DNA from: Sanghuangporus weigelae
Lineage: Eukaryota; Basidiomycota; Agaricomycetes; Hymenochaetales; Hymenochaetaceae
Assembly: GCA_033182465.1 (NCBI GenBank)
Contig: CP137322.1
Coordinates: forward strand, 806,001-870,000
Direction of reading: 5' to 3'
Length of the DNA stretch: 64,000 bases
The notes under the pieces: model-generated
Database searches by the model: none
What the model saw: only the letters and a program-made list of their open reading frames with translations
Told to the model about the DNA's origin: nothing
Position numbers and translations under genes: made by a program
Shown: positions 1 through 64,000 of the stretch, in pieces
Numbering within the stretch: position 1 is the stretch's first letter
Layout: each line of letters opens with the position of its first letter

Positions 1-135
1 ATGCTTCCTTGAGGGATTAAGCTGTTCCGTAAATCTTCCTCCCTCTCGCTTCGTCTGCATCATTTGTCAGCTGCTGGGTTCATGCTGGTCTAGGTCACCT
101 CTAGGGATACCACATTAAACCTGTCACGAAGAAAC

Positions 136-622
136 AATCCCGAAGTGAAGGAAGTCGTACCAATCAAGGAAGGCACTAGGCGGTTGCTTGACACTGTTGG
201 AACGTGTAAGTTCTTGCCTACGTCCAGTTTACTTGGGTGCTTGACCGTTTCCAGGCTATGACCCTCGGACTTGTCCTGACATAGAGACCTTTAACGCTCG
301 ACGTTAGAAAGATCAGTCAAAATTTTGTCTTCCATTCATACGGGCAAGACCAGGCAAGCGGATGAGATTAGAGAGACTTCGCCAGCGACGACTCTTGAAG
401 GATTATTGATCTTGCTTATGATTCGAGGACGTGTATTGACCACAAGTTCGCGAAAGTCGAAGCAGTGACCTTTTTTTACTCTGCTCCTCCGCGATGGGCG
501 CGTTCTGTCTGTGATGAGGGAAGACGAAAGTAAAGAGGCCTGTAGGACATGTTGCTAAGTCTGGGTTTGGTCAAGCTCTGCTGATCGGGGAGGTTCCTGC
601 AAGACTGGTTAGACGCAAATGA
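136..622 (+). pseudogene. Cytochrome P450 C-terminal relic
   Basis: This is a decayed 3' end of a P450 related to the intact copy at 25286-27509, but on the opposite strand. Around 150-205 a frame reads like the segment of the intact gene that precedes the PERF region (VPIKEG...LLDTVG). Around 445-470 a frame gives HKFAKVEAV, the heme-loop continuation seen in the other copies. The end (about 590-622) reads EVPARLVRRK-stop against EVPLKLVRRK in the intact gene. Frameshifts and stops separate these islands, and the FxxGxRxCxG heme motif is not intact. It is older and more diverged than the copies after 23 kb. Confidence 0.7.
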
Positions 623-813
623 ACGCAAATTCGTTGCATCTGACGTTTCCTATCCTTTACCTGAGAAGATTATCAGCCGTTAAAAGACAACAAAGACACC
701 AAGAAGCAAGGGAGTCATTATTAGCTGCGTGACTTAATTTCTATAAGTTTCTACCCGTATAATCAATGACTGAGGCCACATAGTAGAACGAGCGTTTAAG
801 GGGGCTAACATAT

Positions 814-2358
814 CTAAGGAGCTGATCCTTGGAGCATACGGATGAGCAGGCGAGCACGGACGTCCTCAGGTGTCTTTGGTAGGGCAGCGTCATTCTCCTT
901 TACGTTCTCCAACCACCATCTCAAAAGATCGCGTTGCTGTGGAGAGGTGTAGGCGTCCAATAGGCTAATGCTGGAAAAGTCAAAAGAAGTTTCGCTGAAA
1001 AGAAATGTAAAAAAGAGGTACTAACAAGCCTCGATCCGTAAGCGCAGCAACGATCTCCGCTTTATTCAGCCTTGCACCCTTGTCTTCGGACAAGAGAAGC
1101 TTATCTTCCACAGCAATTTTGCGGAGATAAGCCTTGAGGCGATGTCGCTGCATGCCTAAAATGCCCCAAGAAGATATGCCGAAGGTGCTGTAGTCAGACA
1201 GATACTCATCAATGACTGATTTAGAATAGTAATAGCTGATACTCACTTGCACAACAAGTTAATATCGCCACTATCCAGACTCTGGAACTGTACTTTCTCG
1301 ATAGAAACGTCCTTAAACACATCCATCGATTTCGCTGAAGCATAGGCTCCGCGCTGCTTCTCATGTCGTCTTGCTTCAATCCTCTCACGCTGCGACGGAA
1401 GTACGCAAGTCGAAGGAAGCATCCCCGGAACGTACAATACGATCAATGGGATGAGTTCCTCGACGATAAGGACAATCACCAAGAAGGGTACTAATCTTTG
1501 AAAGTCAAAGAAGGACGCGATGAGGATTCATCAGGAGTTCTCTTGAAATTTGAAACTTACTTGATCCTATCCGACCTGTTGGTCAAGATGAATCTGTGCT
1601 CCCGCCACGTCAGTGGAGGTCCTCCACTCTTCACCCTTTGCTGGATCGCTCGGACCTCCTTCCAATGCACACCAACGTACTTTAACCCAGCCACGTAGAA
1701 TTTCTACGAGACAATGTAGATTAAAATCAGACTGTTAAACGAGTTTCCCAAAAATACGTACGAATAGCTCCTTTGCCTGGTGAAACAACCTTCCAATCGT
1801 ACCCGCATCTTCAGGAGGAGGCTTCAAAATCCCATGCCGAGCCGCTTCGTCTATGTCCTTCTTTGTGATATCAACGACGCCCTTGCCTTCCAACTCTTTC
1901 AGCATCTCCTGTTCCGGCGCAGAAGTGGTCACTGGAGGTAGCTTCGTGGGATGAGGCTTGACATTAGAAGCTGCCGTTTTTGAACGGACAGCTTGCGGTT
2001 GCGTAACCATTGCACTATCGGGCTTCGCATTTCCAGCACTGGAAGAAGTCTTCGCAGGACCCGGTCGAAGTTCTATCTTTGCTTTCTTACCTGAGACGGT
2101 AGGAGGAGGCGGAGTATTCGAACCCTCCTTAGGTGATATGGAAGGCTGACGTGCGTTCGTAGATAACGGCCGTACGAATTTGAACGAGTCAAGGGTGGTG
2201 GCATTGGCTACACCATAGCCTGTGTCGCTGGTACGACCGTAACATCGTAGACGTCTTGAAGGACCAGCTCTGTCTAACCAGACTATCCCAGTCTCGATAT
2301 AACGCCGTTGGCTACACGTCAACTGACGAGCAGCTGCCGGCCTTGAGCATACTCTCAC
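814..2358 (-). CDS. LETM1-like mitochondrial inner-membrane protein
   Basis: I read five exons: 2358-1762, 1703-1561, 1495-1247, 1187-1026 and 970-814. All introns are GT..AG and the spliced frame totals 1308 nt (435 aa). The N-terminus is Arg-rich and looks like a mitochondrial presequence. A Pro/Ser/Lys-rich linker follows, then the LETM1 core: a KFYVAGLKYVGVHW segment, one hydrophobic helix (VPFLVIVLIVEELIPLIVLY) with the characteristic EELIPLIV, then the PGMLPSTCVLPSQRERI stretch and a helical C-terminus. LETM1/MDM38 proteins act in mitochondrial K+/H+ exchange, Ca2+ handling and ribosome binding. At 435 aa without EF-hands it resembles the shorter fungal LETM1-domain proteins. The start is the first ATG of the long first exon. 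I am confident of the family but not of which fungal paralogue it is. Confidence 0.85.
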
Positions 2359-2761
2359 TTAGCAAAATTCCTTTTCACAAAAACACTAAATTCCTGGCAA
2401 CATACCTTTCTAGAACTCGACAGCTAGCAGTCACTAGAAAGCGCGCTTGGCTCATAAAACCGAGTCTCGCAGCAACTTTTCGTGCCAGAGGCAGTCAGCG
2501 TCTACAAAGTCCACAGGAAATAATATGATATGATGGTAAGGAAGGAGGCTGGAACATTGATTCGGAGCTGGATATGCCGCCGAGACGCGTCACGTCTGTT
2601 ACCATAGCTTACGTAACGATATAGCCGAACAAAATAAACTATGAAAATTACAGATACACAAGGAAAAGGATTACAACAGTCGAGTCCAGATAGCAGATGA
2701 ACAAATACGAGTCAAATGTTGGAGAAAACTGAGCCTTTCCGTGCTTTCACGAATAGTCGAA

Positions 2762-3303
2762 CTACATGAATATCGACTTTTCAACTTCATCCGTTTCTTT
2801 GATAGCGTGTTCCCAGAACGCCAAGTTAAGGTCGGGGGATGGAGTTATTAAGATCGCTCGAACGACAAGTGTAGGGTTGATTATCGGAGCATCTACGAAG
2901 GCCGGAATTGTTGGGATAGGTAGATAGTCCTACGAAGCACAATGCCGCTCTAGTAGAAGCTATGAAAGATTAACGAGTCGTCTCACCCTGACACGTTCTA
3001 GATATCCAATGATAGAGACGACATATTTGGACTCAGTTAAGCCCGGAGAAGCGATTAATGTCTCCAATACTAAGGATGTATCGACGAGACACGCGTGCGT
3101 CTTGCTATCGTGAACCAAAAGAACTTGCTCTCCGAAATTATAAGACAACGACCTGAATACAATAATTAGCGGGCCGAAAAAGATGATACAAATCTGAGAC
3201 GAACGTACATTCCGGCAATGCGAATTTTTTCGTTCAATAGAGTCTCATTGAGCCCCGAAATCGCGATAGGCTTCGCTGAGGCAGGATTGTTCGGGTTTGC
3301 CAT
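2762..3303 (-). CDS. TEN1: TEN1-like CST telomere-capping subunit
   Basis: This is a small three-exon gene (3303-3209, 3152-2987, 2929-2762). The spliced length is 429 nt, or 142 aa, close to the usual TEN1 size. The predicted protein is one small OB-fold-like domain. An N-terminal IRIAGM strand is followed by VLLVHDS, ACLVDTSLVL, VVSIIGYLE and VVRAILITP, with a closing helix PDLNLAFWEHAIKETDE. That order, especially the strand-then-helix C-terminus, matches fungal and animal TEN1, the smallest subunit of the Cdc13/CTC1-Stn1-Ten1 complex, which caps telomeres and assists lagging-strand fill-in. Only the middle exon is longer than 60 codons, so the gene is easily missed. The start ATG lies 94 nt before the first donor. 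TEN1 families diverge fast, so the call rests on pattern rather than a catalytic motif. Confidence 0.7.
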
Positions 3304-6300
3304 TCCTACTACGGATTACCAACCACACGATCAAAGTGCCGTTATTAGATCTCCGGAGCTTCATCACCGAACATTCCGATCATTGTTTCTTCATGAAGTG
3401 GTTGACTTTAGATTCAGCACCACACAAGATGGTTGAGATCTGAAGCAAAGCGATGGGAGTAAACAATCAATCATCAACAAGTATATTCGGAAAAGGCCGA
3501 GCTGCCTCCCAAAACGGATGCCTTGGCTGATTCCTGTTGACTCTCGTACATACCACCCGCCTGCAAACGAGGGAGGCCAACGTCTCATACGACTTGCAGC
3601 CCCATACAGAAATGAAGGTTATCTCGGATAATTGTTTGCAAAAGCCTACTAGGCGTTCATACGAGATCCTGTCTTGATATCAGATGGTAACCTGGAACGA
3701 AGGGGCTTCATTTTGTCCAGGCGTCTTTCGGGACGAGATGTGGGCAGAGCATGGATGCACCCGAACGTAGCTTGTTCCATTCTGTGCCCGCCAGACTTCA
3801 AGGATCGGACAGCGACAGTGGTGAATCAGTTTCCGCTCGTATTCATGTCCTTTCGCTATAAACTATAATTCCGTCGGATTTCCGCGGGTAATAAACACTG
3901 TCTTTCAGAATAAGCAGCATATGCTTTTTATACACCACCTGACTCAACGCACACTATTTCTTGGGCTCGGCCACCATGATTCGCAGCGAATAGCCAAGCC
4001 CATGGAAGCCTTGGGTCCCCTATCACGATGATGGTTCTTCTCAAAATATGTATCTTGCCACAACCCTGAATGTAGAAGATGGCAATAGCAACAGGATACC
4101 ACTGTTTGAATGCTTCTTCGTAAAACATGGGTTCCATTACTGTACTCCTATCGTTTCTCTTGGATAGGAGCAATAACAAAATCGATTAGTATCAAAACGT
4201 TGCTTTATCAATCGCTGAAATTTGGGTAGGCCTTTACGGATCGTGAAAAATGAAATTTTCCACAGATTAAGGCGCATCTTCGACAGTAACACACCGGGCA
4301 AAAACTCATTCCGCGCCCTTAGAAATTTTGATCGGAACGGGTGAGCTCTCATCCGATTGGCTCTTTTTCCATTCTGGGTAACATTTTCACGGTTCGAAAA
4401 TGAGTTTTTGCCCGGTGTGTAAGGGAATCCGACGCAGGCATGTCTTACCTGCTCGCTTCTTTTGCCGAACTTTGATGTCTTGTGGAAAATTGAAATCGTA
4501 TGGCACTGAAGAGTTGTATTGCCCCTGGCTTACCATTATAACGATGGAGACCTAGAGCGGCTGTTGTCCTTCCATAATGCGCGACTATAGCAACATTGCA
4601 TATCTAGATGATGGATTCATGCCTTTGCTCGGATGATGGATCAATTTCGAAATTTACACTTTTTTTCCTGCGGTCCTCTCGGACAAGAGTGACAATCAAA
4701 TTGATGGGCACCTGTGAAGCACTGCTTCTTTTACTGAAAGTTTTCGTAGACTTTTTACGCTGGGTAAGTATTAAAGCCATATGACATAAAGAACAGCTCT
4801 CTTAGCTGCTGGTATCTATAAAGCCACAGAATCTAGTGGAACCATTCTCTCGTGAAGCATTACTATAGCGACAATTAGGAGTGCATATACATGTATAGTA
4901 GATGAGAACAGATGAGCGTCTCATGCAACCGACTCGAATCCATCCATATGATTGTTGCTAACCATGCTCGTTTCAAAATCCAGCCCGTCTTGTCTAGTGA
5001 AGTTTTCCGAGCTCCCGACTTCTACGTATCAACACGTCTTCGCTTCCTAGATCATCGGTACTTAAGAAAGTAAAGAAGTCCATAATTATCTCTGTGAGAA
5101 ACTTGTAGATTAATAAGTGTGAATATTTTTTATCAACGTTCTGGACTCTTGTGCTGCCGCCGCACACGCCGGGTTTCTCGAATCCGAGTAGTCCTGCGTG
5201 AGTATTGGCCTTTGTCCGGTGTGGGCGATGCTTCCTACTCCCAGGCCTCTTCGATTCTTGTTTCTTAGAAGTCGGCACAAAATGATGCCGTCAGCATCAC
5301 GATACGGTAAAATGCAGCATCAGAGATAAAAGTTTGCTATGTTTGCGTGCGAACAGAGGAAAATTTATGTTTGAAGAGAGATGGAAGCTCAGTTCGACAT
5401 GTGCATATACATACTTGGCAGTGACACAAAAAAATCAATCAAACACTCGCTCAAAGTCCTATAGTTGTGCCAAGATGACGACATAGAAGCGAAGTGAAGT
5501 GAAGATGCAGATGCATACGACGGAATTCGCCGTGGACAATGAACATACTGAGAATGGGAAGTCGAAAAAGCCTGCGGGTCTGGGAGAACCCACCGTTCGG
5601 CATCGACTTCTATGCTTCTGAGAGGGAACCAAAGCTAGTGATAGCGTTAGTGGCGCAAACAACAAAGAACCGGAGTTCTTCCGAATGATGAACTTTACGC
5701 GTTTCGTCCTTATCTGTAGATCAAAATAAGGTAGAGAACATAGAGAACGGCGTCAAGTTGCGGAGCAAGAAGGCCTTGCTTTTGACCAATGTATGTTTGT
5801 ACTAATACTACCGCCGAGAGAATCAGGAGGAGAGAAGAGGGAAGGAAGAGAAGGAGTGATGGATCCACTCACTCCCCTTTGCCCAACGCGAAGTTTTGGA
5901 AGACCCATCTGGGGAACCAATTCAGTGGTATGAAATATATTTATACATTCTTGCCCTCCTTCATGCAGGTGGAGCGCGGTGCGGATGCAGTTTCACTTTC
6001 AATTACATTACAGCACACAGATAGATATGAAATCGACGGATGAAAATCACGTTCATGAAGCGCCCATTATTGGCAGGGATGCCAGTGAATCCGATGAAAA
6101 AAAGCTTGCCCCGGAGGATCGTGACGGCGGACTATTCTACCTTGTAAGACCGTTGACAGGTAAGTACATATGGACTGAGCAATAAATCATGAGCATTGCG
6201 ACGGACTCGTGTGGCGGTGGCTACGTGATGTACAATGCGGGAAAGAAGATGAGATGATGGCAATGCATGTGGTAACGAGTGATTATGATGGCGGAAAAGA

Positions 6301-7245
6301 CTGCTTTAAATTTTCTATGTCCGTTAGAGTATCACCTACGCCTGAAGATTGATATTGTCCGGAAGGCTTGGGCTGAAAAACGGCGGTGGCCAGGACTGCC
6401 GAACTATTCAGAAGAGCGGGAATTGTCACAAAGGTAAAGTACGAAGGTAAAGTTATGTAAGTTCTGAAAATGTAGTTGTTTTGATTGGCGGTGCACCTCA
6501 TGCCGGAGGCGATTCTCACGTGGCGCAGATCCTGCCGTCATTCCTTTCTTCATTCCATTCTTTATATTATTTTGATCTCAAACGGGACCACTTTTCTCGC
6601 ATCGAGAAGTGCAGGGAGAAACCGAAGGGAGAGAAGAGAGTGCACGCGTGCAATAAAGCGAAAGCACATGAGAGAGTGTGTGAGGGGAGAGGATTAGAGC
6701 CGTGTCGCCCAAGTGCTCATGTGAGCAATTTATTTTGTGTTTGTCGAGAAAAGGAATAGACTCAGGAGTGTTGAAAAAAAGAGAGCGATCATGCACTGAT
6801 CTTTGCGGGCACCAATCACTTTACGGTATTTTGCCCCATTCCAGTCTGTGTACTTGGATGACTGTGGATGGCCAGCTATTCTCGCTCCTGTTTCCAAGAA
6901 GAACGTTCTGCATACTCGAAATGTATTGATATTGAGAGAATCAATCCCTGACTGATTATCCGACTCCATTGGTACTGCCCTGTTGCTCTGATGTCCAGAT
7001 CCGTTAAGCGCTTCGTCTTCTCTTCCTCGGCTGTTTCGAGAATTGAGATCATGAAGATGAGAGAACCACACTTTTTATATGGACCGAAAGCAGATCCATG
7101 CGCCGCGCTAAGCGGTTGGGCGTCCCCTCCTTCCCGTCCACTGTCTCTTTGCCCTCGTCATCCTTCGTCGCCGTGTCTCGCCTCTGTGGACAGTGCACGT
7201 TTCCCCTCGACGTTGCGCGAAGACTTGGGCTTCGGATGAAGAACA
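3304..7245. other. 3.9 kb without a recognisable gene
   Basis: Several open frames of 60-115 codons occur here, but none shows a family motif or a convincing splice chain. On the minus strand about 3620-3340, one frame stays protein-like across several stops (it includes YESQQES and HEETMIGMFGDEAPE), which suggests a decayed gene. A 22-bp inverted repeat lies at 4289-4420. A plus-strand frame at about 6027-6160 ends in a plausible donor (ACAG|GTAAGT), but I could not find a continuation. Confidence 0.4.
4289..4420. repeat. Short inverted-repeat element (MITE-like)
   Basis: A 22-bp sequence beginning ACACACCGGGCAAAAACTC at 4289-4310 is repeated perfectly in inverted orientation at 4399-4420, leaving an 88-bp spacer. 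The total length of 132 bp fits a small non-autonomous terminal-inverted-repeat element. No clean target duplication is visible: the flanks are gta on the left and aag on the right. It could also be an RNA hairpin. Confidence 0.5.
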
Positions 7246-10200
7246 ATGGCTCGTGAAATGGACCAGTTTGAACATTCACGAGTAAGCAGTGGCATCTTGT
7301 ACGACGAAGCTACAGCTCCCCTCACAGGTGCGCTCATCTGTTCCCCCTTTACCCTTTTTTTTTCTTTTCCATTTGGGATGCTTGGATACGTTCCCGAAGC
7401 ATGCATCACCTCTGGTGGTCCCGCCTCGGCGTGATCGACGACGCGCCGCGCAAGCCTAAACCAAGGCCAATGTGCTGCTCAGTAGCCTATTTCCCCGCAT
7501 TTTCTACGCATTAGTTCTAGCTCCGTCATTCAGCACCCCCTCCGGTTATTCATCCACTCTTTTGTCGAGGGGGATGCTTGTTGAAAAACGAGAAAAGCGA
7601 ACCGGAGTTCACTGACATGTGTTTTCTGTTTTTCTTTTTCTGGCTCGATTTACCGACGGCATTTATCCAAATTTGGCATATGACACGGCGTGACGGCGCA
7701 TCCAGAGCATGCAGCTCCTCCGGGAATTACAGAAGAGGAGCCGCAGCCGTCAGATACCCGGTTTCAAGAGGGTCCTTTCAGCGATGACCATGCTGTGCAG
7801 CAAAACGATGGCGCAAAAGGAGAAAAGGCCGCGGAGGACGCTGCTGCGACAGGTGTGTTGACGAAAAGCAAGGAAGATAAAGTACCTTTCTACAAAGTTC
7901 CTGGATGGTGGAAGACGCGACGTTGGTTAATTACCTGGGCTGTTCTCTTCGCACTTACGGTTGCGTTGATATTCATCCTTCTGTACCCCGTCCTTAAGGC
8001 GATCGCACAGTTAATTGTCAACAGATCTGTCGTCAATGTTGACACGGCCGCTATCACGTCGCCGGGAAACAACTCGTGAGTTTGATTCTTTACGAATCAA
8101 ATCATCCAAAGCTAATTTCGTCGTATAGCTTCATGCTTTCCATGCAGGGCATCGTGGGTTTCTCCACTCTCTTTTCGGATGAAAGAGTTATAAACGTCGT
8201 CGTTTAGGTTACTCATACAGGTATCTTCAGCGCAAAGATCACGTTTACGCGGCCAGTAAATGCAAGTCGACCTTGAGATCTTTGCGTTTCCCCGTCAGTA
8301 CTCACTTTGCTGCAGGTTACATGGCTTGTGAATGATACGGAGATCCCCCTGGGTGTGATGAATCTGGGGCAATTACAAGCCAGGAATAAGCGCGCCCAGC
8401 TCAACGAAACGACAATGTTCAACATAACGGATGAAGCGGCGTTTGGACGATTCACCGAGACGATGATCACCCAGCAGAACTTCACGTGGCGCCTTCACAG
8501 CACCGGCCTCAAAGTGAGGGCTCTCGACTTCCCGACCGCGACGGGCCTCAACTTCGACAAGAGAATTACGCTGAATGGGATCAACAATTTCGACGGGGAT
8601 GTCCTGCTGAAGCAGTTTCAGTTGCCGAGTGACGCAGAAGGCGGAGGGATCAACTTCGTGGCCGTAACGGGGTTGAATAACAGGAGGTGCGTTGACCTCG
8701 ACTGTAAGGAGAACCGACACTGAGAGAAGGGATCCAGTCCGTTCAAAGTGGACTTGGGTACTGTCGTATTTGACCTGTACTATAACAATACCTTCCTTGG
8801 TTCTGGGACAGGCTTGAACAGTACAATAGTGAGTAAGCTTATTTGTCTTCAAGAGGAATATTCACTGACCCATCGCAGCAACCCGGCCCTGTAGATATCA
8901 CTCTCGACGGCGTGCTCGTCAGGCAGAACAATACAGGCGACCTCGCATCGCTCTCGTCGCTTTTCACAGCTTACCTGAACGGAGAGAGCTCACCGGTCAT
9001 AGCCGTAGGACAGTCAGCGGCACAATCAGACGGCACGGTCATCTCTTGGTTGAGTGAAGGAATAAAAGCGTTGCGGCTGAACGTGCCGTTCAAGAATCCT
9101 GATCAGGATGGTCCTCTCGGTCCAATAAAGAGCATCTCCATCGGAGACATGGCGCTGGCGTTCAACGAGGAGACGCCGTGGTCGCCCGTAGCGAACACGA
9201 GAACGGTGCAGGCGTTTATGCGTAAGTATGAAGACCTTTCTCTCCTCGCTCGAGCTGAGACGTGTTTGCAGAGCTACCCTTTGGATTTGGTCTGTCGATA
9301 GGCGAGATAATGAACAGCTTCAACATCTCGCAGAACGGCAGTTCGATCGCAGGGTTGTCTACACCTCTCGGCGCGTCAACGTCGGACATCAGAGTCCTCA
9401 GTCCAACAGACACACAGGGCACGATCAACATCACTATCCAGGACATTGCTCTGTCAGTCCCGGACGAACAGCACCGTCTGTTTTCACAGTTCAGTGAGTA
9501 CAAGTTTTTATGCGAGAATTCGGTTATAGAGGTGAAGTCGATACTGACTGACATGTGTTTTCTTCCCTATGTGACTTGTGACTCGGAAAGCCACGGACTT
9601 GACGCTTTCCACGTGAGTTTGTCACGTCGCGTCTTTATCACGCACGGGATTTTTTTTCTGACTGACTGATTTTTTATTCCCGTCAATTACAGCCATTATG
9701 CGTTTCAACTGGTCGGAAATGCACGTGCCATCGCGAATCTGAGCATCGGGCAGGTTACTTTAGATCCTATCAAGTTCAATGTTACGAGTGGATTAGATGG
9801 ACTGGGAGGTCTTCAAAACGACGTGACTATTACTGGAGTCGACGTTGTTGGCGGCACAACCGATGGAATTACGTTAGCTATTAATGTGACGATTTTCAAC
9901 CCGTCGAATTTGAATTTGAGCACAGGCGATTTGAGTATGTGGTCTATGTGCCGTTTTCTCTAGGAAAGACGGAATACTCATCATAATAAATTGCAGCTCT
10001 GCAGTTGTTCAGGGATGGAGCATTGGTCGGCACGACGCTGCTCCCTAATCTGACGCTGGAGATGGGAGAAAACGTGCTTCAGTCTACGGGTAACTTCGAG
10101 GTTTGTATATTATGCTTTCTCGGCTTAAGAGGCATTGATATTGACGCTACATTAGGCAAATAACAGTCCTCAGGGTTTGCAGACACTAAACGAGTTTGTT

Positions 10201-13200
10201 GGTGGACAAGGTAAGCTATTTGATCGCACTCGTTCAACTAGTTTGTGCTGACTGTCTTCATGATCCTTGTCAGATGTCGGCCTGCAGATCGGAGGATATG
10301 ATGGAAGCACACGTATCGCTTCACTTGCTCAAGCGTTTGGCGCACTTTCACTTGGCGCCACTCTTCCGGGGCTTCAGTCGAGCTTGCTATCTTCCTCTGC
10401 TCTTCAAGGTTCGTTGTGCTTATCCGACCCTTTTCCAAAAATGATTTAACTTTTCTTTCATTCTGTTTAGTCCTGGAGACGACTGGTTGGGTGAATAATA
10501 CAGCACATGTTACTGTCGATCTCAACAACCCATTCAGCGCCGGACTGCAAATAACGAGAATATCGTCCTCCGTCAACTCGCATGGCATTCTCGTCGGTAC
10601 GATTGATCAGGGTGTCACGTTCCCTGCTGATGGCAAGGCGACGACAACGAGCCCTGCGTTTGACCTGGATATGAATCTCGATCCATCGACAATCTTTTCG
10701 TTAACTCGAAAGCTTGCGGTCACAGCGGGGCTCGGAACTGATCAACTTGACGGAATTGTCGCGCTGGGTGGATACAACTATGTCACGACGACTGACCAGG
10801 ATGATCCGACAAAACGTTCGTTGGGAGCAGTGCCAAGCAGCGCCGAGAAGCGTGCTCCTAATATTTACACGAACTTCAATTTGCCTGACTTCATTCAAGC
10901 GGCTTTCAAAGAGCTGAGAGCAGACGTGAACCTGACTTCAGCTCTTACCATTGGTGGGCTACATATTTTTTAGAGATTGGAGAACCTTATGGAGCGAAAT
11001 CATATCTTTCAACAGGAGATTACGGTACAACACTGAATTATGCTCAGCCGTCTATTCCGGTCGTAGTCGACGAGAGCTTGAATATGCTCCTTCCTTTCCT
11101 TGCACAACCGATAGTGCAGAAAATTGTGGATGGGTCCCTTCTTGGGTTCGCTCATCGTTTCTCCTGGAAACGTCTTTCCTTGCTCACCACATCTATTTAG
11201 AATCTCGACAGTTACTATTACGAATCCTCAGCAAACATCTTTCGGTATGCGGTGTCTCCCAAGTCTACTACGTTAGTTCTGATCTATGTGTCACAGGCAC
11301 GAGACTTAATGGGAATATTACGAACGCCGGTCCTTGTAAGTGGATTATTAGGGCGTCTTGTATTTTAATTCTCTTAATGTTTGTCCTAGTCGACGCAAGA
11401 ATCGCTTTTGGCTCAGGTCTAACTATCAACTGGTCCGGAAAGCCATTGGGTACGCTCAGCATGCCAGACGTCAGTCTCGCGGCGGACGAAGGCGCACAAC
11501 TTGATCTCGAAGCCGATTTCTCTGTGGCGGATGTCGACCACTTGACGGAGTTCACGAAAGTATTGGTGACCGAAGAGAGTTTTCAATGGGACATTACTGG
11601 GGAAAACCTGACAATTTCCGCCCTCGGTAAGTGCGCGAGGTTACTTCGGCGCTGTGCCTTCTCCTGATTCTTGGATCGTAGGAATCGACGTTCCCGGGAT
11701 CAACTTAGGGACTAAGACTGTAACGCTTCTCGGTATGAATGGACTGCAAGGCGGAGTCACGGTCAATTCCTTCGATTTGCCTTCCGACGACCCTGCTGGA
11801 GGTATTCACTTAACACTAGACACTACAGTTCAGAATGTAAGAGCATTGTTCTCTGAACGAAGTAGCTTCCATAATACTGACGATATTGTTCAGCCTGCTC
11901 AAGTTGGCATTGAACTGAGCTCTATCGGATTCTTAAACTTCTTCCAGTCGTCATATCTGGGCCCAGCAGCCGCTGCGGACGGTTTCACTTTGGAACCTCA
12001 GTCTTCCGTTGGTCTTCCTTTAGTCGGACGCCTCGTCCCTCAGAACGATTCTACAGGTCTATCCGACGTGTCTACTCTATTCAATCGCTTTATTCATGGG
12101 GAAGACAGCGCCATCAGAGTAAATGGTGATAGCGCCGGCCCGAGCGACGTGACGTGGTTGAACGAAGGGATCAAGAGTTTACAAATTGAAACTTCGTTAC
12201 CTAACCAGGGCGAGTTGGACATCATTACCGCCGTCACGATAAACCAGATGGAGCTCTTGTTCACTCAAGATACCGCATATGACCCTATCTCAGGTAGCAA
12301 CGATACGACTGCCGGATTCACTTTACCGTTCAGCTTCCCGGTCGACATCACTGCGGTTGAACAGAACATCACCACTGGATTCCAGGGTCAATCCTTTGCT
12401 GAGCTTATTATTCCGAAGAGTCCTAGTACGACAGATGTCGAAGCGCGTATTATCCATCTGACTTTCAATAACATCCCTTTTGCGGTGTTCGGGGATAAGC
12501 ATAGCGTGTTCCAGCAGTTCCTCGCCTCGACAACGACGAGCGAAACCCAGACATTCTCTCTTCAAGGAGTAGCAAACACGGATGCCCAGACGGCCATTGG
12601 ACTGCTATCATTGACGGACATTGAGTTCAACGTTGATACATCACTTGCTGGTCTCCAGGGCCTGAATGCAAGGCCTGCAACGGTGTCCAATCTTGACGTA
12701 AACCATGGATTCTCTGACTTCCTGCTGATCAAGGTGTCGACTGAGCTCTTCAACCCAAGGTTCGCGCATATAAATAAACTGACGGCCAATACAGATACTA
12801 ATCAAGTTCCATTCCCAGTAATTTGACTATCGGAACGGGTGATGTGAGCTTCGATCTCCAGTTCCAGTGAGTATTGCGAGGTCATGCATTTCGTGCGAGA
12901 CAGCTGCTGAAGCACAAACAGGGATACGGCAATCGGCGATGCTATCGTTGTAAGTGCATTGTCACTTGGGATGCTTTATCAGTCTGATCTTTGTCTAGAG
13001 CAACATGATTATAGTTCCGGAAAGTTCAAATTATTCCACAGGTTCGTTTTCGCTCAAGATCCGAGATCATGTTTATGCTCAATGAGCGTCTCAGATGTCC
13101 ACTATTCTCCTCAAGGCGGTGCCGTCCCGATCGGACAGCAAATGCTGGAGAACTACTTACAGGGTATCGACTCAGACGTTGCCATCCAGGGAACCACGGA

Positions 13201-16200
13201 CGCCACCCCTATCGATTCTTTGAAGCCAGCCCTTTCGCAGATCAGACTGGACCCTGTTACGATCCCTGCTCTCCACCAGAACTTGATCACCGGCGCGTCA
13301 CTTACGTTCCCGACCGATATTGTCCAGACTGGAATCGCATCAACGTCTTTCACATTGTCAAATCCGTTTACGGCCAGTATAAACATTCTACGGGTTGCTG
13401 CGAGAGCGACGTATCAAGACATTTTCCTGGGAGAAATCGATAATGTGGATTTGTCGTTCCATGCAGATGGCCATAGCAATGCCACTTCGGAGACTTTGCC
13501 TTTCGATTTCAACCTGAATCCTGTCGATATCATCAATCTCCTACTCACGCGCTCGCAGCAAACTGGCGTTGATCTCGGCCCATTACCGGATCTCTTCCAG
13601 GTCGTCCTAGACAATCCGGATGCGACAACAGATGTCTGTTCTTCTCATCTTTCTTAGCGTATATGTGCTAATTTATGTGCCTTCTAGATCACGACGACCG
13701 TTGACACGGATGGATCGGACTGCAATAGGTATTTCCACATTTTTTCACGACGGTCTATTAGAGGTGCTCATTGCAACTCAGTGGAAACCAGTTCGACGTC
13801 AATAGCGCTATCATAAATACGCTTCAGGGCCTCCCTATTACTCTTGCAGTGGACAGCTCGGACAGGCTAGACGATTGTAAGTAAGATAATAGTTGCTTGT
13901 TTGCCCCGATTAAATATAATACTTTGTAGACGCTACGGATCTCTCTTTCAACCAGTCAAATGTTCCAGCCCAGGTATGTCTCCTTTGACTTAGATTCAGC
14001 ATGTACAGTGTATCCACTTTAGCACAGATAGATGATACGGTTCTTTATCTTATTGGAGCCGTTGCGCCTCCAATCGTGCAATCTCTCGTCGATCAAGCTT
14101 CTCTCTCCTTTAATCAGGCAAATATCACGTAAGTTATTGAAAATATTGCAATTCAGATAGCGCTCTGACCGGTTGTCCTAGTAATCTGTCGAATGAAGGA
14201 TTTGATCTCGCTCTACAAGGTTCTTTGACTGGAACCGGCCCACTTGACGCAGAGATCACCTTCGTGGATCCTGTAGTGTGAGTAGTTAAGTACTGTGTAA
14301 AGGCAATGGATCCTCATTGGTTTCCAGCGTGACTTGGAATGGTCAGGACATTGCCACCATTTCGCTTCCGCCAGGTCAGTTGAGTTTGTAAGTCGCGTTC
14401 CCTGGAATCATGCTGAATGGACGTTATAGTCTGCGCCGCGGCTAATGACGGTGTTCCGGATTACGCTCCAGACGGACATTTGTCGATCACGAATCAGGAC
14501 GGGTAGGTCATTTCCAGCAATTCTGATTCTGTCGCTGATCTTTACTCACATCAACCTAGTTTCACGTCGTTTGCGACGTTCTTGCTCCATAACGAGGAGT
14601 TCATATGGACGATTTCCACGGACAATCTTCGCGTCAATGCCCTTGGCACTATATTCGATAAGGTGCATCTGCAGAAAGATATCATTCTGAAGGGATTCAA
14701 TAATCTGCCTGGAGTAACGATCAGCAACTTCCAACTCCCAAGTGATGATTCGGCAGGTGGTATTCACATCGAGACGGATTCGACAATACCTTCTCCATCT
14801 CGTGAGTTGACGTAATGCACATTCCTAAACTTCACTAACTCGTATCAAGAACTGGGCATCGACTTGGGCACGGTGACGTTTAATTCATTCTTCCAGGATA
14901 CTTTCGTTGGACCCTTGACTGCCGATAGCCTGGCTCTTCCTCCCGAGTCGATGGTAACTGAGCACTTGACTGGACGTATAGTTCCTCAATCCGGTCCGGA
15001 CCTCGAGAACATCGGGACTTTGTTCTCGAACTATCTGGCCGGTGAAAATCAGACTTTAAGTATCGTGGGTGATTCCGTCCGCCCATCCGGGTCCGACGAG
15101 GTAACTTGGTTGAGTACGGCGTTCAAAACTTTGACTTTGTCCGTCATTCTTCCCGGACAACAATTCACGGTGAGATATAAGCAATGCTTATTTGTGATCT
15201 TGTTCTGATAGTCAAATGTGTCTAGATTATTGAATCCATCATCATCCATGACCTTGAGGTCGAAATGACAAGCCAGGACCAGGCCTTTGCGCCCCTTACG
15301 AGCTCGCAAAACACACTTGCGACATACAGGAATCCATTTGGATTTTCATTGCAGGTCGTTGCTTCAGGACAAAACATCACTCTTACGGACACAGGCGGAA
15401 CTGGATTTGGTACGGTAAGTCGGCAGTTTTCTTAGCGTTGTCTGGGTCGCATCCTAACGCTCATATGTAGCTCAACCTTCCACAAGTTCCCGCCGACGGA
15501 GGAGTCTCAACGGGCAATCTTGCCGATCTCGCGCTGTCCTTCACGGATCAACCTTTGACTTCGACAAATGATGGTGCCTTTGAAACGTTCTTCGCGTCCG
15601 TAACGAATGATCAATCAGTGGACTTCAGTCTTGAAGGTACTGCGAACGTCGTCGCAAGGACTTCCATCGGAGATGTTCCTATTTCCGGCATCCCGTTCGA
15701 CGTGGACTCGAGCCTAAGCGGCATAAACTCATTTGGAGGCACCGCATCACTTAGTAATGTCAGCATTTCTGGAAGCGGTGGTGACGGTGGAAACCAGTTC
15801 ATCGTATCACCTTTAACGACGGCTTTGGACAACCCATCCAATATCTCGCTGCTAACTAATGACATTGCACTTCCAGTTATATTCGACGGCGTAAGGGTAA
15901 GACTTTTCATGTCTTTCTGTTCCTCAAGATGATAATTGACGTTGCTGTAAAAGCTCGGCCGCGCAGCGATTGACGTAAGTTATTCTCTATTCTCTTCCAT
16001 CCACGGTGATCTGACTAGTCTCATTACAGACATTCGATCTCGTTCCAGGCAGCAACAGTATGGCGACCGAGTTCCATTATCAGCCGGATGACGCTAACGA
16101 TACGACTGCTCAGGTATGAAGCGCCTGTGACTCTTGGCATGAGATTTCTAACTTCGTGTACAGTCTTTCGTCACCCGCTTCGTAACGACTGATGATCGGC

Positions 16201-17121
16201 TCGATCTGACGATTCAAGGCGATGGCGACAGCTCGCCTTATGACTCTTTAGACCAAGCACTCGAGGGTGTCAGACTTTCTACGAGCTTGACGGGCCTAAA
16301 TCATCCGAATCTCATCTCGCGCATTAATGTCTTCATTTCCATCGCGACGCTTTTCACGTGAGTTGTCCACTGTTTCAAGAATATTAATCCATGTATAACA
16401 TCCTTACCCATCTCCATTAGGAACTTGGTAGAAATCAACTTTGATATCGATAACCCTCTGGATGCAGACCTGGACATCCAGATTATTCAATCAGATGCTA
16501 GTGTCAACGGTGAAATTTTTGCCCACTTCAACCAGCACTTCGACAACTTCGTCGTACCTGCGCATGGGACGGCAAATAGTGGCACATTCGGCAACGTCCT
16601 CCTCACAAAGGGAGCGCTAGCGTCTCTTGCAATCATCCCGCTAGGATACCTGGACATCGCCGCAGCGCAGACTGTTCAAATAGGAGTAGGCGGCTACGAG
16701 CTTCCATGGATGAAGATTGATCAGCCGGGCGTTCCAACGACATATAGCCTGTCACTGTCTCTCGGAGAGATGCAAGCGGCAGCTGAGAGTATCAGCGCCT
16801 CAAGTGCAGGGTTATCAAGTAGCACTGCTGCATCCAACTCGACTTCGAGCGCAGTCGAAGCGTCCACTACGGGGGATTCGGATAACCCAATCTCGTCGAT
16901 AGCGAGCGAGGCGTCGTCTGTCGTCGCTTCCTTAACATCATCACCCGATGAAGCCGAAGATTCACCGGAGCCCACTTCCAGTCCGGATGATGCTCAGCCT
17001 AATGAAGATGCTGAGCCGTCGTCGACTGAGGTAAGCCTATCATAATCAGAAAGGTGAAGACTTGCACTTGACGCATGATCGTAATCTAAAAAAGGCACCA
17101 GCCTCAACTTCTGCCCCGTGA
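7246..17121 (+). CDS. Giant Tag1-like vacuolar membrane protein with repeated LEA-2/DUF3712 domains
   Basis: This is a multi-exon gene of almost 10 kb. Exon 1 (7246-7327) joins 7704 in frame, giving a cytosolic Asp/Glu-rich N-terminus. A basic stretch (WWKTRR) and one transmembrane helix (about 7923-8010) follow. The rest is a long lumenal region made of three tandem units of roughly 850-900 residues, at about 8040-11000, 11000-13900 and 13900-16750. Each unit contains the same landmarks: F.W...GL.V.AL, a GxNxxxGVTxxxFxLPSD(D)..GGI block, YLxGE..........VTWLxEGIK, and a late strand set ending DPxxI. These are the LEA-2/DUF3712-type beta-sandwich repeats of fungal Tag1-like proteins. The yeast member Tag1 is a vacuolar membrane protein that helps end autophagy. 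A Ser/Thr/Asp/Glu-rich tail closes the protein after an intron (stop at 17119-17121). N-glycosylation sequons are dense. The 376-bp first intron is unusually long and could hide a further exon. The exact exon list and the one-gene model need transcript data. Confidence 0.75.
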
Positions 17122-17561
17122 TCGGCTGTGACTCTGACTTTGATTTATGCTTAATTTCATTATGTTCTGCGTGTTCGTCAGATGATTGAAACCTGTATCA
17201 CTATGTACTGTTCCCATTCTTCGTCACTCCTGAAGATGCTCCCTTTTCTTGGCTCTTTTTAGCAGCGAATACTTTACACTTCTTTTTCTTCGTATCATAC
17301 CCTTTTACTTGTGGACCTTTCGACGAAGTAAAAAACACAGTAATACGCGTTTATCCGGACACTTGACGCGCTTTGTTGTCTTAGTATCCTCATGCTTTTT
17401 CTTTTCGATTTAAATACACGGCAAGCAACTCCGACTGTTATTCATGGGCTGTAGTTCGACTGTCGCCTCATGATTTGTTCATTGTTCTGATGTAATAAAT
17501 TCGATATGAAAAATAAGATATATCGTCAACGAGGGAAATTTTGCAAGAGTAGCGGTCCGTT
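17122..17561. other. Convergent 3' intergenic region
   Basis: The Tag1-like and QRI7 genes end tail to tail here, 440 bp apart. The stretch is AT-rich and includes aataaa-type signals (for example near 17490). I see no coding sequence in it. Confidence 0.6.
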
Positions 17562-19192
17562 TTATGGCATATCGAGCTCTTCGATACTCCATTTTGGCTT
17601 TGATTCGATAGAATAGCCATCTGTGTCACCAGCAAGGAAACGATGCATAGATGCCCAGGCGATCATCGCTGCATTGTCTAAAATGAGTGGTCATTATTTG
17701 ACGTCAATCGACGTCAATAAACGAGAAAGCACACCTGTACAAAGAGACAGAGGTGGAAAGACAAGCGAAAGCTCTTCGTCTGGGAAGTTCTCCGCGAGAC
17801 ATGCCTGTAACCTGAACAGTAAAAAACTTTAAGGGCTGCATCAATCTTTCCTCAATAGAAAGGGACGTACCGCTCACGGAAGAACATGTTACTTGCGACG
17901 CCACCACTCACTACGACGTGCTTAACCGGTATTCTTTTATTCAGCAGTAGCTTTGGACCATAACTAGAATCGGAAGCTTCTGCAGTGCGGAGAATAGATT
18001 CTCGGTTGTCAGCACACCAGCGCAGCGCGAGTACGATCTTCTCTTCCAACTGTTCCACGGCTGCTGTCTGGAATGCTCGGGCAATGGCCAGGCGATGAGG
18101 GTCCGACAAAGACCATGACAGCCGAACCTTCTCCTCTTCTTCCAAGGAAGAAGCCGCGGAAGGCGCCACTACCGTCCCGTGCTCGGCGATGTACTTATTC
18201 ACAATACTATGCAGCCCGGAGAACGAGAACCTCAGCTCGTTCCGAAACGGAATTTTAAGCTGCTCCACACGCGGTACATCTTCCTCTTTCACACCCTCCA
18301 CACCATCTCGACAGAACGCCTCCAGCGCAGCACCCGGCGCTCGCCCCCTCCACTCTATTCGCAGCCCACGTGAGACTCTGTCGATCGCGTGTCCGACTGC
18401 TTCGTCTGCCGTCGTAGCTAGGATCTTGAACTTCCCAAGCGAAAGAGCGATGAGAAGGAGCGTGTGCCCGCCTGAGATTAGGAGCGTTAAGAAAGGGAAG
18501 GTCGGCCTTTCGGAAAGAGAGGTGGATGTTAGGATGGACGTTAAGGCATGAGCTTGCTTTACTTATATCAGCATACATATCACAATACAAAGAAAGCGAC
18601 ACTAGCTCACCATATGATGCGCACCGACAAGCGGTTTCCTCAATGCCGAAGCGAGCGTCTTCGCAGCATTCGCGCACACGCTCAGACAACCCGCCATGCC
18701 CGGTCCTCTAGTAAACGCAATCCCGTCAATCTGTGACATGTCGAGCTTTGCTTCATCAAGAGCTCTCCGTACTGCTATAGGCTAGCAAATGGTTTCATAT
18801 TTGTCGAACTCTGAAAAATTCTGTTGCGGGAGGACTTACCATCTTTCGTTGATGTTCATGTATGGCAACATAAGGAGCTATCCCTCCGTACTCTTCAATC
18901 CTTTATACAAGAGAAAGAATCAGTCGGTATTTTTCCTGCATAAAATTGGGAAAAAAAAAAAAAAAACGAACTTGGCAGACTGGTTAAGCACGATATTCGA
19001 TAATATCTCCCGTTCCGAAGTCACAACCGCCGCGCACGTATCATCCGCAGACGATTCGAGCGCCAGCACCGTGAAGTCGCGCTTCGTCCATCTCGTCAAA
19101 CCACCTCCACTCCATCCCAAGGAAGACTTTCTGTTCAAAGACCCGAATCCATCTTGTCGTCGTCGAAGAGAACGACGGGCAGCAGACAACAT
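17562..19192 (-). CDS. QRI7: Mitochondrial tRNA t6A37 threonylcarbamoyltransferase (TsaD/Kae1 family)
   Basis: This gene transfers threonylcarbamoyl from threonylcarbamoyl-AMP to A37 of ANN-decoding tRNAs. The start at 19192 gives an Arg-rich, amphipathic N-terminus (MLSAARRSLRRR) typical of mitochondrial import, which points to QRI7/OSGEPL1 rather than cytosolic Kae1. The family blocks appear in order across several short introns: TVLALESSADDTCAAVV, a RGPGMAGCL-type block, the metal-binding GAHHMQAHAL (H..H-type), LISGGHTLLL, a region near 18300 reading GAALEAFC, FRNELRFSFSGL, then VVVSGGVASN and the C-terminal DNAAMIAWA. The protein ends LDMP-stop at 17562. The ASKHA nucleotide-binding fold is complete as far as I can read. 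The upstream neighbour on the same strand starts at 21524. Confidence 0.9.
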
Positions 19193-20201
19193 CGATTTCA
19201 CTCAAAAATATTCCTTCCGCACGTGCTTCACTTCACAATTATGCTTTCATAAGCAGGATTAGGCGCTGAGACCCACCTGCCATAAACAGCAGTTACGCGC
19301 CCACGCGGCGTCTCGACGCGTCAATTACGCGTCCTCACCTCCCATCAAACTGTGTGTGTATCTTCACCCGACCACGCGGAGTCGAATCACAGATATACAG
19401 GATCTTTGACATTGCATGTAGAGTATGCTAGAATACAGAGGTTCGGGATTCTGATCTTCGTAGACAAGATAAAGAGAAATAAAATGAAGAAAATTAAATA
19501 GGGAACCCGATCGATAGGCAGTGATTATCCGATCCGGAATGTCATGCACAGGAGAAAACAAAAGCAGACATTTTGACAGTCTCCACTGATTGCATCCACG
19601 GAAAAAGGCAAACAAGAATTCCAAACCCGACGGAATGGTGACAATATGAGATTCGGATGTGATCAAGGATACGAGATGAGATGGGAGACAGATCGAGAAG
19701 AAAATGAATCATTCCAAGAAAAAGAAGAAAAGTAAAGGAACACGATAGCAATGAGACACGTGCAAGGATGTGCATTTCCGGATAGGTGATGGTCAAGGGA
19801 TGATGGCTGCTGAGCGAAATATGATAAAAGAGACTAGCTTTCTGATGACGTCTGCGCGGCAAGCGGGCGGTAGGATGGACGTGTGAGCGGGAAATAACGC
19901 GGGATTAGAAGTGTGGAGGATGGTCGCACTAGTCGTCGTGGATAGTATACAGGTACGCAAAACAACAACCGTTGAGAACAGAAAATGAATAAGGCAAAAA
20001 GGGAATGACATTATATAGCTGAACCGTGATTCTTGTTGAGATATTCCGATCCTTTGATCAAGCCTACGGCTTCGTTCGTTCTTTGCATCCTGGTGTACAG
20101 ATGAGGGACGCGGATGAGAGACGCGAATCTCGGAAAAGGGTGTCCCGAAAACTGAGAAATTTTCTCACGTGATCGAGTCGCGCCAATCATGATGCGCCAA
20201 T
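19193..20201. other. 1 kb intergenic region
   Basis: This is the 5' flank of QRI7 and the 3' flank of the disordered-protein gene, both on the minus strand. The open frames of 70-106 codons are hydrophobic or low in complexity and show no family features. I see no RNA gene here. Confidence 0.5.
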
Positions 20202-21524
20202 TTATATCGACGCGGTTCCTGCATTTCCGGCGGCTGCAATGGACGCGTCTTCAGCGAGCAGCGCCGGATCGATTTTGGCGGTGAAATCATCTACGGTCAT
20301 GGGCTCAGCAGCAGGCGTCTCTTCCGCCGGTTCTTCAGAAACTTCCTTTTCAGCGGGAGGCTCGGCAGCAGGTGCCTCAGCACTCGTTCCTGTGCCTTCA
20401 CTTGCAGTCTCGCTGCCTCCACGGCGACGTGATCGGCGAGTTGTGCGTGTAGATGTCGTTTCATTCTCCTCTGACTTGTTGGACGTGTTGCGGGACCTCC
20501 TGGGGCGAGTCTGACGCTTCTGCCGAGTTGGTTTCGTACCGTTCGTGCTCTTCGAAGCGGAACCTTCGACTTCTTTGTCTTCATCCTCAGGAGTAGCAGG
20601 AGGGTTAGCAGAACCTTCGGCGCTCGCGGAAGCTTCATCGGGCTCATCAGCCTCAACCGATTCTCCGTCAAGGGCAGCTGCGACGGCCTCAGCGTTTTCG
20701 GCCAGGGCAGCGGCTGCAGCTGCAGCTGCGCCTCGCCTTTGGCGTTCCCTTCTAGGCTGAACTTCAGCCGGCGGCTGAGCCTCCTTGCGTTTCTTACGAG
20801 AACCTGCGCCTCCACCGGCTCTCTTCCGTTTCGGACTTTTTGCCCTGTTAAGATCCTCGTCTTTGCCTGCTGTCTCTTTGTTTGCGGCATCATCGCCGTC
20901 GACTCCATTACGCAGCTTGGCAACAGGCTTGCGAGTGCGAGAGGAGCTTCGGCGGGTACGGCCGTCATGACTCTGACCACCCTTTACATGTGTGTCGTCA
21001 CCCCGGACGCTAGCGTCGTCTTGCTCAGTGCCACCATTCTCGGAGGCACGACGACGTGCAGCGGCATCTGCACGGGCCGCTGCCGCAAGGAGGAGTTGGC
21101 TGGGGGAGAAGGGGTGATAAGAGGGGTACGCAAGCGGCATCTTAAACAATGGCGGAGACGGAGTAAAGAACGAGCACGTATTGCGTACCGATGTGGCTGT
21201 CACCACGTTCGGTACTGACGAGGAAGAGGTTGAAACGTCTGATTGACCAGTGTTTCGGTCCTGTGTGCTTCTTTCCGACGAAATCGGCACGGAGGGGCTG
21301 GAAATTTTAACTGCGAGAGGAGTGGACGCGTCCGGTGAACGGAAGGTCGTCTTTGGCTTGCGACGAGATGTCGACGAACTCGGGGGAGGCATAGAGGATG
21401 AGTAAGTGGATGATGAGACAGAATGAGTTTGCGTGGTCATGCGCGTGTTCGCCGCATCTGGCGTGGAAAGCAAAGTGGGCCATCGAGACCCGTTTAGGGC
21501 AGAATGTATGCCGACTTGAATCAT
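20202..21524 (-). CDS. Large disordered, basic Ala/Arg/Glu-rich protein, probably nuclear
   Basis: This is an intronless open frame of 440 residues. The N-terminal 130 residues are Ser/Thr/Pro-rich. Next comes a more ordered island, LAYPSYHPFSPSQLLLAAAA, followed by alternating strongly basic clusters (RRSSSRTRK, SPKRKRAGG, SRKKRKE, RRSRRRGG) and acidic or Ala-rich tracts, with an Ala run near residue 270. The C-terminus has MTVDDFTAKIDPALL. No catalytic domain is visible. The bipartite-type basic clusters suggest a chromatin-associated nuclear protein, but that is inference. Codon periodicity and length support a real gene. I do not recognise the family. Confidence 0.6.
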   Translation of the reverse strand: MIQVGIHSALNGSRWPTLLSTPDAANTRMTTQTHSVSSSTYSSSMPPPSSSTSRRKPKTTFRSPDASTPLAVKISSPSVPISSERSTQDRNTGQSDVSTSSSSVPNVVTATSVRNTCSFFTPSPPLFKMPLAYPSYHPFSPSQLLLAAAARADAAARRRASENGGTEQDDASVRGDDTHVKGGQSHDGRTRRSSSRTRKPVAKLRNGVDGDDAANKETAGKDEDLNRAKSPKRKRAGGGAGSRKKRKEAQPPAEVQPRRERQRRGAAAAAAAALAENAEAVAAALDGESVEADEPDEASASAEGSANPPATPEDEDKEVEGSASKSTNGTKPTRQKRQTRPRRSRNTSNKSEENETTSTRTTRRSRRRGGSETASEGTGTSAEAPAAEPPAEKEVSEEPAEETPAAEPMTVDDFTAKIDPALLAEDASIAAAGNAGTASI

Positions 21525-22957
21525 GCTGTCGGCGAACGCGCTCTTAGGCTTTGTAGAGAATATGAAATGATGGAAGACATACGTGAGCTATGGGGATGTG
21601 TGTGAATGACGACGTGCGGTGGTGGGGGTAGTGTGCAGCGTCGGGTGACTCCGATGAAGACGATAATGAGCTGGTACGAGTGGACTCAGAGCTTGAGTGT
21701 GGCTGAGGACAAGAAAGACACATACCTTTTGGTGTGGGCGAGTGAAGTTAACGGGCGTTTTATGGTGAGGTGGTGGTGGGACGAAAAGGAAGAAGGGTGC
21801 TAAAGGGTTACAAGCCACGGAGGGGGTATAGAGCTGAGAGGTGCAAAGGATATGCTCAACGCCGAGGCGGAGCTAAAGGGTGGAGCGCAGCCGACGATGC
21901 TGGCGATGGACGCGATGGTGGTAGTGGAATGAGGAGGGCGGGCGATGCGTGCTCGACGACAAAGACGACGGAGAGGCCACCGGGTAAGAGAGACAGGCTC
22001 GAATTGCGGACTCGGGCCCTGCAGTGCTACTTGAGATGAGAACTGTATATTTGCTGCACGTGACAGTGGCGAACAGTCTCACCTTCCTTTTTTGGAATGC
22101 TTATCATATCTGTACCGTCGGCATCTCCCTTGGCTCTGGCTCTCTTCGCTGTCGCTCTTGCTGGCACTTTTATCAATATGTATCCTTCAGCACAAGAGCT
22201 CGTCGTCGCATAAAGCCTGAGACTGACGTGTCATCTTCCGACGCTGTACTTGTGTCGCCGCTCGTTGCATTTGCTTATGCGGCGTCACTTCGGCGCCTTG
22301 CCAAATCCAGTCTCATCTGCCGGCTATCTCGTCGTCTGACTGTGACGACGGCATGTAGCGTAAGCCATAAGGAAAGATACATTCTCAGCTTTTCGTTTGG
22401 AGATCCTGTGTTGCTTTCTGCTTTCAACCGTCGGAAGGTCCGTTTACCACACCACCATTGCACTTCATTGTGGTCTGACAATGACGAAAGTGCACTTATC
22501 TATGATCTGATAAGATATCGCAGCTATATGCATCTCTATTTTAGAGAAATGAAGGTCCATACCTTTTCCACCTTCAGACAACCTCGTTTCCTCGCCACAG
22601 CTCGGTGTCTCTCGTATCCTTCCAGCTGACAGGCTGATACGTTCGCGGCATGCTCCGCGAGAAAAGGACTATGCGCTTATTTCTATTAATGATTTCATAA
22701 CCTGCGATCGCAGCGCTACTACCTGACTTCTACTGCGCATCGAAACGCGTGCTTTCAATGCTCATCCAGTCGCGGCCGTTAGAGTGGTGGAATTGATTGA
22801 TCTTGTGGCAGGGTCGAACGCGCTTGATTCATTCAGCGGCGATTTTCAGAATTTCCCTTGCCCGCAAGTCGACTGTACACACCGTTAGTAATGCACTTGA
22901 TGCTATCAAACCTCATGAAACCTCATGGGAACGCTATAACAAGATGACGCAGAAAGG
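21525..22957. other. 1.4 kb between the disordered-protein gene and DJ-1
   Basis: This is a head-to-head region between a minus-strand gene and a plus-strand gene. It contains a 201-codon plus-strand frame at 22024-22629 with Ser/Arg/Leu-rich, unpatterned composition, which I do not call a gene. CT/GA-rich strand asymmetry at 21600-21800 is consistent with the promoter of the 20202-21524 gene. Confidence 0.4.
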
Positions 22958-22964
22958 TATAAAA
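22958..22964 (+). promoter_or_regulatory. TATA box of the DJ-1 gene
   Basis: TATAAAA lies 99 bp upstream of the DJ-1 ATG at 23064. A pyrimidine-rich tract and an adenine-rich leader (caaagcaaacaaa) come immediately before the ATG, as is usual for well-expressed fungal genes. Confidence 0.55.
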
Positions 22965-23063
22965 GGGCTTCTCTTAAGACGTCTATTTTTTTCAGACAAG
23001 CTACAGGGCAACTCTCTCGCAAAGAACTCTCTCCCAACTCATCGCATAGACAAAGCAAACAAA

Positions 23064-23818
23064 ATGACTCAGTCTCTCAAAGTCGGCGTTCTGCTCTGCT
23101 CGGGTGTCGTACAGCTCCTCGACCTCGCTGCAGTCGACTTGCTTGCAATGCTCTCCTCCAACTATCTCCGCCTTTTTGGTTTGCCCGAGGATGTCGTCGC
23201 ATTAGGCCATGAAGTCAAGCTCCATTACATTGCGGATGCCGTCAAAGGCGAAGCTCCGACAGAGTCGATTACATCCGCAGATGCTAGGGTGCGGATTACA
23301 GTGAGCTCAAAACGTCTGTTCACTTCTTGTCCAAGAGCTAACGGAACGAATCACTTTAGGACACCCTAGACAGCGTCGACGCACTCGACATACTCCTCAT
23401 CCCAGGACCCGCACCAACCTACGTCCCCTCGCCACAAACAATCGCATTCATCCAAAAGCAAACCGCCACCGCCAAAGCGGTGCTCATCATCTGCAGCGGC
23501 ATCATCCCCGCCGCCTTCTCCGGAATCCTCGCCAACAAACGCGCTACAGCCCCACTCGTGCTGCTCCCGACCCTGCGCGAGAAGATGCCCAATGTCGAGT
23601 GGGTCGCTAAGCGCTGGACGACGGACGACGATGAGAAGAAGAAGATCTGGACGAGTGGAGGTGTGACGAACGGCACGGATATGGTCGCTGCGTATCTCAA
23701 GGAGAACTTCGACCCGCAGCTTGTGAATCTGGTTTGTGCGCTCGCGGATGTTGGAGATAGGGGGCAGGAATATCCGGAGTGGCAGTTGAACTTGAAGCTG
23801 GACTTGAAGCTCTTTTGA
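23064..23818 (+). CDS. DJ-1/PfpI family protein
   Basis: There are two exons (23064-23300 and 23360-23818) split by a 59-bp phase-0 intron. The product has 231 residues, a normal length for a single class-I glutamine-amidotransferase-like DJ-1/PfpI domain. The N-terminus has the first strand (KVGVLLCSGV) and QLLDLAAVDLL. The central sheet has DILLIPGPAP. The nucleophile elbow is AVLIICSGIIPAAFSGIL, with Cys in the expected turn, although the usual CTG becomes CSG. WTSGGVTNGTDMV corresponds to the family's conserved T(S/A)GG....D segment. These proteins act in oxidative-stress protection, glyoxalase or isonitrile hydratase reactions; the substrate cannot be told here. A broken second copy lies at 27735-28411. 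Confidence 0.85.
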
Positions 23819-23971
23819 GCCCGACTACGAGATTTGAGAAAGCGAAAATTTGGTCTAGTTTGTATTTCTCACCAAGATTGAAATCATTTGTTGAAGATAG
23901 TGTTTTGATAAAGTTTACAAACGGAAGTTCCGAACTGATGATATCAAAATAGAAACAATTTATTTACATTG

Positions 23972-24761
23972 ATGGACCAGCTTCGAAGATCATAGCTTGG
24001 ACTGAGAGTTGGCCCTTTTCATCTCATGAGGGCTCCGATCAGGGCATGGAGGTGTTGAATCCCACTATGGATACGATGAACAATGCGAGTTGACGACGGA
24101 GGAATGAGTCCGGTCTACGATTCATGGATATGATTGCTACAGATACAACTTAGTTAGTTGTTTCACATACGTTCCGGTAAGTCGCATGGTCGAAGGCCGG
24201 TGCTGTTACACACTACACCTATGCCCTTTCCAGGTTTTGCCATCTGCCGATACAACATTCTCTCCCATCATCCTGATAGAAATCAGTTATCCTCGAATGT
24301 GATAATATGGGCGATGAAATTGACCTCAACAAGCTCCCATCAGGCCTCTGAACCGGATCGTTCAGACTAACTGCCTAATGGAAAAACCGCGAAACTTGAA
24401 GTATACAGGACATCGCGACCATGAAAGAATGGAGTAGCCACGAAAGTCCTAAGATTGGTGTTCTTGTATACTATCTAGTGATTCGATTCCGTTTATTTCG
24501 GAAATATACTCACACGAATCTCTTTCGCTCCAGGGAAGTACGAATCTACGACAGTATGCGATTTTGGAAGAAGTGACCCGATTATGGGCATGATTTGAAC
24601 GGCGTTATCAGACGAGGAATTCGACTGTCATTACGATATTAGAATGCAACTGTGAAAAGGATCACTGGGATGTTACAACAGAGCATTCGAGACGAAATAA
24701 ACTCTCAGTTTGCTAGATAGATCGCGAGTAAAGCACCACATAGAGCAGAGCCCATAGTCAC
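23972..24761 (-). pseudogene. Truncated cytochrome P450 (5' half only)
   Basis: This is a paralogue of the intact P450 at 25286-27509. The matching segments run from the N-terminal anchor (about 24761) through the PLFYG-type and GENVV..GKTWKRHR-type blocks to the exon ending at the SSIMPR equivalent near 23972. The start codon equivalent is GTG instead of ATG. The exon encoding the VYADMLQNEG segment is deleted near 24090-24160. Everything downstream, including the I-helix, ExxR and heme loop, is missing. It sits 153 bp after the DJ-1 gene. Confidence 0.8.
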
Positions 24762-25285
24762 GGCAGTAAGATCTGGTAAGCTACGAAGAAGATTCGAGCT
24801 CCTCAGGATAGTACAAGGCAAGCGCGGTATTTCATGTGAAGCGTGTCTGTAAAGATGGACGGGCGTTCAGTGCAAAGACTCAAGTGCATGGTGTTCCTGG
24901 TGGAGCAAAGAGCAACTGTGGACATCCCGCGTTTCTTGGTCTTGATCGCGGCTATACTAAGTCTAAGTAGTAGTAGAAGGGTGCATTCACATGGACCTTT
25001 GATTATTTAAATATATGATAGGCCACACTGGTAAAAGTCAGACCAGCGTAGACTAAACCTGAAGGCTTGGAAGGTCCGTGTAAGAGATAGATGAGCGTGG
25101 TAATGTGATCTGTACGATTTCCTCCTAAACAATGGAATCACCTATTTATGCAGATAGCGTTTCGATAAATTGTAAGCAAAAAATGACATCTCAGAAAGAG
25201 AGTAGTATGTATTACTATTGCCAGTGGCAGTATCCAAGTAACTACAGTGACTCCAGGTAAGTAAGACTCGACAGCGTCAATATCC

Positions 25286-27509
25286 TTACTTCCTCCGAAC
25301 AAGCTTCAACGGCACCTCCTTCACTGTCATACTCACTCTCAACGACGGATTAAGTACTCTAGCCTTCCATTCTTCCTTCGTCTCCCCATCCCTCAGCACG
25401 ACCTCCACACGCCACTCCCTCAGTAAAAGCGTCAAGAAAGCAACAGCTTCAACTTTGGCGAATTTGTGTCCTAGGCATGTACGAGGACCAAAGGAGAATC
25501 CGACGAAGCCTTCGAGGGAACTTGCAGGTGAGGATGCGGAGACCTCGTTGGCTGCTGTGTCCTTCGTAATTGACGGCGAGTTAGACTCCCCGAGACTTAA
25601 AGAATCAGTCCAGCGGTCAGGCATGAAGGACTCAGGGTCTGGGAATGTCTGCGGGTCGTAGACTATCAAAATGCAAATCAATAGAATCTTCGGTCCACTC
25701 GCGCCATAGGATGCACGAGGAGAGAAGAGTAAAAGAAAAACATACGCATCCCAACAATATCTAAATACAACGGAGTTCCCTTCTTCACCGGGATCCGTTC
25801 TATAGTATCTGGATCATCCCTACGAGGAATACTGAAGATGCAATCTTGCGCTGTAATCCTTATCATCGTGTATGCTGCAGCTACATATCGAATCCAAGTC
25901 GTCATTTCATGAACTTTGAAGGAATTTGGCCAACGTCTTACGATAAAGTCTCAGAGCTTCGTAGAAGCATGCAAGCACCCCTGTTAGGTTATCGTAATCC
26001 TCAAACGTCTGGGTACACCAGACAGTGAAAAATGAAGTCTGATAGTGAATACGATACTTACCGGACTTCTATCCCCTATGGCAGACTTAATCGTGTTATA
26101 AACCCACTCTTGTTTGTCGGGATATAGGGCGAGGAGAGAAAGAGCCATAGACAGAGTATTCGCCGTAGTTTCTGCGAAGTAAAAGTAAACCTTCAGTTAA
26201 CGCCTTGAATATAATATTGTCCGCACCATGTCCAGCGAATGCCTAGAATAATATATCTCAGAGGAATGCAAAAAAAGAAAGAAAAAGCCAATAACTGACG
26301 AAGATAAAGCAGTTTCCAATGATCTCCTCATCCGACAAACTCAGCTTCCCTTCCGAGATACGTGCATTGACAAGACGCCCAAAAATGTCTTTGATACTCT
26401 CCGAGACATCTGCTTCCTTGGTGCCTTCCGTAGAACGAATTTTGCTGAGATGCACTTCACGTTCAGCAATACGTTCGTGCATGAACACTTCGAATTTGCA
26501 GTATGCCTCGTCGATGGCCTTCAGCTTGTCTATTCCGAGATAATAGCACCACTTTGGAATTTGGCTCCGCGGCATAATAGATGAGGCAACTTCGAAAATC
26601 ATAGCTTGAACTGAGAGTTGTCCTTTTTCGTCTCGTGGGGGCTCTGACCAGGACATGGGAATGTTGAAGCCAACGATGGACACAATGAATAATGCGAGCT
26701 GAAGATAGAGGAAAGGGTTCGGAGAACAATCCCTTGGTTCTGATTAGTACGAATGCTACTCACTTTATGGGTAATTTTGTTGAAATCCGCAACAGGAGTT
26801 TGGTTCATATTCACCCATCCTTCATTCTGGAGCATATCAGCGTAAACTTTCTCGGTTGTTTCCCATACATTCCGATAGGTCGAGTGGTTGAAAGCAGGTG
26901 CTGTGATACGTCTATGCCTTTTCCAGGTGTCGCCCTCTGCCGTTACAACATTTTCACCTAGTATTCTAATAAAAATCAGCTATCTTAGATGCACGTATGG
27001 ATGACGAAACTGACTTCAGTATACTCATGTCAGATTTTTGAGCCGGACCGTGCAGACCAACTGCCTGATGGAAAACCGCAAGACTTGAAGTATACAGTAC
27101 ATCTCGACCATAGAAAAGCGGGATAGCCACGACAGTTTTAAGATTGGCGTTTTTGTATACTATCCATGGTCATCAGTAATTGTGCGGTCTCGATTATTAT
27201 TATTTTGAATATATATATATATATATATATATACTCACACGAATCTCTTTCGTCCCAGGGAAATGCGAATCTACGAAAGAAAGGAGATTTTGGAAGAATT
27301 GCTCCAATCATAGACAAGATTTGGAACGGCGTTATCAGACGAGGAATGCGTCTGTCGTTATTCTGAAGGTCGATCGTTATGACATTAGAATGCAACCGTG
27401 AAAATATCACCATGATGATGCGTACCAACTGAGCATTCCAGATGTTATAGACTCTGCTTGCTAGATAGGCTGCAAGTAAAGCACCACATAGAGCAGAGGT
27501 CGTGGTCAT
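25286..27509 (-). CDS. Cytochrome P450 monooxygenase, apparently intact
   Basis: This is a membrane-anchored heme monooxygenase. The start at 27509 gives a hydrophobic N-terminal anchor (MTTTSALCGALLAAYLAS). About nine to ten exons can be chained in frame. The ordered motifs are GENVVTAEGDTWKRHRR with TAPAFNHSTY (C-helix region), the I-helix AGHETTANT assembled across an intron (GGACATG|AAACTACG near 26225 and 26170), ExxR as EALR, FMPDRW in the PERF region, and the complete heme loop FSFGPRTCLG ending at the LVRRK C-terminus. The sequence style is that of the expanded basidiomycete P450 clans active in secondary metabolism and xenobiotic oxidation; I do not assign a CYP number. One intron carries an (AT)n microsatellite at 27209-27232. 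Two broken siblings flank it. Confidence 0.85.
27209..27232. repeat. (AT)n microsatellite in a P450 intron
   Basis: About twelve AT units lie just inside the donor of the second P450 intron. The truncated paralogue has only a short atata at the same place, so the array expanded after duplication. Confidence 0.8.
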
Positions 27510-27734
27510 GGTGGTGAGGGACGAAGACTTGAGTACAACAGTCAGCATTATATCAAATTTCGCGCGCGCGAAACATACAGATAATGGACGCCCAATGCAA
27601 AGATACGCGAAATTAACCAAGTGATGGTCCTGACGGAATAACAAGCATACGGAGACATCGCTTCTTGCGGTGAGATACGGAAATTTGCGAAGTACACGTC
27701 GCTCGTGCCGAATTGCCGAAGGGGAAGCCGATTG

Positions 27735-28411
27735 GTTGCCTCCTACTTTTGCGCCACTGTTTACTACTCCTCCGCCTTTGTGGCTTGCTCGAGAATGTCG
27801 TCGCACTGGGCCATGAAGTCAAGCCTTATTACATTGCGGATGCCGTCAAAGGCGAAGCTCCGACAGAGTCGCTGACGACTGCAGATGCTAGGGTGCGGAT
27901 TACAGTGAGCTCAAAACGTTTGTACACTTCTTGTCCAAGAGTTGACAGAACGAATCACTTTAGGACACCCTAGACAGCGTCGACGCACTCGACATACTCC
28001 TCATCCCAGGACCCGCACCAACCTACGTCCCCTCGCCACAAACAATCGCATTCATCCAAAAGCAAACCGCCAGCGCCAAAGCGGTGCTCATCATCTGCAG
28101 TGGCATCCTCCCCGCCGCCTTCTCCGGCATCCTCGCCAACTAGCTCCACTCGAGTTGCTCCCTACCCTGCGCGAAAAGTTGAGTGGGTCGCTGAGCGCTG
28201 GACTACGGATGACGATGATAAGAAGAAGATCTGGACGAGTGGAGGTGTGACGAATGGAACGGATATGGTCGCCGCGTATCTCAAGGAGAACTTCGACCCG
28301 CAGCTCGCGAAGCTGGTTCGTGCGCTCGCGGATGTTGGAGATAGGGGGCAGGAATATCCGGAGTGGCAGTTGAACTTGAAGCTGGACTTGAAGCTCTTTT
28401 ACGAGATTTAA
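27735..28411 (+). pseudogene. DJ-1/PfpI pseudogene
   Basis: This is a near-copy of the gene at 23064-23818. The first ~55 codons are replaced by unrelated or scrambled sequence. Homology resumes at the VVALGHEVK block (about 27800), keeps the same intron position, and continues through the Cys elbow (VLIICSGIL). A TAG at about 28141-28143 then stops the frame, and a deletion (28143-28180) shifts it. The last 75 codons are otherwise well preserved. Confidence 0.9.
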
Positions 28412-28439
28412 GAAAGCGAAAATCTGGTCTCATTTGTAT

Positions 28440-28951
28440 TTCTCACCAATATAGATTGTGAGTAAAGCATCACAGAGAGCAGAGGTCATGTTCACGGTGG
28501 TAAGGACAGGTAAGCCACGAAGAAGATTCGAGCTCAGGTTAGTACAAGGCAAGCGCGGTATTTCATGTAAAAACGCGTCTGAAAGGGTGGATGGGTGTTC
28601 AGTGTAAAGGCTCAAGCAAATGATGTTCCTGATGGATCAAAAAAGCAAACGTGGACATCCCCCGTTTCTTGGTCTTGGTCGCGACTATACTAAGTACTAC
28701 TACATAGTAAATAGTAGAAGGGTGTACTCACAAGAACCTTTGAAGTTTGATTATCCACATATGGGCGACACCGGTAAAAGCCGGCCGACGCTGGATACTC
28801 AAAGGGCATCAGAACTTAAATGAACGTGGTAATGTGATCTATACGATTTCCTCCTTATAAATAATGGAATCACCTATTTATGGGGACAGTGTTTCGATAA
28901 GTTGCAAGCAAAAAATGACGTCTCAGAAAGAGAGTAATTAGTATTACTATT
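28440..28951. repeat. Second copy of the P450 upstream spacer (segmental duplication)
   Basis: This stretch parallels 24735-25216: a remnant of the P450 N-terminal exon (minus strand, about 28455-28490), then the same spacer with cgtttcttggtcttg and the gaatcacctatttatg block. At 28951 the match stops abruptly, at the left end of the CACTA-like element. The expected continuation (gcc.gtggcagtatccaag) resumes at 46201. Confidence 0.85.
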
Positions 28952-30832
28952 AACTGCGTATCAAGAAATATATTACATGTCCATGTAGATTTGGGTAGGT
29001 CACGTAACCTGTGACTACCCAAGCTTTGTACATTATCTAAACGGAATCCGGGCTAGATTGCGATTGTATAAACAGCACTGGTCTAGCTCGGACCGTGTAG
29101 ATGAAATAGGCAGCACATATGTGTAGATATGTATGCTCAATAAATATTGGACTGATTAGATTTGTGTAGATTACCTACACCATCTGTGTATATGCGTGCT
29201 AAAATGTTTCGTAAATCCATCCAAATTGATTATAAATCAATCAGATTTCTTTATTGAGAGAGTAGTTACATAATACAAACGGTCCCGTGATGAATTAACA
29301 TTGTCAATAACATGCGTTTTTTGGCCCTTCCTTTATTCCCTTTGTCCCATCCATGGCATTTCCAGCTCTGTCTCCAGAGCTGGTCCATGCCACTTTGCTC
29401 CATTTCTTCCATTCCCAGCAAGAAACCCCTCCAATCGATCCGGCTATCATGTCCGATGAAACTCCTGTGGGCGTTCTGAAACTGGACAGGGAATATAAAG
29501 TTCGAGGGGCTGCCCTAGAATACCTTTGAATAGTCAGCAGAGAGATACACCTAGACCAAAGGCAAGTGGACACGAAGGGATGGTGGAATGCACGAGAGAA
29601 GGGTAGTATGAGGGCTGAGGAACGCGTGGGAAGCGCTCGAGGAAGGATTCCGAGGATGGGCTTCTCCCGAGATTGATGGTGGCGGTGCGAAGGCTAAATC
29701 GACTCTCCGGCTCAACTGCGAGCTCTGGACTAAAGCCGACTAACACGAGGAACGAGAACTGATCTAACTAAAGCTACGCTAGTCGAACCACCAACTCGAA
29801 CGTGACTAATCGACCGTGCTAACACACTGGGAAGCGACGGCAGCCGATCTCACTCGGAGTCTAAAGTGTCGGAACGCGGCGTAACGATTCGAACGCGGTA
29901 CGATGGACGGGGACGGTAACTGGGTGATCTAAACGTGATACAAGAGACGGAGGGACTTTATGGCGATGGAAAGGGGTAATATGGTGCCCTTTTCCGACGA
30001 CAGTGGAGAGGGGAAGATGTTACGAGACCGAAAGCACGCGGCACGCTAAGTAACTGGGTTACGAGCGAAACCAGCGAAACCAATCGGAACACGCAATGCG
30101 GTTTCGATCCGGGTGACAGAGACAGGAGGAGTCCTTTATACGAACCAGGCGAACTATACGAACGTACGAACGGCTCTGCTGCGAAGAGATGTCACCGATC
30201 GACTGTACAGAACACGAAATATTGTATATTAGGCTTTAGAGACGAGAGAGTTTTCTACGAACAAGAAGAACTCGAGGCTGGGGGACTTGAGACGATCTAA
30301 GAGCTCCTTAGCTCCTACTAAGCTGTCCCTCCCACTACGAGAGTCGTGCTAAATTTATACTAAACGTCCAAACTGAGCCTCCCATCGGTCAGAAAACATA
30401 AGTCATAAGAAAAGGGGAACGCATATCACTTATCTACAAAGGAATGGGGCGCATATGAATGGTTAAGGGACACATAAAACAGAAAGAAACAATACCAAGC
30501 ATGGTCGGAATGAGAGCATAAAGAAATAAAAGGGACGCATATAGAAAGTGAGATCATAAGCAAAGCTTTCGGAACCGGGTGTCTTTGAGCGGAACGAGTC
30601 GGAACTAGGGGAAAAGACTTGGAAAGACTTCGGCTAGCCTTACAGGGCAAATCTGCGACGTTTTGAATGGGAGAGGGACTGTGGACGACGCTGCAGGGTC
30701 AAATCTCTTTGTCAGGAGTACGGATCCGGGATCCGGAGACTTGTGATTGACGCGTGTAGGATCGTCGCGTGATTCTTCCGTCGTGTCTGATATGATGGCC
30801 GATCATGGAACGGTGCACGTGCCATTTGAACT
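28952..30832. other. Left arm of the CACTA-like element, no recognised gene
   Basis: The first 270 bp are AT-rich with repeated tgtgtaga/ctacac motifs, as expected for transposase-binding subterminal repeats. From 29300 to 30700 the sequence is rich in cgaac/cgaaac words with short degenerate repeats (cggaac...cgaaacc). The frames of 70-90 codons show no motif I recognise. Confidence 0.45.
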
Positions 30833-31401
30833 ATGGCGTTCTTGCTAAGTCCACTCGCTCCAGCGAAACCAGTCGGAACTGGGCGAAACCAGTCGGAACA
30901 CCGCGGAACTGGTCGTAACGACTTCGTACGCTCCCAAGCTTTAGTCTTACTCTTCACCGAGCCGACACAACCAACCAGTGACCTGCCAAGTGACCCTGCA
31001 CAAGAAATGTTCGATCAGCATCTCAATGCAATGGAGAATGAGATTCACTTACTGAGAGAAAAATTTCAGGTATGTATTCCTCAATTGTCTCTTATCCCTC
31101 ATTTTCTCATGCTGTCTTTGTTCTCTGCTCTACATGTTGCATGCTGCACTTCAGAGTAACAGCAATGATGCCAATGACGAGGGAGACGGTGGCGAATCAC
31201 TTCGCAGGAGATCTCATGCTGCAGGTTTTAGGCTTGCGATCCCGGCGAAGTTCTTGACAGAGGACGAGAAGATGGTCCGCAAGGACGTTGCAGTGAGGTT
31301 TTGTTTGTTTCTTTAACTGAATATATGCACTGAATATATGCACATCAGAGGCGCATTAGACAAGTTATGAAGTCACTCACAGAGAGGGGCGAGACTGACG
31401 T

Positions 31402-32822
31402 TGTAGACTATCAGACCCTCTTGAGCAGCGGCGAAGGCGACGGCGTTCGACCACAGAGAGGCGTCGGCGGTGTCAAAGATCGGAGAGGTAAGAAGGGATC
31501 CAACTCGTGGCTAGACCTCCTGGACAGCTTGGTGCCGTGGGGGACAATTTGACCCGGAAGCACTGCTGCCAATCGGGATGCGCGCTCAGTTGTGGGGAGA
31601 GCTCAATCGTAAGGGCTATGGTATGATCCGCGTATAAAGGGGACGCCGCCGATAATGTACGAGACAGAGCCGCCGACGAGTCAAGATGTCGGCGTCGCGA
31701 ATAAGCAGTAGAGCGACGGCGCTGTCGAGTCCTGCGAGCGGCGGCGATTACTAGTAGAGCGACGGTACCGCCGATTACCAGGAGAGCGACGGTGTCGCCG
31801 ATTACCAGGAGAGCGACGGTGTCGCCGATTGTCGAGAGGGCAATGGCGCTGCCGATTCCCCGGGAGAGCGGCGGTATCGCCGATTACCAGGAGAGCGACG
31901 GTGTCGCCGATTGTCAAAAGGGGGATGGCGCTGCCGATTCCCAGGACCGGGGATAGCTCTGCCGATCACTTGCGCAGTGGCGAGTGGGCACGTGCCCCTG
32001 TTGTTCCCTTAAACGGGGGCGGCGTCTTGTGTCGGCACACGATCTTCGGCGGAGGCGATAGAGAGCAAAAGGGCTAATAGAGACGAGAGGAGTGCACTAA
32101 GATCTATTCTGAACTACTGCTTCTGAACACTACATACATGAGGTCTATATATACTGGGGAATGCTGGGGAAGAGCGTCACAGAGGCGGCGACAGTGACGG
32201 CGCGTCACAGGCGTGCAATCGGTGCGGACCCGAAGATCGGGGCGCGCCGCGAAGCTGCCAAGACACGGGCGCGCGCTGATCGGGCTGGCGGTGATTGGCG
32301 CGGCGCATCATCATCGGGCGCGCTCGGATCGCTAAGTGGTCGCACCACACGAATATGAAACGTCAGGGGAGGCAATAATACTAAAAGGGGAATACGCGAG
32401 TGGCCGCCGCGTCCGACAATCGGACTCGGCGCACGAAGCAGCATAGTATGAACATGAAACGTGGTACCTGGGACCTTGTAAAACCACTACCCGACGTCGG
32501 ATAAGCCAATCAACAGGAGCCGACGAATATTCCATCGGCTATACGGTTCGATATCCTTCCGCCGCCGTAGCCGATACATCCGCTGCAACGTTCCCGGCGC
32601 CCGTGTATCAGAAAGTGCGGCTGGCCAAGCATACTCGGTTTGGGAAGTCTTCGAAGGACGGGAGACGGCGGACGTATTGGTTGAGCCGCGAATCAAGGAG
32701 CGGCGGTTTGGAAGGTCTTAAGGAGCGGCGGAGGTGTAGCGGTCGCCGCACGATGGTATACTGTACAGAGTACTGAGGGGCCTGTACCGACATACCGGTA
32801 CAGGCAAGTGCGGCGCACTACA
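31402..32822 (-). mobile_element. LTR-like unit D, left copy (solo LTR)
   Basis: The unit is 1421 bp and starts TGTAG, ending CTACA on the plus strand. It is flanked by perfect 4-bp duplications ACGT (31398-31401 and 32823-32826). Read on the minus strand it begins TGTAGTGCGCCGCACTTGCC and contains a TATA box (tatatata near 32145-32155), fitting a U3-R-U5 structure. It is the inverted, highly similar partner of 39492-40884. It is very CpG-rich. Confidence 0.75.
31735..31960. repeat. 27-bp minisatellite in unit D
   Basis: Degenerate copies of a 27-bp unit containing gccgattaccaggagagcg are tandemly arrayed. The matching array in the other D copy is at about 40370-40570. The 28-bp length difference between the D copies (1421 and 1393) is close to one repeat unit. 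Confidence 0.75.
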
Positions 32823-32891
32823 ACGTGTACGATGAGGAAGATGGTCTTCCGGCAGACGAGCACAGTTTCATCTCAGATTACAATGAACCGC

Positions 32892-34656
32892 TGTGGGTCG
32901 GCGGTGTCGTATCTGAAGGTGCTACAGATGTCCGTCCTACTAAGGGTGCTGAATGTATGAAGGGACCTCCAAAAATGGGATGCCGACGCTATCAGACTCT
33001 CAAAGACCTACTACCCGGCAGGTGCCAGGAACCGTCGGAGACGTAATGGATGGGTCTAAGGATGCCGCTGGATAAAGGGAATAGGATAACAGGGCCGCCG
33101 CTCAAAAGGGGGGATCACAAGAGGCTGCCGACGTGGTATAAACTCAGCCACAGGAAGGTATGAAGCGTATAAGATGAATATAAAGGATAAAATGGAGTGA
33201 GTGGCTGGAGAAGGCGCCGCTGGGTCGTCTGATAGGATGCCTGGGTCGTCGGATGGCCGCCGACGTCGAATAGAGGGGTGCCGGACTGAGGGGGAGGCCG
33301 TAGGAATCCGCCGCAGTAGCGTAAACGCGATAGATGAAAGGAAAAGACCGTATAAGATCAATATATGGGATAAACTGGAGTGAAAGGCTGGAAAGGACGC
33401 AGAAGGGGAGTCTGATGAGAAGCCTGGGTCGCTGAAGGGTCGCCGACGTCGAATAGAGGGGCGCCGGATCACTGAACGTCAGAGCGGCAGAGGCGTACCG
33501 GAGGCGGCGAAGGCAAGTAGAATGTGGAGTCAAACAAGAGGAGATGTCAAGGATAGTATATAGTCAAGGGGGAGGCTCAGTACATGAGGGGAGACTCAGA
33601 GTGAGGGATATCTCGAACTCTGGCGCTCGGTCTGGTACATGCTCTTGGAATCCTTGCTAGGCTTGGAATCCTGTCGTCTACAAGCTAGTATAAGCTCTAT
33701 ATATACTCTACTGCTGTCGCCGACACATCCTACTGTCTGACAACATCTCCTGAGTCATCTGGGTCGCCAAGGGCCGCTGCCGGAGCGCCCAGGTGAAATC
33801 TGAGAGCGGCAACGTGAGGGGGGCATCCAATCACATGAAATATTGAGTATCTGCAATAACACGGGCGCCGGCGGAGTTGGGCTTGGCGGCGCGAGTCGGT
33901 GGCTTGGCACGCCGATGTACCACATGCCTACCTTCCATACATGGTCTAATGGGGGCCGCCGCGTTGGGGGGAAGTCGGGAAACATCGGAACCAATGATTG
34001 GAGGCTGATATCGCGTATATGAGACAAAGGGCGCATCAGCCGATGTCCCTGAGGTGTCCGATGCATCGGCGGCACTCAATACAGAGTGTGGGCGATCCCT
34101 AGTGACTAATATGAGTGGCCGGAGCGGCAGTGCTGTGGGGGACTGCCGGACTGGTGGCAGATACATTGTAATGAGGCATGTGAGCACATATGACAATATA
34201 TAGCTCCCTAGACAATGGGGGACTGCTTGGTAAGCTGTAGGAGGCGTCGGCGAGGGTACCTGAGGATGTCTGAGTGTCCGCCGCATTGATCGGCGCCAAG
34301 GGGGGCCGACTCGGAGGCATCCAGAGTCGCCGCACGGCTGTACGTATGGTAAATCATAAGATCGGCGGCACGTAGTCACTGAGGGATGTGTCCTATAGTG
34401 CCTGGTGCTGGGTAGGAGCTGTCGGCGGACCTGTCTGAGTGTCGGGGAGCCATCGGCGGATCGATTTGGGTCATAGGAGGGCGCCGCAGTACAGTACGTG
34501 TGCTGGAATCAATGGATACGTGCTCAAATGATGTCCCGAGTGCAATAGGAGTGTGCCCTCACACTCTCAGGTGTCGGCAGTGCTGGGATATGGTATCTGC
34601 AGTAAGAGGGAGCCATAGTATGAGTGTACTGGCACAGGAGGAGCCAGTGCGCTACA
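32892..34656 (-). mobile_element. LTR-like unit C, left copy
   Basis: This is the inverted partner of 35427-37244, near-identical over about 1.7 kb. On the plus strand it begins TGTGGGTCGG and ends GCGCTACA. Its flanks are CCGC on the left and ACGC on the right, which do not match each other. It therefore probably arose by recombination between two C insertions: the left flank is the passenger gene and the right flank is B-type sequence. The 182-codon frame at 33831-34379 is low-complexity Pro/Arg/Ser and I do not treat it as a gene. Confidence 0.65.
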
Positions 34657-35372
34657 ACGCCGCCGACCAAGCAACCAGAGCGACCTCGATCAAAAGAAGC
34701 GATCAAACTTCTTAGAAGTCCAGAAGCACAACTACTAAAGCCTAAACGCTAAAAGGCTAAAGGCTAATAAGGTTTATGGAGACCTCACTGGCATTTCAGC
34801 ACTGTCAAGTCTGTGCACGAGTTTACATGGTCCTTTATGAAGTATACTACATAGTATGCATGGCAACAGTTGGTACACGTGACTGTCACATCAAAACCAA
34901 GCGACACCTTCAAGATACAATGCATTCCAATCCACCAAACCCAGTAGTACCCAAGAAACGAGAGGAACTCACGATCACAACTCGAACCCCTTGAACTGCG
35001 AACCCGATAACCTGGAGAATGATTGGATGGTATAGACCGGAGTTGCACACACCATGTCCAGCATCTACGATACAGGCAAACCTTTATTTACCAAGAGATG
35101 CGAACCTGGAGACCAAGCAGTTACAACTCCTTATACAACGAAGGATATGGCATTACATTCGAGACATATGATATGAAGGCAAAGCATGGCTAGTCACCAG
35201 AACCCAGCAGAACCCGCCAGCAGAGCTTATGCAGTTCATGATATGCCTTGGACCATACTCTACACTGACCCGACACCTTAACATGGACGTGCGAGTTATG
35301 CTTACCCTCGCTGGACCTCGAGATGAATTCCAAAGAGTCACATACTGAGCAGCCTACATCGCTCCAAGGGCA
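34657..35372 (+). repeat. B-type repeat, partial copy 1
   Basis: It matches 40915-41640 and about 47510-48060 almost base for base (from ccaagcaaccagag through tttatggagacctcactgg). It is bordered by the two inverted C units. The short frames inside have stops and no motif. Confidence 0.75.
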
Positions 35373-35426
35373 AAGATGCTCCACTGTCCTAACTATCAAT
35401 TTTTCATTCAAAGGAAATCTTGGCGG

Positions 35427-37244
35427 TGTAGCGCACTGGCTCCTCCTGTGCCAGTACACTCATACTATGGCTCCCTCTTACTGCAGATACCATATCCCAG
35501 CACTGCCGACACCTGAGAGTGTGAGGGCACACTCCTATTGCACTCGGGACATCATTTGAGCACGTATCCATTGATTCCAGCACACGTACTGTACTGCGGC
35601 GCCCTCCTATGACCCAAATCGATCCGCCGATGGCTCCCCGACACTCAGACAGGTCCGCCGACAGCTCCTACCCAGCACCAGGCACTATAGGACACATCCC
35701 TCAGTGACTACGTGCCGCCGATCTTATGATTTACCATACGTACAGCCGTGCGGCGACTCTGGATGCCTCCGAGTCGGCCCCCCTTGGCGCCGATCAATGC
35801 GGCGGACACTCAGACATCCTCAGGTACCCTCGCCGACGCCTCCTACAGCTTACCAAGCAGTCCCCCATTGTCTAGGGAGCTATATATTGTCATATGTGCT
35901 CACATGCCTCATTACAATGTATCTGCCACCAGTCCGGCAGTCCCCCACAGCACTGCCGCTCCGGCCACTCATATTAGTCACTAGGGATCGCCCACACTCT
36001 GTATTGAGTGCCGCCGATGCATCGGACACCTCAGGGACATCGGCTGATGCGCCCTTTGTCTCATATACGCGATATCAGCCTCCAATCATTGGTTCCGATG
36101 TTTCCCGACTTCCCCCCAACGCGGCGGCCCCCATTAGACCATGTATGGAAGGTAGGCATGTGGTACATCGGCGTGCCAAGCCACCGACTCGCGCCGCCAA
36201 GCCCAACTCCGCCGGCGCCCGTGTTATTGCAGATACTCAATATTTCATGTGATTGGATGCCCCCCTCACGTTGCCGCTCTCAGATTTCACCTGGGCGCTC
36301 CGGCAGCGGCCCTTGGCGACCCAGATGACTCAGGAGATGTTGTCAGACAGTAGGATGTGTCAGCGACAGCAGTAGAGTATATATAGAGCTTATACTAGCT
36401 TGTAGACGACAGGATTCCAAGCCTAGCAAGGATTCCAAGAGCATGTACCAGACCGAGCGCCAGAGTTCGAGATATCCCTCACTCTGAGTCTCCCCTCATG
36501 TACTGAGCCTCCCCCTTGACTATATACTATCCTTGACATCTCCTCTTGTTTGACTCCACATTCTACTTGCCTTCGCCACCTCCGGTACGCCTCTGCCGCT
36601 CTGACGTTCAGTGAGTGAGTAGGGCTTGGGATTTAACCCTGAGCCTCCTCCCCACACTTTATACCTGTCCGGCGCCCCTCTATTTGACATCGGCGACCCT
36701 TCGGCGACCCAGGCTTCTTATCAGACTCCCCTTTGGCGTCCTTTCCAGCCTTTCACTCTAGTTTATCCCATCTATTGATCTTATACGGTCTTTTCCTTTC
36801 ATCTATCGCGTTTACGCGACTTCGGCGGATTCCTGCGGCCTCCCCCTCAGTCCGGCACCCCTCTATTCGACGTCGGCGGCCATCCGACGACCCAGGCATC
36901 CTATCAGACGACCCAGCGGCGCCTTCTCCAGCCACTCACTCCATTTTATCCTTTATATTCATCTTATACGCTTCATACCTTCCTGTGGCTGAGTTTATAC
37001 CACGTCGGCAGCCTCTTGTGATCCCCCCTTTTGAGCGGCGGCCCTGTTATCCTATTCCCTTTATCCAGCGGCATCCTTAGACCCATCCATTACGTCTCCG
37101 ACGGTTCCTGGCACCTGCCGGGTAGTAGGTCTTTGAGAGTCTGATAGCATTGGCATCCCATTTTTGGAGGTTCCTTCATACATTCAGCACCCTTAGTAGG
37201 ACGGACATCTGTAGCACCTTCAGATACGACACCGCCGATCGACA
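35427..37244 (+). mobile_element. LTR-like unit C, right copy (solo LTR)
   Basis: The unit is 1818 bp, starting TGTAGCGCACTGG and ending GATCGACA. It is flanked by perfect 4-bp duplications GCGG (35423-35426 and 37245-37248). A TATA box (gtatatatagagc, about 36374) lies at mid-length on the plus strand. It has the same overall plan as unit D. It contains the uninserted form (gggatttaaccctgag, about 36628) of the site where the 1539-bp LTR sits in C copy 3. Confidence 0.75.
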
Positions 37245-37248
37245 GCGG

Positions 37249-37324
37249 CACTGGGATATGGTATCTGTAGTGGGAGGGAGTCATAGTATGAGTGTACTGG
37301 CACAGGAGGGGCCAGTGCACTACA
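37249..37324 (-). repeat. 76-bp fragment of another C unit
   Basis: On the minus strand it reads TGTAGTGCACTGGCCCCTCC and on, matching the first ~75 bp of unit C with several substitutions. The flank beyond its terminus is GCGC. The rest of this copy is absent. Confidence 0.65.
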
Positions 37325-38788
37325 GCGCACACCGCTATTCTGGGCGTCAGCGGTCGAGTATTGTACATACTTCACCAGTGTCCAACACACTGGTGTATCA
37401 GCTGCCCGAGTGACTCCAACAGCCACAAAGGGTGTATACGACTCGATTCGATCCTTCCGAGCGCTCCGCCATACCTTAGGACGTGCCCGAGACTTCGTAC
37501 ATATCTTGGCTCACCCCATTTCACCTTCCATTGCACATATGTCACATTCCAAGACCCCAAAGACCCACTAATACTGCGCGATAGGCGCCACGCCATATTT
37601 CATTGTCTATACTTTGTCACACTACCACTCGCCGACCTCTGCCTCAGTCACCCAAGCGGATATTGGCACTCCGAAGCCTGGGCCCAGACTCCTGAAGGGA
37701 CCCTAGGCCTTTTCATCAGCGTTTCACACTGCCAGGGACCGTTCCAACCTGTTTCGAGGTACCCAACGGTCACGTACCTTCATCCTAGACGTTCCACGAG
37801 GTGCGCTCCATTGTTCAGACTTTGCCGAAGTGGCCTCCGAGGTTCGGACTTCCGATCAGGGTTCGCTGATTGGTACATCCGTTTGATCACTCCATCCAGT
37901 TTGTTCACTGATTTGGGTGCGCGGTTCAGAGGACCCTTCCTGGACAGTTTTCATGTTGTTTCACAGTTCCTTGCAGTCCATCTGACCCTTATCGTGTCAG
38001 TTTCACACTCCTTGCTATGATTTCATCCTGTTTCACAGTTTCCTGTAGTTCACTAGACTTCTGTCTCGTCAGTTTCACGCTCCTTGTTGTAGTTTTATTA
38101 TGTTTCACCTCACGTCTCGTCACGATCCTACCCCAGTCCCAGATCAGTCATTTTGTACATGTTTTGGACCCCCATAGTTTATAAAACCCATCCAGATATC
38201 GTAGTTTTCAGATAGCAAATACCAGAGATCTGTTCAGCGCATGCATCTTCTGTTCCAAAAACTCTCAGACCATCCCAACTGACTCTGTCATTCATAGAAA
38301 GGCACAGTACCCACCTTGGGTGTCTCGTCTTCTTTGTCTAGACTAGTCCGGATGTCCCGGGGGTGACTCGGATACTCTCAGCTTGTCTTCTTTCTTCATC
38401 AACTCATCTCCGAGGTGATTAAGTCGCCGAAGTATTCACTCGGTTCACCACAGCACATCCGGATTGGTCTCCCTAGACGACCATTGAGTATCACATCTTG
38501 CCTATGTGTATTCGCTCCCCCTTTTCTTCCCTTTTTAGATTGTTCACACCGACCATTCCGGCCGGAGGTATCCTGACTATCCATGGTTTCCACAGAGTAG
38601 GCCGGAGTCTCGGTCTATCTCAGGGGAGTCTTCCGGATCACCCTTCTTTGTTTGGTTTCCCCAATTTGTTCTCGCTCGCTCCCTATAGGATCGAATGCCC
38701 TAGCCTGCTAGGATCGCACCTACAGACCTAGTCCGATCATCCACCCACCCTATCGATCTTACACCGGGGTCTGGACACGGACATCGAG
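37325..38788. other. Unique CACTA interior with a 70-bp-scale tandem repeat
   Basis: This is single-copy sequence between LTR units. At about 37958-38113, a ~72-bp unit containing tttcac.gttcctgtagt..(g)tcagtttcac is repeated twice and then partially. No coding family is recognised. The 242-codon frame at 37292-38020 has no motif and runs across the LTR fragment edge. Confidence 0.45.
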
Positions 38789-38861
38789 ATGAGCGAAACG
38801 AGCGATGGAGAGTACATGGGTGAGTCAACTACTCCTTGGCACGCTATTGCGATGACAGTCC

Positions 38862-39491
38862 ATGTACCTAGGTACTTTGGCCATTCTCTTTGATTATCAA
38901 ATTCTGAACGAGCTGCTAGAGCCATCTTATGTCTTTGTTACTCCGGACACGCCTCATGATCCTCCAAAGATTTGGAGGTCACTTGACAAGATGTTCTTCT
39001 GGAGGTCTATTCTGGTTCTTATTGCCTGGCTTCACCTGGTCTACCATCTCCCCCACAAAGCTTGCAACCTTTCTCTCCGCATTCTAAAGTCTATATTCAT
39101 CCTTCTTGGTGTCGTACCAGCTGGATGGAGTCCAATCCTCTCTCTGCAGACGACTTTTCACAAATTGGGTCTTAAAGACAAGTTTCTCATTATGTCTATG
39201 TGCCCTGGCTGTCGCCAAGTATTCCCTCAGGACTCCCCCAAAACCCTGAGATGTCCTGAATGCAAAATTACTCTATTCGAAGATTCAAAGCCTAAACTTA
39301 AGTATCCTTTTTATCCAATCTCTCAGCAGCTGGCAGAACTCATTATGCAACCTGGGTTTGAAGACCACATGGAATCTTGGCAGGAAAGCAAATATACAGA
39401 GGGAGAATACCGAAATATTAGTGATGGAATAATTTGGAACAGCCTTGAAGGGCCGGATGGCAAGTTATTTTTCGATCGCAGCCCTAACCGC
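38862..39491 (+). pseudogene. Tnp2-type (CACTA) transposase fragment
   Basis: An open frame encodes a cysteine pair cluster (MCPGCRQVFPQ...LRCPEC, two CxxC), then YPISQQLAELIMQPGFEDHMESW and ISDGIIWNSLEGPDGKLFF. This order (zinc-ribbon CxxC, pairwise helix, DG.IW....DG..FF) is the region just before the catalytic DDE domain in basidiomycete Tnp2 transposases. The frame is cut at 39491 by unit D (duplication CCGC), and the catalytic part is not found in the window. An upstream ATG at 38789 with a plausible donor at about 38819 may be the preceding exon. Confidence 0.7.
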
Positions 39492-40884
39492 TGTAGTGCG
39501 CCGCACTTGCCTGTACCGGTACGTCGGTACAGGCCCCTCAGTACTCTGTACAGTATACCATCGTGCGCCGACCGCTACACCTCCGCCGCTCCTTAAGACC
39601 TTCCAAACCGCCGCTCCTTGATTCGCGGCTCAACCAATACGTCCGCCGCCTCCCATCCTTCGAAGACTTCCCAAACCGAGTATGCTTGGCCAGCCGCACT
39701 TTCTGATACGCGGGCGCCTGGAACGTTGCAGCGGATGTATCGGCTACGGCGGTGGAAGGATATCGAACCGTATAGCCGATGGAATATTCGTCGGCTCCTG
39801 TTGATTGGCTTATCCGACGTCGGGTAGTGGTTTTACAAGGTCCCAGGTACCACGTTTCATGTTCATACTATGCTGCTTCGTGCGCCGAGTCCGATTGTCG
39901 GACGCGGCGGCCACTCGCGTATTCCCCTTTTAGTATTATTGCCTCCCCTGACGTTTCATATTCGTGTGGTGCGACCACTTAGCGATCCGAGCGCGCCCGA
40001 TGATGATGCGCCGCGCCAATCACCGCCAGCCCGATCAGCGCGCGCCCGTGTCTTGGCAGCTTCACGGTGCGCCCCGATCTTCGGGTCCGCACCGATTGCG
40101 CGCCTGTGACGTGCTGTCACTGTCGCCGCCTCTGTGACGCTCTTCCCCAGCATTCCCCAATATATATAGACCTCATGTATGTAGTGTTCAGAAGCAGTAG
40201 TTCAGAATAGATCTCAGTGCACTCCTCTCGTCTCTATTAGCCGTTTTGCTCTCTATCGCCTCCGCCGAAGACCGTGTGCCGACACAAGACGCTGCCCCCG
40301 TTTAAGGGAATAACAGGGGCATGTGCTCACTCGCCACTGTGCAAGTGATCGGCAGAGCTATCCCCTCTCCTGGGAATCGGCAGCGCCATCGCCCTCTTGA
40401 CAACCGGCGACACCGTCGCTCTCCTGGTAATCGGCGACACCGCCACTCTCCTGGGAATCGGCAACGCCATCGCCCTCTTGACAATCGGCGACACCGTCGC
40501 TCTCCTGGTAATCGGCGGCACCGTCGCTCTACTAGTAATCGCCGTCGCTCGCAGGACTCGACAGCGCCGTCGCTCTACTACTTATTCGCGACGCCGACAT
40601 CGTGACTCGTCGGCGACTCTGTCTCGTACATTATCGGCGGCGTCCCCTCTATACGCGGATCATACCATAGCCCTTACGATTGAGCTCTCCCCACGACTGA
40701 GCGCGTATCCCAATCGGCAGCAGTGTTTCCGGGTCAAATTGTCCGCCATGGCACCGAGCTGTCCGGGAGGTTTAGCCACGAGTTGGATCCCTTCTTACCT
40801 CTCCGATCTTTGACACAGCCGACGCCTCTCTGTGGTCAAACGCCGTCGCCTTCGCCGCTGCTTAAGAGGGTCTGATAGTCTACA
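39492..40884 (+). mobile_element. LTR-like unit D, right copy (solo LTR)
   Basis: The unit is 1393 bp, TGTAGTGCGCC...GTCTACA, flanked by perfect 4-bp duplications CCGC (39488-39491 and 40885-40888). A TATA box (aatatatatagacc, about 40160) precedes a probable R-U5. It is the inverted partner of 31402-32822, with the 27-bp minisatellite one unit shorter. Confidence 0.75.
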
Positions 40885-42200
40885 CCGCCGACTGCCTATT
40901 ACCACGGACTACCACTCTAACGCCGTCGACCAAGCAACCAGAGCAACCTCGATCAAAAGAAGTGATCAAACTTCTTAGAAGTCCAGAAGCACAACTACTA
41001 AAGCCTAAACGATAAAAGGCTAAAGGCTAATAAGGTTTATGGAGACCTCACTGGCATTTCAGCACTGTCAAGTCTGTGCACAAGTTTACATGGTCCTTTA
41101 TGAAGTATACTACATAGTATGCATGGCAACAGTTGGTACACGTGACTGTCACATCAAAACCAAGCGACACCTTCAAGATACAATGCATTCCAATCCACCA
41201 AACCCAGTAGTACCCAAGAAACGAGAGGAACTCACGATCACAACTCGAACCCCTTGAACTGCGAACCCGATAACCTGGAGAATGATTGGATGGTATAGAC
41301 CGGAGTTGCACACACCATGTCCAGCATCCACGATACAGGCAAACCTTTATTTACCGAGAGATGCGAACCTGGAGACCAATCAGTTACAACTCCTTATACA
41401 ATGAAGGATATGGCATTACATTCGAGACATACGATATGAAGGCAAAGCATGGCTAGTCACCAGAACCCAGCAGAACCCGCCAGCAGAGCTTATGCAGTTC
41501 ATGATATGCCTTGGACCATACTCTACACCGACCCGACACCTTAACACCGATGTGCGAGTTATGCTTACCCTCGCTGGACCTTGAGATGAATTCCGAAGAA
41601 TCACATACTGAGCAGCCTACATCGCTCCAAGAGCAAGGATGCCACTCAATGACGGCAATGACATCGTTATGGAGTACTGACAGTGGAGCATTCCATATCG
41701 GAGCACCACCTCTATTGTCTCAGTCAGCAACTCCACAGAATACTGTTATAGTGGAGACAATCTTACAAAGATTGGAGCAAAGTAGAGCGAAGCGCAGCAG
41801 GATGACAAAGGGACAGATGTAATGGTGGAGAAAAGTGGAGTAAAGTGGAGACAGGATGAGTAAGAAATAGGATGGAAAATGGAATATCTGGGAGCATAAA
41901 TAGCTGTAGGATTAGGCCCTCATTTCCCCATCTTTCGATCCTCTTAACACACTGGTGTAAAGCTTGCCCTACAGTGAGCTATTACTGTGTGCTTTGTACT
42001 ATCACGCCTCTTGGAAATCCCAATCTGCTTTACTATCACCTCGTATCTGAAAGCATCCATAACTCGGACCGCAACTAGGAAGGCTAGTAAGGGACCGCGT
42101 GGTACAGCCAGACGTGGGTAGATAAGATCACTTCTGCACAACACACCGCTGCTTAGGCAAAAGGATTGAACCGGTGTAACCCCGGGCCTACTCCCTAACA
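40885..42200 (+). repeat. B-type LTR-like repeat, copy 2
   Basis: It matches the B unit that surrounds the chromovirus (47460-48072, 60280-60820, 61281-61462) and ends with the same ctccctaaca. It preserves the empty sites of two insertions in the other copy: gaacccgcc (near 41468) where the chromovirus sits, and ggaaatccc (near 42015) where the 455-bp solo LTR sits. A TATA-like cataaatagc is at about 41896. Confidence 0.75.
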
Positions 42201-43262
42201 ATACTTCTACTGCACTCGAGACATCATTTGAGCATGTTTCCACCGATTCCAGCACATGTACTGTACTGCGGCGCCCTCCTAAAGCCCAGATCGATCTGCC
42301 GATGGCTCTCCGACACTCAGTCAGGTCTGCCGACAACTCCTACCCAGCACCAGGCACTATAGGACACATCCCTCAGTGACTACAGGTTGCCGATCTTATG
42401 ATTTACCATATATACAGCTTTGTGGCGACTCTAGATGCCTCCGGGTCGGCCCCCCATGGCGCTGATCAATGCGGCGGACATTTAGACATCCTCAGGTACC
42501 TTCGCTGACGCCTCCTACAGCTTACCAAGCAGTCCCCCATTGCCTAGTGAGCTACATATAGTCATATGTGCTTATATGGCTCATTACGATGTATCTGGCG
42601 CTGATCCAGCAGTCCCCCGCAGCACCACCGCTCCGGCCACTCATATTAGTCACTAGGGATCGCCTACACTCTGTATTGAGTGCCGCCGACGCATCGGACA
42701 CCTCAGGAACACTGACTGATGCGCCCCTTGTCTCATATACACGATATTAGCCTCTGATCATCGGCTCCGATGTTTCCCAACTTCCCCCTGATGCGGCGGC
42801 CCCCATGAGACCATGTATGGAAGGTAGGCATGTGGTACATTGGCGTGCCAAGCCCCCGACTCGCGCCGCCGAGCCCAACTCCGCTGGCGCCTGTATTATT
42901 GCAGATGCTCGATATTTCATGCTATTGGATGCCCCCCTCACATTGCCGCTCTCAGATTTCACCTGGGCGCTCCGGCAGTGGCCCTTGGCAACCCAGATGA
43001 CTCAGGAGATGTTGTCAGACAGTAGGACATGTCGGCGACAGCAGCAGAGTATATATAGAGCTTATATTAGGTTGGTAGAAGGAGACAATCATCTGAGAGA
43101 GCATGTACCAGACCGAGCGCCGGAGTTTGAGATATCCCTTGACTATATACCATCCTCGACATCTCCTGTTGCTTGATTCATTATTCTACTTGCCTTCGCC
43201 ACCTCTGATACGCCTCGGCCGCTCTGACATTCAGCGAGTGTGTAGAAGCTTGGGATTTAACC

Positions 43263-44801
43263 TGTTAGGACCAGTGTTTTTAGACGAGGTGGTCAGTCTA
43301 AGCGTACCGGAACAAGTCCCTGCTTATTCCTTCTGATGATAATTGATTGGAGATGGAACGAAGGTTATAGATGTACTACTTTAGAAGCGAGCGATAGGCT
43401 CAAGCTTGACCTCAGTAGTAGAACAGGGTTTCAATCAAAGGGTACAGTTTTCGATTGAGAGTACAAAATAATTTTGCTGAGGGACAATGCCCCGCTCAGC
43501 TGGCCCTTAAATAACCTATTTACTAAATAGTACCGACTACCTATTACTACCGACTATAGCCTTGCTATTGGTCTAGACAATATGTTTTCTCTGACACCAG
43601 TACTCTACTCTGGTGCCAACACCGATACTTTCCTCTAGTGTTGAATCACAATATTTCTACCATATTAGGAGGGTTTGTTTGAGTCCTACTACCCCGATGC
43701 TTCGAGAAGCTTCTTCCGTGCTTCCTCCGATCTACAATCGTTATCACATGTTAATCTCTCCTTATCTTTACCCCGCGATCCTTCTCCGTTCCCAGACGGG
43801 TTCCCATGATAGTTGCCAAACTATCGCTTCTCTGGCGCTCCGTTCCCGGGCCGAGCTTCTGCCGCTTAATCCTCGATCATGGGGGAGATAGTGATATCAG
43901 GGTTAGAGATCGGCAGAGCTTGCCGATCTTCTCCCGGCGCATGAGTGTACTCCGCTACACTCCTTCTGTGCCTCGCCGCGACTTCGATGTCCGATAGTTG
44001 TAGTCCTGGGCCCGTGGTTAGCCGTAGCCTCTGTCCAAAGTGCTCGCGGCCATTCCACTCGTCAACTGTAATTACCCCTGGCTCTGACGCTCGCCAAGCC
44101 TGCATCAAGCGTTCTATCGCTTCTTCCGTAAGATGTTCAATGTCCAAAGGTGGCCGCTTGTAAACTGGCCAATCTACTTCCACTGCCGTGTGACTGCACA
44201 AGGTCTGGTGCCGATGCTGATTGATCCAAGCTCGCACGCCGACCTTCAGTGCATAGACATCCCTATCGCTAAGCCATATGGATACCTCATGGTCGTATGC
44301 ACTCATTCCGTGGTTCGGTAATGGTTGGTCTTCTGTTCGTTCCGAGGGTCCGGGCTTATGCCGAATCTTGACATCGGCTGCTTCCCTTGACACTAACCGT
44401 TCCGTGAAGTTCTTCATGAGCCATTCCGCAAGTACCCAGCTTCGTTGGTAGGCCAAGTAACAATTGGCGCACACCAAGCTCTCATGTACAAATCTTCTAG
44501 TTGCACCACGCCGATAATGTCTTCGTTGCAGGAGTTCCGTATACCTTGCGACATTCCTTTCTTCCATCGCCACCAGACTGCGTTCCGGCGGTGGAGTATG
44601 TCCAATGTGCATATTAGTTAGTCCTAATTGCAAATCATTAGAGTCCTCCGTGTCTTCTCCAGACGATCCGTGGTTTGCTACTCTTGAGTCGCCACCACTG
44701 TTCTGCCGTAGTAGCCTTTCGAAATAGTCTTGATTTGGCATCGCAACTCGGTGTGTAAAATTTAGCCCACGCCGTATTAGATAACCACAATTTTCGTAAC
44801 A
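43263..44801 (-). mobile_element. Solo LTR of the 12.2-kb chromovirus
   Basis: The 1539 bp run TGTTAGGACC...TTTCGTAACA and are about 99% identical to the LTRs at 48073 and 58736. They are flanked by perfect 5-bp duplications TAACC (43258-43262 and 44802-44806). The uninserted site is present in C copy 2 near 36628. The strand is given in the sense of the element's transcription. Confidence 0.9.
43866..44741 (-). CDS. LTR-encoded ORF, solo-LTR copy
   Basis: An uninterrupted frame of 291 codons from the ATG at 44741. It is the same protein as in the two LTRs of the complete element, with three amino-acid differences. The content is a charged, helical protein with VCANCYLAY (one CxxC) and conserved-looking stretches EVSIWLSDRDVYALKVGVRAW and TVDEWNGREHF. 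I recognise no family. In this solo copy no element promoter precedes it. Confidence 0.45.
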   Translation of the reverse strand: MPNQDYFERLLRQNSGGDSRVANHGSSGEDTEDSNDLQLGLTNMHIGHTPPPERSLVAMEERNVARYTELLQRRHYRRGATRRFVHESLVCANCYLAYQRSWVLAEWLMKNFTERLVSREAADVKIRHKPGPSERTEDQPLPNHGMSAYDHEVSIWLSDRDVYALKVGVRAWINQHRHQTLCSHTAVEVDWPVYKRPPLDIEHLTEEAIERLMQAWRASEPGVITVDEWNGREHFGQRLRLTTGPGLQLSDIEVAARHRRSVAEYTHAPGEDRQALPISNPDITISPMIED

Positions 44802-45410
44802 TAACCCTGAGCTTCCTCCACCCCTCTTGTACCTCGTCGGCACCCCTCTATCTGACGTCGGCGACCCTTTGGCGACCCAGGCTTCCTATCAGACTCCTCT
44901 GCAGCACCCTTTCCAGCCTTTCACTCCAGTTTATTCCATATATTGATCTTATACGGTCTTTTCCTTTCATCTATCGTGTTTATGCTACTTTGGCGGATTC
45001 GTGCAGCCTCCCCCTCATTCCTGCTTGCCCTATTTGACGTCGGCGGCTATCCAGCGATACAGGCATCATACCAGACGACCCAGCGGTGCCTTCTCCACCC
45101 ACTTACTCTAGTTCAGCCCTTATATTCATCTCATATGGTCCTGCCAACCCTGTGTCCAAGTTTCCAGTACGTCGGCAGCCTCCTGTGATCCCCCCTCTTG
45201 AGCGGCGGCCCTATTAGCCTATCCCTTTCATACTTCGGCATCCCTACACCCCTCCATCATGTCTCCGACGGTTCCTGGCATCTGCTAGGTAGTGGGGATT
45301 TAGAGTCTGATAGCGTCGGCATCTCGTTTTCGGAGGTTTCTTCATACGTTCAGCACCCTTAGTAGGACGGACATTGGTAGCACCTTCAGAGACACACACC
45401 ACCCACTACA

Positions 45411-45802
45411 GCGCTACACCAGTCCAGCTCATCTCCAGCGCTACCATCTTCACTCCATGTGTACATGTCATCATTCATATCCAGAAGAGTGTGATCAAAC
45501 ATTCCATAGTCGTTGTCCACAGCAGCAGCAGCAGGCTATTGTTGATGTTGCATTTGTTGCTGTTGCTGCTGTTGTTGATCCCCAGGTGGGCGAGGTCTTG
45601 AGAACGGTTGAGCTATGTATGACGTATTGATTCTTCAAGGTTCTGTCTGCTGGGCAGAGAGGTCAGTCTGTGCATGTTGTTTCTTCTCATAGTAAGGCTG
45701 TAGTCGATCCTTTCCGTTTGTTCCTGCAAGACACCACTGGCACTTACAAATTGTCTTGCGTTTCTGATACTTATACTTGTTATTTTTCTTTTCTGGGGGC
45801 AT
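45411..45802 (-). pseudogene. N-terminal Tnp2 transposase piece
   Basis: From the ATG at 45802 the frame reads MPPEKKNNKYKYQKRK, then CKCQWCLAGTNGKD, the typical start of basidiomycete Tnp2 transposases (basic leader plus CxCxxC). A probable intron follows, then a Gln-run region and an acidic stretch (DYGMFDHTLLDMNDDMYTW) that ends where unit C is inserted. It is on the opposite strand from the other transposase fragment at 38862-39491. Confidence 0.6.
45520..45578. repeat. CAG/GTT trinucleotide-rich tract
   Basis: A run of cagcagcagcagcag is followed by imperfect gttgctgtt units. On the minus strand it encodes a Gln-rich stretch within the Tnp2 piece. Confidence 0.7.
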
Positions 45803-46264
45803 GTTGAGTGAGAACATGTTCAGATTGGCAGAAGACGCGTAATTGTCAAAGTGATGAAGTACGAGGGTCAGATGCGTCTCGATTTTCATAAAGTTAAAGC
45901 TATCTTATCTACATGATTGATGCACATCTAATTGGACAGGTTATGTCACCTACACGGACCCGACTATCTCCCCTCCACAACCAGGTGACCTACATAAATC
46001 TAAGTTATTCTACACAGGTCTAGACGTGCTGTCTGTGTTACATCATGTACCTCAAAACATCTATATTTACTATTTGTGAACTACTCGGATCTAAACCAGA
46101 AAATTTAGCTTATATAGGTCGAAATCTGTGTATATTTGTTTTATCTAAGGTACATTGGACTACACAGGGGCATGCTAGGGACCCCCAATATGCAGTGATT
46201 GCCGGTGGCAGTATCCAAGGAACTATAGTAACTTAAGGTAAGTAACTCGACAGCGTCAATATCC

Positions 46265-46578
46265 TTACTTCCTCCGAACAAGCTTCAATGGCATCTCCTT
46301 CACTGTCATACTCACTCTCAACGACGGATTAAGTACTCTAGCCTTCCATTCTTCCTTCGTCTCCCCATCCCTCAGCACGACCTCCACACGCCACTCTCTC
46401 AATAAAAGCATCAAGAAAGCAACAGCTTCAACTTTGGCGAATTTGTGTCCTAGGCATGTACGAGGACCAAAGGAGAATCCGACAAAGCCTTCGAGGGAAC
46501 TTGCAGGTGAGGATGCGGAGACCTCGTTGGCTGCTGTGTCCTTCGTAATTGACGGCGATTTAGACTCCCCGAGACTTA
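46265..46578 (-). pseudogene. Cytochrome P450 copy 3, 3' end
   Basis: The last ~100 codons are nearly identical to the intact gene. They include the heme loop FSFGPRTCLG and end at MPLKLVRRK. The fragment breaks at the TA where the foldback element begins. The 3' flank (46201-46264) also matches the intact gene's flank at 25222-25285. The 5' part of this copy is at 61848-62543. Confidence 0.9.
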
Positions 46579-46961
46579 CAGCTAGTTGCAAAATTGTTGG
46601 CAATCATGTGATTTCACCACTTTTCTCGCCATGAGAGCCTCAAAATACAGATAAAATCATATCTCACCCAAATCTCAATGGTTTCACATCATCTAAGTTG
46701 CTTAATTCATCTTTTTGAAAGGGCTTTTGTTTAGGAAAAACGATCGAAAAAATAGAGCAAAAAAGGACCCCAAAATGGCGAAAATATTGTTTTTTGCCTC
46801 TTCCTTGCATGTGCATTTTTTTCTGTGATCCCTGCTGGCCCAGCACCTCCCCAAAGCTATCCAGAATGATAATATGATTATAAAATGAACTTACAGACTG
46901 AGTTTGAGTTGAATTGTGTACCAGAATGTGCTGCTTTGAGCCATGCCTGAATCACTCAAAA

Positions 46962-47279
46962 CTCATCATTTCCCCCTAGCCTCCCAGGCTCCAGGAAAAA
47001 TTCTTACAGGCCAGATTCATGCATGTAAATTCATTTTAGGTGTAATAGACTAGGTTTGTGCACTAGCTAGGGCCTTAGCATCCACTGGTGAGCTGGGCTG
47101 AACAAGTGTTTCTAGTTGTATGCACTATTCTAGACAGCATCTCCCCAGCTCACCAGTGGATGCTGAGGCCCTAGCTAGTGCACAAACCTAGTCTATTACA
47201 CCTAAAATGAATTTACATGCCTGAATCTGGCCTGTAAGAATTTTTCCTACAGCCTGGGAGGCTAGGGGGTGATGATGAG
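46962..47279. repeat. 318-bp hairpin at the foldback centre
   Basis: Inverted arms of about 135 bp (from ctcatcatttcccccta to tagggggtgatgatgag) enclose a loop of about 45 nt (47098-47142). Mismatches are few. Transcription in either direction would give a long double-stranded stem. Confidence 0.9.
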
Positions 47280-48072
47280 TTTTGTAAAAGAATCTGCTCA
47301 AAATCTCGCATCAGGATCGACACAATCAACAGATCTACACGATCATCTTTTCAAACGCAACCAGTAACCAAGCCAGCTATCACAGGCCCAAGCAATTGAG
47401 CGGCCTAGGCAACAGTAACCCGTTACCACCCGAGCGCTAGAAGCACCGAAGCAGATACGTAATCCCGCTAACAGCTAACACCGCCGACCGTCTATTACCG
47501 CGGACTACCACTTTAATGCTGCCAACCAAGCAACCAGAGCAACCTTGATCAAAGAAGCGATCAAACTTCTTAGAAGTCCAGAAACGCAACTTCTAAAGCC
47601 TAAACGCTAAAAGGCTAAAGGCTAATAAGGTTTATGGAGACCTCACTGGCATTTCAGCACTGTCAAGTCTGTGCACAAGTTTACATAGTCCTTTATGAAG
47701 TATACTACATAGTATGCACATCAACAGTTGGTACACATGACTGTCACATCAAAACCGAGCGACACCTTCAAGATACAATGCATTCCAATCCACCAAACCC
47801 AGTAGTACCCAAGAAACGAGAGGAACTCACGATCACAATTTGAACCCCTTGAACTGCGAACCCAATAACCTGAAGAATGATTGGATGGTATAGACCAGAG
47901 TTGCACACACCATGTCCAGCATCCACGATACAGGCAAACCTTTATTTACCGAGAGATGCGAACCTGGAGACCAATCAGTTACAACTCCTTATACAATGAA
48001 GGATATGGCATTACATTCGAGACATACGATATGAAGGCAAAGCATGGCTAGTCACCAGAACCCAGCAGAACC

Positions 48073-49611
48073 TGTTAGGACCAGTGTTTTTAGACGAGGT
48101 GGTCAGTCTAAGCGTACCGGAACAAGTCCCTGCTTATTCCTTCTGATGATAATTGATTGGAGACGGAACGAAGGTTATAGATGTACTACTTTAGAAGCGA
48201 GCGATAGGCTCAAGCTTGACCTCAGTAGTGGAACAGGGTTTCAATCAAAGGGTACAGTTTTCGATTGAGAGTACAAAATAATTTTGCTGAGGGACAATGC
48301 CCCGCTCAGCTGGCCCTTAAATAACCTATTTACTAAATAGTACCGACTACCTATTACTACCGACTACAGCCTTGCTATTGGTCTAGACAATATGTTTTCT
48401 CTGACACCAGTACTCTACTCTGGTGCCAACACCGATACTTTCCTCTAGTGTTGAATCACAATACTTCTACCATATTAGGAGGGTTTGTTTGAGTCCTACT
48501 ACCCCGATGCTTCGAGAAGCTTCTTCCGTGCTTCCTCTGATTTGCAATCGTTATCACATGTTAATCTCTCCTTATCTTTACCCCGCGATCCTTCTCCGTT
48601 CCCAGACGGGTTCCCATGATAGTTGCCAAGCTATCGCTTCTCTGGCGCTCCGTTCCCGGGCCGAGCTTCTGCCGCTTAATCCTCGATCATGGGGGAGATA
48701 GTGATATCAGGGTTAGAGATCGGCAGAGCTTGCCGATCTTCTCCCGGCGAATGAGTGTACTCCGCTACACTCCTTCTGTGCCTCGCCGCGACTTCGATGT
48801 CCGATAGTTGTAGTCCTGGGCCCGTGGTTAGCCGTAGCCTCTGTCCAAAGTGCTCACGGCCATTCCACTCATCAACTGTAATTACCCCTGGCTCTGACGC
48901 TCGCCAAGCCTGCATCAAGCGTTCTATCGCTTCTTCCGTAAGATGTTCAATGTCCGAAGGTGGCCGCTTGTAAACTGGCCAATCTACTTCCACTGCCGTG
49001 TGACTGCACAAGGTCTGGTGCCGATGCTGATTGATCCAAGCTCGCACGCCGACCTTTAATGCATAGACATCCCTATCGCTAAGCCATATGGATACCTCAT
49101 GGTCGTATGCACTCATTCCGTGGTTCGGTAATGGTTGGTCTTCTGTTCGTTCCGAGGGTCCGGGCTTATGCCGAATCTTGACATCGGCTGCTTCCCTTGA
49201 CACTAACCGTTCCGTGAAGTTCTTCATGAGCCATTCCGCAAGTACCCAGCTTCGTTGGTAGGCCAAGTAACAATTGGCGCACACCAAGCTCTCATGTACA
49301 AATCTTCTAGTTGCACCACGCCGATAATGTCTTCGTTGCAGGAGTTCCGTATACCTTGCGACATTCCTTTCTTCCATCGCCGCCAGACTGCGTTCCGGCG
49401 GTGGAGTATGTCCAATGTGCATATTAGTTAGTCCTAATTGCAAATCATTAGAGTCCTCCGTGTCTTCTCCAGACGATCCGTGGTTTGCTACTCTTGAGTC
49501 GCCACCACTGTTCTGCCGTAGTAGCCTTTCGAAATAGTCTTGATTTGGCATCGCAACTCGGTGTGTAAAATTTAGCCCACGCCGCATTAGATAACCACAA
49601 TTTTCGTAACA
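48073..49611 (-). repeat. 3' LTR of the chromovirus
   Basis: On the transcribed strand it starts TGTTACGAAAATTG and ends CCTAACA. The U3 part carries an ORF (48676-49587). A TATA-like AT-rich stretch lies downstream of that ORF, leaving about 270 bp for R-U5. Confidence 0.9.
48676..49587 (-). CDS. LTR-encoded ORF (U3 of the 3' LTR), unknown protein
   Basis: A 303-codon frame lies entirely inside the LTR, in the same sense as gag-pol, starting 24 bp into the LTR. It would lie at the 3' end of the element's RNA, after pol. The protein is hydrophilic and helical, with a single CxxC (VCANCYLAY), an acidic Ser-rich N-terminus and a Trp-rich middle. It contains no signal peptide or membrane segment. 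I recognise no family. A second in-frame ATG (AMPNQDYF) is conserved in all three LTRs of the window, while the first is lost in the solo LTR, so the downstream start is the more likely one. Confidence 0.5.
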   Translation of the reverse strand: MRRGLNFTHRVAMPNQDYFERLLRQNSGGDSRVANHGSSGEDTEDSNDLQLGLTNMHIGHTPPPERSLAAMEERNVARYTELLQRRHYRRGATRRFVHESLVCANCYLAYQRSWVLAEWLMKNFTERLVSREAADVKIRHKPGPSERTEDQPLPNHGMSAYDHEVSIWLSDRDVYALKVGVRAWINQHRHQTLCSHTAVEVDWPVYKRPPSDIEHLTEEAIERLMQAWRASEPGVITVDEWNGREHFGQRLRLTTGPGLQLSDIEVAARHRRSVAEYTHSPGEDRQALPISNPDITISPMIED

Positions 49612-49622
49612 TTCCTCCTCCT
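49612..49622 (-). promoter_or_regulatory. Polypurine tract of the chromovirus
   Basis: On the minus strand AGGAGGAGGAA abuts the 3' LTR start TGTTACG, the normal position for plus-strand priming. Confidence 0.8.
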
Positions 49623-49849
49623 AAGATCCACTTCGGACTGCAAGGAGAGTGTGGATCCAGTTAATTGTGGTAGCCATAATCTTGCTGTTTCGTTTGGTTC
49701 CTTACCGGGCCTCGATTTCGTGTCGGCCTCCAACATACTAGCTGCTTCCAAACAGGCTAGGATATAGTTAAGGGATATATCATATCCTTCCAGCATCAAT
49801 TTCTGACGCTAGGGATAGTTTAACGACGTGTCCGGGTCGATCTTCTTCT

Positions 49850-52800
49850 CTAAGCCTCACTGACCTCGCTATCCGTTGAGTCAGCCTGATACCAATCATT
49901 ATAGGAGAGTCCTTCCTCTAGTCCTTCCATCCTATCGTATCTTCGTATAGGTAAAGCGTTTGCTCGGGTGAATGGCCGTTTAGCAGCTCTCCAATGATGC
50001 TTGTGCCATTCTGGATAGGCAAAATCTCGTTGCTTTATACCTGTCTTGTTGACGTATTTCCTTCGTTGTCTAGTTCTCTGCAGCACCTTTCTCCCATAAA
50101 GCGTGCTCAGGTAATAGTCGTCCGCTCTGCGTACATCCAGAAGTCTCTGCGCCAAAGCGACTATTCCTGCAACCTTCTTTCTAAAGGGAAGGTTCACGGC
50201 GTCCGGCCAACCGTTCCTTTCGTGATACTCTCGCAATTTTTCGGGGGCGTTGCGTAGCCCTTCTACAGGTTCCCAGGTATTTTCCTCTTCGGGGTAGCCG
50301 AGCCATTTAACCTGGTATTCCCATGTGTTGTGCCGTTTTCTCATGTCCCGAATTACTTCTACTTCGTATTCGGCTTCTCCAGCAATGACTTCTGGTGGTG
50401 GTCTTGTTCGTTGTGTCGGATTTTTTCGTTCTCGATAGGGAATTAATAGTCCTGCGTAAAACACCGGGTGGATCCTCAGTTCCTTTGGAAGGTCCAGCTC
50501 GTAGTTGACTGGCCCATGCTTCGCGACGATCTTGTAAGGTCCAATATTTCTGTCACCTAATTTCCTAGTAGGGACTAATAGTGTTAGATTTCGGCCATCT
50601 AACATGACCTTATCTCCGATCTCGAATTCCGGCATCGGGCCTCGGTGTTTATCTGCAAACTTCTTCATTGCATCTCGTGCTTTAGTAAGTGCTTCCAACG
50701 CTTCTTGTTGATGCTTCATCCGCATTGCCACATAGTCTTGAGTACCTTGGATCGGAAGCTTAAATCCTACTTCCGGCTGAAACCCATAAACCATTTCAAA
50801 CGGTGACTTCCCAGTACTTGAGTGACTTCGACTGTTATAGGCAAATTCCGCCATAGGAAGATGTTCGTCCCAATCATCCTGTTGCAGACTGGAATAGCAT
50901 CTTAGCAGCTGTTCCATTTCCTGGTTCACTCGTTCCGTTTGTCCGTCTGTCTGTGGATGATATGCCGTACTAAGCTTCGTTTCGATTCCAAGGGCCTGGT
51001 TCACTTGTTCGGTAAATCGGCTTGCAAACTGCGGTCCCCTGTCGCTAATTACTGTTTTTGGGGTTCCAACCTTGCTGTAGACATGTTTGATCATCATGTC
51101 AGCAGTGGTTTTCGAGTTTGCATTTACAGTGGTAGGTATAAATGTTCCCATTTTTGAGAACCGATCTACTACCACTAGTATTGCATTGTTTCCTTTGCTC
51201 GTAGTTGGAAGTCCGGTGACGTAGTCCATAGTAATTTCTTCATAGGGCCGATTCATTACTGGCAGTGGTTGTAAAGGCGGTTGCGTCTTTCCTCGTCTTG
51301 CCTTCGTCCGTTGGCACGTATCGCAAGTGCGCACATATTCTTCGACCCATTCCCTAATCTTTGGCCACCATACTCTTCGTTCCAGTTTCGTGATAGTCTT
51401 GTCTATCCCCGGGTGTCCTGCTGCTGGAGCGTCATGGCACTGTCGTACTAATTCTCGTTTAATTTCATCAACTGGTGGGATTACCAATTTTCCATCCCTC
51501 CACCAGTATCCTTCTTCGAAAGTCCCGATTTCTTGCTCCTTGGACTTTTCGTATCCTGCTCGAATCTTTTCTCCCAGTTCCGAACCTCCTGTAATTTCAA
51601 ACACCCGTATAGTGCGCACGGGCAGTTCTTGGTTCCGGAACAGCTCTGGGGGAAGTAGGACTTGTTCTGGTACATCTTCAACGCCTTGTTCGTAGTCAGG
51701 CCGTCGTGACAGTGCATCCGCTCTTGAATTCTTGGTTCCTGGTCGATACTCGATTCTGAATCGAAATCTGCTGAGAAAAGTAGCCCATCTCGCCTGGCGT
51801 CCACTGAGTTTTCTAGCTCCCATGAAATACCGGAGGTTTGCCTGATCACTAATTACCCGAATTTCATGTTTAGCTCCTTCCAAGTGGTGTCGCCAATTGC
51901 TCAAAGCTTTGACAATTGCCAGCAATTCCTTGTCCATTACTGGGTAGTTGTTCTCGGCGTCTCGATAGGTATTCGACCAATATCCAATAGGATGCAAAAT
52001 TCCATCGTCACTTTCTTGCGAGAGCACTGCTCCCATCGCAAAGTTAGATGCATCTGTTTCCAGTACAAATTGTTTCTCGTGATCGGGTCGTACAAGCATA
52101 GGTGCAGATGTGAAGGCTTCCTTCAACTTGACGAAGCCTTCTCGTTGACGATCTCCCCAAGTAAATGTCTTCTTGCCAGACATGAGTTCCGTTAGCGGCC
52201 TAGCGATCTTGGCGAAGCCTTCGATAAATTTTCGGTAGAAGTTCGCAAAACCAATGAACTTTCGAATGTCTCGCTTGCTTGACAAATCTGGCCATTCTTG
52301 AACTGCTTTTACCTTGTAGGGATCCATCTGCATGCCCGATTGGTTAACAACAAATCCTAGATAGTCGAGCTCCTGTTTGGCAAAGTAGCACTTCTCTGGC
52401 TTGCAAAAGAAGTCTGCTTTCCTTAACCTGCGCAATACTTCTGCTAGCAGGTCCCAGTGTTCCTGTTTTGTTTCCGCATAGATAATAATGTCATCTAGAT
52501 AAATGAGTATGCCCTGCCCAATCATGTCCTGAAAGAGCTCGTTCATTGCACGTTGGAATACCGCAGGTGCATTCATTAGTCCAAACTGCATTACCAGCGG
52601 CTGGTAAACCCCCATGTGAGTTCTGAAGGCGGCATACTTTTCATGCCCTGGATGGATTCGCACATTGTTATACCCGCTTCGTAAATCCAGTGTAGAAAAC
52701 CATTTCGCATGAGCCAAATCGTCCGGTAGCATATGTAATAGAGGCATTGGCTGGTGATCCGGTATGACCACCGCATTCAATCCTCTGTAGTCGATTACGA

Positions 52801-55003
52801 TACGATACTCTGGTTTGCCATCCTTTCCTAGTGTTTTCTTGGCTATAACGAATACTGGTGCACAAGTGCTTGCTTTTTCGTTGGCAGGGACGTTGTTCCC
52901 TACAACACGAATCCATCCTTTCTTCAGGTCATCGCGAATCCATTCTTCGACCGCTCGTTTCTCGGCAGGAGCGAGTGGATATACTGGTCCGGGTTTGGGT
53001 AGCTCTGCATTGGGTAGCAGTTCTATCTTCATATCCCATTGGCTCGAGTTAGGTAGCCGTCTAGCAGCATCCTTGTCAAACCTATCCCGGAAATCCCAGA
53101 TTTCTTTTGGAAGAATATCTTCGAGGGTTTGTGTTCCTGCATGGTCTGCCATCCTTTCGTCGAGTGCTTTCTCCTGAGCATACTTTTGAGCTATGCTGTT
53201 GTATTTGAGGAGTCGTTCCCTTCGTGATGCGACTTGTCGCTGCTCTAGTCGGCGAATCCAGGTAGAAGGCTTGGGTAGCGCTTCTAATCGAGAGCCGTCC
53301 TCCACCCGCATCGAAGTGGTGGGCTTATGCGATCCTAGGTTACCCTTGAACACCGTTTCGGATCCAGCTTTTCTCTCTAGCACTTTTCCTTTCACCCTTT
53401 CGTGCGGCTGCTTAACCGAGTCAACAGGCGGAAGCCATTGGCGACTCTTTTGCCCCTGCGAGAGCTTCTGCTCTATCGCGGCATATCTAATTGACCTGCT
53501 ACCTTTACCGTTTGTTTTCCCTGTCGGAGCAGGGCCCTGCATTTTGGCTTCTCGCCATGGTCTTCGCGGGCGCACTTGAGCTCCCAAAGCCAGCCTACTT
53601 GATGCTTGCGGCGTACTGTCTTCGGCTCTGTGCCGGAATGGGACTACCCTCCCTTTGGGGTGGACCATTTCTCCAGGCCTTAGTCTACCCTTGAACGACG
53701 TCTTGGGTCTGGTCGCTCCCTTTTCTCTCGAAGTGGGAGATCTCGCTAGGTGGCCGAACCTAGTGCGCTGCAGAGCATTAGTTCTCTGAGGCTCCCGACC
53801 CCGCATACTCCTGCTAGTACGCTTGTTTCGTGTGGTGAAACTAACCGACTGCTTCTGCACTGCCAGGGTTGAGTCATTTTCTCCCTCGTGCATGGATGGA
53901 GGAGTCCACTCCACCCTAATACTCCTTATTACAGGGTTCGAATCGGTACCACTTCCCCCACTGCGTTGTCTTCGAACTCGTAGCGGATCAGAGGCATAGT
54001 GCCCTGGCTTTCCTGCCTTTGGTGGCACGCTCGGCCTCTTTCCTTTCTTCGTATCCGATCCTTCTGAGTCGACAGACATTTGCCCTTGAATCTCGGCTTG
54101 CACTCTTGCTTGTGCCTCGTGTGTCGTGGTTGAAGTTTCCTCTTGTCGTGCGGCATTCTTCTTGATCTCCTGCAGCTGTAAATGCGCTCCATACATGCTT
54201 CCATACCATTGGTAGAGCATTTCTGAGTCGGACCCTTTGTCTATGTCTCTCATCATCGCATTATACACTGCTTGATCTGCCTCTTCTAGGGAGTTAAAAT
54301 CGAAAAATTCCCTACGGTCAAGGGTTATCCTGTGTATGTCATCCTTCGTATAGAATTGCCATTTTCCGACTTCCTTGTGGAGGACGGATTTGGATTCTGG
54401 ATGCATGTCGCTTAGAAACACTATTGGTGGTTCGATTTCGGCTTTCTCCATTGGTACTCCTTCTGGTGGTAGATTCGCGGGTTCCTCGACTTCTTCCTCA
54501 CTTTCGGTGTAGTGTCCTGAATCCATATCGCTGTGGTAGTAGACCCTAGTTTCCCATTCTTCTTCCCGTTCGTCTTCTGCGTCCCTTCCCCAATTCTGGG
54601 GAGCGTATTTGGGAGCCTTTCGCCATCGTTTGCGCTTCCTGGTTCGTCTCGAGGCAATAGTTAGTTCGATCATACGCAGACGTGCCGTTCCATTGAAGTT
54701 AACTTCTTTGCTTCCTTTGCTGAGCGTTCCTTTGGTCCAATCGATGGTTGGCTTATACTGTTCAAGCCAATCATTCCCTATGAGAAACTTGTCTTCATGA
54801 GTGTCTACCACGGCGATGTCCATTAAACCTCTAGTAATCCCTGTATCCACTATTGCTCGAACATTCCGAGTCCATCCACCATGATTAATCGATCCATCGG
54901 CATTCCGGATGGTATAGTTACCTTCCGCCGGCACTGTTTTTAGTCCTAGGCTCTGTACCACCGTTGGACTAATAGTAGTGATTGCGGATCCGGAGTCAAT
55001 CAT
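49850..55003 (-). CDS. pol: Pol polyprotein of the chromovirus
   Basis: The ORF has 1717 codons from the ATG at 55003, but the frame is open further upstream to the gag end. The true product is therefore probably a Gag-Pol fusion made by -1 frameshifting near 55146-55150. The domains run in order. The aspartic protease DSGS is at residues 3-6. A basic, low-complexity linker spans about 110-680. The reverse transcriptase has IYLDDIIIY near residue 835. RNase H has LETDASNFAMGA near 980. The integrase has a zinc-binding CDTCQ near 1226, then catalytic blocks MDYVTGLP, VISDRGPQF and TAYHPQTDGQTERVNQ. A GPY-type module (RNIGPYKIV) follows, and a chromodomain (YQVKWLGYPEEENTWEP) near 1570. All catalytic residues I can check are present. 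The ~550-residue linker is unusual. Confidence 0.95.
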   Translation of the reverse strand: MIDSGSAITTISPTVVQSLGLKTVPAEGNYTIRNADGSINHGGWTRNVRAIVDTGITRGLMDIAVVDTHEDKFLIGNDWLEQYKPTIDWTKGTLSKGSKEVNFNGTARLRMIELTIASRRTRKRKRWRKAPKYAPQNWGRDAEDEREEEWETRVYYHSDMDSGHYTESEEEVEEPANLPPEGVPMEKAEIEPPIVFLSDMHPESKSVLHKEVGKWQFYTKDDIHRITLDRREFFDFNSLEEADQAVYNAMMRDIDKGSDSEMLYQWYGSMYGAHLQLQEIKKNAARQEETSTTTHEAQARVQAEIQGQMSVDSEGSDTKKGKRPSVPPKAGKPGHYASDPLRVRRQRSGGSGTDSNPVIRSIRVEWTPPSMHEGENDSTLAVQKQSVSFTTRNKRTSRSMRGREPQRTNALQRTRFGHLARSPTSREKGATRPKTSFKGRLRPGEMVHPKGRVVPFRHRAEDSTPQASSRLALGAQVRPRRPWREAKMQGPAPTGKTNGKGSRSIRYAAIEQKLSQGQKSRQWLPPVDSVKQPHERVKGKVLERKAGSETVFKGNLGSHKPTTSMRVEDGSRLEALPKPSTWIRRLEQRQVASRRERLLKYNSIAQKYAQEKALDERMADHAGTQTLEDILPKEIWDFRDRFDKDAARRLPNSSQWDMKIELLPNAELPKPGPVYPLAPAEKRAVEEWIRDDLKKGWIRVVGNNVPANEKASTCAPVFVIAKKTLGKDGKPEYRIVIDYRGLNAVVIPDHQPMPLLHMLPDDLAHAKWFSTLDLRSGYNNVRIHPGHEKYAAFRTHMGVYQPLVMQFGLMNAPAVFQRAMNELFQDMIGQGILIYLDDIIIYAETKQEHWDLLAEVLRRLRKADFFCKPEKCYFAKQELDYLGFVVNQSGMQMDPYKVKAVQEWPDLSSKRDIRKFIGFANFYRKFIEGFAKIARPLTELMSGKKTFTWGDRQREGFVKLKEAFTSAPMLVRPDHEKQFVLETDASNFAMGAVLSQESDDGILHPIGYWSNTYRDAENNYPVMDKELLAIVKALSNWRHHLEGAKHEIRVISDQANLRYFMGARKLSGRQARWATFLSRFRFRIEYRPGTKNSRADALSRRPDYEQGVEDVPEQVLLPPELFRNQELPVRTIRVFEITGGSELGEKIRAGYEKSKEQEIGTFEEGYWWRDGKLVIPPVDEIKRELVRQCHDAPAAGHPGIDKTITKLERRVWWPKIREWVEEYVRTCDTCQRTKARRGKTQPPLQPLPVMNRPYEEITMDYVTGLPTTSKGNNAILVVVDRFSKMGTFIPTTVNANSKTTADMMIKHVYSKVGTPKTVISDRGPQFASRFTEQVNQALGIETKLSTAYHPQTDGQTERVNQEMEQLLRCYSSLQQDDWDEHLPMAEFAYNSRSHSSTGKSPFEMVYGFQPEVGFKLPIQGTQDYVAMRMKHQQEALEALTKARDAMKKFADKHRGPMPEFEIGDKVMLDGRNLTLLVPTRKLGDRNIGPYKIVAKHGPVNYELDLPKELRIHPVFYAGLLIPYRERKNPTQRTRPPPEVIAGEAEYEVEVIRDMRKRHNTWEYQVKWLGYPEEENTWEPVEGLRNAPEKLREYHERNGWPDAVNLPFRKKVAGIVALAQRLLDVRRADDYYLSTLYGRKVLQRTRQRRKYVNKTGIKQRDFAYPEWHKHHWRAAKRPFTRANALPIRRYDRMEGLEEGLSYNDWYQADSTDSEVSEA

Positions 55004-55143
55004 AGCCGAGAGATTAACCTTTCTCTGTCCCTGAATGACGTCAATGGGTATAGTGGGATGGTTGGAATTTGGTCTAGCAATAGTCCATCGGCGCTTTACT
55101 TCCTTTGAGCCCTTGTCAGTACCCGATGGTGACTGACTGCTCT

Positions 55144-56196
55144 TTAAAAATCCTCCTCGGAATCCTCCTCGAGGGTGTGCGAAGCCCGTTCCTTCCGCCT
55201 TGGTAACTTCGCCCGTTTGTCCAGTAATTCTTCCATTTCGGAATCGCTATCAATCCCAACTTCCCGGCGTTTTAGGAAGCGGCCAGTCTTGCCAGATCGT
55301 TTCTTTTGCACCCGTCTCTTGTAGTTGGTTCGGTGTCCACGGCTTCCCTGTTGTTCTCGCCCTACATTGTTGCAGTCCCGTGCAAAATGACCTGTTTTGC
55401 CGCATACCCAGCATGCCCCGGAATTTTCCCCTCGGGACCCCCTAGTAAAGCGCCTAGACATATCAATGTCCATAGGCTCACCCTGAAACTCAGCTGGATG
55501 ACGAGCTTCAGGGGGCACCGGCGTGTACGATACCGCCTGCCCGTCTTTAAACATAGGGGTATACTTCTTATTACTGCCAATTACTTTGGCTGCTATTAGA
55601 CTGTCCTCCAGATTTTTCGCGTTATCCTGCCATTGGGTCAGGTCCCAATTAGGGTGTTCCGTATTTGTAAGGAGTGCCTTTAGGATGGTCTGGTTCAGTC
55701 CACGTTTGAACTCGTAAACCAGTGCTTGTCCATTGTAATGCTTTGGTAGTCTCATCCTGATGTCGTTGAAGGCCCTACTATACAGCTTTACCCGCGCCCG
55801 TTCCTGATAAATCGTTCGTATGTTTCGCTCGGCCTCTTCTTCTAGTCCAAAAATGCCATTGTGGTTGAGCGCTAATTCGTTCCATAGATCTGTCTCGGTG
55901 TCCCATCCACCCTTTTGGTCAATAATCCAATTATTCGTGACCGGTTCTTGTTTCCAGGTGGAGACTAATCGATTCCTATTCACAGCCCATTTGCCGTTAA
56001 CCCAAGTCTGAGCTTGTCCTCGTAAACATTCCAAAATGATCTTAACCCGTTTTTCTGGATTGTCGGGATGTTTCTCGTTCAACCGACTGATCATTTGATT
56101 CTGAAAGTTTTCAAGCGACTCATATGGGTTTCCCTTAAACAAAGGGTACTTCATGATATCTTTGTTAGACATATTGATCTGGACGAATGCAACCAA
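55144..56196 (-). CDS. gag: Gag protein of the chromovirus
   Basis: A 350-residue protein. The capsid-like N-terminal two thirds is a helical retrotransposon Gag domain (PYESLENFQNQMISRL... and LRGQAQTWVNG). A CCHC zinc knuckle CWVCGKTGHFARDC lies near residue 265, followed by a basic tail with SGKTGRF and an acidic end. It binds and packages element RNA and forms the particle. Its TAA (55144-55146) overlaps the T-run used to enter pol. Confidence 0.95.
   Translation of the reverse strand: MVAFVQINMSNKDIMKYPLFKGNPYESLENFQNQMISRLNEKHPDNPEKRVKIILECLRGQAQTWVNGKWAVNRNRLVSTWKQEPVTNNWIIDQKGGWDTETDLWNELALNHNGIFGLEEEAERNIRTIYQERARVKLYSRAFNDIRMRLPKHYNGQALVYEFKRGLNQTILKALLTNTEHPNWDLTQWQDNAKNLEDSLIAAKVIGSNKKYTPMFKDGQAVSYTPVPPEARHPAEFQGEPMDIDMSRRFTRGSRGENSGACWVCGKTGHFARDCNNVGREQQGSRGHRTNYKRRVQKKRSGKTGRFLKRREVGIDSDSEMEELLDKRAKLPRRKERASHTLEEDSEEDF
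55146..55150 (-). promoter_or_regulatory. Candidate -1 frameshift site between gag and pol
   Basis: The last gag codons read GAT TTT TAA. The pol frame is open through the same bases as GGA TTT TTA AAG, one base back. Slippage on the five-T run would bypass the gag stop and fuse Gag to Pol with no gap. It is not a canonical X XXY YYZ heptamer. Confidence 0.55.
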
Positions 56197-56374
56197 AAAT
56201 TTGTGAGTATCACTCTCATTCAGCGCATTTAATAATACATGGTTAAGTAGTTAACTATCCAGCGAGTTCCACCTCCGCTTTCCAGCTAACCACCTTACCC
56301 TTCCTGCCCGGTCGGTTCTTGGGCGTCTTCCTTATCTTGGCGAGCTCTCCGCTCTGAGCCAAGGCCTATCTCCT

Positions 56375-58168
56375 TTATTCCCGAGCTTCAACTCTCTCCT
56401 CGCCACTCTCATGCTCTTCGCTTTCCTCTTCCGTTTCCCAGTCGTCGTTATTCGATGTGAGATAATCGTAGTCGCTTGTATACGGAAATATACCAATATC
56501 GGGACCTCGTACCCAAACCACCCGTGTCATGTTCGCTACCCCCTGCACCGGTTCTCCCACTACCACTGTGGTAGACTCCGGCCGTGGAGGGCAGCTACTA
56601 GGACGCAAGATAGGATCATAAATGAATTCTGATTCTGGGGAATACTCACTCGCTGCCTGAAGCCTTTCCTCCCTTTCCCCAATTGTCTGGGCGCTAGGGG
56701 TTGGAGTTCCAGGTGGCGAGTTTTCGTGAGGGCCTTGGAGTCCATTCCGTTCGAAACGATATCCGTTTGCCCCGAGTCGTTGGGGGCGAACCTCGACTAA
56801 CACTCCTTCTTCGTTCCACATCAGCTCAGGAAATGCTTCTCCTCCGAGCCCTGGGTTTCGCCAGCCATCTCCCGTAGGCCACGGTCGATTTTCCGTGGGT
56901 ATTACCTCCCTCAGCAGCTCTTCGGCTTGCTGGTCAAGGTCTTCTGTCTGGCTGGCGGTGGAAACATAGTCCTCGAGTTCCTCACTATCGAGCTGGGCGA
57001 CGACTGACTGTTCTTCCAGTACTTCCTCTTGTTCTAGCGTTTGCGGGGGTCCTGTTTCGGTTTGATCGTTTGCCTGGCGTTGTCCTGCATCTTGGAGATA
57101 TTCGTCGATCAACCGTGCAATACGTGGCCTGCCTTCTCCATGTATTGGAATGAGAGGTGGTGGCATGTCGTCGGAGTCAGCTGTTAAGGTTGCGAAGCGA
57201 CTAAACAGCTGTCCTCTCCCGGCGAGTGGTGATTCTGGGGAAACCCTTCCTTCACGTCTTGCTTCTCGCATTCGGTAGGACTGCCTAGACCGGATTGTTT
57301 GCTGGATTCGACGAATACCTTCGGTAATGGAGTAGTGGCTCGCGGTTTCTTCTTCGGCGTTGCTGATTCGCGCTCGGGTAGCTTCGACTTGCTCGATCAG
57401 ATAGGCGACCTGCGTATGAAGCTGCAGGAAGTCTACACCACAAAGTCGGACGATCTCTTGTTGGGCATTGACGAGTTGTTGAGTCATGGCTGATTGACTG
57501 CCATTAGCCGTCGCCGTTATTGCGCCAAGAAGTCGTCCTTGCAACAGTCCAAAGGCGAAGTTCAGCCTTGTGTCCTGCATCGTGGTGACTCGATCTGTCT
57601 GCTCGTTGATCCTCGTTACCATTCCCTCCAGAGTGTGTTCGAGGGCGTGGTGTAGGAATTCTCCCAGAGTCTGTCCTTCTACTGTGATGTGTTCGGAAAA
57701 TTCTGAACCCATGTCATAGAGTCGAGAGACAGTAGCGGTGAGAGTTCGCATGGACCGATCAAGGCTTGTAAGTCGGAGATCGAGGCTGATGATGGAATTC
57801 CGTAGTCGGGCGAGAGCTTCGTCAGCATTCCCGTTAGTGCCGACCATTCGATCCAGGCGTCCATGTAGACCGTCGAGTCGTTCTCGGATGCGGTCCAAAA
57901 CGGATTCCAGGTGTTCTCCAGCTCCGTGCTGAGGTATCGCCAGTCGTTGAGCGTAGAGTAAAACTCTCCGACCGGTTTGACGGAGTGAGGACATTCCTTG
58001 GATGATTTCCCGTTCCAGCCAGACCCGTACCGTTGCAAGGCCGTGAAGTACGCCTCCTCTACCTCCGCATTGTTGAGTAAGGACGTATACCAGGGAAGAA
58101 AACCAGAGGACGCTTGATGCAATCCAGAAACTAGTCCAACAAGCTTGCCACAGTTCCATCGGTGACAT
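56375..58168 (-). CDS. Pre-gag ORF b: membrane segment plus coiled coil, unknown function
   Basis: This 597-codon frame lies between the 5' LTR and gag. Residues about 7-30 form a hydrophobic helix (SFWIASSVLWFSSLVYVL). Residues about 80-290 have strong heptad-like patterns (LESVLDRIRERLDGLHGRL, LRNSIISLDLRLTSLDRSM). The remainder is acidic, Pro/Ser/Glu-rich. Gag and pol are already accounted for, so this is an extra protein. A membrane anchor with a coiled coil is reminiscent of envelope-like products, but it sits upstream of gag and no signal or fusion motif is visible. It overlaps another open frame at 57679-58168. Confidence 0.55.
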   Translation of the reverse strand: MSPMELWQACWTSFWIASSVLWFSSLVYVLTQQCGGRGGVLHGLATVRVWLEREIIQGMSSLRQTGRRVLLYAQRLAIPQHGAGEHLESVLDRIRERLDGLHGRLDRMVGTNGNADEALARLRNSIISLDLRLTSLDRSMRTLTATVSRLYDMGSEFSEHITVEGQTLGEFLHHALEHTLEGMVTRINEQTDRVTTMQDTRLNFAFGLLQGRLLGAITATANGSQSAMTQQLVNAQQEIVRLCGVDFLQLHTQVAYLIEQVEATRARISNAEEETASHYSITEGIRRIQQTIRSRQSYRMREARREGRVSPESPLAGRGQLFSRFATLTADSDDMPPPLIPIHGEGRPRIARLIDEYLQDAGQRQANDQTETGPPQTLEQEEVLEEQSVVAQLDSEELEDYVSTASQTEDLDQQAEELLREVIPTENRPWPTGDGWRNPGLGGEAFPELMWNEEGVLVEVRPQRLGANGYRFERNGLQGPHENSPPGTPTPSAQTIGEREERLQAASEYSPESEFIYDPILRPSSCPPRPESTTVVVGEPVQGVANMTRVVWVRGPDIGIFPYTSDYDYLTSNNDDWETEEESEEHESGEERVEARE

Positions 58169-58609
58169 AGTTGTTTCGCGAATGAGTAGTTGCCTCGGTA
58201 GACCAGTGCTAGTACTTGGTGTAGGAAGTGTCCGTGTTCCAAGAGGGTGTATTCGAAAGCTTTATATTGTTGGGTGAGAGCGTACAATTCCTTTTCTTCA
58301 GGCGTTTGTCCTCGCAGTACTTCCCAATTGACTTTACTGCCGTCTAGCAGTTTGTCTACCTGCTGACACAGGAATCTTCTCCCAACCCCTTCTTGTTGGG
58401 CGGCGGCAAATTGAAGCTCCAGGGCGGATAGTATAACCGACCTGTAGGGTTCTGGTATAGGGGTTGTTAAATCCTTCTTACCTCGATAGAAGTTAAGCGT
58501 GCGAAAGGCGACAGTTAACTCTTCTTCGAAGCTTCGAAGGGCTTGAACGAATCCCTTGTGTACTTGATAAGCCTGCTTGAGCTGTTGTCGCCACGCTGGC
58601 GTGTGTCAG
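57679..58609 (-). CDS. Pre-gag ORF a, overlapping ORF b
   Basis: The frame is open for about 310 codons. It has no ATG in its first two thirds, so it must be entered by splicing (a GTAAGT at about 58653 and CACGCCAG near 58607 form a plausible intron) or by frameshift. The N-terminal part is helical and protein-like (ALRSFEEELTVAFRTLNFYR, LLEHGHFLHQVLALVYRGNY). After about 58170 the composition is less ordered while ORF b takes over. The likely truth is a single protein that moves from frame a to frame b near 58170-58200, or two overlapping proteins. I recognise no family. Confidence 0.4.
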
Positions 58610-58735
58610 TCTCAATGTGTCACAGGCACAAGAAGAGAACCCTCCTGAGGCAGAGCAATACTTACTGATCGTTAGTGGGTATTTGCACTACGAAACAGCA
58701 AGATTGGTTACCCCAAGATTGGAGCAAAATTATAA

Positions 58736-60274
58736 TGTTAGGACCAGTGTTTTTAGACGAGGTGGTCAGTCTAAGCGTACCGGAACAAGTCCCTGCTTAT
58801 TCCTTCTGATGATAATTGATTGGAGACGGAACGAAGGTTATAGATGTACTACTTTAGAAGCGAGCGATAGGCTCAAGCTTGACCTCAGTAGTGGAACAGG
58901 GTTTCAATCAAAGGGTACAGTTTTCGATTGAGAGTACAAAATAATTTTGCTGAGGGACAATGCCCCGCTCAGCTGGCCCTTAAATAACCTATTTACTAAA
59001 TAGTACCGACTACCTATTACTACCGACTACAGCCTTGCTATTGGTCTAGACAATATGTTTTCTCTGACACCAGTACTCTACTCTGGTGCCAACACCGATA
59101 CTTTCCTCTAGTGTTGAATCACAATACTTCTACCATATTAGGAGGGTTTGTTTGAGTCCTACTACCCCGATGCTTCGAGAAGCTTCTTCCGTGCTTCCTC
59201 TGATTTGCAATCGTTATCACATGTTAATCTCTCCTTATCTTTACCCCGCGATCCTTCTCCGTTCCCAGACGGGTTCCCATGATAGTTGCCAAGCTATCGC
59301 TTCTCTGGCGCTCCGTTCCCGGGCCGAGCTTCTGCCGCTTAATCCTCGATCATGGGGGAGATAGTGATATCAGGGTTAGAGATCGGCAGAGCTTGCCGAT
59401 CTTCTCCCGGCGAATGAGTGTACTCCGCTACACTCCTTCTGTGCCTCGCCGCGACTTCGATGTCCGATAGTTGTAGTCCTGGGCCCGTGGTTAGCCGTAG
59501 CCTCTGTCCAAAGTGCTCACGGCCATTCCACTCATCAACTGTAATTACCCCTGGCTCTGACGCTCGCCAAGCCTGCATCAAGCGTTCTATCGCTTCTTCC
59601 GTAAGATGTTCAATGTCCGAAGGTGGCCGCTTGTAAACTGGCCAATCTACTTCCACTGCCGTGTGACTGCACAAGGTCTGGTGCCGATGCTGATTGATCC
59701 AAGCTCGCACGCCGACCTTTAATGCATAGACATCCCTATCGCTAAGCCATATGGATACCTCATGGTCGTATGCACTCATTCCGTGGTTCGGTAATGGTTG
59801 GTCTTCTGTTCGTTCCGAGGGTCCGGGCTTATGCCGAATCTTGACATCGGCTGCTTCCCTTGACACTAACCGTTCCGTGAAGTTCTTCATGAGCCATTCC
59901 GCAAGTACCCAGCTTCGTTGGTAGGCCAAGTAACAATTGGCGCACACCAAGCTCTCATGTACAAATCTTCTAGTTGCACCACGCCGATAATGTCTTCGTT
60001 GCAGGAGTTCCGTATACCTTGCGACATTCCTTTCTTCCATCGCCGCCAGACTGCGTTCCGGCGGTGGAGTATGTCCAATGTGCATATTAGTTAGTCCTAA
60101 TTGCAAATCATTAGAGTCCTCCGTGTCTTCTCCAGACGATCCGTGGTTTGCTACTCTTGAGTCGCCACCACTGTTCTGCCGTAGTAGCCTTTCGAAATAG
60201 TCTTGATTTGGCATCGCAACTCGGTGTGTAAAATTTAGCCCACGCCGCATTAGATAACCACAATTTTCGTAACA
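58736..60274 (-). repeat. 5' LTR of the chromovirus
   Basis: It appears identical to the 3' LTR where compared. Internal sequence just after it (minus strand from 58735) reads TTATAATTTTGCTCC, with no TGG at the junction, so no standard tRNA primer-binding site is obvious. Confidence 0.9.
59339..60250 (-). CDS. LTR-encoded ORF, 5' LTR copy
   Basis: It has the same 303-codon frame as at 48676-49587. Here it lies in U3, upstream of the presumed promoter, so it would not be in the element's own RNA from this LTR. Confidence 0.4.
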   Translation of the reverse strand: MRRGLNFTHRVAMPNQDYFERLLRQNSGGDSRVANHGSSGEDTEDSNDLQLGLTNMHIGHTPPPERSLAAMEERNVARYTELLQRRHYRRGATRRFVHESLVCANCYLAYQRSWVLAEWLMKNFTERLVSREAADVKIRHKPGPSERTEDQPLPNHGMSAYDHEVSIWLSDRDVYALKVGVRAWINQHRHQTLCSHTAVEVDWPVYKRPPSDIEHLTEEAIERLMQAWRASEPGVITVDEWNGREHFGQRLRLTTGPGLQLSDIEVAARHRRSVAEYTHSPGEDRQALPISNPDITISPMIED

Positions 60275-60820
60275 GAACCCGCCAGCAGAGCTTATGCAGT
60301 TCATGATATGCCTTGGACCATACTCTACACCGACCCGACACCTTAACACCGACGTGCGAGTTATGCTTACACTCAATAGACCTCGAGATGAATTTTGAAG
60401 AATCACATACCGAGCAGCCTACATTGCTCCAAGAGTAAAGATGCCACTCAATGACAGCAATGACATCGTGATGGAGTACTGACAGTGGAGCATTCTATAT
60501 CGAAGCACCACCTCTATTGTCTCAGTCAGCAACTCCACAGAATTCTGTCATAGTGGAGACGACCTTACAAAGATTGGAGCAAAGTAGAGCGAAGCGCAGC
60601 AGGATGACAAAGGGACAGATGTAATGGTGGAGAAAAGTGGAGTAAAGTGGAGACAGGATGAGTAAGAAATAGGACGGAAAATGAAATATCTGGGAGCATA
60701 AATAGCTGTAGGATTAGGCCCTCATTTCCCCATCTTTCGATCCTCTTAACACACTGGTGTAAAGCTTGCCCTACAGTGAGCTATTACTATGTGCTTTGTA
60801 CTATCACGCCTCTTGGAAAT

Positions 60821-61275
60821 TGTTAGGACTCAAACATTTTCCTTTTCTTTTATTACATCATCATTCATTTTTATATTCTTCTTTTACATTACTCATCCGT
60901 TTTTACTAATCCCGTTTGTCCCGTCATGGCTTATTCATCTTTACTCATTCACCATGACTAAATCCGCTCCTTCCGACTAAGACGCTCACTAATCACTTCA
61001 CTTGTTCATCATGTAATTCCTTAATAGAGTAGACCTTTCCCACGTCCACAGTGTATATAAGTAGCTAGATTGACTTCTTCATTTCCTTGTCTTTCTATTC
61101 TACTTACCTTCAATACAATATAGGTATCTACTCTTGTACTCTAGTATTACTGAATAATCTACTTATCTTCACTACAACATAGCTTGCGTCTAGCTCGGCA
61201 ACTCGTGTTTAGCCTCTTGTTTGTTGTTGTGTTGGCCACCTCGAGATTGACATCTGTTAGTCTCGCCGCCTAACA
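60821..61275 (+). mobile_element. 455-bp solo LTR of another family
   Basis: TGTTAGGACTCAAAC...GCCGCCTAACA is flanked by perfect 5-bp duplications GAAAT (60816-60820 and 61276-61280). The empty site (cttggaaatcccaatc) is present in B copy 2 near 42015. A TATA box (gtatataagtag, about 61051) defines plus orientation. It shares only TGTTAGGAC with the chromovirus LTR. Confidence 0.9.
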
Positions 61276-61847
61276 GAAATCCCAATCTGCTTTACTATTA
61301 CCTCGTATCTGAAAGCATCCATAACTCGGACCACGACTAGGAAGGCTAGTAAGGGACCGCATTGTACAGCCAGACGTGGGTAGATAAGATCACCTCTGCA
61401 CAACACACCGCTGCTTAGACAAAAGGATCGAACCGGTGTAACCCCAGGCCTACTCCCTAACATTTTGAGTGATTCAGGCATGCCTCAAAGCAGCACATTC
61501 TGGTACACAATTCAACTCAAACTCAGTCTGTAAATTCATTTTATAATCATATTATCATTCTGGATAGCTTTTGGGAGGTGCTAGACCAGCAGGGATCACA
61601 GAAAAAAATGCACATGCAAGGAAGAGGCAAAAAACGATTTTTTCGCCATTTTGGGGTCATTATTTGCTCTATTTTCTCGATTGTTTTTCCTGAATGAAAG
61701 CCCTTTAGAAAAGATGAATTTAGCAACTTATATGATGTGAAACCGTTGAGATTTGGGTGAGATATGATTTTATCTGTGTTTTGAGGCTCTCATGGCGAGA
61801 AAAGTGGTGAAATCACGTGATTGCCAACAATTTTGCAACTAGCTGTA

Positions 61848-62543
61848 AGAGATACTGTAGAAACTCACGCATTCCGATACATTTCGATGGGTGGAGTGGT
61901 TGAAGGCTGATACCGCAATACGCCTGTGTCGTTTCCAAGTTTCACCTTCTGCAGCTACAACATTGTCGCCCATCATTCTAAGAAATTCAGCAATGTGAGA
62001 CCAGAGAAAGCCAGGAAGTGAACTGACTTCAACATGCTCATATCTGGCTTTTCGACCGGACCATTGACGCTGACAGCTTGATGGAAGAATGGAAGGCTCG
62101 AAGTATACATTACATCCCGTCTGTAGAAAAGCGGTATGGTAGCAAGCACTTTCAGATCCGCATCCTTGTCCACTAGTACAAATTAATCCATTTCATAGCA
62201 TTTCATTTTTTCGAAAATTCATTTACTCGAGGCTCCTTCATACCTAGGAAATCCAAAATTGCAATAGAAAGGCGACTTTGGAAGGATTTTTTCCAGTATA
62301 GACATAGGCTGCAATGCGGTTATGAGGCGCTCAACCGTTTATCGTTATCCTTTATGCCAGATCTTTGCATTCAAATGCAAACGAGGGAAGAGACTGAAAA
62401 CTACCCACCGAATGTGCATTTTTGATAATAAAAACTCGATTCAGCAGATATACTATAACGAGAGCGCTACAAAGAACAGCGAATATGAGTGCAGCGTGGA
62501 GAAATGAAGAGAGATTGGAGTCTCCTGGTGAAAAGTGAACCAT
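61848..62543 (-). pseudogene. Cytochrome P450 copy 3, 5' part
   Basis: The N-terminal anchor (ALIFAVLCSALVIVYLL) follows a possible ATG at 62543. A PKSPFY exon, VLATIPLFYRRDVMYTSS and the start of the WKRHRR/AFNHST block come next, ending at an intron donor (GTGAGTTTC, about 61870). The foldback element begins directly after it. The middle of the gene (helices D to L, including the I-helix and ExxR) is missing from both fragments, so a deletion accompanied or preceded the insertion. Confidence 0.85.
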
Positions 62544-62861
62544 GGCCTTTGCCGAACCCAGTAAACATACGCGCAACATGACACCAACATGGCCCATCGT
62601 TTCAAGACACAAGATATGCTGCCGGCAAATGAGGTGGATGTTGCGCTAAGGTTTGAATCTCAAGCGAACGGCCTTTTTTTTCCGCATTGCATTGCACAAG
62701 AATGTCCGGTCAGATTCGCGAATCAGTGTTTTCTGATCAACGAATCCGATCGGACGCAGATTTTATGATATTTACTCTTATTTGTCTTCGCGTAAAATGC
62801 ATGTCACGTATATATCACGTGCGCTAGCAAGACTCGGGCCACCGTGCCGACGCGTGTAAAG
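62544..62861. promoter_or_regulatory. Divergent promoter region between P450 copy 3 and GGT
   Basis: 318 bp separate the two head-to-head starts. I see a T-rich tract (62672-62680) and an AT-rich stretch around 62760-62800 but no clear TATA box for the plus-strand gene. Confidence 0.4.
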
Positions 62862-64000
62862 ATGTTATCTCAGGCTCGTGTTCATCGACATAGTCGGCAT
62901 TGGCGCTGCCGTGTGAGCGACGACGACGACCTTCCAGTTGGTGACATGCCTCGAGTAACTTTCGCCATTCCGGACGACGACACAGAGCCTTTATTACGTC
63001 GATCACGATCGACCTCGGACCTCAACGATGCTCGTAGAAAGTCCCCGTTGTACCCTAAATTCCAAACAGGCAAAAGCATCCTTATCAACAGTGATGGTCG
63101 AAAGGGAGCTGTGGGTGATGCAGGGTACCTACCGCTGTATCGACGGAAACCTCGACACGACCCTTCGTTCTGGAAGACTATAATCTGTGTAGCCATTGGT
63201 GCTGTTCTGTTCGTGCTTTTCATTGTAGTTTCGACTTTCCTTCTCGGCGAAGTACAACATCCAACTGGCCCATATCCCGCCCCTCCTTCAAATCCTCCTA
63301 GTCAAGGAACACCTCAACGGAATCCCGCATACCTGATCGAAGCAAGAAATGGTGCAGTTGCCAGCGAGAATGTCGTCTGCTCAGAAATTGGAGTTGACGT
63401 ACTTAAAGACGGAGGGAACGCAGTGGACGCAGCGATAGCTACAACTTTCTGCATCGGGGTAGCAAACCTATTCTCGTACGCTCTTTGTGCTTAAGCTTAG
63501 GGTTTTTATTGACTGGATGAAAGGTCGGGAATCGGCGGAGGTGGATTCATGACGGTGCGCATACCTCCCGCATTCCCGAATGCATCATCAGAAGTGTGGA
63601 GCATTGACTTCCGCGAGACTGCTCCAGGGTTGGCGAATAAGACTATGTTTGTGAACGACCCGAATGCTTCCATGTTCGGCGGCCTTTCAGTCGGTGTTCC
63701 TGGGGAAGTTCGCGGACTTGCGGAGGCTCACAGTCGTTGGGGTTCACTATCGTGGCCTCGGCTAGTGCAGCCTAGCGTCGAATTAGCAGCTGGTTGGAAT
63801 GTTGGGAAAGAACTTGGCATACGACTTCCAGTAAGAAGCAGAGCACTTGATTCTTTTGCTCAACTAATGGCACATTAAATTTTAATCAGTGGTTTGCGGA
63901 ATTATTATTCAAGGATCCTGTTTGGACCGCTATATTCGCACCCAGTGGCACGATACTAAGAGAAGGCGAAGTCGTTCGCCGAACCAATTACTCCCGTACA
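62862..64000 (+). CDS. Gamma-glutamyltranspeptidase, 5' part (runs off the window)
   Basis: The gene cleaves gamma-glutamyl bonds of glutathione and conjugates at the cell surface or vacuole. I read exons 62862-63475, 63524-63830 and 63890 to the edge. The N-terminus is cytosolic and basic/acidic (DDDTEPLLRRSRS), followed by a type-II membrane anchor (FWKTIICVAIGAVLFVLFIV). The GGT core begins with NGAVASENVVCSEIGVDVL, KDGGNAVDAAIA, then SGIGGGGFM assembled across intron 1, and IDFRETAP with the substrate-binding Arg-Glu. VGVPGEVRGL and WFAELLFKDP follow. The catalytic Thr at the autoprocessing site lies beyond 64000. The start could instead be the in-frame ATG at about 62946. Confidence 0.9.

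Follow-up and report, generated by a model that had tools for sequence, protein, structure and literature searches.

CpG-centred 4-bp target sites of LTR-like repeat families in the genome of the fungus Sanghuangporus weigelae

The closest precedent for integration at CpG-centred targets is Ginger1 of animals, whose 4-bp duplications are almost all centred on CG (CCGG in 75% and CCGT/ACGG in 24%) and which combines TGTNR termini and a Gypsy-like integrase with terminal inverted repeats (TIRs) of ~40-270 bp; its transposase carries an OTU or Ulp1 domain, non-autonomous copies occur, and that study places the element in four animal species only, Hydra among them (PMC2836005). Retroviral integrases prefer a pyrimidine-purine (YR) step at the centre of their targets, within palindromes that are only weakly conserved (PMC4422553). 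A limited search of the open-licence literature turned up no description of fungal duplications centred on CpG.

Here we analysed a 64-kb window of the S. weigelae genome (64,000 nucleotides; assembly GCA_033182465.1, contig CP137322.1, positions 806,001 to 870,000), in which a first-pass annotation had described two LTR-like families, C and D, as inserting only at NCGN. The relevant features, in window coordinates, are:

31402..32822, minus strand: D left (1421 bp), reading TGTAGTGCGCCGC..GATAGTCTACA along that strand, used as BLAST reference copy; flanks ACGT at 31398..31401 and ACGT at 32823..32826, a perfect 4-bp duplication
32892..34656, minus strand: C left, ~1.77 kb; unequal flanks, CCGC at 32888..32891 and ACGC at 34657..34660
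35427..37244, plus strand: C right, 1818 bp, TGTAGCGCACTGG..GATCGACA; flanks GCGG at 35423..35426 and GCGG at 37245..37248, a perfect 4-bp duplication
37251..37324, minus strand: C-type 5'-end fragment, with GCGC adjoining at 37325-37328
39492..40884, plus strand: D right, 1393 bp; flanks CCGC at 39488..39491 and CCGC at 40885..40888, a perfect 4-bp duplication
42203..43262, plus strand: C' (copy 3, older sister family), part 1, without 5' end
43263..44801, plus strand: solo LTR (family E/A) inside C', with the 5-bp duplication TAACC, without CG
44802..45410, plus strand: C' (copy 3), part 2, terminating in CCCACTACA; GCGC flank at 45411..45414
48073..60274, minus strand: Ty3/Gypsy element (family A) with two E LTRs around it; GAACC/GAACC, serving as CG-free control
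32144..32153, minus strand: TATATATAGA box of D left
33696..33705, minus strand: the same box in C left
36378..36387, plus strand: the same box in C right
40161..40170, plus strand: the same box in D right
43050..43059, plus strand: the same box in C'

All the C/D junctions of the window claimed to have CG at their two middle bases were re-read as such (ACGT, CCGC, GCGG, CCGC with ACGC, and GCGC twice), and the Ty3 duplications GAACC and TAACC had likewise been correctly given as free of CG. The copy annotated as a third C unit does have a GCGC right flank, at its end 45410 (plus strand), but it is no member of C: it belongs to the older sister family C', which differs from C by ~12-20%. C, C' and D all have TGT..ACA ends (TGTAG at either end of D, TGTAG and TGTCG in C) and share the TATATATAGA box, which occurs five times in the 64-kb window, once per large copy and nowhere else there, and lies at position 952 in C and C' alike. 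No TIRs were found in the units, the 5' end compared with the reverse complement of the 3' end giving shuffle level, and without TIRs, at 1.3-2.0 kb for most units, they do not have the make-up of MITEs. D shows a strong 5' hairpin (z -4.5), C a weak one (z -1.1). Spread was recent, at ~1-2% divergence between copies. One inversion of ~10 kb, bounded by two C copies, was also traced. The Myb protein P0002, whose tail resembles C, was interpreted as a gene model that extends into a C copy.

The junctions were then counted genome-wide from four pattern searches allowing at most one mismatch, using the first 100 of 122, 138, 103 and 185 matches (D 3', C 3', D 5' and C 5' ends, respectively) and exact-core rows only. 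Among the matches listed, 329/369 exact-end C/D junctions were NCGN (77/94 D 3', 86/90 C 3', 81/93 D 5' and 85/92 C 5' ends), extending to the genome the CpG-centred 4-bp target proposed from the window; these junctions are partly non-independent, with two per element plus some duplicated loci. The remaining 40 comprised 34 NTGN/NCAN and 6 with neither, a pyrimidine-purine step thus occupying the centre of 363/369 exact-core junctions listed, and central TpA was found in none of them. Among the 31 listed rows left out for a core mismatch, some of which resemble chance matches, 13 were NCGN and one was ATAC, probably by chance. Identical 4-bp flanks were found in 88 of the 108 copies with both ends listed (shuffled mean 10.9), and 86 of these 88 intact duplications were NCGN, the other two being CTGT and CCAC. 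The target can be refined to VCGB, T being avoided at position 1 and A at position 4, and no position was fixed beyond the four target bases in 28 fetched insertions. For C', 5 of the 7 right ends seen were NCGN (L036 twice, L022, L033 and the window) and two were not (GCAT at L035, CTGC at L011).

Empty paralogues, with a paralogue spanning the join for 14/36 insertions, showed that insertion creates an exact 4-bp duplication and that the CG was already there beforehand, bearing out that CG is part of the pre-insertion site. The best case is L012, whose 17 empty paralogues read ACTG (10), ACGG (3), ATGG (2) and ACCG (2), the copy hit being ACGG. L011 is similar, with CCAG in 19/25 paralogues and CCGG in the copy hit, these paralogues being only ~81% alike. 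At the CCAC site, all 16 empty paralogues had CA (15 CCAC, 1 CCAT). Since the CTGT and CCAC duplications are intact and the CCAC paralogues all have CA, non-CpG YR sites are used now and then, and insertion "only" at NCGN was therefore an overstatement, if by 2/88 intact duplications.

Our preferred reading, to which we assign a probability of roughly 0.5, is that C, C' and D represent the LTRs of a single retroelement or of several related ones, of which complete copies are rare or have been lost in this genome; nearly all these LTRs would now be solo, inserted by a CpG-centred integrase of the Gypsy/Ginger1 type. Nearly all the listed C and D copies are single units, and what favours solo LTRs is an internal-like flank common to C-type and D 5' ends: GGAGA precedes one of each and the sequence upstream is also similar, 21 of the last 32 bases being identical, which 0/5000 shuffles reached. 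With GGAGA left out, 30/5000 shuffles reached the same level; the local alignment score was equalled by 6/2000 shuffles. The similarity concerns short T-rich sequence in two 296-bp stretches. The D copy concerned retains CCGT at its outer flank, as expected of a 3' LTR. Among the matches listed, TTTTG follows two C 3' ends, once as TTTTGGAGCCC, reading like a putative primer-binding side, and the likeness of these two copies stops at those five letters. The units also have the ends of LTR retrotransposons, TG..CA with a duplication within 4-6 bp. The interpretation given in the first-pass annotation is partly supported, the description of the units as LTR-like and the CpG-reading integrase both being reasonable deductions.

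Weighing against a paired-LTR origin, internal-like flanks adjoin only ~4 to 6 of the 369 junctions among the matches listed, despite young copies and many open Gypsy B frames, and no LTR pair with direct repeats round an internal region was identified among the copies listed. Six C neighbours lie on the same strand 6.6-7.65 kb apart (listed positions); three of the six were rejected as paired LTRs, at least one member having its own perfect duplication (L013; C2:932652 and 940156; C2:1684964). L019/L020 was rejected as a C pair, Gypsy B occupying the stretch between. At C5:443358-453573, CCGG stands at both outer flanks, 10.2 kb apart. C7:1284987 (flank TTTTGGAGCC) was rejected as one of a pair: the 10.5 kb downstream contain Gypsy B, which has an LTR of its own, and lack a second C. 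C3:2021418, where TTCAA follows a D-like 3' core, has no similarity to D and is not a D copy. The element of L033/L034, which we take to be Copia-like from its motifs, is not the parent, its frame being interrupted by C and an empty paralogue being present; neither a Copia-like element at C12 nor a C' pair at C7 is a C-flanked element.

The search for an autonomous parent and its integrase, suggested in the first-pass annotation, gave neither: C and D could be linked to no complete element and to no integrase gene. In a PF00665 (rve) search, 150 of 248 candidates were scored, 90 of these 150 having open 1534-aa frames like Gypsy B, and no source of an RT-less integrase was recognised among the few inspected. 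One of four inspected, an 801-aa rve frame, was Gypsy B with a stop. In the fetched loci, each rve gene close to a C or D copy was part of another element, and the LTRs of two old elements were too diverged for their duplications to be read.

The alternative that survives best, possible although clearly the less probable, is that these units are not remnants of paired LTRs at all and move as protein-less single DNA pieces, relying on an integrase of Ginger1-like or LTR type supplied in trans. Consistent with this, 363 of the 184 3' plus 185 5' exact ends among the matches listed are NCGN or one step changed, i.e. not beside an internal region; same-strand copies have no fixed spacing at the listed positions, copies are young, and the older C' is likewise unpaired among the copies seen. 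Against it, the GGAGA-type flank shared upstream by a C-type copy and a D copy resembles the terminus of an internal region, TIRs are present in Ginger1 and absent from C, C' and D, and yeasts are known to keep LTR families lacking any complete member.

More doubtful is a picture in which the active site reads CpG itself, possibly methylated, guiding the element to silenced DNA, and in which the units, in at least two families, spread chiefly singly. CpG is the unit of DNA methylation, which makes it a testable question whether an integrase active site can read CpG or methyl-CpG; such a CpG-reading enzyme, if real, would offer a means of directing insertions to CpG. Changes from CG to TG or CA are compatible with later deamination of methylated CpG and are no proof of an enzyme needing methylation.

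It is improbable that C, C' and D belong to another mushroom superfamily of DNA transposons, as non-autonomous members without TIRs, such as relatives of CMC/Plavaka-A or KDZ. Plavaka genes are present in this genome, and TGT..ACA ends are reported for Plavaka-A and absence of TIRs for Kyakuja, but also duplications of 2 bp and 7 bp, respectively, against 4 bp here (PMC12730594). Only 8 Plavaka matches were found in the genome, several with stops, and the best locus, without an inverted repeat within its 3.7 kb, was rejected as the parent.

Slightly less credible still is that the choice of CpG falls not to the active site but to a tethered factor that recognises (methyl-)CpG or heterochromatin. 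The flanks are repeated elsewhere in the fetched set for 27/36 insertions and the duplicated site shows CG to TG/CA changes, as this would have it, but a tether predicts CpG enrichment nearby, whereas only the central dinucleotide is fixed, exact to one base, in CpG-poor flanks. The flanks indeed have 4.55% CG (within 300 bp) against the 5.9% expected in the window, making CpG reading a weak explanation for insertion into other transposons, contrary to what had been suggested. Chance or CG-rich targets, such as C and D themselves are for one another, are already refuted by CG at positions 2-3 in 27/28 fetched insertions against that local rate and by the L012 paralogues, mostly without CG where the copy hit has it.

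Returning to solo LTRs inserted by a CpG-centred integrase, probably of the Gypsy/Ginger1 type, we propose that this enzyme would attach the two unit ends to the target strands with a 4-bp stagger, the symmetry axis of joining falling on CpG. A bendable pyrimidine-purine step is probably required at the centre, where the integrase would bend the DNA and read C and G directly, and the outer bases would be contacted weakly (T first and A last being avoided). A near-absolute dinucleotide rule in two families and an older sister family stands against the weak retroviral consensus (PMC4422553), and the CG-centred rule of animal Ginger1 is thereby extended to LTR-like elements of a fungus, with the puzzle that young LTR-like units are hardly ever found with an internal region.

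Altogether, C and D resemble Ginger1 in their central-CG 4-bp duplication (329/369 junctions and 86/88 intact duplications, among matches listed) and in their TGTNR termini, and they differ from it in lacking TIRs of ~40-270 bp, in accepting VCGB where its target is narrower, and in their fungal host, the transposase not having been found here. With Plavaka-A of Agaricomycotina they share TGT..ACA ends and mushroom hosts, but that group is reported with 2-bp duplications and an EnSpm-related (CMCT) transposase (PMC12730594), and empty sites of C/D show 4 bp. The Ty3/Gypsy families present alongside them, A/E and B, are similar in TG..CA ends, ~1.5-kb size and solo copies with duplications; unlike C and D, A and B are also present with internal regions and do not use such CpG-centred sites, the duplications read being free of CG (GAACC and TAACC in A/E, and ATATA around a solo B copy), and the A/E and B LTRs contain neither TATATA nor TATAAA. 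Finally, retroviral integrases that make 4-bp duplications, among them that of prototype foamy virus, share this spacing and a central pyrimidine-purine preference (PMC4422553), whereas the preference of C and D is near-absolute and is for CpG, rarely CpA/TpG.

The first-pass annotation had proposed that the two LTR-like families C and D, which carry TGT..ACA ends, insert at 4-bp target sites with CG at positions 2-3 (NCGN), and the window junctions of C and D that it named were as stated when re-read. The whole genome (33.87 Mb on 13 contigs, in which the window is G000:C5:806001-870000) was searched with the first or last 13 bases of D and C and the 4 adjoining bases were printed, the first 100 matches being listed from each of the D 3' (122), C 3' (138), D 5' (103) and C 5' (185) sets; 31 listed rows with a mismatch in the core, including 13 NCGN, were left out. 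Among the matches listed, exact cores were next to NCGN at 77/94 D 3' ends, 86/90 C 3' ends, 81/93 D 5' ends and 85/92 C 5' ends, showing that the proposed CG is indeed found genome-wide (329/369 listed junctions), while the remaining 40 corresponded to 34 NTGN or NCAN and 6 other sites. With the CG frequency of the window as the expectation, binomial tail probabilities were below 1e-76 for the three junction sets tested, in which junctions are not independent. CG was also at positions 2-3 in 27 of 28 fetched insertions with matching flanks, compared to 747/16417 (4.55%) of local dinucleotides, and none of the neighbouring positions was fixed in these 28 insertions.

Copies with both ends paired among the matches listed (61 D and 47 C) displayed identical 4-bp flanks in 52/61 and 36/47 cases, respectively, giving 88/108 together when shuffles gave a mean of 10.9 and a maximum of 21. 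Apart from one CTGT and one CCAC, these 88 duplications were all NCGN (86), and their outer base was T in 7/172 cases with both strands counted, indicating that the site is close to VCGB (first base not T, last base not A). As controls from the same genome, the Ty3/Gypsy family A/E had GAACC and TAACC duplications and a solo copy of the Gypsy B LTR (L021) had ATATA on both sides.

For 27/36 insertions, flanking sequence recurred at other places in the fetched set; for 14/36, a paralogue spanned the join, in several cases gap-free and in some with small gaps. At locus L012, the copy that was hit reads ACGG, and its 17 paralogues include 10 ACTG and 3 ACGG; at L011, the hit copy reads CCGG and 19/25 paralogues, just ~81% alike, read CCAG. 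Since most of these paralogues lack CG at the hit site, CG is a precondition at the target rather than something that the element creates. At the CCAC site of L005, 15 of 16 paralogues read CCAC and the other CCAT, showing that CpA occasionally serves as a target, and the sole paralogue of one L009 site (83% alike) reads GGGT.

Flanks differed in 20/108 paired copies listed, and in 5 of these 20 by a single CG-to-TG or CG-to-CA change, as expected from later deamination. Two C copies, at C2:2074772 (minus strand; L018) and C2:2084629 (plus strand; L042, L043), have swapped flanks, GCGC/GCGT and GCGT/GCGC. As they stand, their joins give no alignment across the junction with paralogues. Once the inner flanks were exchanged back by script, both joins aligned continuously with paralogues, over 294 bp without gaps for L004 and over 269 bp for L010 with one gap, located where a few element letters remained in the flank. 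Thus, recombination between these two copies caused a ~10-kb inversion, and the left C copy of the window (flanks CCGC and ACGC) may be a similar product.

CpG reading had also been put forward as the explanation for insertion into other transposons. Support for this is weak: insertion flanks are CpG-poorer (4.55%) than the whole window (5.9%), so that CpG reading alone is insufficient.

Among the matches listed, 61/75 paired C ends are 1.58-2.26 kb apart and 59/78 paired D ends 1.31-2.10 kb apart, and the longer units examined contain nested insertions. Repeats within the units may be the source of much of this length variation, and D also has a hairpin near one end:

Window 31402-32822 (left D) and 39492-40884 (right D): variable array of 27-bp repeats.
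C: 183-bp repeat.
Window 32753-32822, just within the D 5' end: strong DNA hairpin (z -4.5), of which C has no equal there.

C and D are unrelated except for a TGTAGYGC start and the mid-element 10-mer TATATATAGA, which occurs 5 times in the window, once per large copy of C, D or C' (an older sister family of C), and lies at position 952 in both C and C'. TATATA or TATAAA is absent from the LTRs of Gypsy B and of family A/E. Median divergence is 1.2% among 8 C copies and 2.0% among 6 D copies, indicating that both families spread recently. A frame of C matches three database proteins, all from Sanghuangporus: two from S. weigelae (97% over 67% of the query; 69% over 42%) and one from S. baumii (82% over 15%), which makes this mushroom genus the probable host.

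Since 363/369 listed exact-core junctions are of the target type, nearly all listed copies stand alone; no common spacing of same-strand C/D neighbours was found among these matches. The other 6 junctions are not of this type. GGAGA directly precedes the 5' end of one D (C6:801702) and of one C-type copy (C1:170247), CCCC precedes one C 5' end, and TTTTG follows the 3' end of two C copies, one of which is abutted by the D at C6:1002533. The two GGAGA-ended upstream stretches are alike and T-rich:

C1:170255-170555 (L044): upstream of the C-type copy.
C6:801411-801711 (L045): upstream of the D copy.

Their last 32 bases share 21 identities, reached in 0/5000 shuffles (30/5000 without GGAGA) and equalled by 1/378 control pairs, that pair being copies taken as duplicated loci; a further local match upstream was equalled by 6/2000 shuffles. 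In one stretch, a frame stops ~125 bp before the junction, and neither stretch matched other fetched loci. Judging from sequence, they resemble the terminal part of an internal region carrying a purine tract. This leads us, with moderate confidence, to interpret C and D as LTRs of which hardly any retain an internal region, and makes these stretches the best lead to the parent's internal region. The C7 flank TTTTGGAGCCCACGCG could be a candidate primer-binding side because its complement ends in CCA.

Of 248 candidates for the integrase core domain (rve), 150 were scored, and 90 of these 150 rows had a 1534-aa frame of the Gypsy B length. Those rve genes in the neighbourhood of C or D ends that were fetched belong to separate Gypsy or Copia-like elements. 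The enzyme's source was not recognised among the few rve loci inspected, and a rare one may exist in the genome. Other elements were also noted:

G000:C6:1188586, 1199365 and 1210144: Gypsy B-kind rve matches at a constant interval of exactly 10,779 bp, which would suit a tandem array with common LTRs.
C1:3400441 and C2:2027553: D 5' ends without a 3' partner among the matches listed, both flanked by CTCGC and each with a Gypsy B-type rve at a distance of 5.9-6.0 kb; Gypsy B may have picked up a D fragment and multiplied it along with itself.
Window 43263-44801 and 48073-49611: 1539-bp A/E LTR with an open frame of >300 aa (MPNQDYFERLLRQ..), retained in solo copies and without Pfam match above cut-off.
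Window 38856-39596: open frame interrupted by the right D, containing a CPGC..CPEC motif but no Pfam match above cut-off; we take it to resemble Tnp2/CACTA transposases.

The central step is pyrimidine-purine in 363/369 listed junctions, nearly always CpG and sometimes CpA or TpG. Retroviral integrases are described as preferring a flexible central pyrimidine-purine step, most strongly with short duplications (PMC4422553). The C/D pattern fits an integrase-fold enzyme that both bends the site centre and reads the bases there. Going by the description in PMC2836005, the closest precedent is Ginger1, animal DNA transposons with a Gypsy-like integrase and TGTNR ends, whose duplications read CCGG or CCGT/ACGG. 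Ginger1 has terminal inverted repeats, but none above shuffles were found in C or D, and by analogy we therefore describe the C/D system as one that seems to work like Ginger1, rather than one that is Ginger1.
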